Below, in pieces: positions 1-64,000 of a stretch of DNA of 64,000 bases. The stretch is from Bacteriovoracaceae bacterium. GTDB lineage: Bacteria > Bdellovibrionota > Bacteriovoracia > Bacteriovoracales > Bacteriovoracaceae. Each line of letters opens with the position of its first letter. Position 1 is the stretch's first letter. The notes beneath the pieces were generated by a model. The model ran no database searches and was not told the origin of the DNA. It worked only from the letters and a program-made list of their open reading frames with translations. The translations under genes were made by a program, and so were the position numbers. The DNA lies in the NCBI GenBank assembly GCA_021737405.1, contig JAIPEG010000001.1, positions 62,001-126,000 on the forward strand, read 5' to 3'.

Positions 1-29
1 CTTAATTCTTCTTGGCCGTATACAAGCAT
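1..29 (-). CDS. Start of an unidentified gene, cut by the left edge
   Basis: On the minus strand the PP2C stop codon and a new ATG overlap as TAATG. The frame then reads MLVYGQEEL and stays open to the window edge. The overlap is typical of translational coupling, so this is probably the next gene of the ugd-nitrilase-kinase-phosphatase operon. Nine codons are too few to name a family. I see no strong ribosome binding site just before it, which fits coupling but also leaves chance possible. Confidence 0.4.
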
Positions 30-814
30 TAGGTGCGGATTTTTCTAAGAACAATAAAGCTGACATCATCGTCTTTACGCCAATCGTCTGCTCTATTGCG
101 ACAAAGTTCACAAAGCTTTTCAAAGCCTTCTTCAAAGGAGCCGCGACTCACGAGTGAGTTGATGGTTTCGTGAGAAATATTATCAAAAAGCCCATCAGAA
201 CCAACGATAACAGAGAAGCCCTTTTTAAGAGCAACTTTAGTCGCAACTTCAATGCGAAGATGCTCGTCACCAATGAGGTTATTTACAATATTGCGATCAT
301 TGTGATCAAGTCCTTCTTCTTGAGAGAGCATACCCGCCTCAACGGCGTAGCCTACGGGAGACTGTGGGATATTATTATAAATAATATTGCCGCTAGAATT
401 ATAATATTGAACTTCAGAATCACCCACAGAGTAAGAGCGCAATTCATTAGAGAAAAGGGCCGCAAAAGAGAGGGTGGTAAATGCTTCGGGGTATTTTTCT
501 CTCACCTTATTATTTGCACTCTCTATCAAGGAGATCAATTGAACATCAGTAGTTTTTGTTCCACGAACGTATTGAAAGATACTCTCCCCTACCGAATAAC
601 TAGCTTCCATTCCATTGGGGTGTCCTCCAGCGCCATCAGCAACTCCAAAGAGGCAAAAGTCATTTTTTGCCATGATAAAAAGAGTGTCCTGATTTTCAGC
701 TCCCTTCGTTTTATTTTTTTGAATAAAATAGCCGATTCGATAGTCACTCCAATCGATAATTTCTTGGGTGTCCTCTTCAATATTATGAAGAAAAAGCTCT
801 AGACTATTTTCCAT
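29..814 (-). CDS. PP2C-family serine/threonine protein phosphatase
   Basis: A 261-residue cytoplasmic PP2C (PPM) domain with no signal peptide or membrane segment. The metal-binding motifs are in order: ENQD at residues 40-43, ADGAGGH at 59-65 (the family DGxGGH), SDGLFDN at 206-212, and a C-terminal DDDVS near 248-252. The length suits a single catalytic domain. The family removes phosphate from Ser/Thr using Mn or Mg. The start overlaps the stop of the kinase gene by 11 bp, so the two are probably co-translated. The natural inference is that it reverses that kinase's phosphorylation, though the substrate cannot be read from sequence. Confidence 0.9.
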   Translation of the reverse strand: MENSLELFLHNIEEDTQEIIDWSDYRIGYFIQKNKTKGAENQDTLFIMAKNDFCLFGVADGAGGHPNGMEASYSVGESIFQYVRGTKTTDVQLISLIESANNKVREKYPEAFTTLSFAALFSNELRSYSVGDSEVQYYNSSGNIIYNNIPQSPVGYAVEAGMLSQEEGLDHNDRNIVNNLIGDEHLRIEVATKVALKKGFSVIVGSDGLFDNISHETINSLVSRGSFEEGFEKLCELCRNRADDWRKDDDVSFIVLRKIRT

Positions 815-1538
815 GTTGTCCCCAATTTAGTGTTTCTAGATGAACTCTCAAATGAGACACCGTTTTATATTCTTTAAGAATTAAGCCGCGCTTTAATCCT
901 TTGATAATATCTTTAATTTCTTGAGGATGATTTTTATAAGCTTTTTGACCACCTAGGCACTCAAAAAATAAATGCATCATCTTGATGATATCCTCATCAC
1001 GATTATCTTTTTTAGAGTCACCCCAGTGGTGCATATCAATGACTTTTAAATCAAAACCAAGACCTGCTCTTTTGATAATAATATTATCAAGGTGAAGGTC
1101 TCCATGATACTCGCCATTAAGATGAATACTCTCTACTCCGAGTGCTAAGGCATAAAGGAGATGGAGCCCCTGAAAGACGCCAATTCTTCCGCCTCTGTGG
1201 CGTTTAATAAATACCGATAAAATCTCACCTTCAATAAACTCTGAAACCAAACAAGCAACCTTGAATCCTTTTATATTTAAGATTTCCTGAGCGTGATAAT
1301 TCATAACAATTGGACATGAGGCCAGCTTATTTAGTTTTCTCGCATATCTAGTTGAGACTTTAAGTTTTTCATTTCGATGAGGATAAAAAAACTTTGCCGC
1401 TCGACAAATGCCCGTATGAAGTTCCTGTACTTTATAGACCTCACCTTCCCAGCCTGCACCGAGTTTCTCCATTACTGAGTAGCGCGTGCCTATAGAGCGA
1501 CCTTTTTTAAAATCAAATTCTTCTAATTTCTTTATCAT
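804..1538 (-). CDS. Atypical protein kinase-like protein
   Basis: A 244-residue single kinase-fold domain. A glycine-rich loop GAGWEGEVY lies at residues 27-35, the ATP lysine is probably K49 (RAAKFF), and the catalytic loop reads HGDLHLDN at 145-152, with D147 as the likely base and N152 as metal ligand. The usual DFG is DMH at 168-170. In the expected helix C stretch (KVSTRYARKLNKL) I see no glutamate to pair with K49. HGDLH rather than HRDLK resembles aminoglycoside/lipopolysaccharide-kinase-like and some bacterial Ser/Thr kinases. It has no membrane segment or sensor domain. It overlaps the nitrilase gene by 4 bp and the PP2C gene by 11 bp. It is likely a kinase or kinase-derived protein; activity is uncertain given DMH. 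Confidence 0.8.
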   Translation of the reverse strand: MIKKLEEFDFKKGRSIGTRYSVMEKLGAGWEGEVYKVQELHTGICRAAKFFYPHRNEKLKVSTRYARKLNKLASCPIVMNYHAQEILNIKGFKVACLVSEFIEGEILSVFIKRHRGGRIGVFQGLHLLYALALGVESIHLNGEYHGDLHLDNIIIKRAGLGFDLKVIDMHHWGDSKKDNRDEDIIKMMHLFFECLGGQKAYKNHPQEIKDIIKGLKRGLILKEYKTVSHLRVHLETLNWGQHGK

Positions 1539-2323
1539 TTAAATACCTTGACTGATTTTCTTATCGTCTCAATTCGATCCATTTCTAAATCAACAACATG
1601 TAGACCCACGCCTTCTTTAGCATCAAGAAGCACGTCACCCCAAGGATCGACGACAAGTGAGTGACCAAAGGTTTGAATTCTTTCGTTATGAAGGCCATAC
1701 TGAGCAGCTGCCACGACAAAGCACTGATTCTCAATGGCCCTTGCTCTTAAAAGCGTGTGCCAGTGGGCCTTTCCTGTTGGGACAGTGAAGGCCGAAGAAA
1801 AGGTTAAAATCTGGGCGCCCTCTCTTACATATTGTCGGGCCATCTCTGGATAGCGAAGATCAAAGCAAATCCCAAGCCCTACTTTAATCCCTCCTACTGC
1901 AATTAATTGAGGAATCTTTCCCGCAGTATAAATATCGGCTTCATCAATCGCTTTTCTCTGACCCTCTTTTTGAATATCACAACTAAAGAGATTGATTTTA
2001 TCGTAATGAGAAAGAGGGTTTCCTAAGGCATCAAAGTTATAAGCTCGATTGACCACTGAACCGTTTAAGTTAGTTGCGGCGGAGCCGCCGACTAAGCTTA
2101 TGCCAAAGTCTTTTGCAATCGCGCGAATATTTTCGTAGTGCTCATTATGTTCATCAACCAGATAGGGCGTAGGTTTTAACCCATTACTCATTGAATAAAA
2201 GCATTCCGGCAAAAAGAGCATCTTTGCCGCTTGATTGACCGCTTCTTCGGCATGAGAGCGGATGACCTTCAGGTTTTCTTGAAAGTCTTCCTTTGAGTTC
2301 ATCTGTAATACTGCAATTCTCAT
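1535..2323 (-). CDS. Carbon-nitrogen hydrolase, Nit1/Nit2-like amidase
   Basis: A 262-residue nitrilase-superfamily protein. The catalytic triad is visible: E40 in FLPECF, K109 in YDKINLF, and C153 in GICFDLRYPEMAR. The segment FTVPTGKAHWHTLLRARAIE and the following AAQYG, FGHS and DPWG motifs match the Nit1-like branch. Members of that branch hydrolyse deaminated glutathione or other omega-amides, a metabolite-repair role in the cytosol. It begins 12 bp after ugd and overlaps the kinase start by 4 bp (ATGA). Its place between a sugar-nucleotide enzyme and a kinase gives no clear functional hint. Family is secure; exact substrate is not. Confidence 0.9.
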   Translation of the reverse strand: MRIAVLQMNSKEDFQENLKVIRSHAEEAVNQAAKMLFLPECFYSMSNGLKPTPYLVDEHNEHYENIRAIAKDFGISLVGGSAATNLNGSVVNRAYNFDALGNPLSHYDKINLFSCDIQKEGQRKAIDEADIYTAGKIPQLIAVGGIKVGLGICFDLRYPEMARQYVREGAQILTFSSAFTVPTGKAHWHTLLRARAIENQCFVVAAAQYGLHNERIQTFGHSLVVDPWGDVLLDAKEGVGLHVVDLEMDRIETIRKSVKVFK

Positions 2324-2335
2324 GAAAGACCCTGT

Positions 2336-3661
2336 TTAAGAGATATGCTTTCCAATCGCATAGTAAGAAAAACCGGCTTCCTGAGTTCTTAAAGTATCAA
2401 ATAAATTTCGGGCATCAAAAACTGCGGGAGTTTTCAAGGCGGCCTTCATCTTTGGATAATCTGGATTTCTAAACTCGCGCCACTCTGTCATGGTAATAAG
2501 ACCATCACAACCTTCCATCACTTCATACATATCTTCAATCGAGTGAAGCTTACCCTTCGTTTCTGGGTATTCTTCCATTGTTTTTAAGTAATTTTCAGAC
2601 GCAACCGGATCATAGAAACGAACTTCTGCCCCCGCCTTTACTAAGGCACGAGCCATCGCTATTGCAGACGTTTCTCTTACGTCATCAGTATTGGCCTTAA
2701 AAGCAACACCCCAAAAAGCAAATGTCTTCCCTTTCAAATCACCGGCAAAGTGATTTTTCATTTTTTCAAACATCACTGTTTTTTGAACATCATTAACGTC
2801 CTCAGCTGCTTGAACAATTTGCAACTCAGTTCCATATTCTTTGGCCGTGTAAATAAGGGCCTTTACGTCTTTTGGAAAACAAGAACCGCCATAGCCTGGT
2901 CCTGGATAAAGGAAGTGTTTACCGATTCGAATATCAGAGCTGATCCCTTTTCTCACTTCTTCAACATCTGCCCCGACTTTGTCACAGAGATTGGCAATTT
3001 CGTTGATAAATGAAATTTTCGTCGCAAGAAAACAGTTGGCCGCGTACTTGGTCATTTCAGCCGATAAGTTACTCATGTGATAAAGGGGATTTCCTTGCCT
3101 TAAGAGTGGCTTATAAAGCTCATCCATTTGATAGGCCGCAAACTCTTCTTGAGATCCAATAATCACGCGATCTGGTCTCATAAAGTCTTCAATGGCCGAG
3201 CCCTCTTTTAAAAATTCTGGATTATTAACTAAGAAAAATTCTTTTTCCGTTTTTTCTGAAATAAGTTTTCTGATGCGATTTCCAGTCCCGACAGGAACGG
3301 TAGATTTAATAACTACCACGGCCTTATCTTTTAAATTTTTAGCAACTGATTCAGCAGCACTTTCAAGGTAACTTAAATTCGCACTGCCATCATCTCCACT
3401 TGGAGTACCTACGGCCAAAAAGATAACATCAGCTTTTGCACAAGAATCATATCCCGTAGAAAAGTTGAGGCGACGGGCCTTAATATTTCTTTCAAGAAGA
3501 TCATTAAGTCCTGGCTCGTAAATGGGAGACTTGCCATCTTTTAAGAGGTCAATTTTTCTTGGGTCAATATCAATACAAGTTACCTTGTGACCAATCTCTG
3601 CAAAACAGGTTCCACTTACTAATCCGACGTAGCCTGTACCAATTACCGAAACATCCATCAT
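2336..3661 (-). CDS. ugd: UDP-glucose 6-dehydrogenase
   Basis: Oxidises UDP-glucose to UDP-glucuronate with two NAD+ and supplies acidic sugars for surface polysaccharides. The N-terminal NAD fold starts VIGTGYVGLVSG. The central segment holds NNPEFLKEGSA, and the catalytic cysteine lies in GYGGSCFPKD (about C263 counted from an upstream TTG). The C-terminal UDP-binding domain ends the 441-residue protein, a normal length. I chose the ATG at 3661 over the upstream TTG at 3667 because an AAAGGA site sits about 8 bases before it. It is the first gene of the left-edge operon. A 16-bp perfect palindrome lies about 70 bp upstream. Confidence 0.95.
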   Translation of the reverse strand: MMDVSVIGTGYVGLVSGTCFAEIGHKVTCIDIDPRKIDLLKDGKSPIYEPGLNDLLERNIKARRLNFSTGYDSCAKADVIFLAVGTPSGDDGSANLSYLESAAESVAKNLKDKAVVVIKSTVPVGTGNRIRKLISEKTEKEFFLVNNPEFLKEGSAIEDFMRPDRVIIGSQEEFAAYQMDELYKPLLRQGNPLYHMSNLSAEMTKYAANCFLATKISFINEIANLCDKVGADVEEVRKGISSDIRIGKHFLYPGPGYGGSCFPKDVKALIYTAKEYGTELQIVQAAEDVNDVQKTVMFEKMKNHFAGDLKGKTFAFWGVAFKANTDDVRETSAIAMARALVKAGAEVRFYDPVASENYLKTMEEYPETKGKLHSIEDMYEVMEGCDGLITMTEWREFRNPDYPKMKAALKTPAVFDARNLFDTLRTQEAGFSYYAIGKHIS

Positions 3662-3728
3662 TTCCAAAATCCTTTAAAAATTTTCAATATATATTTATCT
3701 TAACGAATAACATTAACACTGGCATTAT

Positions 3729-3744
3729 AGTCTTTTAAAAGACT
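3729..3744. promoter_or_regulatory. 16-bp perfect palindrome, possible operator
   Basis: AGTCTTTTAAAAGACT reads identically on both strands. It sits in the 120-bp gap between divergent ugd and the flippase-like gene, where a regulator could control both. No T-run follows on either side, which argues against a terminator. No regulator gene is adjacent, so a role as an operator is inference. Confidence 0.4.
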
Positions 3745-3780
3745 CTCACCAACTCCGATTCTCAAACCAAGGAATGGAAT

Positions 3781-4785
3781 TTGCGCGATTCGCTAAAAAT
3801 GGTCCTAAAAGTCATCTTGGCCGTGGCCATTATTTCCTGGCTTTTAAAAAGCGGAAAACTCGACTTTTCCCTGATTAATAAGTCCTTTGAGATGGGTTAT
3901 GGCTGGTTATTGTGCCTGGCGTTTCTGATCACCCAAGATTGCCTCTCTGGCATTCGTTGGCGCTGGCTTTTAAAGGTCAATTCTCAAGCAAAATTTCCCT
4001 TTATCGATATGATCCGCGTTACTTGGATTGGTTTATTTTTCAATTCCTTTTTGCCAGGCGCCGTCACAGGTGACTTTATAAAACTTCTCTATATTCGCGA
4101 CCTTGATCCAAAAATGAGTAAAACCTACCTTGTTACTTCGGTATTAATGGATAGGATCCTAGGACTCATGGGGCTTCTCGTGATCCTAGGGATTTTTAGC
4201 ACGATTTTCTATGGTGAGATTGTCGGCCTCTCAGGCCAAATGGCCAACCTTGTTCACTTTAATTTATTACTTTTTGCAGGTGCGATTGTTTTCATAGGCT
4301 TTCTCTTTGCCCCGCGAAAATTGCAAGACAAGGTCCTAAAGCTCTCACAGCTTATCCCCGTTTTAGGAAATAAAATTCACAATACTTTAATGAGTGTATG
4401 GACCATTGGAGACAATAAAATTGTTCTCTTTAAATGCATTGCTCTCTCTATGTTTCTTCAGGCCATGAACTTTGGCGCGTTCTATCTTATCAGCTCACCT
4501 TTTTATGGAGCTGATATCCCTTTTAAGTATATCGTCACTTTAATTCCTATTGGCTTTATGGCCGTGGCCATTCCGATCTCTCCGGCAGGCCTTGGTGTAG
4601 GCCATGTGATTTTTGATAAACTCTTCTCTTTTGTTGGAATTGAAGGTGGTGCGAACTTCTTTAACCTTTATTTTGTAGCGATGGTCTTTATCAATTCTTT
4701 TGGATTCTTGCCGTATATCTTTGGAGGGCGCCAACACTCCCTTAAAGAAGCAGAGGCATTTGATGCTGTCACTGAGAAATTATAA
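3781..4785 (+). CDS. Flippase-like membrane protein (UPF0104 / LPG synthase TM region family)
   Basis: A 334-residue polytopic protein with about eight hydrophobic segments. Features of the family (formerly UPF0104, the membrane part of lysylphosphatidylglycerol synthases) include RWRWLL near residue 61, FFNSFLPGAVTGDFIK near 92, DRILGL near 124, and PISPAGLGVGHVIF near 263. Members flip or handle lipid substrates in the inner membrane; the cytosolic aminoacyl transferase domain of MprF is absent. The start is TTG, with AAGGA seven bases upstream; the nearby ATG at 3774 is out of frame. It is divergent from ugd, so a role with glycolipids or polysaccharide carriers is possible. The 3' end overlaps the convergent gene by 6 bp. 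Confidence 0.8.
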   Translation: MRDSLKMVLKVILAVAIISWLLKSGKLDFSLINKSFEMGYGWLLCLAFLITQDCLSGIRWRWLLKVNSQAKFPFIDMIRVTWIGLFFNSFLPGAVTGDFIKLLYIRDLDPKMSKTYLVTSVLMDRILGLMGLLVILGIFSTIFYGEIVGLSGQMANLVHFNLLLFAGAIVFIGFLFAPRKLQDKVLKLSQLIPVLGNKIHNTLMSVWTIGDNKIVLFKCIALSMFLQAMNFGAFYLISSPFYGADIPFKYIVTLIPIGFMAVAIPISPAGLGVGHVIFDKLFSFVGIEGGANFFNLYFVAMVFINSFGFLPYIFGGRQHSLKEAEAFDAVTEKL

Positions 4786-5424
4786 TTTAAGGCGATTATC
4801 AGGGAAAACAAAAATCTTACTTACATCAACGTGTCCATAGCGTTGCCACTTCGTTTTAAGTGCTTCCGTAAAAAAGAGAAAATCTAATTCTTGTTTTCTA
4901 TCATTTAGCTTTCTAACTTTCTTGGCCTCTTTTTTCATGGCCGAACGAGCTTCTTTAGGCATGATTCTCAACCCGTTATAAAGATAATTTTCTTCACGGT
5001 AGAGAGTTGTTCGTCCAATAAATAAATCTCCCTTAACCATTGAGGGAGCAGAGTGGGCCTTGGCCAACGTTATTTTTTCATCATGGAGAATGTCTTTTAA
5101 GAGATGTTGCCCTCTAAAAGAAGTTCCTAGATACTCAAATAAACTATGGTTTGTAAGATTAATCGATTCAGTAAGTTCAGCAAGGACTTCATGACCTTCA
5201 ATGTATTGCTGAAAGAAAGGCTTACCAGAACTATCTGGAAGATATTGAAGAACATACCAATCATTAAAAGAGGCCATACGAGATTCGTAATCCTCATCTT
5301 CTTCAAAGGCCTTTCCCGTTTTAAGGAAATAGTCTTCTTTCGCTTTTAAAAGCGTTTCATAGAATTCATTATTGGAATATTGAGTGAGCACTTTTTCTAA
5401 AAGGTAGCGCAGACTTTCGTGCAT
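4780..5424 (-). CDS. Conserved-looking cytoplasmic protein of unknown function, coupled to lepA
   Basis: A 214-residue protein I cannot assign. It is rich in charged residues and has no signal peptide or membrane segment. The N-terminal part looks helical (ESLRYLLEKVLTQYSNNEFYE), followed by FNDWYVLQYLP and SLFEYLGTSFRG motifs. A basic stretch near 165-182 (MKKEAKKVRKLNDRKQELD) could contact RNA. It starts immediately after the lepA stop codon (TAGATG), so it is almost surely translated from the same message. It is the last gene of the ktrB-ktrA-HAMP-lepA operon and ends against the convergent flippase-like gene. Confidence 0.7.
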   Translation of the reverse strand: MHESLRYLLEKVLTQYSNNEFYETLLKAKEDYFLKTGKAFEEDEDYESRMASFNDWYVLQYLPDSSGKPFFQQYIEGHEVLAELTESINLTNHSLFEYLGTSFRGQHLLKDILHDEKITLAKAHSAPSMVKGDLFIGRTTLYREENYLYNGLRIMPKEARSAMKKEAKKVRKLNDRKQELDFLFFTEALKTKWQRYGHVDVSKIFVFPDNRLKL

Positions 5425-7224
5425 CTAATCATCCACCTTCAGAACGGCCAAGAAGGCTTCTTGAGGAACCTCAACGGCCCCCACCATTTTCATGCGCTTC
5501 TTACCGGCCTTCTGCTTTTCTAGAAGTTTTCTTTTTCGAGAAATATCCCCTCCATAACATTTGGCGAGAACATTCTTACGAAGGGCCTTAACCGTTTCCC
5601 TAGCGACAATTTTAGCCCCAATGGCCGCTTGGATAGCGATATCAAATTGCTGGCGATTAATCAGTTTTTGAAGCTTTTGAGTTAAATGCCTTCCTTTAAA
5701 AAAGGCATTACTTCTGTGGCAAATAAGGGATAGAGCATCAACTTTATCACCATTTAAAAGAACATCGACTTTTACAAGATCAGCTTTCTCGTAGCCTTTG
5801 AACTCATAGTCCATAGAGGCATAGCCTTTACTCATTGACTTTAATTTATCGTAGAAATCAAAAACCATTTCACTTAAAGGAAGATCGTAGAATAATTGAA
5901 CTCGCTCTTCTGTAAGGTATTTCATATCCGTTTGACGGCCGCGTCTCTCTTCACAAAGCTTAATAATACTTCCCACAAATTCATTGGGAAGGTGAATCGA
6001 GAGGCCCACAACTGGTTCCTCAATGGACTCAACTTCTCCAATATCAGGCATTTCTGATGGGTTTGAAATAAGCTTAGTTGTTCCATTAATTAAATTCACT
6101 TCGTAACTCACAGAGGGAGCCGTCGAAATAAGAGAAAGATCAAACTCACGTTCTAATCTTTCCTGAATGATGTTCATGTGCAGAAGCCCTAAGAATCCAC
6201 ACCGAAAACCAAAACCTAAAGCAGCAGATGTTTCAGGGTCATAGGTAAAAGAAGAATCATTGAGAGCAAGTTTTTCAAGAGCATCTTTTAAATCTTCATA
6301 TTCATTAGACTCTACGGGGAAGATCCCACAGAAAACCATTGGTTTAATTTCTGTGTATCCAGGTAGAGCGGGAGTGTCTTTTCTATTGGCCATAACAACG
6401 GTATCGCCAATTTTTACATCGCGAATGGTTTTAATGCCGCAGATAAGCATTCCAACATCACCCGCAGAAAGTTCATCGAGTTCAGTATAAAAAGGCGCAT
6501 TAACACCCATATTCAAGACTTCGTATTCTCCGCCAGATCTTTTGAGGTGAATTCTTTGACGTTTTTTAAGGCGGCCATTGATAACCCTGACGAGCACAAC
6601 GACACCTCTATAGGGATCAAACCATGAGTCAAAAATTAGGGCTTGAAGATCGGCATCACGGTTTCCACCAGGAGCAGGAACTTTCTTAACAATTGTCTCA
6701 AGAAGGTCTTCGATCCCAATTCCAGACTTTGCTGAAACCATATCGGCATCCATTGCTTCAATGCCAATAATATCTTCAATTTCTGTTTTTACTTTTTCAG
6801 CATCGGCGTGAGGAAGATCAATTTTATTAAGTACTGGAATGATTTCTAATTCATTTTCCATGGCCATATAAACGTTGGCCAAGGTCTGCGCTTCTACTCC
6901 TTGGGAAGCATCCACTACCAAAAGAGCACCATCACAAGAAGCCAGTGATCGGCTTACTTCATAAGTAAAATCCACATGCCCTGGAGTATCAATTAAATTA
7001 AAATGATATTCGTTTCCATCTTTTGCAGTATATTTCAGACGAACTGTTTGCGCCTTAATGGTAATACCACGCTCTTTTTCTAGCTCCATATTATCAAGAA
7101 GTCGGTCTTTCTTCTCACGGGAAGTCACTGTCCCAGTGGCCTCAAGAAGACGATCGGCAAGAGTCGATTTTCCATGATCGATGTGAGCAATGATAGAAAA
7201 GTTTCGAATAAACTTTTGATCCAT
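5425..7224 (-). CDS. lepA: Elongation factor 4 (ribosome back-translocase GTPase)
   Basis: A translational GTPase that acts on stalled or mistranslocated ribosomes. The G domain shows AHIDHGKST (G1), the switch II motif [14 protein letters not shown] (G4), and SAKSG (G5). The 599-residue length and the LepA-specific C-terminal domain, with conserved [20 protein letters not shown] near 560-579, identify LepA rather than EF-G. It follows the HAMP/PAS membrane protein by 60 bp and abuts the downstream unknown gene. Nothing unusual is seen in the motifs. Confidence 0.97.
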
Positions 7225-7284
7225 TTAATGATCCAAAAAGGCATCGCTGTTACTAGGTCTGAGACCTGCCACAACGCAACAATG

Positions 7285-8523
7285 TTAGGTAAATACTTCT
7301 TTGGACAGTACCATAAGGTAGTAATCTAGGGAACTTTCTTTTCCACGAATCGGGATGACATTGGCGTAACCCACATAAATATATTCGGGCTCTTTCTCTT
7401 CAGGCCCTTCACCATTAGGCGCCTCAATAACCTCGCCTTCTACTAAATTTATTTCCTTGTCGGAATCTTTAGCGTCAAGCCGGCCATCTTCGTCTTCTTG
7501 ATGCTTAGCAAGAATTTTAATCTCATTATTTTCAATTTTTGAGCGTCTCTTCAAAGCCAATTCAAAAGTATCGATGATTGTTAAAGGAACAACCGTTTCG
7601 GCCATCTCTTTTCCAATAACATCCTCAGATTGAACCTGCAGCAAAGAGTAGGATTGATTATTCAAATAAATCAAAGAGCCACTGGCATTGGCCACCAAAA
7701 CAGGCCGCCTCACCAAGTTAGCTAGAGCATCAAATTTTCTATTTTCAACTGAAATTCTGTCAGCTCGCAGCTCTTCAAAGATTTTAAAGGAGTGAATCAT
7801 TTTATTCATCTCTCGAGCGATTTCCCCAATCTCATCATCTTGAGAGTAATAGATACTCACGTCAAAGTTACAATCTTGAAGCTCACGAATAGCGTCTTTA
7901 ATCTTCTTAAAAGGAAGAGCAATTTTGCCAGGAATCACTAGGGCTAAAATGATTGTGAAAAGAAAACCAATAATGAGGACAATCATCATATGTCTTTTGG
8001 TTTCACTGATAATTTTCTTTATTTTCTTATCTCTCTCTACGGTTTCAAAGTACTGAATATCTTGGAATTCAGAAAACGAATCGAGAATCTTATCCGAGAG
8101 TTCCCCAATAGTCGTCATCCCCATTCCGCCGCGATTAAAGAGGGCTCCCTTACTTAGGACAAGCTTAAGAGAATCAACATAGGAGAGCATTTGGCCCACA
8201 ACTTTCTTGGCGTCAGGGTTTTGATAAAGAGAATCAAGTGTATGAAGTTGAGAGGTAAAGCCTTCACAAAGATTAATAATTTTATCGACCTGCTGTGGAG
8301 TTGGTTTATTTGTCAAAATTCTTCTTTGATACTTTAGAAGAGATACGGCAGAGATTCTAATTTCATCAGTTAAAAGAGCAACTCGATTGGACTTAACCGT
8401 AATTGATTCAATATCTTTATTTAGATTATTCAGGTAATGAAAGACAATAAAAGTCAGCGCCAAAACCACGATGTTGGCGATGATAAAACTCCATGTGACT
8501 CGTCCGCGAAGGGAAAGATTCAC
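7285..8523 (-). CDS. Membrane HAMP-PAS protein without an output domain, in the potassium-uptake operon
   Basis: A 412-residue protein with two membrane segments, about residues 9-29 and 178-198. Between them is a helical periplasmic region. A HAMP-like linker follows (PGKIALPFKKIKDAIRELQD), then a coiled stretch and a PAS-like domain starting LANLVRRPVLVANASGSLIY near 265. An acidic insert of about 45 residues (near 345-390) interrupts the PAS. No histidine kinase, GGDEF or methyl-accepting module is present. The start is GTG with AGGAG five bases upstream, and it begins 8 bp after ktrA. It may sense membrane or redox state and act on the KtrAB channel by contact; that is inference. Confidence 0.75.
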   Translation of the reverse strand: MNLSLRGRVTWSFIIANIVVLALTFIVFHYLNNLNKDIESITVKSNRVALLTDEIRISAVSLLKYQRRILTNKPTPQQVDKIINLCEGFTSQLHTLDSLYQNPDAKKVVGQMLSYVDSLKLVLSKGALFNRGGMGMTTIGELSDKILDSFSEFQDIQYFETVERDKKIKKIISETKRHMMIVLIIGFLFTIILALVIPGKIALPFKKIKDAIRELQDCNFDVSIYYSQDDEIGEIAREMNKMIHSFKIFEELRADRISVENRKFDALANLVRRPVLVANASGSLIYLNNQSYSLLQVQSEDVIGKEMAETVVPLTIIDTFELALKRRSKIENNEIKILAKHQEDEDGRLDAKDSDKEINLVEGEVIEAPNGEGPEEKEPEYIYVGYANVIPIRGKESSLDYYLMVLSKEVFT

Positions 8524-8531
8524 GAATGCTC

Positions 8532-9224
8532 CTAATCAGTGAGCTCGGCAAAGAGCTTGTTAAAGTTTTTCTCACTTCCCACTAAAACCACGATATCATC
8601 GGCTTCAATAACATCCATAGGCATGGGACAATCATTTATTTCTGTTTTATAGGCGGCTTTTCCATCTTCTGCAATAAAAGGCACTTTCTTTTGAAGGGCC
8701 ACAATATTGAGTGAATAATTTTGACGAATCTTACTCTCAACAAGAGTCTTACCCTCAAACTTTTTTCCAAGCTTTAATTCAACAATAGAATAACCGGCAG
8801 CAAAGTTATAACGTTGTAAAACGTGAGGAGCAACAATCTTGGAAGCAATAATCTCCCCCATCTCATCTTCAACTTTAATAATTTCAGAGGCACCAATTTC
8901 ATGAAGAACGTGCTCATGAATAACAGAGGTTGCTCTTGCAATCACTCGCCCTACCCCAAGTTTACGAAGCATCGTCACGGCCATAATTGACTGTTCGATA
9001 TGATCACCAATAGCCACAACCGCCACGTCGACATCAGAAATATTTTGAGAACGCAGGGATCTCTCATCAGTTACATCTAAGTTTACGGCGTGAGTGACGC
9101 GATCCTTGATTTTATCAACGAGAGTGCCATCCTTGTCGATCGCAATGACCTCAGCGCCTTTTTCGTAGAGACGAATAGCTGTTTTGGCACCAAATGTTCC
9201 TAGACCAATCACGGCGACAATCAT
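8532..9224 (-). CDS. ktrA: Potassium uptake regulatory subunit, single-RCK type
   Basis: A 230-residue cytosolic RCK protein that gates the KtrB/TrkH translocator by nucleotide binding. The N-terminal Rossmann domain starts VIGLGTFGAKTAIRLYE, with acidic ribose ligand D31 in IAIDKDG. The C-terminal RCK_C domain covers about 140-228. It has one RCK unit, as in KtrA, whereas E. coli TrkA has two. An AAGGAAG ribosome site precedes the ATG. It lies between ktrB and the HAMP/PAS gene, all in the same direction. Confidence 0.92.
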   Translation of the reverse strand: MIVAVIGLGTFGAKTAIRLYEKGAEVIAIDKDGTLVDKIKDRVTHAVNLDVTDERSLRSQNISDVDVAVVAIGDHIEQSIMAVTMLRKLGVGRVIARATSVIHEHVLHEIGASEIIKVEDEMGEIIASKIVAPHVLQRYNFAAGYSIVELKLGKKFEGKTLVESKIRQNYSLNIVALQKKVPFIAEDGKAAYKTEINDCPMPMDVIEADDIVVLVGSEKNFNKLFAELTD

Positions 9225-9317
9225 GGAATCTTCCTTACAAAACTTAGTATTATTAAGTAATTATACAAGAATTTATTAAGAGTTGAGGCGTATATGGCAC
9301 AAAATGCCGCTAAAATA

Positions 9318-11051
9318 TTAACCAATCATTATCCTGCCATCTGGATATTCAAATGAGCCCTTTGAGGAATCTTGTTGCCCGATAGCAAGGATCAAAGTCA
9401 AAGGTCCTATTCGCCCGGAGAACATCAGCATGGAGACACAGAGTTTTCCAGCAGCAGAGAGAAAAGGTGTAATGCCCAAGGAAAGTCCTACAGTACCTGA
9501 GGCCGAAATCACCTCAAAGAAAATTCCCAAGAAACTTTGATTGGGTTCAAAGCGCATAAGAACCAAAATAAAGAAGCTCGTAATAAGTATGGATATAAAC
9601 ATCAGAGCCGTTGCCCTAACGACAATAGGACCGGGAATTGTTCGGTCAAAAATAGTCACACTCTTATGCCCCTTAAGTGTCGAAGTGATCGACTGCACCA
9701 AGATGGCCAAGGAAGTTGTTTTCACCCCACCAGCAGTTGACCCAGGAGAGCCACCAATAAACATAAAAAGGGTCATGGCATAAAGGGTATAAGTGTGAAG
9801 ATTTGTAAGAGGGACAGAGTTAAACCCAGCCGTCCTTAAAGTAACGGATTGAAAAAGTGAGACCTGAATTTTCTCCCACAAGGTATAACTATCAAAGGCA
9901 TGCAAGAATTCACCAAAGAAGATAAAGACTGTGCCCACCACAGTTAAAATAAAAGAAGTGGTTAAAACAACCTTCGTGTGAACCCCAAGTCTGACAAACT
10001 TCTTACCCGTACTAATAACGTCTTTAAGTTCTTTTAGGGCCACAAATCCAAGTCCCCCCAAAGTAATTAACATCATGATCGTGCCACAAATCAGGGGATT
10101 CGTGGCATAGGACTCAAGCGAGGTCTCAAAGAGAGAAAATCCCGCATTACAAAAAGCGGAGATCGAATGGAAGAATCCATAGTAAAGAGCAGTACCGAAT
10201 TCAAAGCCCTCAAAGGTGAAGGCAATCGTTAAAACAATCGCACCCCAAAGCTCAATGAGAAAAGTATATTTAACGATATCAACGATCATCTCAAAAAGTT
10301 CTTCAAGGCTAGAAACATCGAGAAGATCTTGCATAATCATGCGGTCTTTCATTCCAAGAGAGCGCCCCAGAAGAATCGTCATCGAGGAATAGAGAGTCAT
10401 AATGGAGAGACCACCGATTTGAATCAATACTAAAATCACAATTTGACCAAAGAGCGTAAAGTCCGTCGCCAATGACTTTGTGCCAAGACCCGTCACACAG
10501 GTTGCAGAAGTCGACATAAAGAGAGCGTCCACAAAGCCCATTGATTCACCCGTTACACTTGAAAAAGGCAGCATCAAGAAAAAGGTTCCAAATAAAATCA
10601 CGGCCGAAAAGGAGAGCAAAACTAATTGAGCAGGCTTAAGCCTTAGGGCAGAGAAAATCCCCTCTTTGAGTTTATCAACCTCTAAAGAATCTTTTGAATT
10701 TCCTTCATCGTCATAGAGAGAAAGAACAGAACTTAAAAGGTGAGCCGAGGCCAACCACCAGGCGAAGAGCTCATCTCCCCAAGTAATTAGAAGAGGAATA
10801 AAAACCGTGAGAGAAAAAATGTGGCGCCTAAAAAAAGACTCCATACTTTTTAAACTCAAAAACTGAACAATGATGGTAAATAAAATCACGACAGGAACGG
10901 CATATGTTCCCCAGGAGATCACTTTCGTGACCGCAGATAAATTCCAGCTCACTGGAAGCCTTTCCATTGACCTGAGTGAGTAGAGCAGGATAAACGTCCC
11001 GTTTAGGAACAACTCCAATAAAAATGGCAACTTCTGCCATAAAGGTTTCAT
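9318..11051 (-). CDS. ktrB: Potassium transporter, TrkH/KtrB family
   Basis: A 577-residue ion translocator of the Trk/Ktr/HKT superfamily in the inner membrane. The four selectivity-filter loops are visible: ATCVTGLGT, FCNAGFSLF, LRTAGFNSV, and ASGTVGLSLG. The N-terminal about 130 residues add extra membrane segments and an acidic linker (DDEGNSKDSLEVDKLKEG) before the first filter loop. That makes it longer than typical KtrB of about 450 residues. With the single-RCK ktrA next door this is a KtrAB-type system. A 93-bp gap separates it from ktrA. It heads a five-gene minus-strand operon and is divergent from the RNA methyltransferase. Confidence 0.93.
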   Translation of the reverse strand: MKPLWQKLPFLLELFLNGTFILLYSLRSMERLPVSWNLSAVTKVISWGTYAVPVVILFTIIVQFLSLKSMESFFRRHIFSLTVFIPLLITWGDELFAWWLASAHLLSSVLSLYDDEGNSKDSLEVDKLKEGIFSALRLKPAQLVLLSFSAVILFGTFFLMLPFSSVTGESMGFVDALFMSTSATCVTGLGTKSLATDFTLFGQIVILVLIQIGGLSIMTLYSSMTILLGRSLGMKDRMIMQDLLDVSSLEELFEMIVDIVKYTFLIELWGAIVLTIAFTFEGFEFGTALYYGFFHSISAFCNAGFSLFETSLESYATNPLICGTIMMLITLGGLGFVALKELKDVISTGKKFVRLGVHTKVVLTTSFILTVVGTVFIFFGEFLHAFDSYTLWEKIQVSLFQSVTLRTAGFNSVPLTNLHTYTLYAMTLFMFIGGSPGSTAGGVKTTSLAILVQSITSTLKGHKSVTIFDRTIPGPIVVRATALMFISILITSFFILVLMRFEPNQSFLGIFFEVISASGTVGLSLGITPFLSAAGKLCVSMLMFSGRIGPLTLILAIGQQDSSKGSFEYPDGRIMIG

Positions 11052-11165
11052 TCTCTTATCTTAAACCAAATAAGATCAAGGCCTCACAATACTTATCAGG
11101 GAGAAAAAAATTCACCCTTTTACTTATAAGAAGCTTTTGTCGGAGTCTTTCTGTAGGAAATAGAA

Positions 11166-12305
11166 ATGGATAACCTCATACCTTTTGAAATAATTAGAAT
11201 TGACCCAATGGGTCAGGGCGTCTCTCTTCTCCAAGATAAAGTTACCTTTATCCCAAAAGCTATACCTGGAGATAAGGGCCTGGCCGAAGTCATCGAGACA
11301 AAAGGCAAGAAGGTTCAATTTGCTAAAATTCAAAAAATAACAGAACCCTCTGAGTTACGCATTGAAAGTAGCTGCCCACACTATAGTGAATGTCAGGGGT
11401 GTAGCTTTCTTAATATGAGCTATGAATTAGAGGGCCAGTCTAAATTAGCGGCCTATAGTTTTTTGTTTAAGGACTTAGTCGCAACAAAGGATATCGACTA
11501 CCAAGCGGCTAAAGAGAGATTTAACTACCGAAATAGAATTCAACTCTCATACGACTTACTTGATAGCTCCATTGGTCTTAAGACTCGTCTAGGAATCCTT
11601 GAGATTCCACACTGTAAAATCCCCAAGACGCCCATTCAGGAAGAACTTCAAAAAATTTATGCGGATGAAAATTATTGGCAACAACTTTTACCAAAGAACG
11701 CACCTGAAGAAGGGCATATTGAGCTCTATCTTATCAATGATCAATTAAAGGTAACTGCTAACAAACCATACTCTGAAGGTGGATTCAGCCAAGTTCATCA
11801 AGAGATGGCGGATTTTGCCAAAGCTCAAATATCCTCTTATTTAGAGACAGAATCCCCAACTATCGCGACGGTTGAGCTCTTTGGCGGCAAGGGCTACCTC
11901 TCAGACGAGCACCAGGGGCCTCGCTTAATTTGCGATCAAGGTCTAGATATTCAGGACATCGGTAAGACGAAGTTCTTGGACATGAATCTCTTTGATAAAT
12001 TCGCCCCGGAAAAAGTTAATAAGGCGTTAGGTAAATTAGAGTCTGTGCACGGCCCAGAGAGCTGGCAGATGATTATTGATCCACCAAGAAGTGGCCTAAA
12101 AAATATTAAAAAGTTTTTTACTCAAGAATATATGGCCAAGAAAGTGACCACTATCGCCTATCTTTCATGCAATCCTCAGACGCAAATTAGGGATGTCTCA
12201 AATCTTTTAGAAACTAAGAAGTGGGCCATTAAGAAAGTGAGCTTTTTTGACTTCTTCCCCGCTACGCACCATTTAGAATCTCTCGTTATCCTAGAGCGCC
12301 TTTAA
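11166..12305 (+). CDS. RNA (uracil-5-)-methyltransferase family protein with 4Fe-4S motif
   Basis: A 379-residue member of the TrmA/RumA superfamily, which methylates C5 of uridine in rRNA or tRNA. The N-terminal part resembles a TRAM domain (RIDPMGQGVSLLQDKVTFIP). An iron-sulfur cluster is suggested by C-x5-C-x2-C (SCPHYSECQGC) and a later PHCKIP cysteine. The SAM-binding site reads VELFGGKGYLS where the family usually has DLYCGxG. DPPRSGL and the catalytic cysteine in YLSCNP are intact. It is somewhat shorter than E. coli RlmD (about 430). An AGGA site precedes the ATG. The exact target (23S U747, U1939 or tRNA) cannot be read from sequence. Confidence 0.88.
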   Translation: MDNLIPFEIIRIDPMGQGVSLLQDKVTFIPKAIPGDKGLAEVIETKGKKVQFAKIQKITEPSELRIESSCPHYSECQGCSFLNMSYELEGQSKLAAYSFLFKDLVATKDIDYQAAKERFNYRNRIQLSYDLLDSSIGLKTRLGILEIPHCKIPKTPIQEELQKIYADENYWQQLLPKNAPEEGHIELYLINDQLKVTANKPYSEGGFSQVHQEMADFAKAQISSYLETESPTIATVELFGGKGYLSDEHQGPRLICDQGLDIQDIGKTKFLDMNLFDKFAPEKVNKALGKLESVHGPESWQMIIDPPRSGLKNIKKFFTQEYMAKKVTTIAYLSCNPQTQIRDVSNLLETKKWAIKKVSFFDFFPATHHLESLVILERL

Positions 12306-12347
12306 ATCTCAATATAAGGCCTAATAAAGTTGATAAAAAGCAAGGGT

Positions 12348-12372
12348 TTAAATACAATTTAGAAGTATTTAA
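12348..12372. promoter_or_regulatory. 8-bp inverted repeat upstream of the TPR lipoprotein gene
   Basis: TTAAATAC and GTATTTAA are perfect inverse complements separated by nine bases. They lie 61 bases before the TPR gene start, in the 127-bp gap after the RNA methyltransferase. The sequence is AT-rich, so chance is a real possibility. It could be a regulator site. Confidence 0.25.
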
Positions 12373-12432
12373 CGCAGCTAATATATTGACCAACAACAGG
12401 CTGCATAATTGAGTTAGACCAAGGAATGGGAA

Positions 12433-13353
12433 ATGAGTTTTATTTGGACTCAAGGCAAAATTGTAAAAGAACTAATTGTAGTTTTTGCCGTTGCTACAGT
12501 TTTTTTCGGATGTGCCACAACTGATCCAAACGAGCTGGTCCAGATGGACCCTGTTCAGAAAAAAGCAGAACTCTACTATGACTACGGAACAAATGCTCTC
12601 GTTGAAAAAAACTACACCAAAGCTCTTGTTAATTTAAAAAAGGCAATTGCCATTGTTGATGAAGATAGCCGCTTTCATAACAACTTAGGCATGGCCTATT
12701 ATTTTAAAAAAGATTTAAAAAAAGCCATTGAACATCTTCAGCGCTCCATTGAAATTGATCAAAAAAATAGTGATGCCAAAAATAATTTAGCTTCCATTTA
12801 TTTTTATCAAGGAAAGTACCAAGAAGCGGAGACTCTCTATCTTGAAGTCACAAAAGATTTAGAATACCCAAAGCAATTTCGCGTTTATTACAATCTAGGT
12901 CTTCTTGACTTAAAAAATAATAGAAAGAACAAAGCTATCAGTTTATTTAAAAAAGCGATCGCTGAAAATAAAAGCTACTGCCCAGCTCACTACCAAATGG
13001 GCCTTGTCTCATTCTCAAGTCATAACTATCACCAGGCCGCTACTTCTTTTGAAAACGCGTCCTTTGGCACTTGTGCTGCAGACCCCCTTCCCTATTACCA
13101 CCATGCCCTCTCTCTCGTGAACCTTGGAGAATTTGGAAAGGCACTGATTAAGTTTGAAGAAATTCTAGAAAAATTTCCTCAAAGCAAGCAAGCGATATTG
13201 GCCACTCGGCAAATTAAGTCGATAAAGATCAATAAGCTTAGAGGTAACCAAGAACAGGCCCTACAATATCAGCTTAATCAAATTGAAAAGAAGATGAATA
13301 AGAATCGCCAGAAGGAGAAAAACGATCAGCCATCTGAATCGTTGAATTTTTAA
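12433..13353 (+). CDS. TPR-repeat lipoprotein, PilW/Tgl-like
   Basis: A 306-residue protein with an N-terminal hydrophobic segment ending FFGC (C27), a plausible but imperfect lipobox. About five tetratricopeptide repeats follow, for example YYDYGTNALVEKNYTKALVN, NNLGMAYYFKKDLKKAIEHL, NNLASIYFYQGKYQEAETLY, and YNLGLLDLKNNRKNKAISLF. The arrangement resembles PilW/PilF/Tgl pilotins that help assemble the type IV pilus secretin at the outer membrane. No pilus gene is in this window, so the pilus link is family-based only. A strong AAGGAATGGG site precedes the ATG. The next gene starts two bases after the stop, so they form one operon. Confidence 0.8.
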   Translation: MSFIWTQGKIVKELIVVFAVATVFFGCATTDPNELVQMDPVQKKAELYYDYGTNALVEKNYTKALVNLKKAIAIVDEDSRFHNNLGMAYYFKKDLKKAIEHLQRSIEIDQKNSDAKNNLASIYFYQGKYQEAETLYLEVTKDLEYPKQFRVYYNLGLLDLKNNRKNKAISLFKKAIAENKSYCPAHYQMGLVSFSSHNYHQAATSFENASFGTCAADPLPYYHHALSLVNLGEFGKALIKFEEILEKFPQSKQAILATRQIKSIKINKLRGNQEQALQYQLNQIEKKMNKNRQKEKNDQPSESLNF

Positions 13354-13355
13354 TT

Positions 13356-14798
13356 ATGGCAAAGAAAAAAAGAAATAGCCGAAAGAAACATAACGACGTC
13401 GATCATGACAACAACTCTCATGATTTCTTGGCAGATCTTCCTGAAAAAGATGCCGAAGAATGGAGCGGTGAAAAAGAATCTTTTTCACACGAGGGTGGAG
13501 AAAACAATATGCAAAATTCAGACATAGTCGATCCCTATTCAGAACGACTTGAAGAGAAATCAACTAGCACTGAGACTCCGATGTCCCATGAAGATAGCAC
13601 TCCTCAAGAAGACTACATCCCCTCTAAAGAGCAAGGAGAGCAAAGGGCCAGCAGTTTTAGCCTAGGCGCATTTCTCCATTCTGAACGGGAAAGACTTGGG
13701 ATCTCTCTAAAGAACGTAAGCCAATCAACAAAGATTAACTTAACGAATTTGGAATATCTTGAAGCTGATGATCTTAACTCTCTACCAGATCGCGCCTATG
13801 TTATTGGCTACGTTAAAAGCTATGCCAAGCTTTTAGGAATTAATGTTAACTTATGCCTCAATCTTTTAGATAAGACTTATGCTAATGCTGGAAGTAATCA
13901 TCGCGAGCCAGAAATCGTTATCCCTCAAGCTCAAAACTCACCGCAAATGGCCAACAGTTTTCCTGTTGCGAAAATAGCCTCCATTGCTGCCATGATTATC
14001 ATCATTGTTGGAGTTGTCGGATTCTTTCTGACAAGAAACTCTAACAAGAGTGTTCAGGTTGAAGAGGAAGTAAAAGAGCAAGAGATTATCGAAAACAAAG
14101 AAATTACTCCTCAAACTCTTAATGCTGAGACCCCTCTTCAAGAAGATCTTCCCATTCAAGATGACAGCGAAGAAATAGACACTGAACTTTCACAAGTGAG
14201 CGAAGAAGTTACACCTGTCGCTGTTGCTACCAAAGCGCCAGTTGTAGAAAAGAAAGTTGAAGTTAAGAAAGAAGAAGTAGTAGAAGAAGTAAAAGAAGAA
14301 GTCGTTGCTGAAAAGAAAGAAGTTGTAGAAGTAAAAAAAGAAACAGCGGTAGAAGAGAAAGAAAACCGAAAGTTTTATCCGCTAACTTCTGATCTCTACA
14401 CCTTTGATACGAGTATGTCGTCAGAGAAGATTGATGAGTTTCTTCCAAGTGACTTTAAAGTGAGTCCCGTTGATGGTATTCAGGCCGTCTTTATCACAGC
14501 AGTAAAGTCTGATTCATGGCTCACCTATAAAAGTGATGATGACCCTATTAAGAAATTTGTTCTTAAAAAAGGCCGCTCACTTCTTTTTAGAGCAAAAGAA
14601 GCACGCGTATTTCTTGGTAACTTAGGCGCCGTAAAAATATTCTTAAATAATCGCCCACTTATTGTGACTTCAAGAACGGGTGTTAAGAGTTTGGTCTTTC
14701 CCCAAGAGAATGCAAATAAATATGTCATGCCTCTTTTTATCTATAAAGAAGATGGCTCAGTACAAACGTCAAAAGAGTGGATTGAAGAGAATCAGTAA
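13356..14798 (+). CDS. RodZ-like protein: cytosolic HTH, one membrane segment, periplasmic DUF4115-like domain
   Basis: A 480-residue type II membrane protein. Residues 1-100 are a charged disordered leader. An Xre/HTH_25 domain covers about 103-172 (LGAFLHSERERLGISLKNVS). A single membrane segment lies at about 206-226. A Lys/Glu/Val-rich linker follows to about 345, and a DUF4115-like beta domain ends the protein (WLTYKSDD, FRAKEARVFLGNLGAVKIF). RodZ proteins link MreB to the wall-elongation machinery. It is longer than E. coli RodZ (337) because of the leader and linker. It is translated with the TPR lipoprotein, whose stop is two bases upstream. The linker is low-complexity and has spurious antisense ORFs. 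Confidence 0.85.
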   Translation: MAKKKRNSRKKHNDVDHDNNSHDFLADLPEKDAEEWSGEKESFSHEGGENNMQNSDIVDPYSERLEEKSTSTETPMSHEDSTPQEDYIPSKEQGEQRASSFSLGAFLHSERERLGISLKNVSQSTKINLTNLEYLEADDLNSLPDRAYVIGYVKSYAKLLGINVNLCLNLLDKTYANAGSNHREPEIVIPQAQNSPQMANSFPVAKIASIAAMIIIIVGVVGFFLTRNSNKSVQVEEEVKEQEIIENKEITPQTLNAETPLQEDLPIQDDSEEIDTELSQVSEEVTPVAVATKAPVVEKKVEVKKEEVVEEVKEEVVAEKKEVVEVKKETAVEEKENRKFYPLTSDLYTFDTSMSSEKIDEFLPSDFKVSPVDGIQAVFITAVKSDSWLTYKSDDDPIKKFVLKKGRSLLFRAKEARVFLGNLGAVKIFLNNRPLIVTSRTGVKSLVFPQENANKYVMPLFIYKEDGSVQTSKEWIEENQ

Positions 14799-14811
14799 AA
14801 ATCAATTTGTC

Positions 14812-15993
14812 TTAAGACTGCCAATCCAGATTTCTATAGAGCTTTACGCCTAAGAAAATAGAAAGAAGGGTTGGCAGATAAATCACTACAAAAGCCGGAA
14901 CGGCTCCCTTTCGCGCAAAACTTATGCCTCCAAAGAAGAGCACATAATATCCTAAAAGATAAAAGAGTCCCAAAGAGCCAGAACTCTTTGTCTTTCCTCT
15001 GCCCTTTTTAATTCCTAAACTAAAGCCCAAGAAAATGAAGAGTAGCACTTGAAGAGGTGTATTAAAGCGACTCCAATATTCAAGCTCCGTTTTGGGCAGG
15101 TTAGTAAGAATATCATTTTTTTCAAAAGCTTCTTCGTTCGTCAGATTACTTTTTAGGCCAAGCTCTTCTAAGCGAACCCTACGTTCATCAATGACCTTCA
15201 CGAGCTCCGCATTTGAGCGCATGCTGTCTTTTGTGACAAATCCAGGCAAGATTCCACCACTAACAACAGGAAAGTCATAATCGGCAAAGAGAATCTTCTC
15301 AACCGTTTTTTCTCCATCAATCTTGACGATATTTCCTTCTTCTAAATGGAGCCTAAGAGTAGGAGTTCGAAGCTTTCCAACAGGCTGCTTAATAAGCACT
15401 CCCCTCTTGGCAAAAATCACTTGCTCGACATTTTTCTTATTTTGAAGAATAAAGACATCTTGAAGCCGACTTCCACCATCAGTGACATTTTCTGCAAAAA
15501 GGGTGACATCGGGAATTTCTGTAAAAAATTGACCGGCCTTAATATCCGTCATACTTCCCTGTGAAGTGAGCCTAATAATGGTATTTTTAAATTGAGTTTT
15601 TGAATGAGGGATAAGATTTCGATTTAGTACGAAAATCATACCCGATATAAAAATCCCCAAAACGATAAAAGGTTTTATCAAGGTGGCTTTTTGAAGCCCA
15701 AAAGAGCGCATGGCCACGATCTCAGAGTCCTCAGACAACTTATTTAGGGTGTAAATCGTGGCAAAGAGAGCAGAGAGAGGGACTGCCATAGGTAAGAATG
15801 AAATCGCAATATGACCCATAAGCTCAAAAATAGCACTTGGGTGCACACCTTTACTGGTAACAATTTGAATGAGTCTAAAGAGTTGGAAGGTCAAAAGGAA
15901 GATCACGAAGAACGATGTCGCCAACACAAATGGCCCTATAAAGTGAGCGGCCAGATACCTTTGGACAATAGCAGTGGGCAAAAGCCGTCTCAA
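14812..15993 (-). CDS. LptF/LptG family permease of lipopolysaccharide export
   Basis: A 393-residue YjgP/YjgQ-family permease. It has about three N-terminal membrane segments, a periplasmic beta-jellyroll region (about 150-290), and three C-terminal segments. SEDSEIVAMRSFGLQKATLI is the typical cytosolic coupling helix. With LptB and its partner permease it would extract LPS from the inner membrane. The assigned TTG start at 15993 lacks a good ribosome site: AAGGAG lies at 16012-16017, 18 bases away. That AAGGAG is six bases from an in-frame ATT at 16005, so initiation may occur four codons earlier. LptF versus LptG cannot be settled from this alone, and no partner gene lies nearby. Confidence 0.85.
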   Translation of the reverse strand: MRRLLPTAIVQRYLAAHFIGPFVLATSFFVIFLLTFQLFRLIQIVTSKGVHPSAIFELMGHIAISFLPMAVPLSALFATIYTLNKLSEDSEIVAMRSFGLQKATLIKPFIVLGIFISGMIFVLNRNLIPHSKTQFKNTIIRLTSQGSMTDIKAGQFFTEIPDVTLFAENVTDGGSRLQDVFILQNKKNVEQVIFAKRGVLIKQPVGKLRTPTLRLHLEEGNIVKIDGEKTVEKILFADYDFPVVSGGILPGFVTKDSMRSNAELVKVIDERRVRLEELGLKSNLTNEEAFEKNDILTNLPKTELEYWSRFNTPLQVLLFIFLGFSLGIKKGRGKTKSSGSLGLFYLLGYYVLFFGGISFARKGAVPAFVVIYLPTLLSIFLGVKLYRNLDWQS

Positions 15994-16145
15994 ACTAACT
16001 AGAATAAGAGTCTCCTTTTGTAACGCTTTTTACGCAGCGCTCACTTAGACAACGACTGCAAACGTATGATAGCGTCACGTGCCTTACAAATACTATATTA
16101 CAGAACCTTAGCTCATTTAGGAACACTGATAAAAAGGAGTCCATC

Positions 16146-17660
16146 ATGGAAATTAAATTAAATCTAGGTGCTGTTGCGCCAAGCCTCGCTGATGTTGTTG
16201 TCATGGGCACATTCTGTTCAACAGAGAAGAAGAAATCAAAAGAAGTTAAAGTACCTGCCTTATCTGGTTGGCCAAAAGACTGTAAAGATACCTTCTTGTC
16301 TCTTGGGGCCGCAAAGAATTTTACGGGAGATAAAGACTCACAAATGTCATTTGATTGGCAAGGCCAAAGAGTTTTGGTTCTTGGTCTTGGTAACAAGGCA
16401 GATTACGATTTTGAAGCACTAAGAAGAACAGCTGCGACTCTTATGATGAGTCTCAAGTTAACAACTGAGAAAATTGCTATCACGATGGATCACTTTGTAG
16501 CAAAGGGAAACCTAGAAAATAGTTGTGCTATTTTTGCGGAAGGTCTTCTTATGGCCTCTTACGAATTTGATAAATACTTGTCACAAAAGAAAACACTAAA
16601 AACAAAGACCATCTATTTTGATTCAAAGGCAAAGAAAACTGGAGCTAAGAAAGTTCAAAAGGCCATTGATGATGCTCTCATAGTAGCAGAGAGCATTAAT
16701 GTGGCGAGAGATTTCGTAAATGAGCCACCCAATGTTTTAAACTCAGAAACTTATGCAAAGGAAGTTTTAAAAGACGTTAAAAATATTAAAGGTGTTAAAA
16801 CAAAAGTTTTAGGAAAAGCAGAACTTAAGAAACACAAAATGGGCATGTTTCTTTCGGTAAACGCGGGCTCTGCCTTTGAACCCCAACTGGTTCACTTAAC
16901 GTACACTCCTTCAAAGGCCACAAAGAACACTAAGCATATTGCTTTCGTAGGAAAAGGTTTAACTTTTGATACTGGTGGCTATTCTCTAAAGCCAGGTGCC
17001 TCCATGGTTAACATGAAGTTTGATATGGCAGGCTCTGCCACCGTTTACGGCGCCTTCAGAGCAATTGCCATGCTTGGACTTCCGGTCAAAGTTTCTTGCT
17101 TTCTTGGGATGACGGATAATGCCATCAACTCTCTAGCAACCATGCCAGACTCCATCGTTACAGCAATGAACGGAAAGACCGTTGAAATTCTAAACACTGA
17201 TGCTGAAGGACGTTTAGTATTAGGAGATGTTCTAACTTATGCAAGTGAGCAAAAGCCAGATGCCATCATTGATGCTGCCACTCTGACAGGAGCTTGTCTT
17301 GTGGCCCTTGGTACAGAAGTTTGTGGACTTATGGGTAATGATAAAAAACTAATCGACTCTCTTAAAAAAGCGGCAGCACATACTGATGAGTACATCTGGG
17401 AACTCCCTATCATGAAGGAGTGGAGAGATGATATGAAATCAAATATTGCTGATCTTAAAAATATTGGCTCAAACCGCTGGGCCGGCACTCCTAAGGCAGC
17501 TGCCTTCTTAGAAAATTTTGTCGGTGAGGATATTGCCTGGGCACACCTTGATATCGCAGGTTGCGGTGAGGGCCAAGCCCATCTTCCTTATTGCCCGAAT
17601 AAAGGAGCTTCAGGGATTATGGTGAGAACTCTTGTTGAGCTCGTAAAGGCCACAAAATAA
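16146..17660 (+). CDS. pepA: Leucyl aminopeptidase, M17 family
   Basis: A 504-residue cytosolic metallo-aminopeptidase that releases N-terminal residues from peptides. The C-terminal catalytic domain shows GKGLTFDTGGYSLKP, the metal-binding Lys and Asp region around MKFDMAGSATV, and the signature NTDAEGRLVLGD near residue 350. DAATLTGACLVALG follows. Length is standard for the family. It has an ideal AAGGAG seven bases before the ATG. A strong intrinsic terminator follows 27 bases after its stop. E. coli PepA also binds DNA; nothing here shows that. Confidence 0.95.
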   Translation: MEIKLNLGAVAPSLADVVVMGTFCSTEKKKSKEVKVPALSGWPKDCKDTFLSLGAAKNFTGDKDSQMSFDWQGQRVLVLGLGNKADYDFEALRRTAATLMMSLKLTTEKIAITMDHFVAKGNLENSCAIFAEGLLMASYEFDKYLSQKKTLKTKTIYFDSKAKKTGAKKVQKAIDDALIVAESINVARDFVNEPPNVLNSETYAKEVLKDVKNIKGVKTKVLGKAELKKHKMGMFLSVNAGSAFEPQLVHLTYTPSKATKNTKHIAFVGKGLTFDTGGYSLKPGASMVNMKFDMAGSATVYGAFRAIAMLGLPVKVSCFLGMTDNAINSLATMPDSIVTAMNGKTVEILNTDAEGRLVLGDVLTYASEQKPDAIIDAATLTGACLVALGTEVCGLMGNDKKLIDSLKKAAAHTDEYIWELPIMKEWRDDMKSNIADLKNIGSNRWAGTPKAAAFLENFVGEDIAWAHLDIAGCGEGQAHLPYCPNKGASGIMVRTLVELVKATK

Positions 17661-17687
17661 ACTCTCAAACAGACATAAGAGAAAAAC

Positions 17688-17713
17688 AAGGGGAGACCAA
17701 GTCTCCCCTTTTT
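17688..17713 (+). terminator. Intrinsic terminator of pepA
   Basis: A perfect 10-bp stem, AAGGGGAGAC with GTCTCCCCTT, closes on a three-base loop and runs into TTTTT. Its 3' arm and T-run coincide with the expected first codons of the trmL-type gene. Confidence 0.85.
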
Positions 17714-18154
17714 CATTTAGTTTTAGTAGAACCTGAAATCCCAGGAAACACTGGCTCCCTTGGAAGAACTTGCCTCGCCCTCGGAGCGCGCCTCCATCTT
17801 ATTCACCCACTTGGATTTGATTTGTCAGAAAAGACCGTGCGAAGAGCAGGGCTTGATTACTGGGAGTATGTGGATCTTTTAGAGCACTCAAGCTTTGAAG
17901 CCTTCTTAGAAAAAGAGAGACCAAAAGATCTCTTCTTCTTTTCGGCCCATGCTAAAAAATCTCTCTTTGAAGCTTCTTTTAAAAGAGGGGCCTATCTAAT
18001 CTTTGGCAAAGAAAGTCAGGGACTACCAAAAGAGATTATTGATATCGAGCAATCTTTCAAACTTCCCATTGAAAGCCCACACATAAGAAGCCTCAATCTC
18101 GCCAATGCAGCAACCGCAGTTGGCTATGAATGTTTTAGGCAAATTAATCAATAA
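17708..18154 (+). CDS. trmL: TrmL-type tRNA 2'-O-methyltransferase with no normal start codon
   Basis: A SPOUT-family methyltransferase for the wobble-base ribose of some tRNAs. The C-terminal part has RRAGLDYWEY, FGKESQGLPKEI (SAM knot), and RSLNLANAATAVGYE. The N-terminal motif HLVLVEPEIPGNTG is also in frame, from 17714. The homologous start (MFH in relatives) falls on CTT TTT CAT at 17708-17716. In this frame there is no ATG, GTG or TTG between the pepA stop and TTG at 17822, and that TTG would delete the first third of the fold. Open frame and motifs argue against decay. Either a non-standard start or a start lost by mutation or sequencing error is possible. It overlaps the pepA terminator and the convergent lipoprotein gene (11 bp). 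Confidence 0.75.
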   Translation, partial: LFHLVLVEPEIPGNTGSLGRTCLALGARLHLIHPLGFDLSEKTVRRAGLDYWEYVDLLEHSSFEAFLEKERPKDLFFFSAHAKKSLFEASFKRGAYLIFGKESQGLPKEIIDIEQSFKLPIESPHIRSLNLANAATAVGYECFRQINQ

Positions 18155-21100
18155 AGAGATACGGGAAAATTTCAAAAGGTTTTTGAGGATGATCTAATCC
18201 ATAGAGAAGATACTCTGTCCCTAAAGAGAGATCAGGCACAAGGCTTGAATTATTAATATCCCCGGGGTTTCCAAGTGCAACACCTAAGGTGCCGTAGGCA
18301 GTTCCATCAAGATAATAATAGCTATCCATTGCTTCTGCAGCAGCTGGAGTTCCCGTTGCATCGATCCCACCAAAGGTTCCACCACCAGTCGCGGAGTTCA
18401 CGATGGCATAGTTCGATTCAAGGGACATGCTCCCACCACCAGAATTAAAGGACCCGCCAACAAGACCACCTAAGCTACCATTACCAGTTAAATCAATTGA
18501 AAAAGCGTAAGATTGCTTAAGGATAATAGGACCACTACTCATCTGAGCTTCCCCTAAAATTCCTCCAAGGTAAGAGCCCGAGCTGCCATCAGTAACACTA
18601 GAGTACTTAAAAACTGTTGATATCAGATTATTGTTTCCATAAGAAGTTCCCACAATCCCACCGACAGCACCTGCACCTGTTATCGTAGAGTTCGCAACAG
18701 TGACATTTTCTACTTCAACACTTCCGTTATTCAAAAAACCAACCATGCCACCAGCTCGACCAGCAGAAGTCACATTGCCAAAGTCAAAAGTGTTCATTTT
18801 AAAGCGCACGCGATCTGTTGTGATTGTCGGAGTTCCAAAAATATTACCTACGAGACCTCCTGCCCCTCCACCGGAAGCATTATTTGTAATGTCTACATTA
18901 CTTAAGTAAACATTTGTGATCTCTGAGTAACGATTACCAAATTCGATATTACCTGCTAGCCCTCCTGCATGAACTCCGGTGCCTCCCGTTGTTGCAGAAC
19001 TATTCGTGATATTAACGCCAAAGATAACCACGGTATCTGTTTTATTAACAGAATCGTTATTTGAGTCAACAACGGAGCCTGCTAAAATACCAACATGATA
19101 GACGTCTGAGATAAAGGTCGCATCATCTATGTTAAAGGAATAGCTTATATTATTTAATTCATCGTAATGATCCACCTTCGCAGTAGAGCCATCACTACCA
19201 TTGTGACAAAGCTTTCTAAAGACTCCGAGATCTCCTTGCCCTCCGCCACTTTCATCTCTTAAAATTTGTGAGAGCCCGTAACCATTTCCTAGAAAGTTTC
19301 CGCTATAGCAATTCGTTTGAGAACCAATGGGATTAAAAGTTCCATAAGCAAAATAAAGATAATTTTCTAGGATAAAAGATTTATTCATTAAGAGAGGATC
19401 ATCTCCAATAGAGTTCCATTCTGCCACGGTATAAATAGGAAGAGGATCCATACGGCTACCAAGATAATCAATACCAAGTTTTTCCATGGAAACTTCATAA
19501 GCTGTTTTAATACCACCAGCATCATTAACAAAAGCACTGGCTGAGTTAGTCCCAGTTAAAGAGGCAAACGCCGTCGTTGCTCCTGCTAGAGGTGTCGAAG
19601 TAATATCAGTTAAGTCAGCGAAGGTCGCAGCAGTACCAAGGCTTTCACCTAAACTTAGATTTTCGAAAAAGCAGTCTGTAGAGGTAAATGAAGCTGCATC
19701 AAAGCCCACTAATTCATAAATATTTGAGCCAAAATCACCAGAAAAATCATAACGATTCCCATAAGTGACAGAGTTGGTACAAGTTCCACCAGTCGTATGC
19801 GTACCAATTAATCCACCGGCATTGCCATTATCAGTAACAACATCACCACCATTAATTGACTGAGAAATAGTACCATTATTGATAACCACCCCGACAATTC
19901 CACCAGCATCTGCATCAGAATAGACATCCCCTCTATTAACTGAATTTTGAACAGAGAAATTCTCTCCATTTCCAATCAGGCCACCAGCGTCTGAAATGAT
20001 GGCAGAGACATCTCCACTATTATAGCTTTCATCAATTGTGACGGCGACACCACCACTACTGAGGTAACCAACAAGACCACCACAAGCATCATTACAAGAA
20101 ATAACACCAAGGTTTCTAACTTTACCAATCATACTGGCTGCCGTTATAGAGGAATCCCCGATAATACCGCCAACCCCTGCACCAGTGCCGTAATCAGCAT
20201 AGATATCAACATCACTTAAAGATTCTTTAATATCAAAGTCATCTCCGTTAAAACCAACAAGTCCACCTACTTGTAAAGTGGCCGACATGCCTTCTATATC
20301 TGCAAATCCAGAGGCCCTTGATTTATAAATGCGCACGCGCCCACTGTTTCCAATCAGACCACCAAACCCACTTGTAATTTCTAAGGGATAAGTTAAATCA
20401 CCAGCATAGAGTCCATCAAGATTGACATCCCAAAGTTCAACCTGAGTCGTTGCCGCTGTGACATTTCCAATAACTCCACCGACATTTCCAGCTCCTGCGG
20501 AGCCATCAATGACAGAGTTGATATAAATATTTTCTAGTTTTGTGCTTCTTACGAAGGCTGAATCCCCAGCTGATCCAATCAATCCTCCAAAACTATTTCC
20601 TTCATCAATGTTGAGTGAAAGGTTAGAAATAAGTGAATTGTCTATTCCCCCTCCAGAAGCATCAATTGTTCCAATGATACCACCCACAGAGTTAGGGTTG
20701 CCTGTAGCATTTATCATAATATTACTGGCGATGAGGTTTCTCACTGAGCCGTTATTTAAAATTTTTCCAGACAAGGCTCCCACAACAGCGGAAGAAGCAT
20801 CAACCGATACCGTTATATCAGAGAGATTTAATCCTCTGACTTCGCCTCCATTAATTTGCTTTAAAAGACCACAGTCAGTAGCTACACCATCACAATTGAT
20901 GGTAAAGTTTGATAGTCTTTTTCCTATCGCATTCAATATTCCGGTAAAGTTAGAGGCCATGACCGGTCCATTGTAAGTCACACCACCAAAATCGATATCC
21001 TTTCCTAAAACATAATTTAAAGTGGGATTGGCCGTCATATAAGTATTGATTTGATCAGGGTTACAAAGAAGTTTTGTACCAGCTCCTAGTTCTTGATCGT

Positions 21101-21950
21101 TGAAATCAAATGGCGTTGCCCCACCACCAAAGGTCGCAGTGTCACAAGGATTAGCAAATAAATAGACATCATTTGATACACCTGCATCAGATAAGGCCGA
21201 GCCGTATTCAGGGAAGCTTGGTGTTTTATAACCATCAGGAAATGTATAGACCTTTGGGGTTCCTGCACAGGCTGCCTGATCGAAACTTCTAACAATAAAA
21301 GGGATGCCACCAAAACCCACTTCAAAGAAAGGGATTTTAATAGAAGATAAAATATTGTTGGCTCCACCGTGAGTGATACAAGCCGAAACCAAACCGCCAC
21401 CAGTTGGCCCACCATTAGAAAACTCAGGTAAAATTACTCTGTGAGACTGGGCCACACCTTTATTACAAGCAGAGCCATCTCTTTGATCTACAGCATCGGG
21501 ATTCATGCATGAATAAAGTGTTAACGGATAAGGCTGACCTCCGCCATCCTTTGAGCCAGCAGTTCCAAATAACTGGTCAAAGCAATTTGTCGTATTTAAG
21601 TTTAAAGGAACAGATACATCTCCGCCGTTTAAAGTGACAGAAGCACGGGCACACCTAAGAGTCCCTTCCATAATTTGACCGACAGAATTTCCGTCATAAG
21701 AAATTGCAGCAAATTCCCAAGGCCCATTAGAGAGATCCATGGCACCGATAGGAAAGGTCTTACCAAAACTTTCTCCGGTAAGGGGATTATTTCCGTATAT
21801 AATGATGCCACCAGTTTGTGAGGAGGTATCAAGAATACTACCTACGAAAATTTTCGTAGATGTAAGCCCTTCTTTCTTACCAGAGCACCCTGAAAGAAAA
21901 CTTATACCTATTAGGATGAATAGAAATGTTTGGATTGATCTATTTTTCAT
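18144..21950 (-). CDS. Giant GLUG-repeat lipoprotein (paralogue 1)
   Basis: About 1268 residues starting with a lipoprotein signal (FILIGISFLSGC). The N-terminal about 300 residues have Cys pairs and a domain shared with the next gene (TLNGGDVSVPLNLNTTNC versus a similar stretch there). The remainder is built of tandem GLUG-type repeats with recurring GGLIG, GGIIGT, GGLVGN and GGVIGN cores, about 25-45 residues apart, split by a non-repeat insert near 780-930. GLUG motifs occur in surface proteins and probably form a beta-solenoid. Ser/Asn/Gly-rich composition suits a surface protein. The ATG at 21950 is preferred over TTG at 21959, although GAGG is close to it. Function is unknown; adhesin is a reasonable guess. 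Confidence 0.8.
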   Translation of the reverse strand: MKNRSIQTFLFILIGISFLSGCSGKKEGLTSTKIFVGSILDTSSQTGGIIIYGNNPLTGESFGKTFPIGAMDLSNGPWEFAAISYDGNSVGQIMEGTLRCARASVTLNGGDVSVPLNLNTTNCFDQLFGTAGSKDGGGQPYPLTLYSCMNPDAVDQRDGSACNKGVAQSHRVILPEFSNGGPTGGGLVSACITHGGANNILSSIKIPFFEVGFGGIPFIVRSFDQAACAGTPKVYTFPDGYKTPSFPEYGSALSDAGVSNDVYLFANPCDTATFGGGATPFDFNDQELGAGTKLLCNPDQINTYMTANPTLNYVLGKDIDFGGVTYNGPVMASNFTGILNAIGKRLSNFTINCDGVATDCGLLKQINGGEVRGLNLSDITVSVDASSAVVGALSGKILNNGSVRNLIASNIMINATGNPNSVGGIIGTIDASGGGIDNSLISNLSLNIDEGNSFGGLIGSAGDSAFVRSTKLENIYINSVIDGSAGAGNVGGVIGNVTAATTQVELWDVNLDGLYAGDLTYPLEITSGFGGLIGNSGRVRIYKSRASGFADIEGMSATLQVGGLVGFNGDDFDIKESLSDVDIYADYGTGAGVGGIIGDSSITAASMIGKVRNLGVISCNDACGGLVGYLSSGGVAVTIDESYNSGDVSAIISDAGGLIGNGENFSVQNSVNRGDVYSDADAGGIVGVVINNGTISQSINGGDVVTDNGNAGGLIGTHTTGGTCTNSVTYGNRYDFSGDFGSNIYELVGFDAASFTSTDCFFENLSLGESLGTAATFADLTDITSTPLAGATTAFASLTGTNSASAFVNDAGGIKTAYEVSMEKLGIDYLGSRMDPLPIYTVAEWNSIGDDPLLMNKSFILENYLYFAYGTFNPIGSQTNCYSGNFLGNGYGLSQILRDESGGGQGDLGVFRKLCHNGSDGSTAKVDHYDELNNISYSFNIDDATFISDVYHVGILAGSVVDSNNDSVNKTDTVVIFGVNITNSSATTGGTGVHAGGLAGNIEFGNRYSEITNVYLSNVDITNNASGGGAGGLVGNIFGTPTITTDRVRFKMNTFDFGNVTSAGRAGGMVGFLNNGSVEVENVTVANSTITGAGAVGGIVGTSYGNNNLISTVFKYSSVTDGSSGSYLGGILGEAQMSSGPIILKQSYAFSIDLTGNGSLGGLVGGSFNSGGGSMSLESNYAIVNSATGGGTFGGIDATGTPAAAEAMDSYYYLDGTAYGTLGVALGNPGDINNSSLVPDLSLGTEYLLYGLDHPQKPFEIFPYLFID

Positions 21951-22111
21951 ATACCTCAAATGACTTTTCGGTAAAATCTCTTCACTAATTAAGAGTATTA
22001 CTGAACTTATATTTAGAGGAATATAGTTAGATTAACGAATAATAACAGGGACCTATAACATATCAGAGATTCTTCACATCTTAAAATCGCCACTCAATTT
22101 AGGCAGATGGC

Positions 22112-25100
22112 CTAGTTATTTATGTGGCGAGGATAGCGGTCTTTATTTGGTTCAATTGACCAAGCTGGTACATCAAGTGGCTTTGGTTCATCAAACAAGC
22201 TCGAAAGATAATAATCAATAACACGTAAGAAACCATCACCAAAGTCTCCATCGATTGAATCATTATTTCGATCTGTTGTATCTTCAACAATGTCCCAGCC
22301 ACTACTGCACACAAAATAATCATTGCCACCAGTAAAGCCATCATCACAAAAGGTATTTGGGTCAGTCATTTCTAAATCATAGGCCTGAGTTCCCAGGGTG
22401 TTTCCACTAGGCCCTACCACCGTGAGGCTAACGCCATTTGATTCAGGATCCCAATAACTTCCAGCAGTCAGATCGGTACAATCGGTCGCAATGGAAGAAG
22501 TTCCGATATCAAAATCAAGAACGAAAACCTGACTTGCCGTAGGTTCGGCCGTGATATCAAAATATTTATTGTGTTTTCCAATAAAGATTCCTCTACCAGA
22601 TCCTACATCAAAAATAGGATTTGTAAGTGCAGTTCCACTTGGTGCTGTCACGGCAGTGCCAAGGTCAACTTGGCAGTTTGCGGCTGAAACTGTATTTGTA
22701 CTGGGAGTTAATCCTATTTGAATAATTTGATAGGCTGGATTAGTAAAGAAGACTTTCGGTCCAATAGATGAGCCATTTATACTTTCACCTGCAACAGCAC
22801 CATAATTTGTTGGATCTCCGGGAAGATTCCAAGTTCCAGGAGATCCATTATTTTTGCAATCATATTCTGAGATTTCAAACCCACTAGATCCACCACCTGT
22901 GCAGTAGCCATATCTTACTTCAGCAGAATTATAAGAGGTGACAAGGGTAGAATTATTAAGAGAGCCAACAAGTCCACCAACGATTGAGCCATCCATAACA
23001 ATTATTTTCGCATGATCTTCACTATAAGAATCTTCAATGACAGTATCAACAGAGCGACCGACTAACCCACCTACATGACTTACTGTGAAAGTTTGACTAA
23101 GGCTTATTTCCCCATCAAAACTAACTTTTGAGATCGTGCCTCCCAAACTCTGTCCAACGACCCCACCAATTACGCCCGAAACTGGTCCAGACAAGGGCGA
23201 AAAGTAGAAAGAAGAACGGACCTTTTCGATTGTCCCCGTATTGTACCCTACAATCCCACCGAGAAAAATATCGCCACTAATCGAAGACGATGAATAGATC
23301 TCTTCAATATCTCCATTATTGATCCCTACAACTCCACCAACTTTGGACATTCCAGTTGAACCATCAACATCAGAAAAATTTGATGAAATATCATAAAGGG
23401 TGCCGTTATTAATTCCAGCAAGGGAACCTAATCCACCATTCGTAGTGCCTCCATTTCTAGTGACAGAAAGAGAGACAATATTCAAATCCTTTACGATAGC
23501 ACCGGCCTCAACAACCCGAATTAAACCCAGTTCTTGATCGGCGCCACTTACAATAGCCCCACCATGGAGAACTCGGCCATTACCATCAAGTGCTCCAAAA
23601 AAACTTCCAATCACATTGGTATCATTTCCACTGTGAATAAAATCTAAATTGATATGATCTTCTAGACGGTAGATCATCGAAGCATTGGCCGCGATATCTT
23701 TAAACTGATCATTGTTACAAATGCGAATGGGATTAATTTCACTATTTCCGCGTCCATTTGCCATTTGATTGGCAACGGTATCAAAATTTTCTGGTAAATT
23801 ACAAGGTTGTGGGACTTTCGCTAATTCCCAATCAAGTCGAGGAAAGCGGCCTTGAACAACGTCCCATACAGCATCACCACTTGCAAAACTTGTTATTGGA
23901 AAGCTAACTATATTTCTTAGCGCTAAACCAGAAGTGGGGTCATCATCTATAACGTTCGCACCATCTTGACCGCCGTAGGTGCCGCCAAGAGACTCTGTGC
24001 TATGGGTGTTAGCAAGACCAACAGCACCGGTTCCTGCGATTCCGCCGATCGTGCAATTTGATGTTGTGCCATCATTACAATAATGGTTAATTGACCCCGA
24101 AAAATAAGAATTATCAACAGCAAAACTAGTACCGAATCCGATTAGGCCTCCAAGATTTATTCCAGTTCCATTAAAATAGCTTACTAAGGCCATTTGTGAA
24201 TAAGAGTCGACCATATTTCCCGAGGCACCAGTGTGATCTCCGGCAATGCCACCAACTTTAATGGCATTGGCACTAACTAAGCCTTTACTAATCACTCTTG
24301 TAAATACAGTGGCGCCACTTACACTACCAGCAATACCACCAATCCCAGATGAATTGGTATTATCCTGTTTCCCCTCTACATTAATGAGTCCATTAAAATA
24401 TCCATTGGTGATGGAAGTCGTATTAATAGAACCGACAATACCACCCACATTATTATTATTCGCTTCAATTTCTATATTTTGAATAATGATATCTTGTAGA
24501 GTGCCAGTTGCCAGACTTCCGACAAGTCCACCCGTGTTAGAGGCGATTCCTGTATCTGTACGAGACCTAATCTCACCTCTAAAAAGACTAATATTTTCAG
24601 CAACACCACCGGTCATATTTCCGACAAGAGCACCGACGTAGTCGCCTCCCTCAATTTGAATATTTACAATATTTAAATCATAGATACTTCCAGAAGATTG
24701 ACTAAAAAGACCGATATTACTTAAGTTCTCATCAAAGAAGATGGGGTTTGAGATTTGTTTGTTATTACCGTAAAAAGTTCCTGAAAAAGTTCCAGTCATT
24801 GTGGCCGTTGAGCAGTCATAACCCACAGGAACAAAGTTACTAGGCATGCGAATATCGACACAAGCAAGAGGATCAACACCTAAGAGCTTCTCACGCCCTT
24901 GAAAGTTGATATTTCTCAAAAGTGCGTAGTTCGCGCTTAATGTAAAAGCTCCATCAGTTGCTGTATCCCCAATGAGATCCCATTGATAGGCATCGCAAAT
25001 GGCGAATGGAGAATTGGCTGAGCCGTCACCACCACTAAACTCGAAAGAATAAGCATAACTATTATTACAATAGGCTTCACCAGGGGCGACAAAGAATAAT

Positions 25101-25975
25101 TTTGTTTCGAGAGCGGGATTCGTCCCACCAGAGATTGATTTAACTCCTAAAACACTTTGACCGTCTGGTATGAAAAGTCCTTTATTAAAAGGTCTTTCAG
25201 TAAATGCTCTTGTGCCAGCGCAAGCAACATCATCAAAGGCTTCGATCCTTACCTTTAAAGGAATGGTTCCATTGCCAACAGGAATGTTCATAGGATTAGC
25301 ATCACCATCGATAGCACTACCGTTAGCACTACTGACGGCCAAGCAATCAGAATAGAGAGGAAAGCCAACATTTGGAATTGAGCCTGTATTATCATGAGTT
25401 TCAAATACAACCCGAAAACTTCCAAAATAACCTTTTTCAAGCCCAGGGCTTCTCAGTGTGCAGTTATGAGTAGAAAGACTTGCCCCCGAAGCATCAGCAC
25501 AGCTTTCAATTTTGATTTCGGGAAAAGAAATTACTCCAGCGCTATTATTTACGACAGGAGAAAATTTTGTGTTGGCGCAATTTGCGTTACTAAAATTAAG
25601 GGCAATATTTAATTCACCACCATCAAGAGTTGCAGCTGAATCAGCACATTTTACAGCACCTTCAAGTTCTGGATTTCCATCACCATCTCCTGCGCCATCC
25701 CATAAGAAGCCTTGAAATTTCCACTCGGCATTTCGTAAATTCAAACTCACCGGACCTGGCTGATCAATAAGGTTCACGGCAAATGAGTCACCTAAATTAC
25801 TTGAACCCATCAAGATTGCGCCACCAACAAAGGGAGTCAGTTGAGGAGAAGCAATATTACCAACTGTTATATTGAGTTTGGCCTGTGTCTTACCTTTACC
25901 TCCACAGGAAGTAAGAGTTAGTACAAGCACCAACATTAGAAATATAAATTTATTTTGTTTCTCTTTCATCAACAT
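22112..25975 (-). CDS. Giant GLUG-repeat lipoprotein (paralogue 2)
   Basis: A 1287-residue lipoprotein with signal MLVLVLTLTSC and a mature CGGKGK start. It has the same architecture as the downstream gene. A shared N-terminal domain contains an ALDGGEL-like stretch (TLDGGELNIALNFSNANC) and ACAGT. Two blocks of GLUG repeats follow (GALVGNMTG, GGLVGSLATG, GGIVGSINT, GGIAGSVSG; later GGVVGINNG, GGIVGYNTG, GGVVGQSLG, GGLVGSLNN), then a Cys-containing C-terminal region. Two nearby starts are possible (ATG at 25975 or 25969). A 160-bp gap separates the pair and no terminator is evident in it. They look like an old tandem duplication. I infer an outer-membrane or cell-surface location. Confidence 0.8.
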   Translation of the reverse strand: MLMKEKQNKFIFLMLVLVLTLTSCGGKGKTQAKLNITVGNIASPQLTPFVGGAILMGSSNLGDSFAVNLIDQPGPVSLNLRNAEWKFQGFLWDGAGDGDGNPELEGAVKCADSAATLDGGELNIALNFSNANCANTKFSPVVNNSAGVISFPEIKIESCADASGASLSTHNCTLRSPGLEKGYFGSFRVVFETHDNTGSIPNVGFPLYSDCLAVSSANGSAIDGDANPMNIPVGNGTIPLKVRIEAFDDVACAGTRAFTERPFNKGLFIPDGQSVLGVKSISGGTNPALETKLFFVAPGEAYCNNSYAYSFEFSGGDGSANSPFAICDAYQWDLIGDTATDGAFTLSANYALLRNINFQGREKLLGVDPLACVDIRMPSNFVPVGYDCSTATMTGTFSGTFYGNNKQISNPIFFDENLSNIGLFSQSSGSIYDLNIVNIQIEGGDYVGALVGNMTGGVAENISLFRGEIRSRTDTGIASNTGGLVGSLATGTLQDIIIQNIEIEANNNNVGGIVGSINTTSITNGYFNGLINVEGKQDNTNSSGIGGIAGSVSGATVFTRVISKGLVSANAIKVGGIAGDHTGASGNMVDSYSQMALVSYFNGTGINLGGLIGFGTSFAVDNSYFSGSINHYCNDGTTSNCTIGGIAGTGAVGLANTHSTESLGGTYGGQDGANVIDDDPTSGLALRNIVSFPITSFASGDAVWDVVQGRFPRLDWELAKVPQPCNLPENFDTVANQMANGRGNSEINPIRICNNDQFKDIAANASMIYRLEDHINLDFIHSGNDTNVIGSFFGALDGNGRVLHGGAIVSGADQELGLIRVVEAGAIVKDLNIVSLSVTRNGGTTNGGLGSLAGINNGTLYDISSNFSDVDGSTGMSKVGGVVGINNGDIEEIYSSSSISGDIFLGGIVGYNTGTIEKVRSSFYFSPLSGPVSGVIGGVVGQSLGGTISKVSFDGEISLSQTFTVSHVGGLVGRSVDTVIEDSYSEDHAKIIVMDGSIVGGLVGSLNNSTLVTSYNSAEVRYGYCTGGGSSGFEISEYDCKNNGSPGTWNLPGDPTNYGAVAGESINGSSIGPKVFFTNPAYQIIQIGLTPSTNTVSAANCQVDLGTAVTAPSGTALTNPIFDVGSGRGIFIGKHNKYFDITAEPTASQVFVLDFDIGTSSIATDCTDLTAGSYWDPESNGVSLTVVGPSGNTLGTQAYDLEMTDPNTFCDDGFTGGNDYFVCSSGWDIVEDTTDRNNDSIDGDFGDGFLRVIDYYLSSLFDEPKPLDVPAWSIEPNKDRYPRHINN

Positions 25976-26171
25976 TACTCTGATCGGTAAAGTTATCCCT
26001 TTAAATAAGAGTAATCCTGATTTTTTTTCTTAGGAGGCAATATCCACAAACTGAATAATTACAAGTACCTATACTCGTCCCTCGAGCCAAACTTTATTAC
26101 CTAACTTTGAAAATTGCCCCCATTTTCTGGCTAAAAAGGCATGAATTTATCTACAACTAGCCGAAAAGAAA

Positions 26172-28163
26172 GTGATGAATTGGAATGCTCTTATCATTCT
26201 CCTATCCCTCATCGTGACCCAGTCTTGCACTTCTTGGACTCACGAATGGGATAGATCACCCGCCTCAAGAACCTTTGGTTCTTGTCAGGAAAACTTTCGC
26301 TTCTTAGCAAAGCTTACCAGCAATAACTCTCTCTCAAGCACCGTTGGCTTTGAGTTTGAAGGTGCTATCCCTGCTCAACTAACTTATCTAGACGTGGCAA
26401 AGAGAATAAAAGACAAGGCCCAAGAACTTTATCCTGAAAGAACGATTGAATTAGAAGAAGTTGAATACGATTATGGGTTGAGTGATTACAAAGTTCTCAT
26501 TATCGGTGATGAAGAAACACTTACTATCTCCGTTAAATCCGATATGAGTCTCAGCATAGAGGACAAAACGCTTAATGGAATAGAGATCACCTCACCCATT
26601 ATGAAGACTCAGAAAGACTATATGAATTTTCTCACCCTACTTGAAGACCTCAAGGAATTAAACTTAAAGGCACGCCAAGACGTCGGCGGTATTCATTTTC
26701 ATTATGGCCTCCCCCTTGATCGCACCTATGCCGACCTTGTTCCTCTTTATGAAGTCTTTGCTAAAGGCTATGAATCCCTTCTTAATTACTTCAAGGCCAA
26801 TCCTGGTAGGGGTTTTCAAAGTGTGGATAAGTTTGTTGAATCTTTTGACGAGCTTAAAAGAGTTGCCAAGAGTAATCCAGAGTTACCGATAAGAAACTAC
26901 AGCGTCTCTCAATTACACAATCGCTCAATTCTTCGCATTCTTCCTCCCCTTCATACTTGGGAGATAAGATTCTTTAACAGCACACTTGCCCCAGAAATTA
27001 ATGAATTTTACCGCGAGTTTAGTGATCGTCTCTATTCCATGTGGTTAAAGCGTGACCCGCGTCTTCAAGATTTTCTAAGAGAGAGAGAATCCATTGAGGC
27101 CAAAGATCTCCTAAGTCTTCTAGGCTTTGATACCTTAGAGACTGATCGACTGATGGCAAAACTCAGTGTTGAAGAAAGTGAGTTGGATCAGGCAAATCCA
27201 TTCGATCAAGAAGTTAAAGATTTTTGGCAAGGCCATGAGCTTCCAGACTCTATCAAGTCCCCATTATTTTATCGATTAATTCTCGATGACCCTCGTTTTA
27301 ATGAAATCCCAGAGTCCATTCAATTAGAGGCGCTTAGGCGAGCACGTGTCATTTCAAATAATTTTCCTGGACTAGAAGAGAAGATCAAATTATTTGAACT
27401 CTTTAAAAATTCTCAGGATTTTCCCTTAAACTTTAAATCCTTCATTCAGAGCTTAAATAAGGAAAATCTCCAATACCTTTATCAAGCCTTTCATTCGGCC
27501 CTAATAAGAGATGGAGAAGAGCTCGTTTCAAGGATCACGCATTTGGATGCATCTGATCAATTGATTTTTTTCCAAGGACTTCTAAGAGACTTCGTAAAGA
27601 CTTCCCAGTCTCGTGGTGTTTTAAAATCAGCTGATCTTAAAAAGAACTACCTCGCCCTCATGACTCACGCCAGTCAAAACTTTCAAAATGAAGAGATCCT
27701 CACTCCTTTATTAAAAGTCTTTCCCATTTTTCAAGGACTAAACTTCACTCCTGTTAAAGAGTTTGCGATCCTGGCCAATAACGCCGCTGATATAATTTTA
27801 AAGGCCCCTAAGAGAGAGTATGCCCACTTAGATTTTCTTTCATTTGTGAATCGAAACCAAATAGAGCTCAAGCAAGCGATTCCTCTAAGTAAGCTTTTAA
27901 AAGACCTACTCGAAGAAAAACCAAACTTTAATCTCTTCTATGAATTTTCGGATTTTATAAAAAACTCTAAAGAGAAGCTTTTAACGAGAGAAAATATTCT
28001 CTTTATCGCTGACTACGCTACAAAAATAATGCCCAGTCTAGATCGTATCAGAAGAGTCAACCTCATCATTCTCTTTAAGGACATCATTTCAAAAGCAGAA
28101 GGTGAAGTAGACCAATCAGTTCTTGAAGGTGTGCTTCAAAAGCTTAGGGACTTAAACGATTAA
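26172..28163 (+). CDS. Exported amidoligase-like lipoprotein
   Basis: A 663-residue protein with a signal peptide and a possible lipobox (IVTQSC, C19). Residues 55-285 match the Amidoligase_2 pattern of glutamine-synthetase-fold ligases: GFEFEG 59-64, SDMSL 123-127, NGIEITSP 135-142, GGIHFHYG 172-179, RSILRI 251-256, and WEIRFFNSTL 263-272. These correspond to the acidic metal ligands, His motif and Arg residues of the family, which joins a carboxylate to an amine using ATP. Residues 290-663 are a helical region I do not recognise. Export is odd because the periplasm lacks ATP. The start is GTG (26172) or the adjacent ATG. It may be a structural or binding derivative, or act on peptides by another route. 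Confidence 0.7.
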   Translation: MMNWNALIILLSLIVTQSCTSWTHEWDRSPASRTFGSCQENFRFLAKLTSNNSLSSTVGFEFEGAIPAQLTYLDVAKRIKDKAQELYPERTIELEEVEYDYGLSDYKVLIIGDEETLTISVKSDMSLSIEDKTLNGIEITSPIMKTQKDYMNFLTLLEDLKELNLKARQDVGGIHFHYGLPLDRTYADLVPLYEVFAKGYESLLNYFKANPGRGFQSVDKFVESFDELKRVAKSNPELPIRNYSVSQLHNRSILRILPPLHTWEIRFFNSTLAPEINEFYREFSDRLYSMWLKRDPRLQDFLRERESIEAKDLLSLLGFDTLETDRLMAKLSVEESELDQANPFDQEVKDFWQGHELPDSIKSPLFYRLILDDPRFNEIPESIQLEALRRARVISNNFPGLEEKIKLFELFKNSQDFPLNFKSFIQSLNKENLQYLYQAFHSALIRDGEELVSRITHLDASDQLIFFQGLLRDFVKTSQSRGVLKSADLKKNYLALMTHASQNFQNEEILTPLLKVFPIFQGLNFTPVKEFAILANNAADIILKAPKREYAHLDFLSFVNRNQIELKQAIPLSKLLKDLLEEKPNFNLFYEFSDFIKNSKEKLLTRENILFIADYATKIMPSLDRIRRVNLIILFKDIISKAEGEVDQSVLEGVLQKLRDLND

Positions 28164-29080
28164 AGATCAGTGTAACGCTGACGACATTCCTGAGTACAAC
28201 AACCAAGAGCACCGATATGCTTAAAGAATTCCAAGCGATCCCGAGTATTAGCTGAACAATGTCTATTAGAGCCCCAAGCACTTGTGCGACCCCAATCTGT
28301 AAAACCTTTTTCACGGTAGAGAGTCATCGCGCACTTTGCATTATCTAATATTACGGCCTCATCGTGATAAGCAGAGTTTTGTTTGATCTCTGCTCCATTT
28401 GCATCCCTAACAACGGCGCGACTTGGGTAACAGACCCCATTTCGTCTCAAGGTAACCGTCCGACCATCCACAAAGGCCCTGGTGCCGGCCTTTTGATTAT
28501 GCATAGGATGAATGCCCCAAGGCCCTCTTCCCCCTTGACCAATATTCTCTCTCCCAAATACGGACTCAGAATTAGAGATACAAAGGAAGTGATGAAGAAC
28601 ATCTTGGCTATTTTCAATCCCAATACTATTAAAATTCTGCTTCTTCACAGGTAGATCACAAACTCCCGCCTCTTGAAGCGCACGCGCAAGTTTAATCACT
28701 CTTTGAATGGTGGCATCATTAGTACGAAGCCGATTAAATTCATTCGTTCTATAATAGACCCTTTCAAAACAGGCCAGCATCTCTCCATTAGGCCCCTCTC
28801 CCATCATTTTAAGTAGTTCCTCTGGTGTCACAAGCCGAGAGAATTCCTCTTTAGTGATGAACCTCACCCCAGTCTCTTCAAGCCCAAGCTGCGCCTCATG
28901 ACTTAAGAGTGGATCAACCCTTTGAACAAAGGTCGTCCCCTTTTGATTTTCTTTACAATAGAAAACATTCGACTCCTCCGACTCGTCATCAATATAACAA
29001 AACCCATCAATCTCCTCGGCCGCATATAGGCCACAAGAAAAGGAGAAACAAATCAAAATAAGGAAGAGATAGTTTTTCAT
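28160..29080 (-). CDS. Secreted Cys-rich lysozyme-fold protein (lytic transglycosylase-like)
   Basis: A 306-residue protein with a signal peptide ending near LYA-AEE. The mature chain has about ten cysteines, suggesting disulfides. Residues 165-200 (CISNSESVFGRENIGQGG, then GPWGIHP) resemble the catalytic and substrate-binding motif of SLT-type lytic transglycosylases (ESxxxxxA...GxxGLMQ), with E172 as the candidate acid. The later DNAKCAMTLYREKGFTDWG resembles the A..YL..R...W helix of the same fold. I infer a periplasmic peptidoglycan-cleaving enzyme. The match is by motif only. It converges on the amidoligase-like gene with a 4-bp overlap. Confidence 0.65.
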   Translation of the reverse strand: MKNYLFLILICFSFSCGLYAAEEIDGFCYIDDESEESNVFYCKENQKGTTFVQRVDPLLSHEAQLGLEETGVRFITKEEFSRLVTPEELLKMMGEGPNGEMLACFERVYYRTNEFNRLRTNDATIQRVIKLARALQEAGVCDLPVKKQNFNSIGIENSQDVLHHFLCISNSESVFGRENIGQGGRGPWGIHPMHNQKAGTRAFVDGRTVTLRRNGVCYPSRAVVRDANGAEIKQNSAYHDEAVILDNAKCAMTLYREKGFTDWGRTSAWGSNRHCSANTRDRLEFFKHIGALGCCTQECRQRYTDL

Positions 29081-29172
29081 AGAAAATATTTCGGCTTTTC
29101 TTATTCAAAACTAAAGCTTCAAGAATAATTTTAAATACTTACAAAGAAATTCATAACAAAAAATTATTGTAT

Positions 29173-29195
29173 AAAAAACCCCCAAAATTTGGGGG
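29173..29195 (-). terminator. Intrinsic terminator of outer-membrane protein gene 1
   Basis: On the minus strand a CCCCCAAA/TTTGGGGG hairpin runs into TTTTTT. It lies 33 bases after the stop of the barrel gene. Confidence 0.85.
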
Positions 29196-29227
29196 CCCTT
29201 TCATTTATCAATTTTTTAAAACTCAGA

Positions 29228-30478
29228 TTAGAAACTGTAAACCATACCAACTCGTGCCATTAAACGATCAAGGTCAAGAGAGCCTTTTTCTGTACCAGCA
29301 GCATTAATTGTACCGTTGTTGCTACCTAAACCAATCAGGCCATCGATACGTACTTTTCCTAAATTCAAAGAAGCTCCGGCGCGTACATCAGTTGTATTAT
29401 CAAAAGTAACCTCTTTACCACTAGTATCTGTGCCAAACTCAGCATTAGCAAGACCACGGGCCAAAGCATTTAGAGAACTATAGTTATTATTCTCTCTATA
29501 TCCCCAAAGTTTTTGAGTAACACTACCTCTTAACGTCAACCATGAGTTTAAGTTATATTCATAGCCAACCATAAGTGGAATAAAAACATTTTTTGCTGAA
29601 GCTTTCGTGGCAAATTTCACCTCAATTTCCTTGTGACGATATTCGACAGAAGAGAAAAAGTTACCATTTCCAGCTTTCATCTGATGGCCATAGCCTAAAG
29701 CATAGGTAGTAAATCCACCTTCTACTGATGAAGGAGTAGTTGAAGTACTTTTTTGATCCCAATCAAACTTCTTTAAAAAACCGTAAGCTTTTCCATTTTC
29801 ATTAACATGATAACCGCCACCAACATGAAAGCCCAAACTTCCATCAAATTCATCAGAAACTGCGGAACTAACTCTTTCAACCTTTGTTCCCGTAGAAATA
29901 TTTAAAAGAGCATCCCATTTTTCATTTTTTAAACCAAACTTAACAGCATGGGCAGTATCCTTTCCTCTAGCAGTTGCAGTGTGATACTTATCACTTGCAT
30001 AAACAACAGAAGCACCCCAATTCGCGAAGCTAGCCTTCCCCCCAACAAAAGCCTCTATTTGGTTATCAGCCCCAGATAAAGCAGTCGTTTCTGCTCCAGT
30101 AGGTATGGCAGCAGAGGAAGTTCCTACAACTCTAAGCAATGAAGAGGTATTTGATTCATTTCCAACATAAATACCGTAAGTCATTTCACCAATTTTGCGG
30201 ATAACGCCACCTTTGGCCTTAGGAGCTTCATCGGCGTCTGTACGAGTTTGAGTATTGGCTCCAAGAATCTTACCTGAACCACCCAATTCAATAATAACCG
30301 AATCAGCATAATCATTTACGTTGGCAACGTTTAAAAATATATTTCGATCATCTTCAATAAAATAAGAACCTTCATTATCGGTTTCATCCATTCCTAAGGC
30401 TTTCAATCTAGCAACAGTAGCGCTTACAGAAACCATTGATGTGGCAAGTAATAATGCCATCAATCCCTTAAATCTCAT
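29228..30478 (-). CDS. Outer-membrane beta-barrel protein (paralogue 1)
   Basis: A 416-residue protein with an Ala-rich signal peptide (LLATSMVSVSATVA). Alternating hydrophobic strands follow, and the protein ends in VGMVYSF, the terminal Phe typical of BAM-inserted barrels. It shares with the downstream-numbered paralogue an N-terminal motif (ALGMDETDNEGSYFIEDDRN versus a similar DDTRNVF) and the C-terminal SLDLDRLM segment. This ALG...D.RN pattern occurs in outer-membrane proteins of several gram-negative groups. It has its own terminator, so it is probably a separate transcript. A TTGACG-N17-GACAAT promoter-like element lies at roughly 30515-30560. Substrate or pore function is unknown. 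Confidence 0.85.
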   Translation of the reverse strand: MRFKGLMALLLATSMVSVSATVARLKALGMDETDNEGSYFIEDDRNIFLNVANVNDYADSVIIELGGSGKILGANTQTRTDADEAPKAKGGVIRKIGEMTYGIYVGNESNTSSLLRVVGTSSAAIPTGAETTALSGADNQIEAFVGGKASFANWGASVVYASDKYHTATARGKDTAHAVKFGLKNEKWDALLNISTGTKVERVSSAVSDEFDGSLGFHVGGGYHVNENGKAYGFLKKFDWDQKSTSTTPSSVEGGFTTYALGYGHQMKAGNGNFFSSVEYRHKEIEVKFATKASAKNVFIPLMVGYEYNLNSWLTLRGSVTQKLWGYRENNNYSSLNALARGLANAEFGTDTSGKEVTFDNTTDVRAGASLNLGKVRIDGLIGLGSNNGTINAAGTEKGSLDLDRLMARVGMVYSF

Positions 30479-30586
30479 ACTCTCTCCCTTTTCCTTGGTA
30501 GGTAAAATTTTAATTATCTATTTCTATTGTCAACATAAGTGCTTTTCTCGTCAATAAAGATCGAAGGTTTAACGACTGCTTTGGAC

Positions 30587-30612
30587 AAAAAAAAGCCCCA
30601 CATAAGTGGGGC
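30587..30612 (-). terminator. Intrinsic terminator of outer-membrane protein gene 2
   Basis: On the minus strand GCCCCACTTATGTGGGGC forms a six-base stem and runs into eight T residues. It lies 27 bases after the stop of the second barrel gene. Confidence 0.9.
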
Positions 30613-30638
30613 CAATTTCATTCATTTAAAAATTTAAA

Positions 30639-31826
30639 TTAGAACCAGTAGTGTACCGCAACTTGAGTCATTAAACGGTCAAGATCAAGAGCACCTGATT
30701 TTGTCCCTGACGCTGCACCAGTAGTACCGTTAGTACCGATTGTACCGTCAATCATTAACTTGCCAAAGTTAAGGGTTGCACCAGCGTTAACATTAGTAGT
30801 GTTATCTCTTGTTCCACTTAGCTCAGCAGCTGAACCAGCTTTAGTTTTCTGAGAATTAACAACTATGTTTTGACCAATAGATCCTCTAAGCGTCAACCAA
30901 GAAGTTGCATCTGTTTCAAATCCAACTGTAAGAGGAAGTTCAGAACGAGAAGCTTCTAAATTATTCGTTGCAGTTGTTCCGTCTTTGTCTTCTGCATCAG
31001 TCATTCTGAAACCAAAGTCAGTAAACATTCTTGAGGTAGAAGAAACTTCTTTTATATAACCCGCACCAATATTAAGCACTGTCTGATCAGTTGTGTTAGC
31101 AGCAGCAGTTGCATTTGTATATTTAGCACCTTGCTTTTTATAGTCAACATAGAACGTAAAATCCATCCAGTTATAACCAACACCAATGTTCATTGATCCA
31201 TCATCTTCAAATTTATCAGCGTTGTTATCACCAACTTTATGCTCATCATTAAGTACATAATTTACGTAAGCGTTTAGGTCACCCATAACCATACCTAAGC
31301 CGAGTTCAAGAGTAGATTGCTCTTTCTTTGAAGAACCAGCAACTTGTTCCTGACTACCATTAGCGTAGTGAAGACGACCACCCCACTCAACACCTGCATC
31401 TCCACCGAAGAAAAGATCTAGATCATTTGAGCGACCTTTAAAACCAGTCTCGCCAAAAACTGGACCAGTTGTAGTTCCAGCAAGTGAATCAGCATAACCA
31501 GCAAGAGCAGTATCGCCACCCTGATCAGTTATGTCAGAACCTAAGTATAAACCATAGTTAAAACTACCAGCGCTTCTAAAGAATCCACCTTCAGCTTTTG
31601 GAGTTGAAGCACCACCAGCGGCAGTTGCATCGCCCCATTCAGTTACTACATAGTTATTTGTTTTGTTGATACGAGCAGCGTTTCGGAAAACGTTACGAGT
31701 ATCATCGATGTAAAATGAACCGCGATCTTGATCTTGCCCAAGAGCATTCATTCTAGCTTTTGTAGCGTAAACACTACCTGTCGCAAGTGTCGCAATAGTT
31801 GCGAGTACAATTTGCTTTTTCATCAA
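30639..31826 (-). CDS. Outer-membrane beta-barrel protein (paralogue 2)
   Basis: A 395-residue protein with signal IVLATIATLATGSVYA. Its mature start (KARMNALGQDQDRGSFYIDD) is similar to its neighbour's. Strand-rich sequence with many Gly/Asn/Asp turns ends in VAVHYWF, giving a terminal Phe. The penultimate motif GALDLDRLMTQV is shared with paralogue 1. An AGGAGA site precedes the ATG. The AT-rich 170-bp upstream gap, a strong ribosome site and an own terminator suggest high expression, as expected for a major porin-like protein. That is inference. Tandem paralogues could give surface variation. Confidence 0.87.
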   Translation of the reverse strand: MMKKQIVLATIATLATGSVYATKARMNALGQDQDRGSFYIDDTRNVFRNAARINKTNNYVVTEWGDATAAGGASTPKAEGGFFRSAGSFNYGLYLGSDITDQGGDTALAGYADSLAGTTTGPVFGETGFKGRSNDLDLFFGGDAGVEWGGRLHYANGSQEQVAGSSKKEQSTLELGLGMVMGDLNAYVNYVLNDEHKVGDNNADKFEDDGSMNIGVGYNWMDFTFYVDYKKQGAKYTNATAAANTTDQTVLNIGAGYIKEVSSTSRMFTDFGFRMTDAEDKDGTTATNNLEASRSELPLTVGFETDATSWLTLRGSIGQNIVVNSQKTKAGSAAELSGTRDNTTNVNAGATLNFGKLMIDGTIGTNGTTGAASGTKSGALDLDRLMTQVAVHYWF

Positions 31827-31999
31827 TCTTCTCCTTGAAAAAGATGATTACATTAGTCTTTAACGTAATCTGTTTCTTCGTTATTAATAAAAAATTAAAA
31901 TAACTATAATATCAATATTCAAATTTTCAGCCCGTCCGACATAAAAGTCAACTACTTGAAAGGATTTGGTCAGAAAAAAAACAGAGAGGGGATCTAGGT

Positions 32000-33148
32000 T
32001 TAGCTTAGTGAGCTAAGGATTTCCTGGTGGCGATAGGCCGCTCGAGAGAGAAAAGACACTTGCCCCTGGGAATCCTCGAAGCTCTCTTTTGACTCCTCAA
32101 AATTAACCATCGGTGCATTAAAACTGGCCATCGCTAAATTTTCCCAATCATTCTTCAGAGTTTTGAATAGAGAATCGTCAATTTTTAGACACGGTGAAGT
32201 TGGAGTGAGTTTTATGAATTCTTCTCCAATATCAGAGGCATTTTCACCAAATATTTTTTCTAAACTTTTCTTTAAAAGGCGGATTTTTTTGGAAATTTCG
32301 TCCTCATTTGTGGAGTTCATATCCATAAAAGTTACAAACTCTCCTCTTTGCCCTTCATTTTCAAGCTCTTTAAACTCTCCTACGAAGTGTCCCCACTCGT
32401 GCGTATAAGAGAGAGGAATGAAGAGAGTTTGCTTTTTAGCGGTTACTTTCTTTTTAAATTCAATTTGAACGTAGAGTGCAGAAGGAGCAGTGGCCTCCTC
32501 ACAGAAAGTAATGAATTCATTCGTTAGTTGGTTCTTATTTTCATAAGTATCAAGAAAACTCTGCGGACCGCCTCCCCAATAAAGGTGAGCACACTTTAAT
32601 ATATCATTGTTACTAAGTTCAATTTGAAAGTTTGCAGGCTCCGCAAGGTCCTCTGGCACAGTCTTTAAGATGCCCTTGACTCCGACATCCATACGGTTTT
32701 TTTCAAGCTCAACGTAAAGGTCTTCTTCTTTTAGAAAAGGAAAGAGCGCAAAAATATCAAAGTCAGCTCTCTTATAGGTAAAGAATTCTTCGTTCCAAAG
32801 AAGCTTTTCAGACTTTGCTCTTCCCCCAAACTTTCGCCACTTTAATTCTTTAAAGAACTCAGAAGGGGCTTCAATTTCACGGGTTTCAATATCAGGAAAG
32901 ACTCTTTTAAAATTTTCAATATTGGCCTCACCCCTCAAGGTGTTAGGCCCTAGTGGTAGGAGGTCCCTCTTTGTCACAGGTCTAGGGCACACCCAGCCCA
33001 CTTGCTCGGCCCCAAAGGCTTTTTTAAGCTCAAGATAGAGCGCCACACTAAAGAGATCGTCCCCTACAACAACATGAGGGCGATAAATGGTTTTAACATC
33101 ATTATTTTCTACTTTTTTAAGACTTAGAAGATTAAAACCAGAGCTCAT
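32000..33148 (-). CDS. Unknown protein with a Rossmann-like N-terminus
   Basis: A 382-residue protein that I do not recognise. The N-terminal segment RPHVVVGDDLFSVALYLELK resembles a dinucleotide-binding beta-alpha unit, but the glycine pattern is degenerate. YWGGGPQSFL near residue 190 could be a second nucleotide-contact loop, as in degenerate FAD-dependent amine-oxidase-like proteins. It has no signal peptide or membrane segment, so it is cytosolic. It has no clear ribosome site. It lies alone between the barrel genes and the mltD-type gene. I would call it a possible diverged flavoprotein at low confidence. Confidence 0.6.
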   Translation of the reverse strand: MSSGFNLLSLKKVENNDVKTIYRPHVVVGDDLFSVALYLELKKAFGAEQVGWVCPRPVTKRDLLPLGPNTLRGEANIENFKRVFPDIETREIEAPSEFFKELKWRKFGGRAKSEKLLWNEEFFTYKRADFDIFALFPFLKEEDLYVELEKNRMDVGVKGILKTVPEDLAEPANFQIELSNNDILKCAHLYWGGGPQSFLDTYENKNQLTNEFITFCEEATAPSALYVQIEFKKKVTAKKQTLFIPLSYTHEWGHFVGEFKELENEGQRGEFVTFMDMNSTNEDEISKKIRLLKKSLEKIFGENASDIGEEFIKLTPTSPCLKIDDSLFKTLKNDWENLAMASFNAPMVNFEESKESFEDSQGQVSFLSRAAYRHQEILSSLS

Positions 33149-33258
33149 AAAGGCCAGACTCCCGATATAGTGTGTGTCGAGCCATTTTAGCGCGGTAAAA
33201 TCCTTGATGGCAAGGATGGACGAGAAAAGTCAGGTATCCCCTACAGAAAATTAGGGTC

Positions 33259-34767
33259 TTACTTAACTGCTAGGGTGTCACCAGCACGAATTCTGCGATT
33301 TTTTAAGATGTGGTAATTTGAAACAATGAGCGTATCAAGACTTGTTCCCGTACGACGAGAAACAGTCCAAAGAGAATCGCCTTTTCTCACCTTATAGTAC
33401 TCTGAAGGCGAAGCAATTTTACGCCCTCGACTTAAGGCCCTTTTTATTCGCGTAGACCAGGCCCTTCTCAAACGAACAGTCTTTCTAGGTCTCTCATAAA
33501 GATCGGCATACATATTGTCTTTAATGTCTTGGCCTTCTTTAAAAGGAAGTAAAATTCTCTCGCCTCGATCTAAAGACTTTTGCTCTGTAACGTTATTGAG
33601 CCATGAGAGAACTTTGTTATCTTTAATTTTGAATTTACGAGCAACGTCCTTTAGATTGCTACGTCTTCCCTTCACTGTATAAGTCATAAAATCACTTGCA
33701 ACCAATCTCTCCGGACTACCAGAGCAACAACTTGCAAACTCTCTTTTCTTACCAACAGGAAGTCTCAACTGATAGTTTCCAACAGGAGGAGTAAACCATC
33801 GAAGGATTTCAGGATTTAGGCGCTGAAGTTCTTCAAATTCAACATTTAGTTCTTGGGCCACCTTAAAGAGATCGGTTGCCGGACCTACTTGAACTTCTTG
33901 AAAGTCTAGAGGCTCATGAAAGTCGATATCTTCAAAACCAAAGGTCTTTAAATTTTTTCCAATGATTGCGAGGGCCATAATTTTTGGAACATAATTCTTT
34001 GTTTCATGCTTTAGGTAACGCCCTTTACTGATGCGCCAAAAGTTTTCCGTCTTATAACGACGAATGGCGCGACTCATTTTACCTTCACCAGCATTATACG
34101 AAGCTGCAGCTAGCTCCCAAGAACCAAACTCATGAAAAAGTTTTGTCAAATAGCGTGAGGCCGCAATGGTAGCCTTTATAGGATCCCTTCTCTCATCAAC
34201 AAACCAATCGATTTGAAGACCAAAGCGTTTACCTGTGTAAGGCATGAATTGCCAAGGCCCAACTGCGCGCGCCCAAGACTTGGCCTTCGTTTGAAAACCA
34301 CTCTCAGCCATTGCAAGAAAAATCAAATCCCTTGGAAGACCATGCTCTTCTAAGATTTTACCAAGAATCGGTGCATAACGACCGGCCCTTGCACCGTAAC
34401 GCTCAAAAAAGCCGCGACCACGATTAAGAAAATAATCGATCCATTTTTTAACGGCCTTGTTATAAACAACGGGAATATCAAAGTAATAATTTTCTAACCC
34501 TAAATGTTCTGCGCCATAAAGAAAATAAGTTTTATTCGTGTGCTCATTTGGGTTTTCAATTGAAGCAGAACCAGCAATTGAAGAATTATCATTATTCTCT
34601 TCAGCCTCTCTAGCTGCAGCGATCGCCTTTTGTCTTAGCTCAGAGGAGACAACAATTTCCTCATTAGATTTTTCAGGGGCTTCACTCTTTTGCGCAGTTT
34701 GCTTGGTCGCACAAGAGCTAAGGATTAAGGAAAGGACGGCAATAATAACAATGGGTGAGTACTTCAC
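33259..34767 (-). CDS. MltD-type lytic transglycosylase lipoprotein with LysM domains
   Basis: A 502-residue lipoprotein (VLSLILSSC) that cleaves peptidoglycan glycan strands. The SLT domain has the catalytic Glu in AMAESGFQTKAKSWARAVGP, then WQFMPYTGKRFGL and AAASYNAGEGKMSRAI. LysM-type wall-binding segments follow: VGPATDLFKVAQELNVEFEE, MTYTVKGRRSNLKDVARKFK, and a final YKVRKGDSLWTVSRRTGTSL. The start is GTG at 34767, with AGGAG nine bases upstream. An upstream TTG or ATG-like extension to 34812 lacks that support and would disrupt the signal peptide. It probably acts at the outer membrane on the cell's own or a prey wall; which cannot be told. Confidence 0.92.
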   Translation of the reverse strand: MKYSPIVIIAVLSLILSSCATKQTAQKSEAPEKSNEEIVVSSELRQKAIAAAREAEENNDNSSIAGSASIENPNEHTNKTYFLYGAEHLGLENYYFDIPVVYNKAVKKWIDYFLNRGRGFFERYGARAGRYAPILGKILEEHGLPRDLIFLAMAESGFQTKAKSWARAVGPWQFMPYTGKRFGLQIDWFVDERRDPIKATIAASRYLTKLFHEFGSWELAAASYNAGEGKMSRAIRRYKTENFWRISKGRYLKHETKNYVPKIMALAIIGKNLKTFGFEDIDFHEPLDFQEVQVGPATDLFKVAQELNVEFEELQRLNPEILRWFTPPVGNYQLRLPVGKKREFASCCSGSPERLVASDFMTYTVKGRRSNLKDVARKFKIKDNKVLSWLNNVTEQKSLDRGERILLPFKEGQDIKDNMYADLYERPRKTVRLRRAWSTRIKRALSRGRKIASPSEYYKVRKGDSLWTVSRRTGTSLDTLIVSNYHILKNRRIRAGDTLAVK

Positions 34768-34867
34768 TAAATTAATCTCCTGATTAACCCAATTGACCAC
34801 AAAAAAACGCATACAATTGAGGAGTGTCTATCATCTCAACCACATGCGTCTGGGTCAACAATGCAAT

Positions 34868-34890
34868 AAGTATCCCCTATTGGGATACTT
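34868..34890. promoter_or_regulatory. 9-bp perfect inverted repeat upstream of the mltD-type gene
   Basis: AAGTATCCC and GGGATACTT are separated by CTATT. The site is about 100 bp before the GTG start of the MltD-type gene and 70 bp after the small secreted-protein gene. No T-run follows on either strand, which favours a regulator site over a terminator. A related TATCCCCTA appears at about 33234, past the same gene's 3' end. Confidence 0.35.
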
Positions 34891-34959
34891 AAGTCTTTAA
34901 AAATTGGCAATAATTTACGGCATTTTGACAGAAGTCAGGAGAAAATAAAGACTTCCCGA

Positions 34960-35307
34960 CTATTTTGATTCAGTACAGGCCTTTAGCTCAAGAGACTTAG
35001 CCTCTTTAAATTTTATCAGTAGTGAAGGTCCATCTGAAATACCTAAAGAAACGTTTGAGTTAAAGTTGATTTTTTCCTTTTCAAGAATAAAAGAGCCCGC
35101 ATCATCATCACCCTGACAATGAAGGGCCGCCCCTTTTTTTACACAAAAGAAAATATTCCCAATTTCAGAGTCAACTACAGACTCCAAAACCACGTGGCTT
35201 TTACTCTTTTTAAAAACTTTATAAAACTTGTCCTTATAAGAGAAACATTGCTCCTTGGCCGAGACACTAAGAGAAATCATTAGACTCAAAAATATTATTC
35301 TGTACAT
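34960..35307 (-). CDS. Small secreted protein of unknown function
   Basis: A 115-residue protein with signal peptide IIFLSLMISLSVSA and four cysteines in the mature part (C20, C54, C64, C111 approximately), suggesting two disulfides. Beta-rich composition. It overlaps the end of the L,D-transpeptidase-like gene by 13 bp, so it is co-translated and likely works in the same compartment. I recognise no family. Confidence 0.7.
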   Translation of the reverse strand: MYRIIFLSLMISLSVSAKEQCFSYKDKFYKVFKKSKSHVVLESVVDSEIGNIFFCVKKGAALHCQGDDDAGSFILEKEKINFNSNVSLGISDGPSLLIKFKEAKSLELKACTESK

Positions 35308-36470
35308 GTCTCAATCTCCTCCATGCCTTCTCGTCCCCAATTTAAAACTAAACTTGGTCCGCTATTAGCAAGTGCTTCAATCATATAGTAATTATTGGGA
35401 TCAACTGAAGGACAACCCCAAGAAGATCGATGCGGAGAGACATGCATATACTTGCCTGTCACCGACGCTAGATTGTTTGTATTTTGTAAACCAAAGAGAT
35501 GAATAGCTGTCGCCTGTCTCTCTCCTCCAGCACGAGCAACCTGAGAGGCCACCTGACGATATTGAGCAGTCTGGGTCGTGGTGTTGGTAAAATCAAAAGT
35601 TTCATTATGGGTGAAGAAAGCGCCCTTTACCGTTGTATGAAGTCCATCACCGTTTCGAAAACCATTTCGACCATTCCGACAGGTCCCTGTACCTAGATTG
35701 AAATAATCCTCTACGACAACGGCATCACTTCCCTGACATAAGTCAATATAGTACATGCGCCCGCGACAATTATCCCCACCACTTGAAGGGCTACGATCAT
35801 CAGTATCATTGATAACCATCTGGCATTTATTAGGAAGTCCATTGGCAAGAAGGTTATTTTCTAACCTGTCCCCTGTCATACCCATCATGGAAGGGTGACC
35901 AGAAGGTTTTAGGCCTTGAGTATCAAAGCACTTATTGGTTCTAAAAGATGTCGCATTTAGCTTCATGACTTTTAAAGCATAATTCAAAGCTTCCTCTGGA
36001 ATATTGCTCGCATAAAGCTGCTCACACTTTGCCTGCCAAGCAGCATCTGTCCCAGGGATCTGACAATCTTCCCTTACCGAAGCATTAATTGTCTCATCAC
36101 TTGGTGGTGGGGTTCTCTCAGTACTCGGTGGGCATTCACCTGCACTTAGTGAGTCTCCTGTCTGAGCAACTGCTTCAGCAGCGTTTGCAAAGTCATCAAG
36201 AAGAGTAGCGTAAACAAACCCATTATCAATATTTGATTTCGCAGAGACAAACTGCCCCTCTCTTTCAGACCCATCGGCATTAAAAACTCTAAGCCGATAA
36301 AACCAACTTCCCTCACCAACGATTTCAAATTGAAGGTTTTGCTCTGGAAGTATATCAAAAGTACGATTGCTTCTTTGATCAAGAAGAGATATCCCACGAT
36401 TTAGCTCATACCTCTGCTCTGCATAGAGATTAAGGGTATAGAAAATAAAAAAGATAAACAGAATTCTCAC
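35295..36470 (-). CDS. Exported L,D-transpeptidase-like protein (YkuD_2 type)
   Basis: A 391-residue protein with signal LFIFFIFYTLNLYA. A beta-rich N-terminal domain (about 25-90) is followed by a Ser/Pro linker and a catalytic-type domain from about 150. Near 365 lies KYMHVSPHRSSWGCPSVDP, in which H, S, G and C match the HxxxxSxGC catalytic motif of YkuD_2 domains (murein L,D-transpeptidase catalytic family). These form or edit 3-3 cross-links or attach groups to peptidoglycan. Bdellovibrio is known to use L,D-transpeptidases on prey walls; a similar role here is inference. It also contains several Cys and is translationally linked to a small secreted protein. Confidence 0.8.
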   Translation of the reverse strand: MRILFIFFIFYTLNLYAEQRYELNRGISLLDQRSNRTFDILPEQNLQFEIVGEGSWFYRLRVFNADGSEREGQFVSAKSNIDNGFVYATLLDDFANAAEAVAQTGDSLSAGECPPSTERTPPPSDETINASVREDCQIPGTDAAWQAKCEQLYASNIPEEALNYALKVMKLNATSFRTNKCFDTQGLKPSGHPSMMGMTGDRLENNLLANGLPNKCQMVINDTDDRSPSSGGDNCRGRMYYIDLCQGSDAVVVEDYFNLGTGTCRNGRNGFRNGDGLHTTVKGAFFTHNETFDFTNTTTQTAQYRQVASQVARAGGERQATAIHLFGLQNTNNLASVTGKYMHVSPHRSSWGCPSVDPNNYYMIEALANSGPSLVLNWGREGMEEIETCTE

Positions 36471-36611
36471 GACAACCTCAACTTTATCAACATTTAGCTA
36501 TTCGTAAATTCTAGGGGAAGGATTGGAATTAATTGATGAAAAAAAGTTTAACCGCAGTAATTACCAGTACTTTTCAAAAACTCTTCGGTGAAATTTTGAA
36601 ATTTTAGTGCC

Positions 36612-37130
36612 TCAATTTGTGGGCAATTTTAAATAATTTCTCAAGGCCTTCTTAGCACTCTCTTTATCTAGACCATTTTCCTCAGCAGTCTCAAAGGCCT
36701 TCGCAGGCGTTTGACTGTGGTCCTTACTAAAATGAGCGCCTACCCAAATCCCAACCCGATTGCCAGATGAGCAATGAACCAGTGTCTTACCTTTTTTACG
36801 ATTCTCAACAATGCTTCCCGTAACACCATCTACATAAGCATCATCAATTTTCATATCGAGAGGAAAGGGATGATGAGAGTAGATCATTCCGAGCTCTTTA
36901 ATCTTCCCTCTCTCTTCAAGCTCATTGTACTCAGTCTCTCGTCTAAGATTTACAATATGGGTGAACCCTTGCTCTTTTAATTTCTTAAAGTCTTCCATGC
37001 TTGGCTGACCTGAAAAATAAATATCTTTAAAATGATGGGCCTTTAAACTCTCACCAACGACAACAGATTTTTCGCTCACATGAGAGCAAGAAACAAAGAT
37101 AAACGTAAAGAAAAGTAAGTATTTCATCAT
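36612..37130 (-). CDS. Lipoprotein dual-specificity/tyrosine phosphatase-like protein
   Basis: A 172-residue protein with lipobox FVSC (C15). It has the Cx5R loop HCSSGNR at residues 119-125 and a DSP/PTPase-like layout, with YFSGQPSMEDFKKLKEQGFT at 38-57 and NLRRETEY at 61-68. That front part matches the DUF442 / beta-lactamase-hydrolase-like phosphatases. The conserved Cys and Arg suggest phosphoester hydrolysis on the periplasmic face. The ATG overlaps the symporter stop by 4 bp (ATGA), so they share a message. A possible Asp acid lies near D92 or D97. Confidence 0.8.
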   Translation of the reverse strand: MMKYLLFFTFIFVSCSHVSEKSVVVGESLKAHHFKDIYFSGQPSMEDFKKLKEQGFTHIVNLRRETEYNELEERGKIKELGMIYSHHPFPLDMKIDDAYVDGVTGSIVENRKKGKTLVHCSSGNRVGIWVGAHFSKDHSQTPAKAFETAEENGLDKESAKKALRNYLKLPTN

Positions 37131-38383
37131 GACCCATGAACCTCATCATCTGTTAAAAATGAATCGACAACAATTGCCCCAACGGCATCGCCAAAAACAT
37201 TTACAGTCGTTCTAAACATATCAAGTAATCTGTCCACAGCAAGAATAAGTCCAATCCCTTCAAGTGGTAAGCCAACAGCTCCAAGCACAATCGACATTGT
37301 AATTAAGCCCGCTCCTGGAATCGCCGCCGCACCAATCGCGGCAAGGGAAGCCGTCATAAAGATAATCACCTGCTGGCCAAGACCAAGATCAATTCCATAA
37401 GCCTGAGCAATAAAGATCGCCGCGACTGACTCATATAGGGCCGTCCCATCCATATTGATCGTCGCCCCCAAGGGGAGAACAAACTTTGCCGTGGCCTTTC
37501 TAATCCCTAAGTTTTCTTCAACAGACGCCATCGTAATCGGAAGAGTGGCCGCTGAAGATGAAGTGGAGAAGGCCGTTAAAAGAGGAGCCGAAATTCCTTT
37601 TAAGATAAACATTGGTGATTTTTTTAATCTCGCAGACGCCACAAACATGAGAAAAATGGCATGACAAGTAAGGCCCACCACTACCGTAAGAATGTACTTA
37701 CTTAAAGAAACAATGGCGGTAGTACCAGACTTTGCCATCACATCTAGCATGAGCACAAAAATCCCAATCGGTGCAAACTTCATAATTACATGGGTTAGTT
37801 TTAGGGTCATCTCCTCAAGGGCCGCCATAAAATTATTGATCGGCGCCGCCTTCTCTTTTGTATAAAGAGAAACGATTCCCATAAAGATGGCAAAGACAAT
37901 GATCTGTAAAATATTAGCGTTCGCTAAAGAGCTAGCAGGATTTGTTGGAATGGCATCCATCAACACCCCAAGGATCGTGTCGTATAATCCCTTTTGCTCA
38001 CTAACCTTAGACGCCATCGCACCAGAGAGACCTTCAAGACCCGCGCCCCCTAGGCTTGTTCCAACGCCAGGATTAATTAAATTCACAAAAATAAGACCAA
38101 AGAAAACGGCAATAACGGTCGTTATAAAATAATAACCTACAGCTTTTCTTCCCATTGAACCTAACGCCTCAGGCGTTCCTAAATTTGTCATTGACATATA
38201 AATCGAAGAAAAAACGAGAGGAACAATCACCATCTTTAAAAGTCTTATAAAAATCGTTCCAATTGGTTTTATGTAAGAGGCATAAGAATCTTGGCCCGTA
38301 GAGTGAATAAGAAGACCGATGATTAAGCCTCCCACCATGGCGTAACCTATTCTCTGTGCTTCTTTCTTCGATGCTTCCTGCAT
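37127..38383 (-). CDS. Dicarboxylate/amino acid:cation symporter (DAACS family)
   Basis: A 418-residue inner-membrane carrier related to GltP/DctA. About eight membrane helices plus re-entrant loops are visible. Signature regions are AFSTSSSAATLPI (serine-rich loop), GATINMDGTALYE (Na+/substrate site), MTASLAAIGAAAIPGAG, and DRLLDMFRTTVNVFGDA. It takes up glutamate, aspartate or C4-dicarboxylates with Na+ or H+. Predators live on amino acids, which suits it. The downstream phosphatase gene overlaps it. Substrate cannot be fixed from these motifs. Confidence 0.93.
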   Translation of the reverse strand: MQEASKKEAQRIGYAMVGGLIIGLLIHSTGQDSYASYIKPIGTIFIRLLKMVIVPLVFSSIYMSMTNLGTPEALGSMGRKAVGYYFITTVIAVFFGLIFVNLINPGVGTSLGGAGLEGLSGAMASKVSEQKGLYDTILGVLMDAIPTNPASSLANANILQIIVFAIFMGIVSLYTKEKAAPINNFMAALEEMTLKLTHVIMKFAPIGIFVLMLDVMAKSGTTAIVSLSKYILTVVVGLTCHAIFLMFVASARLKKSPMFILKGISAPLLTAFSTSSSAATLPITMASVEENLGIRKATAKFVLPLGATINMDGTALYESVAAIFIAQAYGIDLGLGQQVIIFMTASLAAIGAAAIPGAGLITMSIVLGAVGLPLEGIGLILAVDRLLDMFRTTVNVFGDAVGAIVVDSFLTDDEVHGS

Positions 38384-38463
38384 GAATTGCCCCTTTCAAA
38401 ATGCTCATGATCAATTGAGTTAGAATATCCTTAGCATTGTAACGAAATCACGCTCTTAACAGT

Positions 38464-39006
38464 ATGCAAAAGACCTTTTTTCTCCTTTTCCTCTTTACCC
38501 TTTGTCTGACTAATCTGTTCGGACAAATTGAGCCGCCCAATTATAACTTCTCTCTAGACACTCTGGGTGACTTTTACCCTGGAAAGAAGTTTGATCAGAT
38601 AAAGTTGAAATACGGCAAGGGAGAATTGGAGTTTGATAGAGGGCCTTCAAAAATCTACAAATTCTATATTACTCATATCCGTTATAAATTCCCCGTCTTT
38701 GTAAAAATTTATAAAGAGGAATCCGTTGGCTTTTTTGCGCGTCTTCCAAGCTACTTTCTTCACGATGTTTTTCATCAAAGCTTAATCAATCGCTATGGAA
38801 AACAAGACGAGTATTCAAAGGTTGGGAATTCGGCCAACTATACTTGGAGTAATGAAAAGAATTTAAAGCTTATTTACCAAGGCCAATGCGTCCTGACCTG
38901 CTTTCCCATGTATCTCTCAGGAGAGATGGTCAATCCCCCCGAAGGCTTTCCAGGGACTACGGATATTTTACAAGAATTTTATGTCGAAGGTCACACTACG
39001 ATTTAG
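38464..39006 (+). CDS. Small exported protein of unknown function
   Basis: A 180-residue protein with signal LFLFTLCLTNLFG ahead of mature QIEPPNYN. It has beta-rich sequence, with YPGKKFDQIKLKYGKGELEF (about 42-61), and a Cys pair (CVLTC). It converges on lgt with a 4-bp overlap and is divergent from the DAACS gene. I recognise no family. Confidence 0.65.
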   Translation: MQKTFFLLFLFTLCLTNLFGQIEPPNYNFSLDTLGDFYPGKKFDQIKLKYGKGELEFDRGPSKIYKFYITHIRYKFPVFVKIYKEESVGFFARLPSYFLHDVFHQSLINRYGKQDEYSKVGNSANYTWSNEKNLKLIYQGQCVLTCFPMYLSGEMVNPPEGFPGTTDILQEFYVEGHTTI

Positions 39007-39785
39007 CTCTCTAACTTCTTCTTTCTAACAAGCATCAAAGCAGTAATTCCTATCAAAACCATAACCATACAAAGAATTTGGCCCATGGTCGTTGTTCCAC
39101 CAAAGTAGTAACCAAGTTGAGAATCTGGCTCGCGAAAGAATTCTACAATGTAGCGAAAGACACCGTAGCCGATGAGAAAAGTCGAAGCAAGGTAGCCGTA
39201 GTGCTTAACCTTAGTTAGGAGAAACCATAAGATTCCAGATAACAATAGCCCTTCAAGCACACCTTCATAAAGTTGAGAAGGATGGCGAGGGTAAGGCCCG
39301 CCGCTAGGAAAGATAAGACCGAAAGAAGAATCAGTCATACGACCATAGAGCTCACCATTGATAAAGTTTCCAAGACGGCCAAAGAAGAGACCAGGGGCTC
39401 CCGCTAAGGCCACATTGTCCATAACCTGGGCCCAAGAAATTCCATTTTTTCTAGCAAAGATGAATCCACCAAGAAGAAGACCCGCTAAAGCCCCGTGAAA
39501 ACTTAAGCCCCCATTCCAAACGGCCAAGAGCTCTGTCAGGTGACTTTTGTAATAGCCCCAATTGTAAATAAAGACATAGAAAATTCTCGCCCCTAAAAAC
39601 ATACAAATAAACATAATCGTTATAAGAGAGTCGACCTTCTCTTTTTGAACTTGGAAAAATCCTCTATCAACGAGTTTCTTTAAGAGAAAGTTAGCGAGGA
39701 CAAATCCAACAACATACATCATGCCGTACCAACGCACTTGCAATGGACCTAGAGTGAAAATATTTGGGTCAAAGTCGACGACCAT
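39003..39785 (-). CDS. lgt: Prolipoprotein diacylglyceryl transferase
   Basis: A 260-residue inner-membrane enzyme that attaches diacylglycerol to the lipobox cysteine of prolipoproteins. The signature GRLGNFINGELYG is intact near residue 137. RHPSQLYEG and the N-terminal VRWYGMMY segment also match. About seven membrane helices. The many lipoproteins in the window are its substrates. It stands with an unknown gene upstream on the same strand (72-bp gap). Confidence 0.96.
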   Translation of the reverse strand: MVVDFDPNIFTLGPLQVRWYGMMYVVGFVLANFLLKKLVDRGFFQVQKEKVDSLITIMFICMFLGARIFYVFIYNWGYYKSHLTELLAVWNGGLSFHGALAGLLLGGFIFARKNGISWAQVMDNVALAGAPGLFFGRLGNFINGELYGRMTDSSFGLIFPSGGPYPRHPSQLYEGVLEGLLLSGILWFLLTKVKHYGYLASTFLIGYGVFRYIVEFFREPDSQLGYYFGGTTTMGQILCMVMVLIGITALMLVRKKKLES

Positions 39786-39857
39786 GAAGCATCCTTTTCT
39801 AAGATAGTAGACTTTATCTTAAAGATTCAAATGCGACATGAAAAGAAAGCCTTTAAT

Positions 39858-40679
39858 TTAAGTTGTGGCCTCTTTTCTTGGTTGAAAAGACTCTCTTGGG
39901 TGAATAAGACCTTCCCCTCTTCGAGAAACCGCTTGAAGCAGCTGACGAATGGGTAGGCTATGCCCTTCTGGATCAAGAAAGCTTGTGTGAACTGAAAGAA
40001 AGCTCATGAGCTCTTCACTACTCATTAAGATATTTCTATTTTTAAGCTTGTTATCAAGGCGCATAATTTTAAGCCTACTTGGAATTGATTTAACTCCATC
40101 CATACTTAAAATCTTTTTCTTATTAAGATCAAAAAAGACGACTTCTCCCTGACTCTCTTTTTGTCTTAAAACGACGAGGCCTTCTTTTACAGGCACTCCC
40201 CAAAAGCCAATCACACCAAGGGGTGCAAGTGCCCAAGAGAGAAAACGATTTAAGACTGTGCGTGCTGCAAAGATTCCTTCTTCATTTTCGCCAAAAGAAT
40301 CGGTGATCCCACACTCCCAAGCTTCTGCTGCATAAGAGTAAACCAAGAGGGCCTGGCCCTTGTAGCGATAAACTTTGTAGCCTTCTTTTGGAAGAATCGA
40401 CTCAAGTCCATAACGATCAGAGTGAGCAGCTGAATCAATTTGGCGCGCGACTTTGAAACTAGCTGGTTTAATTTTTAGCATTCGGGCAAAAGAGTTCTTA
40501 GAGAGCTCTAATTTGGCGAGATCAATTTCATTGCCACTCATTTGCCTAAAATTCATTTGTTCAACGATATTGGCCAAGGAATCTGCGAAGCCATCGTCTC
40601 CAAAATTCTCAAAACTGAGATAAATCGGATAGTCCTCGTCCGTATGGTATTGAAAATAGGTAATTTCTTGATCTTCCAT
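39858..40679 (-). CDS. Cytoplasmic protein of unknown function upstream of lgt
   Basis: A 273-residue protein starting MEDQEITYFQYH. I prefer this ATG to one 13 codons upstream (40718) because GAGGTG sits about four bases before it and the upstream codons encode an unlikely hydrophobic leader. It has beta-rich N- and central parts, a hydrophobic segment near 180-200 (SWALAPLGVIGFWGVPVKEG), and a C-terminal part that may bind (PIRQLLQAVSRRGEG). I recognise no family. The gene lies on the same strand as lgt. Confidence 0.65.
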   Translation of the reverse strand: MEDQEITYFQYHTDEDYPIYLSFENFGDDGFADSLANIVEQMNFRQMSGNEIDLAKLELSKNSFARMLKIKPASFKVARQIDSAAHSDRYGLESILPKEGYKVYRYKGQALLVYSYAAEAWECGITDSFGENEEGIFAARTVLNRFLSWALAPLGVIGFWGVPVKEGLVVLRQKESQGEVVFFDLNKKKILSMDGVKSIPSRLKIMRLDNKLKNRNILMSSEELMSFLSVHTSFLDPEGHSLPIRQLLQAVSRRGEGLIHPRESFQPRKEATT

Positions 40680-40841
40680 AAACACCTCTATGCGCAATAT
40701 CCAGGCCCATCTGGCCATTTACCTTATCGGATTGACCTAAAAGAACTTTATTTAAAGTAGGGCCATAAGATTAGCCTGGCCCAAAATCTGCTAAAACCCG
40801 GAAAACTTTGCCCTAAAGCCCTTTCCACGCGCGTTAAGTTA

Positions 40842-40870
40842 TTGACAGAGGGCCCAAAATTGCATAAAAA
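40842..40870 (+). promoter_or_regulatory. Sigma-70-like promoter of the ribosomal protein operon
   Basis: TTGACA (40842-40847), a 17-base spacer, then TAAAAA (40865-40870) upstream of rplU. The -35 box is perfect, the -10 is weaker. About 90 bp to the rplU start. Confidence 0.6.
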
Positions 40871-40959
40871 TCCACGTTCATTCGACTAAACTTGAGGGTC
40901 AGAAGCGCTTGAAATATAATTTTAAGTCCCCTCATTTTGTCATAACTTAAGGAGAAAGC

Positions 40960-41325
40960 ATGTACGGAGTAGTTGAAATTGGTGGACATCAGTATCGTGT
41001 AGAAGCTGGCGATGTTCTCGACGTGCAAAAATTAACAGACGAAGCCGGAAAAACAATTGAACTAGATCAGGTTCTTTTTGTTGGTGGTGAAAAAGCGACT
41101 ATTGGAACACCAGTTGTAAGTGGCGCTAAAGTAACAGCAAAAGTTATAAGACATGATCGTTCTAGAAAAGTAATCGTTTTCAAAAGAAAGCCAGGTGCTT
41201 ACCGTCGTAAAAACGGTCACCGTCAACATTACACTTCTCTACTCATCACTGAGATCAATGATGGCCAAGGGAATACAGTAAAGATTGATGCTGATTCTAA
41301 GAACGCTAAGAAATTTTTAAAGTAA
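40960..41325 (+). CDS. rplU: 50S ribosomal protein L21
   Basis: A 121-residue L21 with the family start MYGVVEIGGHQYRVEAGDVL and YRRKNGHRQHYT near residue 86. It binds 23S rRNA. The C-terminal end carries about 15 extra residues rich in Lys and Asp relative to the usual 103. It is followed by rpmA, the standard order, and has an AAGGAG site. Confidence 0.97.
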   Translation: MYGVVEIGGHQYRVEAGDVLDVQKLTDEAGKTIELDQVLFVGGEKATIGTPVVSGAKVTAKVIRHDRSRKVIVFKRKPGAYRRKNGHRQHYTSLLITEINDGQGNTVKIDADSKNAKKFLK

Positions 41326-41347
41326 TAACAAATATTAGGAGCATACT

Positions 41348-41596
41348 ATGGCACACAAGAAAGCGGGTGGTTCGACCAGTAACGGTAGAGATTCAAACCC
41401 TAAAATGCGTGGAGTAAAAATGTACGGCGGACAAGTGGTTATCCCTGGGAACATCATTGTTCGTCAGTGTGGTACTAAGTTTCACGCTGGTAAAAATGTT
41501 GGAATGGGTAAAGACTTTACTCTATTCGCAAAAGCAGAAGGTAAAGTGGAGTTCTCTTGGTATAACAAGACAACTAAACTTGTTTCTGTTGTTTAA
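41348..41596 (+). CDS. rpmA: 50S ribosomal protein L27
   Basis: An 82-residue L27 starting [19 protein letters not shown], of normal length, with no N-terminal extension of the Firmicute type that needs cleavage. It lies near the peptidyl transferase centre. Operon with rplU upstream; an AGGAG-type site precedes it and a terminator follows. Confidence 0.97.
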
Positions 41597-41632
41597 GTTT
41601 TTTTAGGCTTAACAAAACAAATAATTTCATAG

Positions 41633-41661
41633 AAAGGGAATTCTTTGAATTCCCTTTTTTT
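41633..41661 (+). terminator. Intrinsic terminator after rpmA
   Basis: AAAGGGAATTC and GAATTCCCTTT form an 11-bp stem with a three-base loop that runs into T residues. It separates rplU-rpmA from obgE, which starts only 34 bases after it. Confidence 0.85.
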
Positions 41662-41694
41662 ATGGATATTTATTAAAAAGAAAAATAAAGAATT

Positions 41695-42690
41695 ATGCGA
41701 TTTATAGACGAAGTTAATATTACGATTTCATCGGGCAAAGGCGGAGACGGCTGTGTTGCCTTTCGAAGAGAAAAGTTCGTTCCCCGTGGTGGACCAAATG
41801 GTGGCGATGGCGGAGATGGCGGCAATATTTATTTTGAGGCCGACGAAGGCGTTAACACTCTTTTAAATTATCGTGGCGTAAAGTACTACAAAGCAGAAAA
41901 TGGTGAAGCAGGTATGGGAAGTGGCTGTAATGGTCGCTGTGGTGAAGACCTCATTCTTAGAGTGCCTGTAGGAACCATTGTCCGCCACCATGAAACAAAT
42001 GAAGTCTTGGCAGACCTAACAACTCACGGTCAAAAAGTTCTCTTACTCGAGGGCGGTCGTGGTGGACTTGGAAACACCAACTTCAAATCTTCAACAAATC
42101 AAATTCCTCAAAAAGCGACCCCAGGAAAGGAGGGAGTCGAATTTGAGGTAGAACTCGAACTTAAACTAATCGCTGACATCGCTCTGATTGGTATGCCAAA
42201 TGCTGGCAAGTCCACTCTGATAAGCGTTCTCTCATCAGCTAAGCCCAAGATTGCAGACTACCCTTTTACAACCCTTGAGCCAAATCTTGGTGTTGTAAAG
42301 CTTGGTGACGATCAGTCCCTCGTGATAGCCGATATCCCTGGTCTCATTGAAGACGCATCTGAAGGAAAGGGTCTTGGAATAAAGTTTTTAAAACACATTG
42401 AAAGGACCAAGGCGTTTATTCACCTTGTGGATGTTTCATGGTGCTTAGATGAGTTTGAAGCCTTTGAACAATATGTTGTGATAAGACAAGAACTTGAAAA
42501 ATATAATAAAGATCTCCTCAACAAAAAAGAGCTCGTGTGCTTAACAAAAATCGACGCCATGACAGAAGAAGAGATCACGAAGTTTGTTAGTTTTTTTGAA
42601 CAGAACCTTGATAGAAAGGTTCTTCCCATATCATCAGTCTCCGGCAGGAGTATTGCTGATTTAAAAGGTCTTCTCGTACGCCTATTGTAG
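41695..42690 (+). CDS. obgE: GTPase Obg/CgtA
   Basis: A 331-residue ribosome-assembly GTPase. The N-terminal glycine-rich Obg fold (GGPNGGDGGDGGNIYFEAD) is followed by the G domain: GMPNAGKST (P-loop), DIPGLIEDASEGKGLG, and TKID. The C-terminal OCT domain of many Obg proteins is absent, and the chain ends soon after ISSVSGRSIADLKGLL. It starts just past the rpmA terminator with a weak ribosome site, so it probably also uses readthrough or its own promoter. It is followed by rsfS. Confidence 0.96.
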   Translation: MRFIDEVNITISSGKGGDGCVAFRREKFVPRGGPNGGDGGDGGNIYFEADEGVNTLLNYRGVKYYKAENGEAGMGSGCNGRCGEDLILRVPVGTIVRHHETNEVLADLTTHGQKVLLLEGGRGGLGNTNFKSSTNQIPQKATPGKEGVEFEVELELKLIADIALIGMPNAGKSTLISVLSSAKPKIADYPFTTLEPNLGVVKLGDDQSLVIADIPGLIEDASEGKGLGIKFLKHIERTKAFIHLVDVSWCLDEFEAFEQYVVIRQELEKYNKDLLNKKELVCLTKIDAMTEEEITKFVSFFEQNLDRKVLPISSVSGRSIADLKGLLVRLL

Positions 42691-42712
42691 ACGAGAATTT
42701 TAGGAGCAATGA

Positions 42713-43183
42713 ATGTCACAAGAATTTATCAACAATGAAATCAAAAAAATTATCGATGACAAAGAATTTAACTACCCAAGAAATATGGCCATGGCCGCGG
42801 CCTGGGTTCTAGGCAACTTAAAAGGTATTAACCTTAAAGTTTTTGATGTGAGCCACACAAGCTCACTCTCTGATTATTATGTACTAGCATCTGCCACCAA
42901 CACGACTCAGGCCAATGCAATGGCGAGTGAAATCGTTCGCTGTCTAAGAAACCATGAACTTAACTTCTTATCTAAAGAAGGCGTCAATGGCTCTGACTGG
43001 ATCCTTTTAGATGCAGGAGATATTATCATTCACATTTTCCTAGAAACCGCGCGAGAAATCTACGGACTCGAAGAGTTATGGACAGATGCTAAAAGTGTCA
43101 GCATTCCTCAGTCTTACTACTTTTCAAGTGAAGACGCCGAAGCGGCAGGTAAACTTGATGACAAGGGAAGAGACTTCTTCTAG
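42713..43183 (+). CDS. rsfS: Ribosomal silencing factor
   Basis: A 156-residue protein with a DUF143 core (FDVSHTSSLSDYYVLASATN; GSDWILLDAGDIIIHIF; REIYGLEELW) that binds L14 and blocks subunit joining. It has about 30 extra N-terminal residues and a C-terminal tail with DDKGRDFF. It sits between obgE and rlmH, and the rlmH ATG is six bases downstream. Start ATG is preceded by AGGAG. Confidence 0.95.
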   Translation: MSQEFINNEIKKIIDDKEFNYPRNMAMAAAWVLGNLKGINLKVFDVSHTSSLSDYYVLASATNTTQANAMASEIVRCLRNHELNFLSKEGVNGSDWILLDAGDIIIHIFLETAREIYGLEELWTDAKSVSIPQSYYFSSEDAEAAGKLDDKGRDFF

Positions 43184-43189
43184 CGATTC

Positions 43190-43648
43190 ATGAAGACCAT
43201 TCACATCATTTGCGTTGGTAAAAATAAAGAAAAGCACTATCTCTCTCTTGAAGAGGATTACTTAAAAAGAATCAAAACTTTTAAGCTTCTCATTCATGAA
43301 GTCCGCTCTCACGAAGAGGACTTAAATAAAGAGGCTGAAGAAGTTCAAAAAAAATTAAGCGGCCTCTCTAAAAATAATCAACTCCCCTTTTATTTATTAA
43401 CGGAACGAGGAAAAGATTTTAACTCTCTTCAATTTTCTCAATTTATAGAAAACTCTCTTAATCAAGTGGGTGATTTTGCTCTCATTATTGGGGGAGCTTC
43501 TGGTCATGGCGATAAGCTCTATCAAAATGCCTTAGGGGAACTTAGCCTTGGCAGGCTTACCTTTCCTCATAAAATGGCAAGACTGATGCTAGTCGAGCAG
43601 CTCTATAGAAGTGAAACCATTATGCTGGGTCATCCCTACAATAAATAA
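43190..43648 (+). CDS. rlmH: 23S rRNA pseudouridine-1915 N3-methyltransferase
   Basis: A 152-residue SPOUT enzyme. The C-terminal knot shows FALIIGGASGHGDKLYQNAL and LMLVEQLYRSETIMLGHPYN, close to the family ending EQxYRA...YH. It methylates pseudouridine 1915 in helix 69. It follows rsfS by six bases and overlaps the convergent acyltransferase gene by 13 bp. Confidence 0.95.
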   Translation: MKTIHIICVGKNKEKHYLSLEEDYLKRIKTFKLLIHEVRSHEEDLNKEAEEVQKKLSGLSKNNQLPFYLLTERGKDFNSLQFSQFIENSLNQVGDFALIIGGASGHGDKLYQNALGELSLGRLTFPHKMARLMLVEQLYRSETIMLGHPYNK

Positions 43649-44475
43649 GTCTCTGGTTCACGAAAGCATTTTTTTAATTCACTCGCCATCTGGGCCGCAT
43701 GAACTCCATCAATAAGACGATGATCAAAAGTGACAGCAATGGGAAGCATGGGCCGAATCTCAACTTTACCCTCAATGGCCACTGGCTTGTCCGTGACAGC
43801 ACCGACAGTAAGCAGCAGAGGTACTCTTGAGTAGGGACAAAGGGGCGCCCACGCCAAATCAATTCCTAGGCTTCCAATATTAGTGATCATCACCGAACCA
43901 AAGGGGTCTCTTGGAAGACCAAAAAAGCTCATATTTAGATTTAGTCCATAAATAAGCCATGAGCCAATATTTAAATATAGACGTGAGAGACACCAAGGAA
44001 GATATTCAAAAACTTTTAAGTTATCAGCAATCTCACGATCCTCTCCGGCACGTACGGCCTGCGTTTTTTCCTTTAAGGCCTTCGCTATTTGATAGACTCT
44101 TAAATCCTCTGCATTTGGAATCGTTGTGCCTGAGAGAGTCGCCTTTTTAATCGCATCATGACCAATCCCTGGTATATTGACTTGATAAAAAAGTGTCACA
44201 TCCTCTCTTAAATAAATGCGTGATCCTCTAATCATGCCATTAATTTCTGGTCTTAAATTCATACAATGCGCAATGGCCTTACCCACAAGATGAGATGGCG
44301 TCACCTTTATGTCATGCTCTAATTCATAATCCGGTAGTACCTTTTGAACCTCAGACATATCTATTTCGATCAGGCCATAAACAGAGGGATCCCCTACTGT
44401 TTTCCAGGTTCCCATCGCCATTTTTCGCGTCGGACTTGTATCATCTAGAATTTTTAGATTTAAATTTTTCATCAC
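43636..44475 (-). CDS. 2-oxoacid dehydrogenase acyltransferase catalytic domain without a lipoyl domain
   Basis: A 279-residue protein that is only the E2-type acyltransferase core. The catalytic motif is TFDHRLIDGVHAA near residue 253, with the His and Asp of HxxxDG. There is no N-terminal lipoyl domain or peripheral subunit-binding domain, so it cannot itself carry acetyl groups between E1 and E3 as a normal E2 does. The start is GTG followed by ATG, directly after the lrp-type stop. It may be a CAT-like acetyltransferase derived from E2. Which acyl donor it uses is open. Confidence 0.85.
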   Translation of the reverse strand: MMKNLNLKILDDTSPTRKMAMGTWKTVGDPSVYGLIEIDMSEVQKVLPDYELEHDIKVTPSHLVGKAIAHCMNLRPEINGMIRGSRIYLREDVTLFYQVNIPGIGHDAIKKATLSGTTIPNAEDLRVYQIAKALKEKTQAVRAGEDREIADNLKVFEYLPWCLSRLYLNIGSWLIYGLNLNMSFFGLPRDPFGSVMITNIGSLGIDLAWAPLCPYSRVPLLLTVGAVTDKPVAIEGKVEIRPMLPIAVTFDHRLIDGVHAAQMASELKKCFREPETYLL

Positions 44476-44958
44476 CTAATCCAATGGCTCTGGTAGCCCC
44501 GGGTCTCTTTGGATAGGATTATCAAGAGAAATAAGAGTCTCTGTGGATTGTATCTCTTTGATGGCCTGAAGCTTTTCAATAAGAAACAAGTGAAGATCTC
44601 GCGTGCTCCTTGTGACGACTTTTACAAAGAGAGAGTACTGGCCCGTCGTGTAGTGAACTTCCGTAATTTCTTTTAGTTTCTTAAGCTTTGGTAAAACCGT
44701 TTGGTAGTCTTTAGCTGTACCGAGATTAACCCCAACGAAGGCCGTGACCTCAAGTCCAAGTTTTGCAAAATCCACAACAATTCGTGAGCCTTGGATAACT
44801 CCTGCTTCTTTCATTTTATTCGTTCGAACATGAATGGTTCCGCCAGAGACAATGATCTCCCTTGCGATGTCTTGATAGGAGCGCCTTGAGTCTTCAAGGA
44901 GACGAGTTAAAATCTCACGATCTACTTTATCAATGGGATAAGGTTTGTGTTCTTCCAT
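44476..44958 (-). CDS. Lrp/AsnC-family transcriptional regulator
   Basis: A 160-residue regulator with an N-terminal helix-turn-helix (ILTRLLEDSRRSYQDIAREI) and a C-terminal ligand-sensing RAM domain (VTAFVGVNLGTAKDY...HYTTGQYSLFVKVV). Members respond to amino acids. I chose the ATG at 44958 because AAGGAT lies eight bases upstream; an earlier ATG at 44985 is possible. Its stop codon abuts the acyltransferase gene start, so the regulator and acyltransferase share a message and may control each other. Confidence 0.9.
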   Translation of the reverse strand: MEEHKPYPIDKVDREILTRLLEDSRRSYQDIAREIIVSGGTIHVRTNKMKEAGVIQGSRIVVDFAKLGLEVTAFVGVNLGTAKDYQTVLPKLKKLKEITEVHYTTGQYSLFVKVVTRSTRDLHLFLIEKLQAIKEIQSTETLISLDNPIQRDPGLPEPLD

Positions 44959-45042
44959 AATGATATCCTTAAAGAATGAGTCCATTCATTAGGAATATTC
45001 TAATACATTAGGGTATTTAGTAATAGAGAGAAAAATGGTCTT

Positions 45043-46053
45043 TTAGAACCTTCTAGGGATGAGTCCAGTGATTTCATAAACCATTTTTAAAGTGACGGCC
45101 GCTCTCATACGGGCCTTGGCCGCACCTTTGGCCATAAGATCTTCAAGATGGTCCTTATTTTTCATCAAATCAGCATACTTTTCTTGAACCGGCTTCAACG
45201 TTTCAACCACAAGGTCTGCTAGATCAACTTTGAGATGACCATACATCTTGCCTTCGTAGTCCTTACAGATCTCTTCGATAGATTTTTCACTTAGAACAGA
45301 ATAGATCGTCAAAAGATTAGCAAGACCCGCCTTATTTTCAGGATCAAAGCTTACAACCGTGTCCGAATCCGTCTGAGCAGACTTTATTTTTTTCAGAATT
45401 TTCTTGGGTGAATCAATAATAGAGACGAAGTTCTTTTCGTTCTCATCAGACTTACTCATCTTCTTTGTGGGATCCTGAAGGGACATAATACGCGCCCCGC
45501 TCTTCCCAATAAAAGCATCAGGCATTTTTAAGTGGCCTTCACCATAGCGATTTTCAAACCAAACAACTATGTCGCGACAAAGCTCCATATGTTGTCTTTG
45601 GTCATCCCCTACTGGAACCATATCAGCTTGATACAAGAGGATATCAGCTGCCATCAAAACGGGATAAGAAAAAAGTCCTGCATTAATATTTTTGGTATTG
45701 GCAGACTTCTCTTTAAATTGAGTCATGCGATTTAAATTACCAATAGGAGTTAAGCAAGTGAGGATCCAAGCAAGTTCAGCATGTTCATAAATATGAGATT
45801 GAACAAAAATCGTATTCTTATCTGGGTCTAAACCTAGGGCCAAGTATTGAGCAAAGAAACTATAACATCTCTCTCTCAGGGCCTTTGGGTCTTGAGCAAC
45901 AGTCAGCGCGTGAAGGTCCGCGATAAAATAGTGGCAGTTGAAATCTTCTTGGAGCTTCTTCCAATTGTTAATAGCGCCAATATAATTTCCAAGAGTGAGG
46001 TCTCCAGTAACAGTGGAGCCCGATAGAATGACCTTTTTCGTTGTTTCGCTCAT
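45043..46053 (-). CDS. trpS: Tryptophanyl-tRNA synthetase
   Basis: A 336-residue class I synthetase that charges tRNA-Trp. The HIGH-type signature reads GDLTLGNYIGA and the KMSKS loop reads KKMSKSDEN near residue 200. DQRQHMELCRDI is also typical. Normal length. A terminator for the upstream tRNA-fMet gene lies only 25 bases before its ATG; I see no good ribosome site or promoter in between. Confidence 0.97.
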   Translation of the reverse strand: MSETTKKVILSGSTVTGDLTLGNYIGAINNWKKLQEDFNCHYFIADLHALTVAQDPKALRERCYSFFAQYLALGLDPDKNTIFVQSHIYEHAELAWILTCLTPIGNLNRMTQFKEKSANTKNINAGLFSYPVLMAADILLYQADMVPVGDDQRQHMELCRDIVVWFENRYGEGHLKMPDAFIGKSGARIMSLQDPTKKMSKSDENEKNFVSIIDSPKKILKKIKSAQTDSDTVVSFDPENKAGLANLLTIYSVLSEKSIEEICKDYEGKMYGHLKVDLADLVVETLKPVQEKYADLMKNKDHLEDLMAKGAAKARMRAAVTLKMVYEITGLIPRRF

Positions 46054-46077
46054 AATGAAAGCCTACAAGAATGTGTA

Positions 46078-46108
46078 AAAAAAAGGCCACCTGTTTTACG
46101 AGGTGGCC
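46078..46108 (-). terminator. Intrinsic terminator between tRNA-fMet and trpS
   Basis: On the minus strand GGCCACCT and AGGTGGCC pair over an eight-base loop and run into seven T residues. It lies 14 bases after the tRNA 3' end and 25 bases before trpS, so trpS would need readthrough or a hidden promoter. Confidence 0.85.
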
Positions 46109-46121
46109 TTAAATATAAACT

Positions 46122-46198
<77 letters not shown>

Positions 46199-46233
46199 TT
46201 AAATCATTGAAAACAGATCCTATTAGTGGGCTG

Positions 46234-46262
46234 ATAATAGTATGGGTGAATCTGATTGTCCA
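46234..46262 (-). promoter_or_regulatory. Promoter of the tRNA-fMet gene
   Basis: On the minus strand TGGACA, 17 bases, then TATTAT, each one mismatch from sigma-70 consensus. About 35 bases before the tRNA 5' end. Confidence 0.7.
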
Positions 46263-46415
46263 GCATTCTTATATGTATTAATGCAGGGTTATGATCCGTT
46301 TTAAATCGTAGAGATTTACTCCAACTTAAATTCCTAAAATCATTAGAGTTTTGGGCGATAAGTAATTAATAGCGCCGCTCATATAGGCCGAAAACACTGT
46401 ATTGAGGAATGCATC

Positions 46416-46730
46416 ATGATTATTAAACCTGCGAATCAAAAAAAGATGTTTATCGAAATCGACACCACTGAAATGACAGCTGCTCAAATCAGGATGGTAA
46501 AAACTCTTAATTCTTTAATGAATCATGTTCTGGTCACAGAAAGTGAGGGTGAGTATTTCGAAAGTGCCGCCGAGGTCATGAGAATTTGCGCGAGCCTTAT
46601 TAAGCAGGCGAACTTTACAACAGATATGAAGGCAAACAATGTTCCTTACGCTGAGCAGGTTCTTGAGTATTCAATTGATATGCTTCAGGATCATATGAGC
46701 CAAGCGAAAGTCGTCTCATACGATAACTAA
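46416..46730 (+). CDS. Small helical protein of unknown function
   Basis: A 104-residue protein, highly charged and probably all-helical (TAAQIRMVKTLNSLMNHVLV; YAEQVLEYSIDMLQDHM). It has no signal peptide. A GAGGAATG site precedes the ATG, and a strong terminator follows. It is a standalone gene between tRNA-fMet and the pseudouridine synthase. No family recognised; a small binding or adapter protein is one possibility. Confidence 0.75.
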   Translation: MIIKPANQKKMFIEIDTTEMTAAQIRMVKTLNSLMNHVLVTESEGEYFESAAEVMRICASLIKQANFTTDMKANNVPYAEQVLEYSIDMLQDHMSQAKVVSYDN

Positions 46731-46741
46731 TATTCAAAACC

Positions 46742-46776
46742 TGGTGATCACAGTCGTGATCACCAACTTATTTTTT
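46742..46776 (+). terminator. Intrinsic terminator of the small helical protein gene
   Basis: TGGTGATCAC and GTGATCACCA form a perfect 10-bp stem with four-base loop AGTC, followed by T-rich TTATTTTTT. Confidence 0.9.
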
Positions 46777-46808
46777 CAAAATTATCCTAAAAGAAGAAGT
46801 TACCTGCT

Positions 46809-47846
46809 TTACCACTTAATGATTTCGGCGTGCACTCCAGCTGACCTTTGGTCTGATTTCTTTTTAAGACGCATCTTCTTTTTAAACTGACGTTTTTGAT
46901 GCTTCTCTTCTTTTTCAGCAAACATCTTTTGCTTTTCTTCTTCAGCAAGACGGACTTTTCTCTCATCGAGCTCTTTGATGGTGGCAAAGTATGTTTCTCT
47001 TCTAAATTTTGAAAAGGCCTGATCATCTGCTGCCGTACAAGGCTGGGCGCCTTTTATACGAAGATTGATCGACTTCTTTGGTGACTGATAGTCATAGGTC
47101 TTAACCATCTGACCTGAGTCATCCATGCCGATCAGATTAAGAAGTTGCTTCTTTGTTAAGGTACGGTAACTGCCAGGCTTAATTCCCTCAACAGTTAGGC
47201 CACCAATGGTTACCCTTTTGAGTTTATCAACCGTTAGGCCACAGGCCTCGCAAAGTCTTCTAATCTCACGATTTCGTCCATCACCTAGGCGAAATTCAAT
47301 CCACGTTTTTGAACGAAGCTGCTTGATCACGCGAACATTGAGGGGCTTTAAGAAACCAACTTCTGATTGAATACCAGCGCGAAGTTTTTTAAGAATTTCC
47401 TGAGTAACGGCACCAAAGACTTTTACTTCGTAAACTTTAGTGATGTTACCGCGAGGATGGATAATATTGTTGGCAAGCTCTCCATCATTAGTCATCAACA
47501 AGAGACCTTCTGATAAATAATCCAAACGACCAACAGGATAGATTCTCTCTGTAACATCTTGAACGAGATCCATTACTGTTTGACGTCCTTCAGGATCATT
47601 AACAGTTGTCATCACGCCACGAGGCTTATTGAGAACAAGGTATATACTTTCTTTTCGATTAATATCTAGCGCTTCATTGTCCACAAGAACAACATCTTCC
47701 AAAGGATCAACTTTCGTTCCAAGCTCTCTGACGACTTCGCCATTGACGGCAACTCGGCCTTCAAGGATCATTTCTTCTGCTTTTCTTCTGGAGGTAATGC
47801 CGGCGTCGGCAATGACTTTTTGTAAACGTATAGCAACAGCTTTCAT
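46809..47846 (-). CDS. RluB/RsuA-family rRNA pseudouridine synthase
   Basis: A 345-residue enzyme. The N-terminal S4 domain (LQKVIADAGITSRRKAEEMI) binds RNA. The catalytic Asp lies in VGRLDYLSEGLLLMTNDG, followed by KVYEVKV and FRLGDGRNREIRRLCEACGL. A Lys/Arg/Glu-rich C-terminal tail of about 60 residues ends the protein. It modifies 23S (RluB) or 16S uridines. It follows scpB on the same strand with an 86-bp gap. Target assignment rests on family only. Confidence 0.93.
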   Translation of the reverse strand: MKAVAIRLQKVIADAGITSRRKAEEMILEGRVAVNGEVVRELGTKVDPLEDVVLVDNEALDINRKESIYLVLNKPRGVMTTVNDPEGRQTVMDLVQDVTERIYPVGRLDYLSEGLLLMTNDGELANNIIHPRGNITKVYEVKVFGAVTQEILKKLRAGIQSEVGFLKPLNVRVIKQLRSKTWIEFRLGDGRNREIRRLCEACGLTVDKLKRVTIGGLTVEGIKPGSYRTLTKKQLLNLIGMDDSGQMVKTYDYQSPKKSINLRIKGAQPCTAADDQAFSKFRRETYFATIKELDERKVRLAEEEKQKMFAEKEEKHQKRQFKKKMRLKKKSDQRSAGVHAEIIKW

Positions 47847-47932
47847 AGCGGCTCCAATCTGTCTCTCGACTGTTTAGAGTTAATAGTAGGGTCGGACATT
47901 AGCCCTGAAGGTGATTCAAGTCAATTCACGAT

Positions 47933-49498
47933 CTACTGATCAGTAGAATTTTCACCTTCAAAGTACTCATCCATATCACTAAGGTCCTGATTTTCTTTAA
48001 GAAAATCGAGATCTAAATCTAAATCTTTGGCCTCTTGGGAGATTCTTTCGGCCATTTGAAAGAGCTCTTCCTCTTTCTCTTCTAGATTTGTGGCCTTTAA
48101 AGAGAGTTCTTCATCACTCTCTAGCTTTTCACCCGTCAGACGCTCAAAGGCATCATCAAGGGCGCGCGCTAATTCAGCCGCCTCATCTTCGTTATCTTGT
48201 AAGAGATCGATTCCTTGAAGTTGCTCTTCTACTAGTTCTTCATCCTCAATCGGCAGACCCGTATCAAGATCGATCATTTGAAAATCATCCTCTTCTTCTT
48301 CAATTTCTTCAGGAGTATTAAAAGGTCCCTCTGTTAAATCAGAAATCACTTGAGGATCAGCAGAAGTCGTCATCATTTCTGACTCACCCGCTTCATTATT
48401 AGCATTTATAATCACTTGGCGAGAGACATAGTCTTCTAAGATATCAAAAGCCGTTTTAGGACCTTCTCCTTCACTTGAAGTCTCTCCATTTAATTTTTGT
48501 TTCTCTTGAGACTTAAGAGCATTTGTAAATTCAGTGTCGGCAGCGATTAACTTAATAGAACTAGCGAGTTCATCAAGCTCATCAATATCATCAAAGATAA
48601 AACGGTCTTTATCTCCATCGTGAACGATGGTTTTGATATCAGAAATTTTTCCAATATTGTTTTCAATCGAATCTTCAAGCTCATGCTCAGGAGGAAGTTC
48701 ATCAATATTGGCCAGGTTGAAAACCTCTAAGAATTCTGGAGTTGTACCATATAGAACTGGGCGCCCCATTTCATCCGAGCGACCAACCACACGGGCCAAT
48801 CTCTTATCAATAAGACCACGAACAATATGGCCTGAATCAACTCCTCTAATTTTATCTACTTCTGTTTTGGCCACAGGCTGCTTATAGGCAATAATTGCTA
48901 AAACTTCTAAGGCCGTAGGAGATAGAACAAGAGAGTTCACTTTAAAAAGATCTTGAACATATTTGGAGTAAGTAGCCTTTGTTCTAAACTGATAACCTTC
49001 GGCAACTTCGACAAGACGAAGGCCATGGTGACGAGTTTCATATTCTTCTTGTAAGCGAACGATAGAATCGTGAATAACTCTTAAAGGCATATCTTCGTCA
49101 ATAAGGGCCTTGATCTTATTTAGAGCAACTGGCTTATCACTCATAAATATAACCGTTTCAATGGCACCACAAAGAGTCTCAAAATCAAGGCCTGTGCGCG
49201 CTTGCCATAAATTGTCTTCTTGTTTTTCGTCGTCAAAGAACTCTTGTTCTAATTCAAGCATTTCTTGACCTGGATAGAGTAAATCTAAGTCCGTTGGAAA
49301 TGCAGGATGAAGATCCCATTCCTCGAGGTCTTCATCCTGAGTCTCAATTTCCTGCTGTTGTTGAGGGGCCTCAAAAGCCAACTCATCTTCAGTATGAGAG
49401 TCTCCCATCAGTGCGGCTTCATTCTCAATTTGAGAATTCATCTCGTGAGAGTTTGTCATTTCATTGTTTTCAACATTTTCGTTTTCTGTGTGTTCCAT
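47933..49498 (-). CDS. scpB: Segregation and condensation protein B with long acidic extensions
   Basis: A 521-residue protein whose ScpB core occupies about residues 104-270 (GAIETVIFMSDKPVALNKI; SPTALEVLAIIAYKQPVAKTE; RVVGRSDEMGRPVLYGTT). ScpB is the winged-helix kite subunit of the SMC-ScpAB condensin and is usually about 180-200 residues. Here about 100 N-terminal and 250 C-terminal residues are added, both Asp/Glu-rich and probably disordered. It follows scpA by 18 bp. The extensions may tune DNA or ScpA contacts. Confidence 0.92.
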   Translation of the reverse strand: MEHTENENVENNEMTNSHEMNSQIENEAALMGDSHTEDELAFEAPQQQQEIETQDEDLEEWDLHPAFPTDLDLLYPGQEMLELEQEFFDDEKQEDNLWQARTGLDFETLCGAIETVIFMSDKPVALNKIKALIDEDMPLRVIHDSIVRLQEEYETRHHGLRLVEVAEGYQFRTKATYSKYVQDLFKVNSLVLSPTALEVLAIIAYKQPVAKTEVDKIRGVDSGHIVRGLIDKRLARVVGRSDEMGRPVLYGTTPEFLEVFNLANIDELPPEHELEDSIENNIGKISDIKTIVHDGDKDRFIFDDIDELDELASSIKLIAADTEFTNALKSQEKQKLNGETSSEGEGPKTAFDILEDYVSRQVIINANNEAGESEMMTTSADPQVISDLTEGPFNTPEEIEEEEDDFQMIDLDTGLPIEDEELVEEQLQGIDLLQDNEDEAAELARALDDAFERLTGEKLESDEELSLKATNLEEKEEELFQMAERISQEAKDLDLDLDFLKENQDLSDMDEYFEGENSTDQ

Positions 49499-49516
49499 GT
49501 CTCTACCTTAAAAATG

Positions 49517-50437
49517 TTATTGAAGAATTTGAGGAGGGACTTCATCCTGAGTCGGTACCTCAATATCTATTTGCTCTTCTTCTAATTGCTCTAACTCAAG
49601 AGCCGCTTTATTAATTGTATCTTTTAACTCTTGTTCACTAGGTGTGTTGTTGCCCTCTTCCTCATCAAATCCATTTGCACTTTCAATATCAAAGTCTTCA
49701 AGGGATTTAACAACTTGAACATAGATTGGACCAAATCCTTCATTTTGAAAGACCGTCAATCTCTTAAGTCTTGCAAGTTCAAGAAGTGAAATAAAAGTAA
49801 TCACGGTATTATCCACTGAGCGTCCACCATCTTGATCAAGAAGGGTTTCAAAGTCAGTCTTCTCACCTTTCTTTAAGAATGTTTTAAGGAACTGAAGCTT
49901 CTCTTTAATCGAGAGCTTATCCCTTCTAACAACGGTGTATTTTCTCTTTTCTTTAATAATAAAGTCGACCATGGCCTCAGTAAGCTTTTCAACTTCCATA
50001 GGCACAAGAATAGAATTCACGATGGCCTTACGATTAATCTTTGGCTTAACAAAGATTTCATGACCTTTCTTTGGTAAGGCCCAAAGCCTCTCGCCCATCT
50101 TTTGAAAGTGTTGCAGTTCTTCAAGTCTTTTGATGAGTTCTGCTTGTGAGGTAATATTAAGATCAGTTTCAGAGTTTTCTTTAAGACGATTTACTTCTTC
50201 TTCTGTAATCGCCGTTTTTGATTTCAAAAGAAGTAGCGTTGCCGCAAGATATAGATAATCCCCTGCTACATCAAAGTTTAAGTCTCTCATTTGTGAGAGG
50301 TAAGTAAGGTATTGCTGAGTAATTTTTGTCAGATTAAGTTTACGGATATCCATTTCTTCTTTTTGAACCAAAAGAAGAAGGAGACCGAGGGGTCCATCAA
50401 AATGATCTGTTTTAACCTGAATTGTCGTATCAAGCAT
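49517..50437 (-). CDS. scpA: Segregation and condensation protein A
   Basis: A 306-residue kleisin linking the SMC heads. The N-terminal signature FDGPLGLLLLLVQKEEMDI and LTKITQQYLTYLSQM match the family. The C-terminal winged helix (VITFISLLELARLKRLTVFQ) is present, followed by a 70-residue acidic tail (ELDTINKAALELEQLEEEQI-like). It begins 14 bp after the M50 protease stop and is followed by scpB. Chromosome segregation operon. Confidence 0.94.
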   Translation of the reverse strand: MLDTTIQVKTDHFDGPLGLLLLLVQKEEMDIRKLNLTKITQQYLTYLSQMRDLNFDVAGDYLYLAATLLLLKSKTAITEEEVNRLKENSETDLNITSQAELIKRLEELQHFQKMGERLWALPKKGHEIFVKPKINRKAIVNSILVPMEVEKLTEAMVDFIIKEKRKYTVVRRDKLSIKEKLQFLKTFLKKGEKTDFETLLDQDGGRSVDNTVITFISLLELARLKRLTVFQNEGFGPIYVQVVKSLEDFDIESANGFDEEEGNNTPSEQELKDTINKAALELEQLEEEQIDIEVPTQDEVPPQILQ

Positions 50438-50451
50438 AGCGAGTCTCTTCC

Positions 50452-51123
50452 TTAAGCCAAAATACTAATAAAAAGGTTCATCATCCCATTGCCAAACAAT
50501 ACTGCTGGCAACATGAGGTAGCTGAATATATTCGTAAACCACAATATTAAAATGAATACCATTGAATAGCGGCCAAGCTCCTCATATTTACGGGCTTGGT
50601 TATAATCCAAAAATGACGTCACCATTTTTGAGCCATCAAGTGGTGGAAAAGGGATTAGGTTAAAAACCGCCAACACGAGGTTTATCAGAATAGAGCTTCT
50701 AAGCATTTCTGTAAGGATGCGATAGAATTTAAAATCTTGAGGAACATAAACAAAGACGATGGCAAAAATCAACGCTGATAAAACGGACAAGATGATATTG
50801 GCCCCAGGACCAGCAAAGCTCACCCAAAAAACTCCATGCTTCACATTTTTAAAACGACGAGGATCTACCGGAACGGGTCTGGCCCAGCCAAACATGACTC
50901 CACCCATAGCGGCGCCAATCAGGGGAAACAATAAAGTCCCCACAGGGTCTGCATGAACAATGGGATTAAGTGTGAGGCGGCCTTGTCTTTCGGCAGTATC
51001 ATCACCAAACCAGAGCGCCACGCGGGCGTGGGCAAACTCGTGAAAAACGATCGCCAATAAAAAGCCCGGAAGGCTGATGGCAAGATGGTAGATGAATTCC
51101 TGCATAGTCGATAAACGTATCAT
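50452..51123 (-). CDS. Site-2-protease-like M50 membrane metallopeptidase
   Basis: A 223-residue polytopic protein of the YwhC-like M50 branch. The zinc motif HEFAHARVALWFGD lies in the first membrane segment, and the second metal motif is NLIPFPPLDGSKM. NPIVHADPVGTLLFPLI is also typical. It may cleave membrane-bound regulators. The ATG at 51123 or the in-frame ATG at 51105 is possible; no clear ribosome site distinguishes them. It is first in the minus-strand run M50-scpA-scpB-pseudouridine synthase, a common neighbourhood. Confidence 0.92.
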   Translation of the reverse strand: MIRLSTMQEFIYHLAISLPGFLLAIVFHEFAHARVALWFGDDTAERQGRLTLNPIVHADPVGTLLFPLIGAAMGGVMFGWARPVPVDPRRFKNVKHGVFWVSFAGPGANIILSVLSALIFAIVFVYVPQDFKFYRILTEMLRSSILINLVLAVFNLIPFPPLDGSKMVTSFLDYNQARKYEELGRYSMVFILILWFTNIFSYLMLPAVLFGNGMMNLFISILA

Positions 51124-51168
51124 TTATCTACACAGAGTGACAATTGACGACGCTAAACGTTAAGTCAT

Positions 51169-51217
51169 AAAAAACACCCGAAGAAGACGAAATTCCTTTC
51201 CAACTTCTTCGGGTGTT
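51169..51217 (-). terminator. Intrinsic terminator of the hydrolase-PilZ gene
   Basis: On the minus strand AACACCCGAAGAAG and CTTCTTCGGGTGTT form a perfect 14-bp stem with a 17-base loop, followed by TTTTTT. It lies between the hydrolase-PilZ gene and the M50 gene. Confidence 0.88.
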
Positions 51218-51278
51218 CCCTCGGTCAATAGATCCCCAAGAGACAAATCTGTGTCTAATCTAAGGACCGAAAAATGCG

Positions 51279-52514
51279 CTAGGCAGCATAAGCAGAATTA
51301 CAAGTTAAAGCTATTTTATCTATAAAGCCTTCAAATATTTTAGTTCTCTCAAAAGTTTGATGCTTAAAAATCCCACGGTAATGACCGTTATCCGCTTGTT
51401 TAAAAATGATCATATCCATTTGCATGTCTTCCCCTGGAATATGCAAAATAAACTTTTGGCTGCGCTGTAGAGACTTGTGGTCTTTAAAAGAGGTGTAGAG
51501 GCGACAACCAAAATTGTTAATATCAACAATATTAACGGGAACAAAAACACCGTTGCCCGAATCAAGATAACCCACATCATTTAAAAGATAACGAGGCTCC
51601 ATACGAATACGATCTTTTGGAAATTCGTTCTTTTCTAAAACCTCAACATCTTTCATTCGATTAAGAGGTTGATCTGCTAGGTATCGACGATAGAGTCTTG
51701 TGACCACATCCGTTTTTTCATAAGAGACCAAATGATCAGTGCCCTTAACAACGACATAAGTTGAATCGGCACAGGCCCTGGCGACTTGAAAGTTTTCATA
51801 GGGAGTCGTGAAATTATCAAACTCTCCCGAGATCATAAGGACTGGACACTGAGGCGCGCGCGGTAAACCGTCTTGATCAATTAAACGCGCGAGGTTCGCC
51901 TTATAGCGAGCAATATCAGAATCCGTGAATTTTAAAATATTATTATAAAGACCTTGATTGACCTGGCCCGAGCTTGAAATATTATGGCGCTGACTAAAGT
52001 TCATCATATTTAGGACAATGCCAGAGGCGAATCTTTCAAGTTCATTAACCGCAAGCAAATGAAGCGACTCTTCAAGTAAGTGCTTAACTGAATCACGCAA
52101 CTTTGTCGTAGTACCACCGAGAATGAGCTTTTTCGTTCTCTCGGGATATAGGGACGCAAAGGTGTAACCGATGGCCGAAGAATAAGACTGAGCAATGAAA
52201 GAAGCCCTATCAATTCCAAGGTTATCAAGAAAGGTTTTTAAAAGAATGGCGTAGTCTTCTATGGCAAGATCAGGTGCTGGCTGACTATTACCTCCAAGAC
52301 CTGGAAGGTCCACCAAATATACCGGACAATCTTTAGAGATATTTTCTGCTTCATAGGCCAAGGAAGAGAAGGTGTGAAAGGCTCCCCCAAGAAGTAAGAC
52401 TGGGGTCCTGTGGGCGGTCGCAGGTTTTGTGAAACTGAGATAATTCACCTGCCATTGGCCGATTTTCATGATTAGGGGGTTTTCAAAGGCGTCTTTTTCA
52501 AAAACATTCATCAT
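51279..52514 (-). CDS. Alpha/beta hydrolase fused to a PilZ-like domain
   Basis: A 411-residue cytoplasmic fusion. Residues 1-270 form an alpha/beta hydrolase: oxyanion region LLLGGAFHTF, nucleophile S110 in IAQSYSS (a GxSxG variant, with Ala before and Ser after), and a catalytic His in KGTDHLVS. Residues 300-410 resemble PilZ: DRIRMEPR (RxxxR) and VDINNFGCRL (the DxSxxG-like motif with Asn) are the c-di-GMP signatures. This suggests an esterase or lipase activity switched by c-di-GMP. It is a separate transcript with a strong terminator. The combination is unusual. Confidence 0.8.
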   Translation of the reverse strand: MMNVFEKDAFENPLIMKIGQWQVNYLSFTKPATAHRTPVLLLGGAFHTFSSLAYEAENISKDCPVYLVDLPGLGGNSQPAPDLAIEDYAILLKTFLDNLGIDRASFIAQSYSSAIGYTFASLYPERTKKLILGGTTTKLRDSVKHLLEESLHLLAVNELERFASGIVLNMMNFSQRHNISSSGQVNQGLYNNILKFTDSDIARYKANLARLIDQDGLPRAPQCPVLMISGEFDNFTTPYENFQVARACADSTYVVVKGTDHLVSYEKTDVVTRLYRRYLADQPLNRMKDVEVLEKNEFPKDRIRMEPRYLLNDVGYLDSGNGVFVPVNIVDINNFGCRLYTSFKDHKSLQRSQKFILHIPGEDMQMDMIIFKQADNGHYRGIFKHQTFERTKIFEGFIDKIALTCNSAYAA

Positions 52515-52648
52515 GGGACTCTCCGCTTATAGTGTTACGATGCTAGATTAGCAAAAAAACGCAATGCAACAACTCAATAAAAGCACCCTAAAATCACCAT
52601 GTCTTTTCATAAACTTATAGGTCTCGTGCCACCAAAATCGGGCAAATC

Positions 52649-52657
52649 TGCTATAAT
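52649..52657 (+). promoter_or_regulatory. Extended -10 promoter element
   Basis: TGCTATAAT is a perfect -10 with the upstream TG of an extended -10. No good -35 is seen at the expected distance. It lies 42 bases before the ATG of the first barrel gene. Confidence 0.65.
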
Positions 52658-52698
52658 GGATTTCAGGGCCCTCGAATTTACAAGGATGTTTTGCGCTC

Positions 52699-53763
52699 AT
52701 GAAACAAGGAATGTTTCAAATACTCTTATTCGTTCTCATAAGCTTTTGCTTTGTTAATAATTTTGCAGATGATCTCGATGATTTTCTTATCGATGCTCCT
52801 TTATCAAAAGAAAGTGTGCTTATTGATATTGAGGGCGATACCCGAGCAGAATTTGATATCGTTGATGGACTAACAAAGAGAAAAAAAACTCTCGAAGAAT
52901 CTCTCATTATTCCTCCCAAATACAATATGCCACGAACCTTTGGGCAACCTGTCCCCTTTACGGCCCAATTAAGAAAAGGCGCCGTTCTTACTGATTTAAA
53001 ATCAGGAAAACCTTTTCGCGTAAAGAAGCCACTTGTTGTAAAGGCCGAGCTAGTTTACCTAGGATCTAAAGATGTTTTCATTCTTAATAAGAGTGGTGAA
53101 AAACGTTATGAGACAAGGGCCGAGAATGCCGTGAATATTGAAAATACGGTAAGACTCAATCCTGATATAAATCCCCTCATTGTCTATACTGACAAGAAGA
53201 AATATGGCTCTACCGATGAAGACCTAAAGTTTAGTCACTTCTTTAGCTATCACATTGAATCAATTAGATCAGATTACTATTCAACAATCTTTAGAGGTGA
53301 GCGCCAAAGTGCCACAGGTAATATTTTTGAAGTAAAAAATTATTTCATCACTGATCGATTCCCCATTCAAATTGGCTTTAATATCAATGCTCACTTTGGA
53401 TTTTGGGAAGACCCGGAACTTGGGATCGTTACTTGGAGAGGTGTCTTTGTCGGTCCAAGTGTCATGAGAACATTTTGGCAAAAACCAGATGGCCGCTGGA
53501 ACTTTCATGTCTCGGCCTTTCAATCTGTTTATCATCAATCAAAGAAAAATCCTGATACCCATAATTACTCAACGCTTGGTCTTCAAAGTGAAATTGAAAA
53601 AGAATTCGATACAACTTACGGCCCAGTCACCCTTGGGCTCTCTTATCGTTGGAGTCGCTCCTCGATAAAGGACTCCACTGAGTACTTAGAAAATGAGGCC
53701 CTCAAAGGTCAAGTCATCGGCTTCGGTGCGTATCTGAGTTATCGCTATAACTGGAGTTATTAA
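52699..53763 (+). CDS. Exported beta-barrel-like protein (pair member 1)
   Basis: A 354-residue protein with signal LLFVLISFCFVNNFA and an acidic mature start (DDLDDFLID). The N-terminal about 140 residues may be a soluble domain (GAVLTDLKSGKPFRVKK). The C-terminal part has alternating strands ending in YLSYRYNWSY, consistent with an outer-membrane barrel although the last residue is Tyr rather than Phe. The stop overlaps the next ATG by one base (TAATG), so the pair is co-translated. I recognise no family. Confidence 0.72.
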   Translation: MKQGMFQILLFVLISFCFVNNFADDLDDFLIDAPLSKESVLIDIEGDTRAEFDIVDGLTKRKKTLEESLIIPPKYNMPRTFGQPVPFTAQLRKGAVLTDLKSGKPFRVKKPLVVKAELVYLGSKDVFILNKSGEKRYETRAENAVNIENTVRLNPDINPLIVYTDKKKYGSTDEDLKFSHFFSYHIESIRSDYYSTIFRGERQSATGNIFEVKNYFITDRFPIQIGFNINAHFGFWEDPELGIVTWRGVFVGPSVMRTFWQKPDGRWNFHVSAFQSVYHQSKKNPDTHNYSTLGLQSEIEKEFDTTYGPVTLGLSYRWSRSSIKDSTEYLENEALKGQVIGFGAYLSYRYNWSY

Positions 53764-54824
53764 TGAATAACTTTTTAAAAATATTTTTACTCTTTATCAC
53801 CATCGATTGTGTAAATGCGGGCTATGGCATTATCACAACATTAGAAGCACCGATTGTGAGAGACGTTACCATTGATGCTCCGACGATATTAACGGCCAGA
53901 AAAGGCGACAAAATTTATATTCATGATAAATACTTTATCAATGGCCCCTTAGATGTCGTTTACAGAGAAAACGATCAGCAAACATCAGATGATCTCAAGG
54001 ACCTTGAAACAGAAGAGGGTTACGAGAAATTTTATGAGACTATCGATAAGAATGGTCAGACGGCCTATATTTCGCGCTACTATGTGAAACTTATCACAGC
54101 AGACATAAGAGAATTCTCACAGGCCGTCACTCCTTTTAGGCCAGACCCCAATGATTATAGAATTTCAGAGCCTCTCCCCGAAAACTACCCCATTGTTTCT
54201 CCAAATAATTATCGGGCGAAACTAAGTTTCTTTGTGGGCCCTGATTTAAAATCAAATTACAATTACGACAGTGTCCTTTCAGAGGAAGACTTCACCAACC
54301 GCTACGGTTTTGACATAAGCTATGGCCGAAAAGCTGCCTGGGATGATGAAAATCGTTTCTACTTTGGTGGAATTTTACAGGCATGGACTTCACAGGCGCG
54401 CTTCACCCTTTTTGATGACCGAAAGGCCACGGAGAATCGTTCACAAGTTGGGATCGGTCCCTATGTTAGTTATGATCCTTGGCGCTTTCAAAATGTCCGC
54501 CTAACTCTACAGGGCTCTATAATGCTTAACTTAACGAGAAATCTTATCAAGCAACAAGATACCATTGGCTCTGATGAAGAAAGGCTTTTTAAAGGAATTT
54601 CTTTAAGCCCAAGACTTTCTTCATTTTTCCAAATGAAAACAGAGACTCTTGGTGTTGATATTGTAGGAGGAATGGATATCCAATTCTATTTGCCTCAAAA
54701 CTTAACTAGCTCTACTCAGCCTCAAACTGCTTTTTGGAATGAATATGGCAGTAACCAAGATAGTGTCTATATACCTTTTACGGCACACTGGTCACTATTT
54801 GTAGGTGTTCAAACAAATTATTAA
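53763..54824 (+). CDS. Exported barrel-like protein with N-terminal SH3-like domain (pair member 2)
   Basis: A 353-residue protein with signal FLLFITIDCVNA. Residues 20-110 look SH3-like (APTILTARKGDKIYIHDKYF; NGQTAYISRYYVKLI), as in domains that bind wall or peptides. The rest is strand-rich (FGGILQAWTSQARFTLFDDR; YVSYDPWRFQNVRLTLQG) and ends in SLFVGVQTNY, a barrel-like end with Tyr. It is coupled to the gene before it and resembles it in size and layout. It converges with the cytochrome gene (4-bp overlap). Function is unknown. Confidence 0.7.
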   Translation: MNNFLKIFLLFITIDCVNAGYGIITTLEAPIVRDVTIDAPTILTARKGDKIYIHDKYFINGPLDVVYRENDQQTSDDLKDLETEEGYEKFYETIDKNGQTAYISRYYVKLITADIREFSQAVTPFRPDPNDYRISEPLPENYPIVSPNNYRAKLSFFVGPDLKSNYNYDSVLSEEDFTNRYGFDISYGRKAAWDDENRFYFGGILQAWTSQARFTLFDDRKATENRSQVGIGPYVSYDPWRFQNVRLTLQGSIMLNLTRNLIKQQDTIGSDEERLFKGISLSPRLSSFFQMKTETLGVDIVGGMDIQFYLPQNLTSSTQPQTAFWNEYGSNQDSVYIPFTAHWSLFVGVQTNY

Positions 54825-55603
54825 AGACTTCTTAAAAATTTAATCAACTCGGACAATTCTTTTTGAGAACCATTAAAAGCGGACATTTGAATTTTTCTTT
54901 TAAGCGTCCCTTGAGGGTTTCTTAGAAAAGCTTCTAAGGCATCATCTTTTTTTAACTTCCAGCGCTTGATAACGAGATTCATTGCAGGTGCTTTTTTACC
55001 ACCGAAGCCTTTTAAGCTATGGCATTTAGAGCATGTTTTTATGAAGACCTTTGCCCCCGCCTGGTAGGTTTCATCTAAACGAGTAAGTATTGGGTTTATT
55101 ATTGATTCATCATAAATTTTTATGGCCTTAACCTGATAAGGACTAGCGACTGATACTTTTGGAGATTTAGGATCTAGTAAAATATAGGAAGGTCTCCAAT
55201 CGAAATAGCTCTTTAACATCTTATTATAAAGGCCTCTCTTAGGAATGTCGTATACCTTAAGCGCAAGAAAAGCGCCCTTACTTTCCAAGGCACTTCCCTC
55301 AATATTTAACTTATAGCCATCAATGGCCAGAGTTTCTATGTGATGAATAACTTCTATCGAAAATTTCTTTTTCAAAAAGGAGAAGAAGTCTGCTAATTCA
55401 TAACCCTCATAAGTTGTCATGGTCTTACTATTGGGGTCGATTCTCTTAACAACTTTCCAAGTTGGTCCCCCCAACATTTTTTGAAAATTATCATCAACAG
55501 TAATGACTTTATCTTTAAAAGAAACTTGAAGTGATTCATTGATTGCAAAGGCCTTGCTCACAAGAAAAAGTAACAAAGTGAAGATGAATACTTGCTGCTT
55601 CAT
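54821..55603 (-). CDS. Exported cytochrome c with a molybdopterin-oxidoreductase-like N-terminal domain
   Basis: A 260-residue protein with signal FTLLLFLVSKAFA. Residues 25-170 have a pattern like the sulfite-oxidase-fold non-catalytic part (TTYEGYELADFFSFLKKKF; LDPKSPKVSVASPYQ). A single heme c site CSKCH lies at 191-195, with a likely distal Met in KIQMSAF. No molybdenum-binding Cys is evident, so the N-terminal similarity is weak and may be only structural. It could pass electrons in the periplasm. It is a single gene. Confidence 0.78.
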   Translation of the reverse strand: MKQQVFIFTLLLFLVSKAFAINESLQVSFKDKVITVDDNFQKMLGGPTWKVVKRIDPNSKTMTTYEGYELADFFSFLKKKFSIEVIHHIETLAIDGYKLNIEGSALESKGAFLALKVYDIPKRGLYNKMLKSYFDWRPSYILLDPKSPKVSVASPYQVKAIKIYDESIINPILTRLDETYQAGAKVFIKTCSKCHSLKGFGGKKAPAMNLVIKRWKLKKDDALEAFLRNPQGTLKRKIQMSAFNGSQKELSELIKFLRSL

Positions 55604-55707
55604 GAATTAAACCTAGAGGAAAAACTTTTAAATTCGTTTTTAGAAACTCTTGGTACCGAAGTACAGCCAACTGTTGAATTTACATGATCTTTCCTAAAAA
55701 ACCGTGT

Positions 55708-55736
55708 TTAACAGTCCACTAAAAAATGTCTAAAAA
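55708..55736 (+). promoter_or_regulatory. Candidate promoter of the small-protein pair
   Basis: TTAACA, 17 bases, then TAAAAA. It resembles the rplU promoter in layout and lies about 100 bp before the first start codon of the small-protein pair. Confidence 0.35.
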
Positions 55737-55832
55737 GTTAACAGTTTCAATAGGTTAGAGGGCTAAGTTTGTTTAAAGTTTGGACGCATGGTGTCGATAA
55801 GTTTTAAAAGGACAAGACTCCAGGAGGGAAAT

Positions 55833-56048
55833 ATGTCGAATCAATCAAATGGACTAGAGAACGAAGTACTTTTTCAAAAACTTGGTACTACTTGGTACAT
55901 CTTCACAGAAATTAAAGGTGACGTGATTTACTCACAGCTCCCAGAAGGCATGGACCCATATACGACAAAGCTAGAGTTATATGACGTTATTGAGGATCAT
56001 ATGGCCCGAGTTTCAAATAACAGAAGAACTCCAGAGACTGCCGCTTAA
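55833..56048 (+). CDS. Small acidic protein of unknown function
   Basis: A 71-residue protein (MSNQSNGLENEVLFQKLGTT...). I chose the ATG at 55833 over an upstream ATG at 55788 because AGGAGGGAAAT lies directly before it. The core WYIFTEIKGDVIYSQLPEGM suggests a small beta-sheet. It lies immediately before a second small gene (two-base gap), likely one operon. No family recognised. Confidence 0.75.
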   Translation: MSNQSNGLENEVLFQKLGTTWYIFTEIKGDVIYSQLPEGMDPYTTKLELYDVIEDHMARVSNNRRTPETAA

Positions 56049-56050
56049 TA

Positions 56051-56287
56051 ATGGGTGCTTTGGATAAATTTAAGGGCCTTTTTGGTGAAAAGAATACCAA
56101 AAAAGCCCCCGCATCAAGGCCTTCCCCTATTAAAGAGGTCAAAGCAGACGCTGCTAAGTCTCAAGAAAAAGCTGAGGTTGAAGTGCTGCGCCAAAAAATT
56201 CGTGAAAAACTAAAAAAAGACCCAAAGCTTCAAAAAAAGGCTGCAATGGTTCTCGAAAAAATGATCAATGAAAAACCTAAGAAATAA
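56051..56287 (+). CDS. Small basic, Lys-rich protein of unknown function
   Basis: A 78-residue protein, highly basic (KFKGLFGEKNTKKAP; RQKIREKLKKDPKLQKKAAM) and probably helical in its C-terminal half. It could bind nucleic acid. Two bases separate it from the preceding small gene, and a terminator follows. Confidence 0.7.
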   Translation: MGALDKFKGLFGEKNTKKAPASRPSPIKEVKADAAKSQEKAEVEVLRQKIREKLKKDPKLQKKAAMVLEKMINEKPKK

Positions 56288-56306
56288 AACTCAATAATTT
56301 TTCTCT

Positions 56307-56335
56307 TTCCCCCTCTACATGAGGGGGAATTCTTT
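56307..56335 (+). terminator. Intrinsic terminator of the small-protein pair
   Basis: TTCCCCCTC and GAGGGGGAA form a 9-bp stem with loop TACAT, followed by a short TTCTTT tract. Confidence 0.7.
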
Positions 56336-56398
56336 AGTGCAACAATTCACAGAATTCGTTATCATTGCTGGGTATCACCTGCTTAAAGGACACCCCCA

Positions 56399-57499
56399 AT
56401 GGCCGTTTCTTTTTATAATTTTGAAGACCTTCACCACGACGAATTAAAAAATACCATTAAAGATCGTCTAAACTCTATCATTGATAACAATGCCTTTGTT
56501 GAGGGTGAATTTAATCAAGCCTTCGAAAAAGAGTTTGCGGCCATGCAAAAGGCCAAGCACTGCCTACTCGTTGCTAACGGAACAGATGCTTTAGAGATTG
56601 CCCTGAAGGTCTATGGAGTGGGCCCCGGTGATAAGGTTGGTGTTCCAGGAATTACTTTTTATGCAACTGCTGAAGCCGTGTTAAACGTCGGAGCAACTCC
56701 TGTGTGGGTTGACGTCGATTCTGTAGCCGGTCTCTTTTGTCCTAAGTCATTAGAGCGAGTTCACGCCAAACATAACCTAAAGGCCATCATGCCAGTTCAT
56801 ATTTATGGACTGCCTTGCCCCATGAAAGAAATTAACTCCTTTTGTAAAACCCATAATATTGCCGTTATTGAAGATGCCGCTCAAGCCCAGGGAACTTACT
56901 ATGGTGAAGACTCCCCCGTTGGAGACTCTCCCAATTTAGTGACTTTTTCTTTCTATCCCACAAAGAATCTAAGTGCCTTTGGAGACGCTGGTTGCATTTT
57001 AACGAATGACGACAAACTAGCTAAGAAAATTTTGGCCGAAAGAAATCATGGACGAGGTGATGACATGGTGATGGGAAGAAATTCCCGCTGTGATCATATG
57101 CAGGCTGCGATTCTTCATGCCAAACTTCCTGAGATTCAAAAATTTAACAACCAAAGAAAAATGGTTGCCGAGCGCTACTTCAATGCCCTTAAAGGAATTC
57201 CAGTAAAGGTTCTTCCTGAGCACTTTATTTGCTTATCAAGCTGGCACCTCTACCCGGTCCAACTCGAATCAATTGAAATTCGTGAAAAACTGATGGAGCA
57301 CTTAAGAGCAAAGAATATAGGCTGCACTCCTTTTTATGAGAAAACTCTTTCACAAGAAGCTTCTCTCGCTGACTATACAGGAGAAGATGAGGCAGCAAGA
57401 GGATTTGCTGGTCACACACTTTGTTTACCCATGAATCCATTTTTAACCGAAAAAGATGTTCAAGAAGTTGCTACAGCGATAAGAGAATTTTTTAATTAA
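56399..57499 (+). CDS. DegT/DnrJ/EryC1/StrS-family aminotransferase
   Basis: A 366-residue PLP enzyme that aminates sugar nucleotides. Motifs: LLVANGTDALEIALK, EDAAQAQG (D159), and the PLP lysine K189 in FYPTKNLSAFGDAG. It is probably for an amino-sugar of LPS or glycan. It is a single gene, with only a weak ribosome site (CACCCCCA), and no other sugar gene is adjacent. It converges on the metalloprotease with a 4-bp overlap. Confidence 0.92.
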   Translation: MAVSFYNFEDLHHDELKNTIKDRLNSIIDNNAFVEGEFNQAFEKEFAAMQKAKHCLLVANGTDALEIALKVYGVGPGDKVGVPGITFYATAEAVLNVGATPVWVDVDSVAGLFCPKSLERVHAKHNLKAIMPVHIYGLPCPMKEINSFCKTHNIAVIEDAAQAQGTYYGEDSPVGDSPNLVTFSFYPTKNLSAFGDAGCILTNDDKLAKKILAERNHGRGDDMVMGRNSRCDHMQAAILHAKLPEIQKFNNQRKMVAERYFNALKGIPVKVLPEHFICLSSWHLYPVQLESIEIREKLMEHLRAKNIGCTPFYEKTLSQEASLADYTGEDEAARGFAGHTLCLPMNPFLTEKDVQEVATAIREFFN

Positions 57500-59370
57500 T
57501 CTCTGCTATCGTTCCAGCAGTTTCGAATCGTGATTTCTTGATTATTGGCGCGCATTTCCTGAAGGCATACTTCGGGTAGCACTCTTCCAGCAACCGCTTC
57601 GTTATGAAGAAGCCTATATAGATCTGGTGAATGAGGCGTTGCCTGAGTTGATCTCACAGAATTAACTCCTGAATAGAAAGCTTGGCCCTCGTAAAAGGAA
57701 TAACAATTTCTATTGCGGTCTTGTGAGAGCGCCATAAAAGCAAAGAGATCGGCATAGTCCTCTTCCTCTTTTACTCCATTGGCCAGTGGATCACCGGCAA
57801 TCACAGAGAATAAATGACCTAATCCGCCCCCCGTTTGATTGCGATTGAGGCAATTCTTTGTTTTCTGATAAGAGCGCTTGGATTTTTGAGAACCCTCTTC
57901 TTGAAGAAAGTTAGAAACAATGTGGCCTACTTCATGAGCAAAAATATGCTCTCCAATATTTGGATAGTCCTTTAACGTCATCGCTCCCATAGAAACACGG
58001 TCGTGATTATGAGCGTGACCCGTATGTGTCGTAAGAGCATTTGCATTAGCATCTATTTCTAGGGGGAGCTGGCAAAAGCCTTCACCTAAATTTAAGGCAT
58101 TGAGATTTGAATAATGAACAGAGGAACTCGCGGCCTCTCCTTGCCCATAATAATCTAAAACCCCTCTCTTCTCACTAATTAATCCTTCCATACGACTTAA
58201 GTAGTCTTCTTGTGAGGGAGGAATAGAAACTTCTAAATTTTGAAGCCTCGGAGAAAGACGGGCACCAGTTTGTCGTGAGAGCCTTCTTCCCATGTTCGTT
58301 ATAATCTGATCTCGAGTTGATGATATTTGAGAGACGATTCTTGCTCTCTCTTGTGTTGTCGGTAAAGTAGCAGCCTGTTCACTCATGGCATAAAGGCAGC
58401 TACTGATAAATAGATTCTTAGATGATTCATCAAAATTATCGGGATAGATTTCTGGCTCAATTCGATTTTCACCAGCATTTTGATAAATCTGAGATTGTAA
58501 GGCAATCGCCTCAGGGTCATAGTGCATAATATTTTCAAGCTGAAAAGTAAGGGCCACCTCTTCTAGTTTTACTAAAAAAGAATTTGGAACATTTTCACTA
58601 ATTTGATTAACCGACTGGAGGCTATAGATCGTTGTTAAAAGGTCCATTTTAGAAGTACTCTCTGGCGGAAGGTCTCTGATTAAGGTCTCAAACCTTCCAA
58701 GTAACATTGTTCTAGCATTAGGATTTGTGATCTCTCTTCTCACTCCCAAAATAATTTCCGATGTTCTCATTTTTTCTCTTAAAAGAGAGACAAGACGATA
58801 ATTACTTCTAACGAGGGCCTCATTCCAATGGGGATAAACATTGCGAATCTCTTCGAGCACTCTTCCTTCCCTTGGCAAGCGTTCAGTTGGATCTCCCATT
58901 TGCATCAAGGCATAAGAAAAATCAAGTTGAGACTGTTCAACTGTTTTTCTCAGGGCAAGCTTTCTAGCAAAGTCAGGATTATTTTTAAGAAACTCTTGGC
59001 CTTTCGTTGCATTCCCCTTAAGCGTATTAAAAAGGTTTGTCATGGCCCCACTAAAACGGGTTTCAAGAGAGGATCTCATCACAGCCGCACTTTCATCCCT
59101 TGCTTCTAAAACGCTTCCAAGAGAAGTGGCGTCCGTATTTCTACATATTTCCCGCACGCAATTTGCGTAAGGAAAATTATCAAAATAATTCAATTCATCG
59201 GTTGAGCCAGAGCACGCTTCCTCTCCTTCACAGCCGTCAGAAGACACAGATCCATCAACAAAACAGCCAATTTGGCCCACGGCCTCAACGTGCTCGGGAG
59301 TGAGTCCTTCAAAAGCATTGGTATTAAAGACAAAAAGGATTAAGCAAATGATTGAACTTATTTTTTGCAT
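57496..59370 (-). CDS. Secreted putative zinc metalloprotease
   Basis: A 624-residue protein with signal IICLILFVFNTNAF. The C-terminal part has the zinc motif AHEVGHIVSNF (HEVGH at 479-483). About 55 residues on, KEEEDYADLFAF may supply a third ligand, as in gluzincins. The N-terminal about 400 residues are helical and of unknown role, with several Cys suggesting disulfides. It overlaps the upstream small gene by 13 bp. It is a plausible predation-related protease; that is inference. Zinc-motif evidence is strong, family is not. Confidence 0.82.
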   Translation of the reverse strand: MQKISSIICLILFVFNTNAFEGLTPEHVEAVGQIGCFVDGSVSSDGCEGEEACSGSTDELNYFDNFPYANCVREICRNTDATSLGSVLEARDESAAVMRSSLETRFSGAMTNLFNTLKGNATKGQEFLKNNPDFARKLALRKTVEQSQLDFSYALMQMGDPTERLPREGRVLEEIRNVYPHWNEALVRSNYRLVSLLREKMRTSEIILGVRREITNPNARTMLLGRFETLIRDLPPESTSKMDLLTTIYSLQSVNQISENVPNSFLVKLEEVALTFQLENIMHYDPEAIALQSQIYQNAGENRIEPEIYPDNFDESSKNLFISSCLYAMSEQAATLPTTQERARIVSQISSTRDQIITNMGRRLSRQTGARLSPRLQNLEVSIPPSQEDYLSRMEGLISEKRGVLDYYGQGEAASSSVHYSNLNALNLGEGFCQLPLEIDANANALTTHTGHAHNHDRVSMGAMTLKDYPNIGEHIFAHEVGHIVSNFLQEEGSQKSKRSYQKTKNCLNRNQTGGGLGHLFSVIAGDPLANGVKEEEDYADLFAFMALSQDRNRNCYSFYEGQAFYSGVNSVRSTQATPHSPDLYRLLHNEAVAGRVLPEVCLQEMRANNQEITIRNCWNDSRD

Positions 59371-59783
59371 AATCCCTCCGCGAGTTTCATGTAGGTATAA
59401 ATTCTTGTGTGCAAATCCATTAGAGAAGGCTGCATTCTTTGATCATGAAAAATGTAGTGATCCTTTTCATTAATTCTAAGGGAACCTAAGACTTGTGTTT
59501 TCTCAGGCACTCGCTGACTCTCTTGAATGAAGGCGTGAATTTTTAAGGTCAAAATTTTATCAATAGAGGTAACGACTGGTTTATTACAACTTTCAATAAA
59601 GAAGCCCAAACGAGTTCCGAGGTATTGAAAGCGGACATAATTCTTCTTTCTCTCAAGCCGGTAATTGAGCTTTGGGCTACTCACCTCAAGAGAGAATCCA
59701 TCTTTTAACCAACGCAGAGATTCACTTTTCGCCTGAGCGCCAAATATGGTGAGTAAGAGAAATGATAATGCTAGTCGCTTCAT
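59358..59783 (-). CDS. Small secreted protein coupled to the metalloprotease
   Basis: A 141-residue protein with signal LALSFLLLTIFGAQA. The mature part is basic and strand-like (LEVSSPKLNYRLERKKNYVR), with two Cys. Its end overlaps the metalloprotease start by 13 bp. It could be an inhibitor, chaperone or partner of the protease. No family recognised. Confidence 0.72.
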   Translation of the reverse strand: MKRLALSFLLLTIFGAQAKSESLRWLKDGFSLEVSSPKLNYRLERKKNYVRFQYLGTRLGFFIESCNKPVVTSIDKILTLKIHAFIQESQRVPEKTQVLGSLRINEKDHYIFHDQRMQPSLMDLHTRIYTYMKLAEGLCKK

Positions 59784-59854
59784 AGTAATGTTTTCGGATA
59801 TTTAGGGGTCACTAATAAGGACTTTCTTCAAAATGAGTAGCTATTTTAGCCCTT

Positions 59855-60679
59855 ATGGCCAAAATCCTCCTGTTTTTGATAAGTTGCGTGGCTATGACCG
59901 ATATTACGAAAATGGATACTGAGCCGACTGATGCCCAAGAAGAGGCAGTGGAAAGTAAGAAACCTAAGACCAATGAATTTGATCGTCTTTATCAAAAAGA
60001 CTTTCAATACCTTCATCGAAATCCTTATCACGATAAACTCACCGAGTTTGATGAATTCGTCATGCGAGACAGTGAGACCGAAACTCATCTTGGAAAATGG
60101 AACGAAGAAGTTTTCAAAAGAGAGGCTCCACTTTGCGTTGAGATTGGCTCAGGCTATGGTCACTTTATGCTCGATTACTGTGAAAATAATCCAGACGTAA
60201 ATTTTGTTGGCATGGATTTACGATTTAAGCGCTCTTATAACCTTGCTAAAAGGTTGGCGAAATTTCCTTTTAAAAGCTTTCGCTATTTGCGAGCGCGTGG
60301 CGAGAGAATTGAATTCATGTTCGCCGAAAATGAAGTGAACCGTCTCTTCTACTTTTTTCCTGATCCGTGGCCTAAGAAGCGCCATAATAAAAAGCGACTT
60401 TTTCAGATGCCTTTTTTGCAAGCGGCCTATAAAGTTTTGGAGCCAGGTGGTACACTCTACGTTAAGACAGATCACGAGCAGTACGCTGAGTGGATGATAG
60501 AGCACATGGAGCGACCAGAAGCTCTTGAGCTATTTGATATCAAACTTACGACAAGAGACTTATATCAAGAGGCACCTAATCATTACTTAGCTAGCTTTCA
60601 AACAAAATTTGAAAAAATATTTTTAAAGAAAGAGCAGCCCATCAATGCATTCGAACTCGTTTCAAAGAAAGAGAAATAA
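59855..60679 (+). CDS. trmB: tRNA (guanine-N7)-methyltransferase
   Basis: A 274-residue methyltransferase for G46 of tRNA. Motifs: VEIGSGYGHFML (SAM site), FVGMDLRFKR, FYFFPDPWPKKRHNKKRLFQ (the PDPWPK motif), and LYVKTDH. The annotated start gives a hydrophobic N-terminus (MAKILLFLISC) unlike other TrmB proteins. ATG at 59894 (MTDITK) or 59912 (MDTEPT) are equally possible, and no ribosome site decides. The N-terminal about 90 residues before the domain are acidic. It is followed seven bases later by dnaG. Confidence 0.93.
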   Translation: MAKILLFLISCVAMTDITKMDTEPTDAQEEAVESKKPKTNEFDRLYQKDFQYLHRNPYHDKLTEFDEFVMRDSETETHLGKWNEEVFKREAPLCVEIGSGYGHFMLDYCENNPDVNFVGMDLRFKRSYNLAKRLAKFPFKSFRYLRARGERIEFMFAENEVNRLFYFFPDPWPKKRHNKKRLFQMPFLQAAYKVLEPGGTLYVKTDHEQYAEWMIEHMERPEALELFDIKLTTRDLYQEAPNHYLASFQTKFEKIFLKKEQPINAFELVSKKEK

Positions 60680-60685
60680 GCATCC

Positions 60686-62581
60686 ATGGCAGGAACACTT
60701 GACGAACTTATCGCGCGAATAAAAGATCTTCCGGTTTCGGAAGTTATTGAGCGCTATGTTCACACCGTCAGAAAAGGAACTCAGACTTTAGCAGTCTGTC
60801 CTTTTCACGATGATCACAGTCCTTCACTCACAGTGAACGATCAACGAGGCATGTGGTTTTGCTTCGTTGATAATATGGGAGGCGACGCCATCAAATTTGT
60901 CATGCTTTATCGAAAGCTCGAATTTATGGAGGCCTTAAGAGATATTTGTGACAAGCTTGGTTGGAGCTTTGATGATTATCATCAAACGAAAAAGTCTTCT
61001 CCAAAAATTGAAATGGGTAAGAAGCTCTTGGGCAACACCATGAAGCTCTACCGAAAATTAGCAGAGACGGGTCAACATAAACCCTTTTTAGATTTCCTTG
61101 AAAAAAGAGGTCTCTCAGCTGAAACAGCAAAAACCTATCAACTAGGCTTTGCTCCACCTAACTACACCCTCTTTGATTACATCTCCTCCATTAAAGATGA
61201 GAAAGACCGAAGCTTTGCCCTATCTGTGGCAGAAGAATTGGGACTTATAAAGAAGAGCACTTTTGGCGAAAAGTCCCACTATGATACCTTTCGCGACCGC
61301 ATAATGTTTCCCATTTGGGACCAATTTGGCCAAGTCATCGGCTTTACCTCTAGGTCCATTAGTGACGAACAAAAGCCCAAATACTTAAATTCACTCGACT
61401 CTTTCCTCTTTAACAAGAAGAACATCCTCTATGGCCTACACCTTGCAAAAAATGTCATTAGAGAGCGCGATCAAGCGATTCTCGTCGAAGGAAACATGGA
61501 TCAGGTGGCCCTTTATAAAAATGGATTTGAGAACTCTCTGGCGATCATGGGTGTCGCCCTTGGAGATAGCTCCGTTATCAAGTTATTGGCCTTAAGCAAA
61601 AATATTGTGCTCTCTCTTGATAATGATCAGCCCGGTTGGCGAGCGGCGATTAGAATTAACGCTCAGCTAATGGAAAAGGGAGTGACTCCCCATTTTCTCG
61701 ACCTCGGTGAATACAAAGATCCTGATGATTTTTTAACGGCTAGCGGCAGAGATGCTCTGGCCAAGAGGATCGAGGAGTCTAAACCATTCGTTGATGTTCA
61801 GATAGAAAGGTCTTTCCCAGAAAAAATACCTGAGCTTGCAGAGAGAAGGCTTGATCTTCTAAAGAGTGTCTTTGAGATCCTAAGTCCCTTGAAAAACTCA
61901 CTTTCTGCTACTGAAAGAGTCATTCTCTACGCCAAAAGACTTGGTCTTCAATCCGACTCGGCCTCTATTGTGAAGAGCTATGAAGAATTTTTAGAAAAGC
62001 AAAATAGACCATTGGGTCGGGCCAATCAGCAGCAAGAAAGTAGTCCCATTGTTGAAATGGATTTTGAGAATCAGGAGATCAGTCAGGAAAAAGTTAAAAT
62101 AGATCGCCAACTAACAGCAGTGGAAAGTCGTCTCCTGCAAAATCTAGTCCAACATCCAGAACTGATGTTACGAGAGGAAATAGCCGAACTCCTTGATTTT
62201 GTGGGAAATGATGAGGTAAAAGGGTATATTTTAAAGCTTCGTGAACTTATGTACGAAATAGATGAAACTGAATATTCATCGGTCGTTCAATCGCTCATGA
62301 GGGACGATTTTTATTCGGCCGAATTAACGGCCGTCGTTGGCGGTGCACTTTATAAATATCAAGAAGCAAATCTTGATGAAAAAGTTTCCCTCAAGATGAT
62401 TGAAGATATTAAAAAGAATTTACAAGTTGAGCAACTGAAAGAGGAAAAAAAATATTTAAAAGGTCTTCATGGGCGTGCCCAAACAGATGAAGAACAAAAG
62501 CATATCCTCGCTCAGCTTATGCAGGTTGAAATTAAACTTTCTGAACTAAAGAGTTCACCAAGAAATAAACCTGCTCGATAA
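60686..62581 (+). CDS. dnaG: DNA primase
   Basis: A 631-residue primase that makes RNA primers at the fork. The N-terminal zinc ribbon has C38 and H41 (CPFH) and C59, but position 62, normally Cys (CFGC), is Asp here (CFVDNMGGD). The TOPRIM domain shows LVEGNMDQVALY and LSLDNDQPGWRAA. The C-terminal helicase-binding region is long and helical. Asp could still act as ligand. Everything else is normal, and it precedes rpoD as in the classic operon. The AGCATCC-type start region lacks a strong ribosome site. Confidence 0.95.
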   Translation: MAGTLDELIARIKDLPVSEVIERYVHTVRKGTQTLAVCPFHDDHSPSLTVNDQRGMWFCFVDNMGGDAIKFVMLYRKLEFMEALRDICDKLGWSFDDYHQTKKSSPKIEMGKKLLGNTMKLYRKLAETGQHKPFLDFLEKRGLSAETAKTYQLGFAPPNYTLFDYISSIKDEKDRSFALSVAEELGLIKKSTFGEKSHYDTFRDRIMFPIWDQFGQVIGFTSRSISDEQKPKYLNSLDSFLFNKKNILYGLHLAKNVIRERDQAILVEGNMDQVALYKNGFENSLAIMGVALGDSSVIKLLALSKNIVLSLDNDQPGWRAAIRINAQLMEKGVTPHFLDLGEYKDPDDFLTASGRDALAKRIEESKPFVDVQIERSFPEKIPELAERRLDLLKSVFEILSPLKNSLSATERVILYAKRLGLQSDSASIVKSYEEFLEKQNRPLGRANQQQESSPIVEMDFENQEISQEKVKIDRQLTAVESRLLQNLVQHPELMLREEIAELLDFVGNDEVKGYILKLRELMYEIDETEYSSVVQSLMRDDFYSAELTAVVGGALYKYQEANLDEKVSLKMIEDIKKNLQVEQLKEEKKYLKGLHGRAQTDEEQKHILAQLMQVEIKLSELKSSPRNKPAR

Positions 62582-62593
62582 TTTTAGGAAAAA

Positions 62594-62607
62594 GGACCAT
62601 TAGGTCC
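62594..62607. promoter_or_regulatory. Small stem-loop between dnaG and rpoD
   Basis: GGACC-ATTA-GGTCC forms a five-base hairpin, with no T-run after it, so it is not a normal terminator. It may be a processing site, as is known between dnaG and rpoD in E. coli. Short, so chance is possible. Confidence 0.3.
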
Positions 62608-62638
62608 AAAGCTATATAGGCCTACACAAGGAGATTAG

Positions 62639-64000
62639 ATGTCAGTTGTTGGCGCCTTTATCAATTCAAAAGACTTCTCAAAACTACTGATCAAGGGGAA
62701 AGATCAAAACTACCTCACACCTGAGGAAATCAATGACGCCATCCCCTCGAGTATCATCGATCCCGATCAAATTGACGAGATCATGTATACGATTCAGGAA
62801 GCGAGAATCGACATTCAAAATCAGGAAACCGACGAGGATGATGATGGCATCCGTTTAGATGGTACTGAAATTATCGAAGAAACTCTTTCAAAAGAAGAGA
62901 AAGCTGAGCTTCGTTCAGCTTCAACAGATCCTGTTAAGCTTTACTTAAAGCGCATGGGTTCTGTGGCCCTCCTTACTCGTGAAGGAGAGGTTGAGATTGC
63001 TAAAGAAATTGAAGAAGGTGAAAGAGAGATTATTCTTTCTTGTCTCAAGTCTTCCCACGCTCTTAATGAAATTGCGGAACTCAAAAACAAGGTTGAATCA
63101 CAAGAAAACCAAAGTGAGTACGTAAAAGAATTGGTTCGTGGTCTTGATGATGATTCTACAAACCGTGATATCAACAAATTTCAAAAGACCATTTATGAGA
63201 CATGTGACTCAATTGCTGCTCTTTTAAAAGAAGTTGAAAACGAAGACGGAACGCTTAAGAAATTTGATAAGGACCAACAAAAGCGCATGGAAGACATTGG
63301 TGTCACCCTTGCTGACCTTACGTTTAACCGTAAGATCATTAACAGCTTTGTTGAGCCCGTAAAAAAATACTACATGCAATTTAGAGATCATTATGATCAA
63401 CAAGATCGTATCTTTAAGTTTCTAGAAGTAGAAGGTCCTGAGACTTATAAAGTTCTCTACGATCAAGTGATGGAAGACGATAACTTCAAAAGAAAGCTCG
63501 CTAAAGACCTCTTCACAACTGACGCTAAAATTGAACAGCTTATCAGAAACCAAGAAGACGTTTTAAGAAAGCTTCGTAGACTTTCCCTTGATGCGGGAAT
63601 GGAATTTGAAGATATTGAGCGTGTTTACAATATTATTCTTGATGGTGAAACAAAAGCTGACAAGGCCAAGGCAAGACTTGTTGAGGCTAACCTAAGACTT
63701 GTTGTTTCTATCGCTAAGAAATACACAAACCGTGGTCTACAATTTCTCGATCTTATTCAAGAAGGTAACATCGGTCTAATGAAGGCCGTTGATAAGTTTG
63801 AGTATCGTCGTGGTTACAAATTTTCAACATATGCAACTTGGTGGATTCGTCAGGCGATCACGAGAGCGATTGCCGATCAAGCAAGAACGATTCGTATCCC
63901 AGTTCACATGATTGAGACCATCAACAAAATGGTTCGTACCCAAAGACAACTTGTTCAAGAGCTCGGACGTGAGCCAACTCCTGAAGAAATTGCAGATCGT
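62639..64000 (+). CDS. rpoD: RNA polymerase primary sigma factor (right end cut)
   Basis: The first 454 codons of sigma-70, start ATG with AAGGAG five bases upstream. Region 1.1 starts near [20 protein letters not shown]. Region 1.2 has [20 protein letters not shown]. Region 2 has [40 protein letters not shown], and [20 protein letters not shown]. Region 3 begins [15 protein letters not shown] before the window ends in [11 protein letters not shown] spacer between 1.2 and 2 is present, as in proteobacterial-type RpoD. Promoter-specific regions 3-4 lie outside the window. Confidence 0.96.

Follow-up and report, generated by a model that had tools for sequence, protein, structure and literature searches.

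A conserved Amidoligase_2 protein with a lipoprotein-type signal in a Bacteriovoracaceae bacterium, and its exported-looking relatives

The window (the whole stretch of 64,000 nucleotides of the Bacteriovoracaceae contig, phylum Bdellovibrionota, that was analyzed) contains a gene for a predicted exported Amidoligase_2 lipoprotein, with a start at a GTG (26172) or, more likely, at the in-frame ATG (26175) from which residues are numbered here (Table 1). Judged by sequence comparison, this open reading frame is a real, conserved gene: six further genomes from the genus were examined and two of them (G001 and G002) have orthologs, the G002 ortholog is 65% identical to the window protein, and the pair has dN/dS well below 1 (dN 0.254; dS 1.71, which is near saturation). 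Against the same ortholog, the amidoligase domain has a dN of 0.139, and the helical part behind it one of 0.313. A search of 98 genomes, the organism's own included, matched the window protein in six, although the weakest match (G080) is spurious, with two internal stops and a position opposite a 726-aa open reading frame. A first scan of genome contigs found no relatives; the other PF12224 protein of the organism's genome has 1002 aa and lies on a different contig.

Table 1. Positions of the window gene, its parts, its neighbors and selected related proteins (window coordinates, except in rows with an L number).
Feature	Position	Strand	Basis or remark
Window protein gene (predicted exported Amidoligase_2 lipoprotein)	26172-28163	+	ORF, 663 codons from GTG
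Lipoprotein-type signal, MNWNALIILLSLIVTQSC	26175..26228	+	Lipobox pattern passed; Cys18 probably lipid-bearing
Linker, ~38 residues, RSPAS...C motif	26229..26342	+	Low pLDDT at residues 14-54; motif in several lipoprotein relatives
RxP[AS]S motif	26247-26291		Also in relatives
Amidoligase_2 domain (predicted glutamine-synthetase-like), residues 57-291	26343..27047	+	PF12224, model, phage fold matches
Motif GFEFEG, residues 58-63	26346..26363	+	E60, E62 invariant in A7 and A8
Motif GIEITSP, residues 136-142	26580..26600	+	E137 invariant in A7 and A8
Motif GGIHFHYG, residues 171-178	26685..26708	+	H174, H176 invariant in A7 and A8
R212	26808..26810	+	Invariant in A7 and A8
Motif WEIRFFNSTL, residues 262-271	26958..26987	+	E263, R265 invariant in A7 and A8; N268 in A7
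All-helical C-terminal part, residues 292-662	27048..28160	+	Secondary structure of model
RodZ-like gene	13356-14798
Exported-looking protein, 306 aa	28160-29080	-	Contains SESVFGRENIGQGGRGPWGIHP
PopA-family outer-membrane protein	29228-30478	-	NF053618
PopA-family outer-membrane protein	30639-31826	-	NF053618
SLT+LysM transglycosylase	33259-34812		Pfam
L040, 'tandem' member, own genome (G000:C49)	6819-9827
L041, exported Amidoligase_2 + R2K-like	7924-11451
L139, exported Amidoligase_2 + R2K-like	841-3156
L142, exported Amidoligase_2 + R2K-like	1068-3347
L143, exported Amidoligase_2 + R2K-like	2820-5216
L146, exported Amidoligase_2 + R2K-like	2643-5102
L150, exported Amidoligase_2 + R2K-like	304-2649
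L147, helicase + Amidoligase_2	514-3075		No signal; helicase by Pfam
L016, helicase + Amidoligase_2	145-3006		No signal; helicase by N-terminal sequence, with a PF12224 match
L152, helicase + Amidoligase_2			No signal; helicase by N-terminal sequence (by eye), with a PF12224 match

The gene had been placed by an earlier note on this DNA in a region of wall-acting genes, and this description holds in part: there is one transglycosylase at a distance of 5 kb and a RodZ-like gene at 11 kb, whereas the nearer genes encode two successive PopA-family proteins, a GLUG-repeat protein (over the Pfam cut-off, with a similar neighbor below it) and a convergently transcribed 306-aa protein, the end of whose gene overlaps the 3' end of the window gene by 4 bases. 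This 306-aa protein has no Pfam, PHROGs or PDB support and no relevant match in these searches; by eye, its segment SESVFGRENIGQGGRGPWGIHP resembles a lysozyme-type active site. In G001 and G002, as read from N-terminal sequences, the gene order is the same: a transglycosylase-like lipoprotein, a 382-aa-type protein, two PopA-type proteins, the window-gene ortholog and a GLUG-type protein. A 306-aa-type gene also adjoins the ortholog in G002, while other genes flank it in G001.

The window protein begins with a hydrophobic core followed by the lipobox VTQSC, in agreement with the proposal that a lipoprotein signal precedes the domain. The lipobox passes a PROSITE-type pattern and its cysteine, Cys18, falls within the permitted range of 15-35, and we infer that the protein is lipidated at this residue. 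By the sorting rule for Escherichia coli lipoproteins, Thr after the Cys directs a protein to the outer membrane, which is therefore the probable location of the window protein. There is no K or R ahead of the hydrophobic core (n-region MNWNALI), which makes the window copy less convincing as a single case of export; the n-regions of the orthologs L042 and L043 contain such residues (MKVISF... and MKLHLLR...). Read by hand, the frame upstream of the window start includes E-K-K and lacks a standard start codon. The lipoboxes of relatives read LAPSC, LFTGC, LLSSC, LFSC, LIISC, IVSC and LFLGC, the first of which (from the G002 ortholog) fails the pattern, with Pro where the pattern forbids it. 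The motif RxP[AS]S, located 5-11 residues past the lipobox Cys, is common to the lipoprotein amidoligases and is also present in a further lipoprotein, in L045. It occurs in 7 of 34 lipoprotein-like open reading frames and 3 of 303 others. It was rejected as a general lipoprotein motif: six of the seven carriers are amidoligase proteins, so that the motif is mostly a family resemblance.

Membership of the window protein in the Amidoligase_2 family is solid. Pfam-A assigns PF12224 to residues 57-284; the score is 27.2 bits when the entire protein is scanned and 31.2 bits for the domain alone (cut-off 22), while the G002 ortholog, at 18.9 bits, scores below this cut-off. The four segments first singled out as amide-ligase motifs (GFEFEG, GIEITSP, GGIHFHYG and WEIRFFNSTL) are all present, and their conserved residues match the glutamine synthetase (GS) motifs GxExE (E129, E131), GMHxH (H269) and ExR (E357, R359). 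Conservation was assessed in an alignment of 17 exported-type proteins of the phylum, the window protein included (A7), and in the same alignment extended by three phage proteins annotated as amidoligases (A8). In A7, 13 columns are invariant (G58, E60, E62, E137, G172, H174, H176, F206, R212, T261, E263, R265 and N268), and 17/17 A7 members and 3/3 phage proteins retain the eight charged site residues from this set (E, E, E, H, H, R, E, R). PF12224 is matched by 16 of the 17 A7 members at E up to 0.01. L075, in which the first His of HxH is replaced (LQAHVG), was left out of A7 because the script found no motif in it, and alignments A2-A8 omit L041. For the window protein, no R2K domain was matched in Pfam at E up to 1, GCS2 is not among the three Pfam families found at that threshold, and there was no match in NCBIfam or, for two parts of the protein, in PHROGs.

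A domain-only AlphaFold2 model (m2f013b89700a; pLDDT 87.0, pTM 0.83) found predicted phage amidoligases as its best matches in a search of viral folds, the top one with E 4.3e-9 and TM-scores of 0.64 (query) and 0.49 (target). Among the best 50 PDB matches listed for this model there is no GS-fold chain, the sole listed match under 0.001 being YwmB (E 5.5e-4). With the full-length model, Foldseek placed YbdK (1r8g) first in the PDB (probability 1.00, E 2.1e-3, TM 0.21/0.36). Nothing relevant came from searching PDB sequences with the protein, the domain profile or an R2K profile, the domain profile matching weak, unrelated chains (best E 0.061). As to the GS-type fold proposed from the motifs, the model matches the predicted folds of phage amidoligases, and a solved GS-fold match is weak or missing; we assign this predicted fold mainly from family membership, with weak support from solved structures.

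Behind the domain, the expected helical part of about 370 residues is borne out in the model, in which the 371-residue C-terminal part (modeled residues 295-661) consists of helices only. The full-length model gives weak PDB matches to ARM, HEAT and Puf-type chains, and an exported relative, L157, matches HEAT_2 over the cut-off (39.4 bits), its own PF12224 score (21.3) being just below. As modeled, this part is probably an ARM/HEAT-like solenoid, for which holding a substrate or partner is a natural guess.

Export, as read from N-terminal sequences, is not peculiar to the window copy. Signals were scored with our own script, which looks for a hydrophobic segment free of charges and close to a start (11 residues for the 18 profile-found proteins described below, the phage proteins and nine of the 'tandem' proteins; 10 for the other sets). 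This test is permissive (23 of the 49 window open reading frames of at least 150 aa pass), so only the contrast between protein groups counts. A profile of the domain, searched in 368 genomes, found 18 places in 14 genomes, the window protein included; nine of these proteins had themselves built the profile. A signal-like segment is present in 17 of the 18, in 14 at the start used (for L047, an internal Met) and in three (L071, L074 and L081) only from later Met codons, with the segment of L074 placed some 50 residues from the N terminus, as in an anchor. The one that fails, L076, has a 9-residue LLLLLFFVL run visible by eye. In eight of the 18, again with the window protein, a Cys is by eye placed as in lipoproteins. 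PF12224 matches occur in 60 of the 368 genomes. Outside the 'tandem' family, 19 of the matching proteins had not been covered before; 16 of these pass the test, the others being two helicase fusions (L147 and L152) and L156. In contrast, none of 11 cytosolic-type PF12224 proteins passes (these are the 12 strongest PF12224 places by score, with E up to 5.3e-45, less a second G254 copy), nor does any of the three phage amidoligases. By eye, the HxH motif is missing from L011 and L013, which are cytosolic-type proteins from the phylum. The survey for exported members that the earlier note proposed finds signals in most proteins outside the cytosolic-type and helicase-fused groups, and family membership and export are both well supported. 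Beyond the phylum, the searches covered phages, plasmids and 14 control genomes; because this search was limited, we do not claim that exported members are restricted to the phylum.

A larger exported family, here termed 'tandem', occupies 61 places in 59 of the 368 genomes and consists mostly of proteins of 900 to 2100 aa (the ~1000-aa type). Its C-terminal domain is amidoligase-like (hhalign 94.6%, E 7.2e-8). A second, N-terminal GS-like domain was considered and rejected (hhalign 1.3%; A5 vs A6 0.2%), so one domain is claimed and the name is kept as a mere label. The N-terminal half is conserved, with the segments GAEKEASS, GGWEINF and VEFRAGTK. The export test is passed by 22 of 30 'tandem' proteins (16/21 and 6/9 in two sets), one of them, c166, at a later Met; of the eight that fail, seven seem by eye to be exported, and the last has no signal. 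The five failing proteins in the set of 21 comprise four that are signal-like by eye (in three of them a weak core precedes YNC) and the one without a signal; in the set of nine, all three have a weak core before a Cys. In some genomes, 'tandem' genes lie, by eye, near those of exported papain-type proteins; among eight such neighbors checked, L056 exceeds the Pfam cut-off (26.1 vs 20.7 bits) and L051 falls below it (17.5).

Further exported relatives join the domain to an R2K-like ATP-grasp region. L041, a 1176-aa protein of G002 with the signal MKLFNFKYLIPLILMISISC, scores 54.3 bits for Amidoligase_2 and 38.2 bits for R2K_3 (cut-off 26.3), and was the one protein with such a region among the first nine scanned; in a second set of nine exported proteins, five, each from a different genome, likewise have Amidoligase_2 followed by an R2K-like region. 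The R2K cut-offs are exceeded by two of the six (L041 and one of the five); the other four score lower. No R2K-like region was found in the exported, Pfam-scanned proteins L144, L149, L155 and L157. Aligned, the six share K60, E145/R147, D211 and E224/N226 (first-row numbering), and in their amidoligase domains QVNVE replaces HxH. By eye, L041 may contain a further ATP-grasp ahead of its amidoligase domain. As described in the available part of PMC4431377, the R2K clade has two conserved lysines and an ExR motif, with ExGD in R2K.3 instead of the standard ExN; the exported regions contain ExR and ExN, the latter differing from the ExGD of R2K.3. The same part of that source argues that R2K enzymes are peptide ligases in conflicts, some delivered as effectors, and names type VI and type IV secretion; in its main text, so far as available, the words 'periplasm', 'signal peptide' and 'Bdellovibrio' are absent. 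The exported R2K-like regions suggest, from their sequences, ATP chemistry outside the cytoplasm: it is difficult to account for an ATP-grasp in the absence of ATP, which makes these proteins the best hint of an intended external ATP-driven ligation. They support such chemistry for the window protein only indirectly, since they form a different branch (QVNVE), carry ExN and in four cases lie below the cut-offs.

Among known systems, the phage and cytosolic Amidoligase_2 proteins are the closest, being alike in a profile match over the cut-off and in predicted fold, with site residues shared with the three phage members; the window protein differs in being exported and in having a helical part after the domain. 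The amidoligase of phage Edmundo adjoins an amidotransferase gene, and none was found beside the window gene. Pfam describes the PF12224 family as putative. YbdK, a cytosolic carboxylate-amine ligase of the GCS2 type, is the first solved-structure match of the full-length model, but with low TM-scores, with no GCS2 match in Pfam and with no place among the best 50 matches of the domain-only model. Bdellovibrio, a predator from the same phylum, reportedly secretes L,D-transpeptidases that modify prey walls; these enzymes and the peptidase Bd3459 need no ATP and have folds other than that of amidoligases. Bd3459 is a PBP4-type peptidase that the predator exports and that remodels prey walls (PMC3276566, in part). 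The R2K ligases are proposed to act as peptide ligases against other cells (PMC4431377, in part), and the window protein differs from them in lacking an ATP-grasp. Our literature search found no description of exported Amidoligase_2 proteins, and the exported order of Amidoligase_2 and R2K-like region is not described in the available parts of PMC12239564, PMC12419801, PMC4431377, PMC3276566, PMC8938487, PMC6561027, PMC12228718 and PMC7529429. The window protein appears to be a member of a known family in an unusual, exported location.

ATP-dependent ligases are considered cytosolic, and a periplasm is not expected to contain free ATP, which makes the apparent export of an ATP-using amide ligase surprising. 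Export of two unrelated ATP-ligase folds would imply an external ATP pool (plausibly that of breached prey) or new chemistry for such folds. The reading that we tentatively prefer, at somewhat less than an even chance, is a surface or periplasmic amide or isopeptide ligase using ATP that arrives from prey. The protein would be held outside the cytoplasm by its lipid anchor, probably in the outer membrane, with a flexible linker carrying the predicted catalytic, GS-like domain; the substrate would probably be presented by the helical solenoid that follows this domain. With Mg-ATP the enzyme would make an acyl-phosphate intermediate and from it form the amide or isopeptide bond. The ATP would come from prey whose inner membrane has been breached by the putative predator; if small molecules leak through, prey ATP would become available to an enzyme located on the surface of the predator. 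In its available part, the PopA paper (PMC12228718) cites reports of a predator outer-membrane protein transferred into the prey inner membrane, and states that the prey proton motive force is lost very early. Candidate targets are the prey envelope, prey proteins and the predator's own surface, where a lipid-anchored ligase might amidate wall peptides, crosslink them or attach tags to proteins; that the target is the wall or a peptide, as the earlier note also suggested, is a guess. The gene, its domain, the conserved site and the export signals of relatives are observed, and we infer the activity, the use and source of ATP, the target and the predatory habit of the organism. A wider proposal, less likely than not, is that the phylum, to which well-known predators belong, exports a whole arsenal of ATP-dependent peptide or amide ligases (Amidoligase_2 lipoproteins, Amidoligase_2 + R2K-like proteins and the larger family) that would draw, outside the cytoplasm of the exporting cell, on prey ATP to form new amide bonds in the envelope of prey or predator.

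The absence of ATP from a periplasm would be accommodated by an exported GS-fold enzyme that works without it, through another activated donor or by amide transfer or hydrolysis (e.g., on peptidoglycan peptides). The conserved site residues, the transglycosylase and other envelope genes nearby and the larger exported family near papain-type genes in places are all consistent with such an enzyme, which we nevertheless consider unlikely, given that the conserved residues are those of phage proteins annotated as amidoligases and that other exported proteins add an ATP-grasp-like region. The same lack of external ATP would suit a dead enzyme domain serving as an exported binding protein (an adhesin or receptor to which peptides, polyamines or fragments of the wall would bind, the solenoid acting as its scaffold), and the faster evolution seen in the helical part than in the domain might be that of an interaction surface; eight charged site residues kept in 17 divergent proteins would be unusual for a dead enzyme, however, with one His lost only in L075, outside A7, and this explanation is improbable. 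An N-terminal segment acting as an inner-membrane anchor for a cytosol-facing enzyme, or a window copy that is not exported at all, is very improbable: it would fit the missing K/R before the hydrophobic core and the anchor-like segment of L074, but relatives have ordinary-looking lipoprotein or Sec signals and a cytosol-facing anchor has no need of a lipobox Cys.

The fusions of a helicase to Amidoligase_2, which have no signal, possibly belong to a defense or phage-related system.
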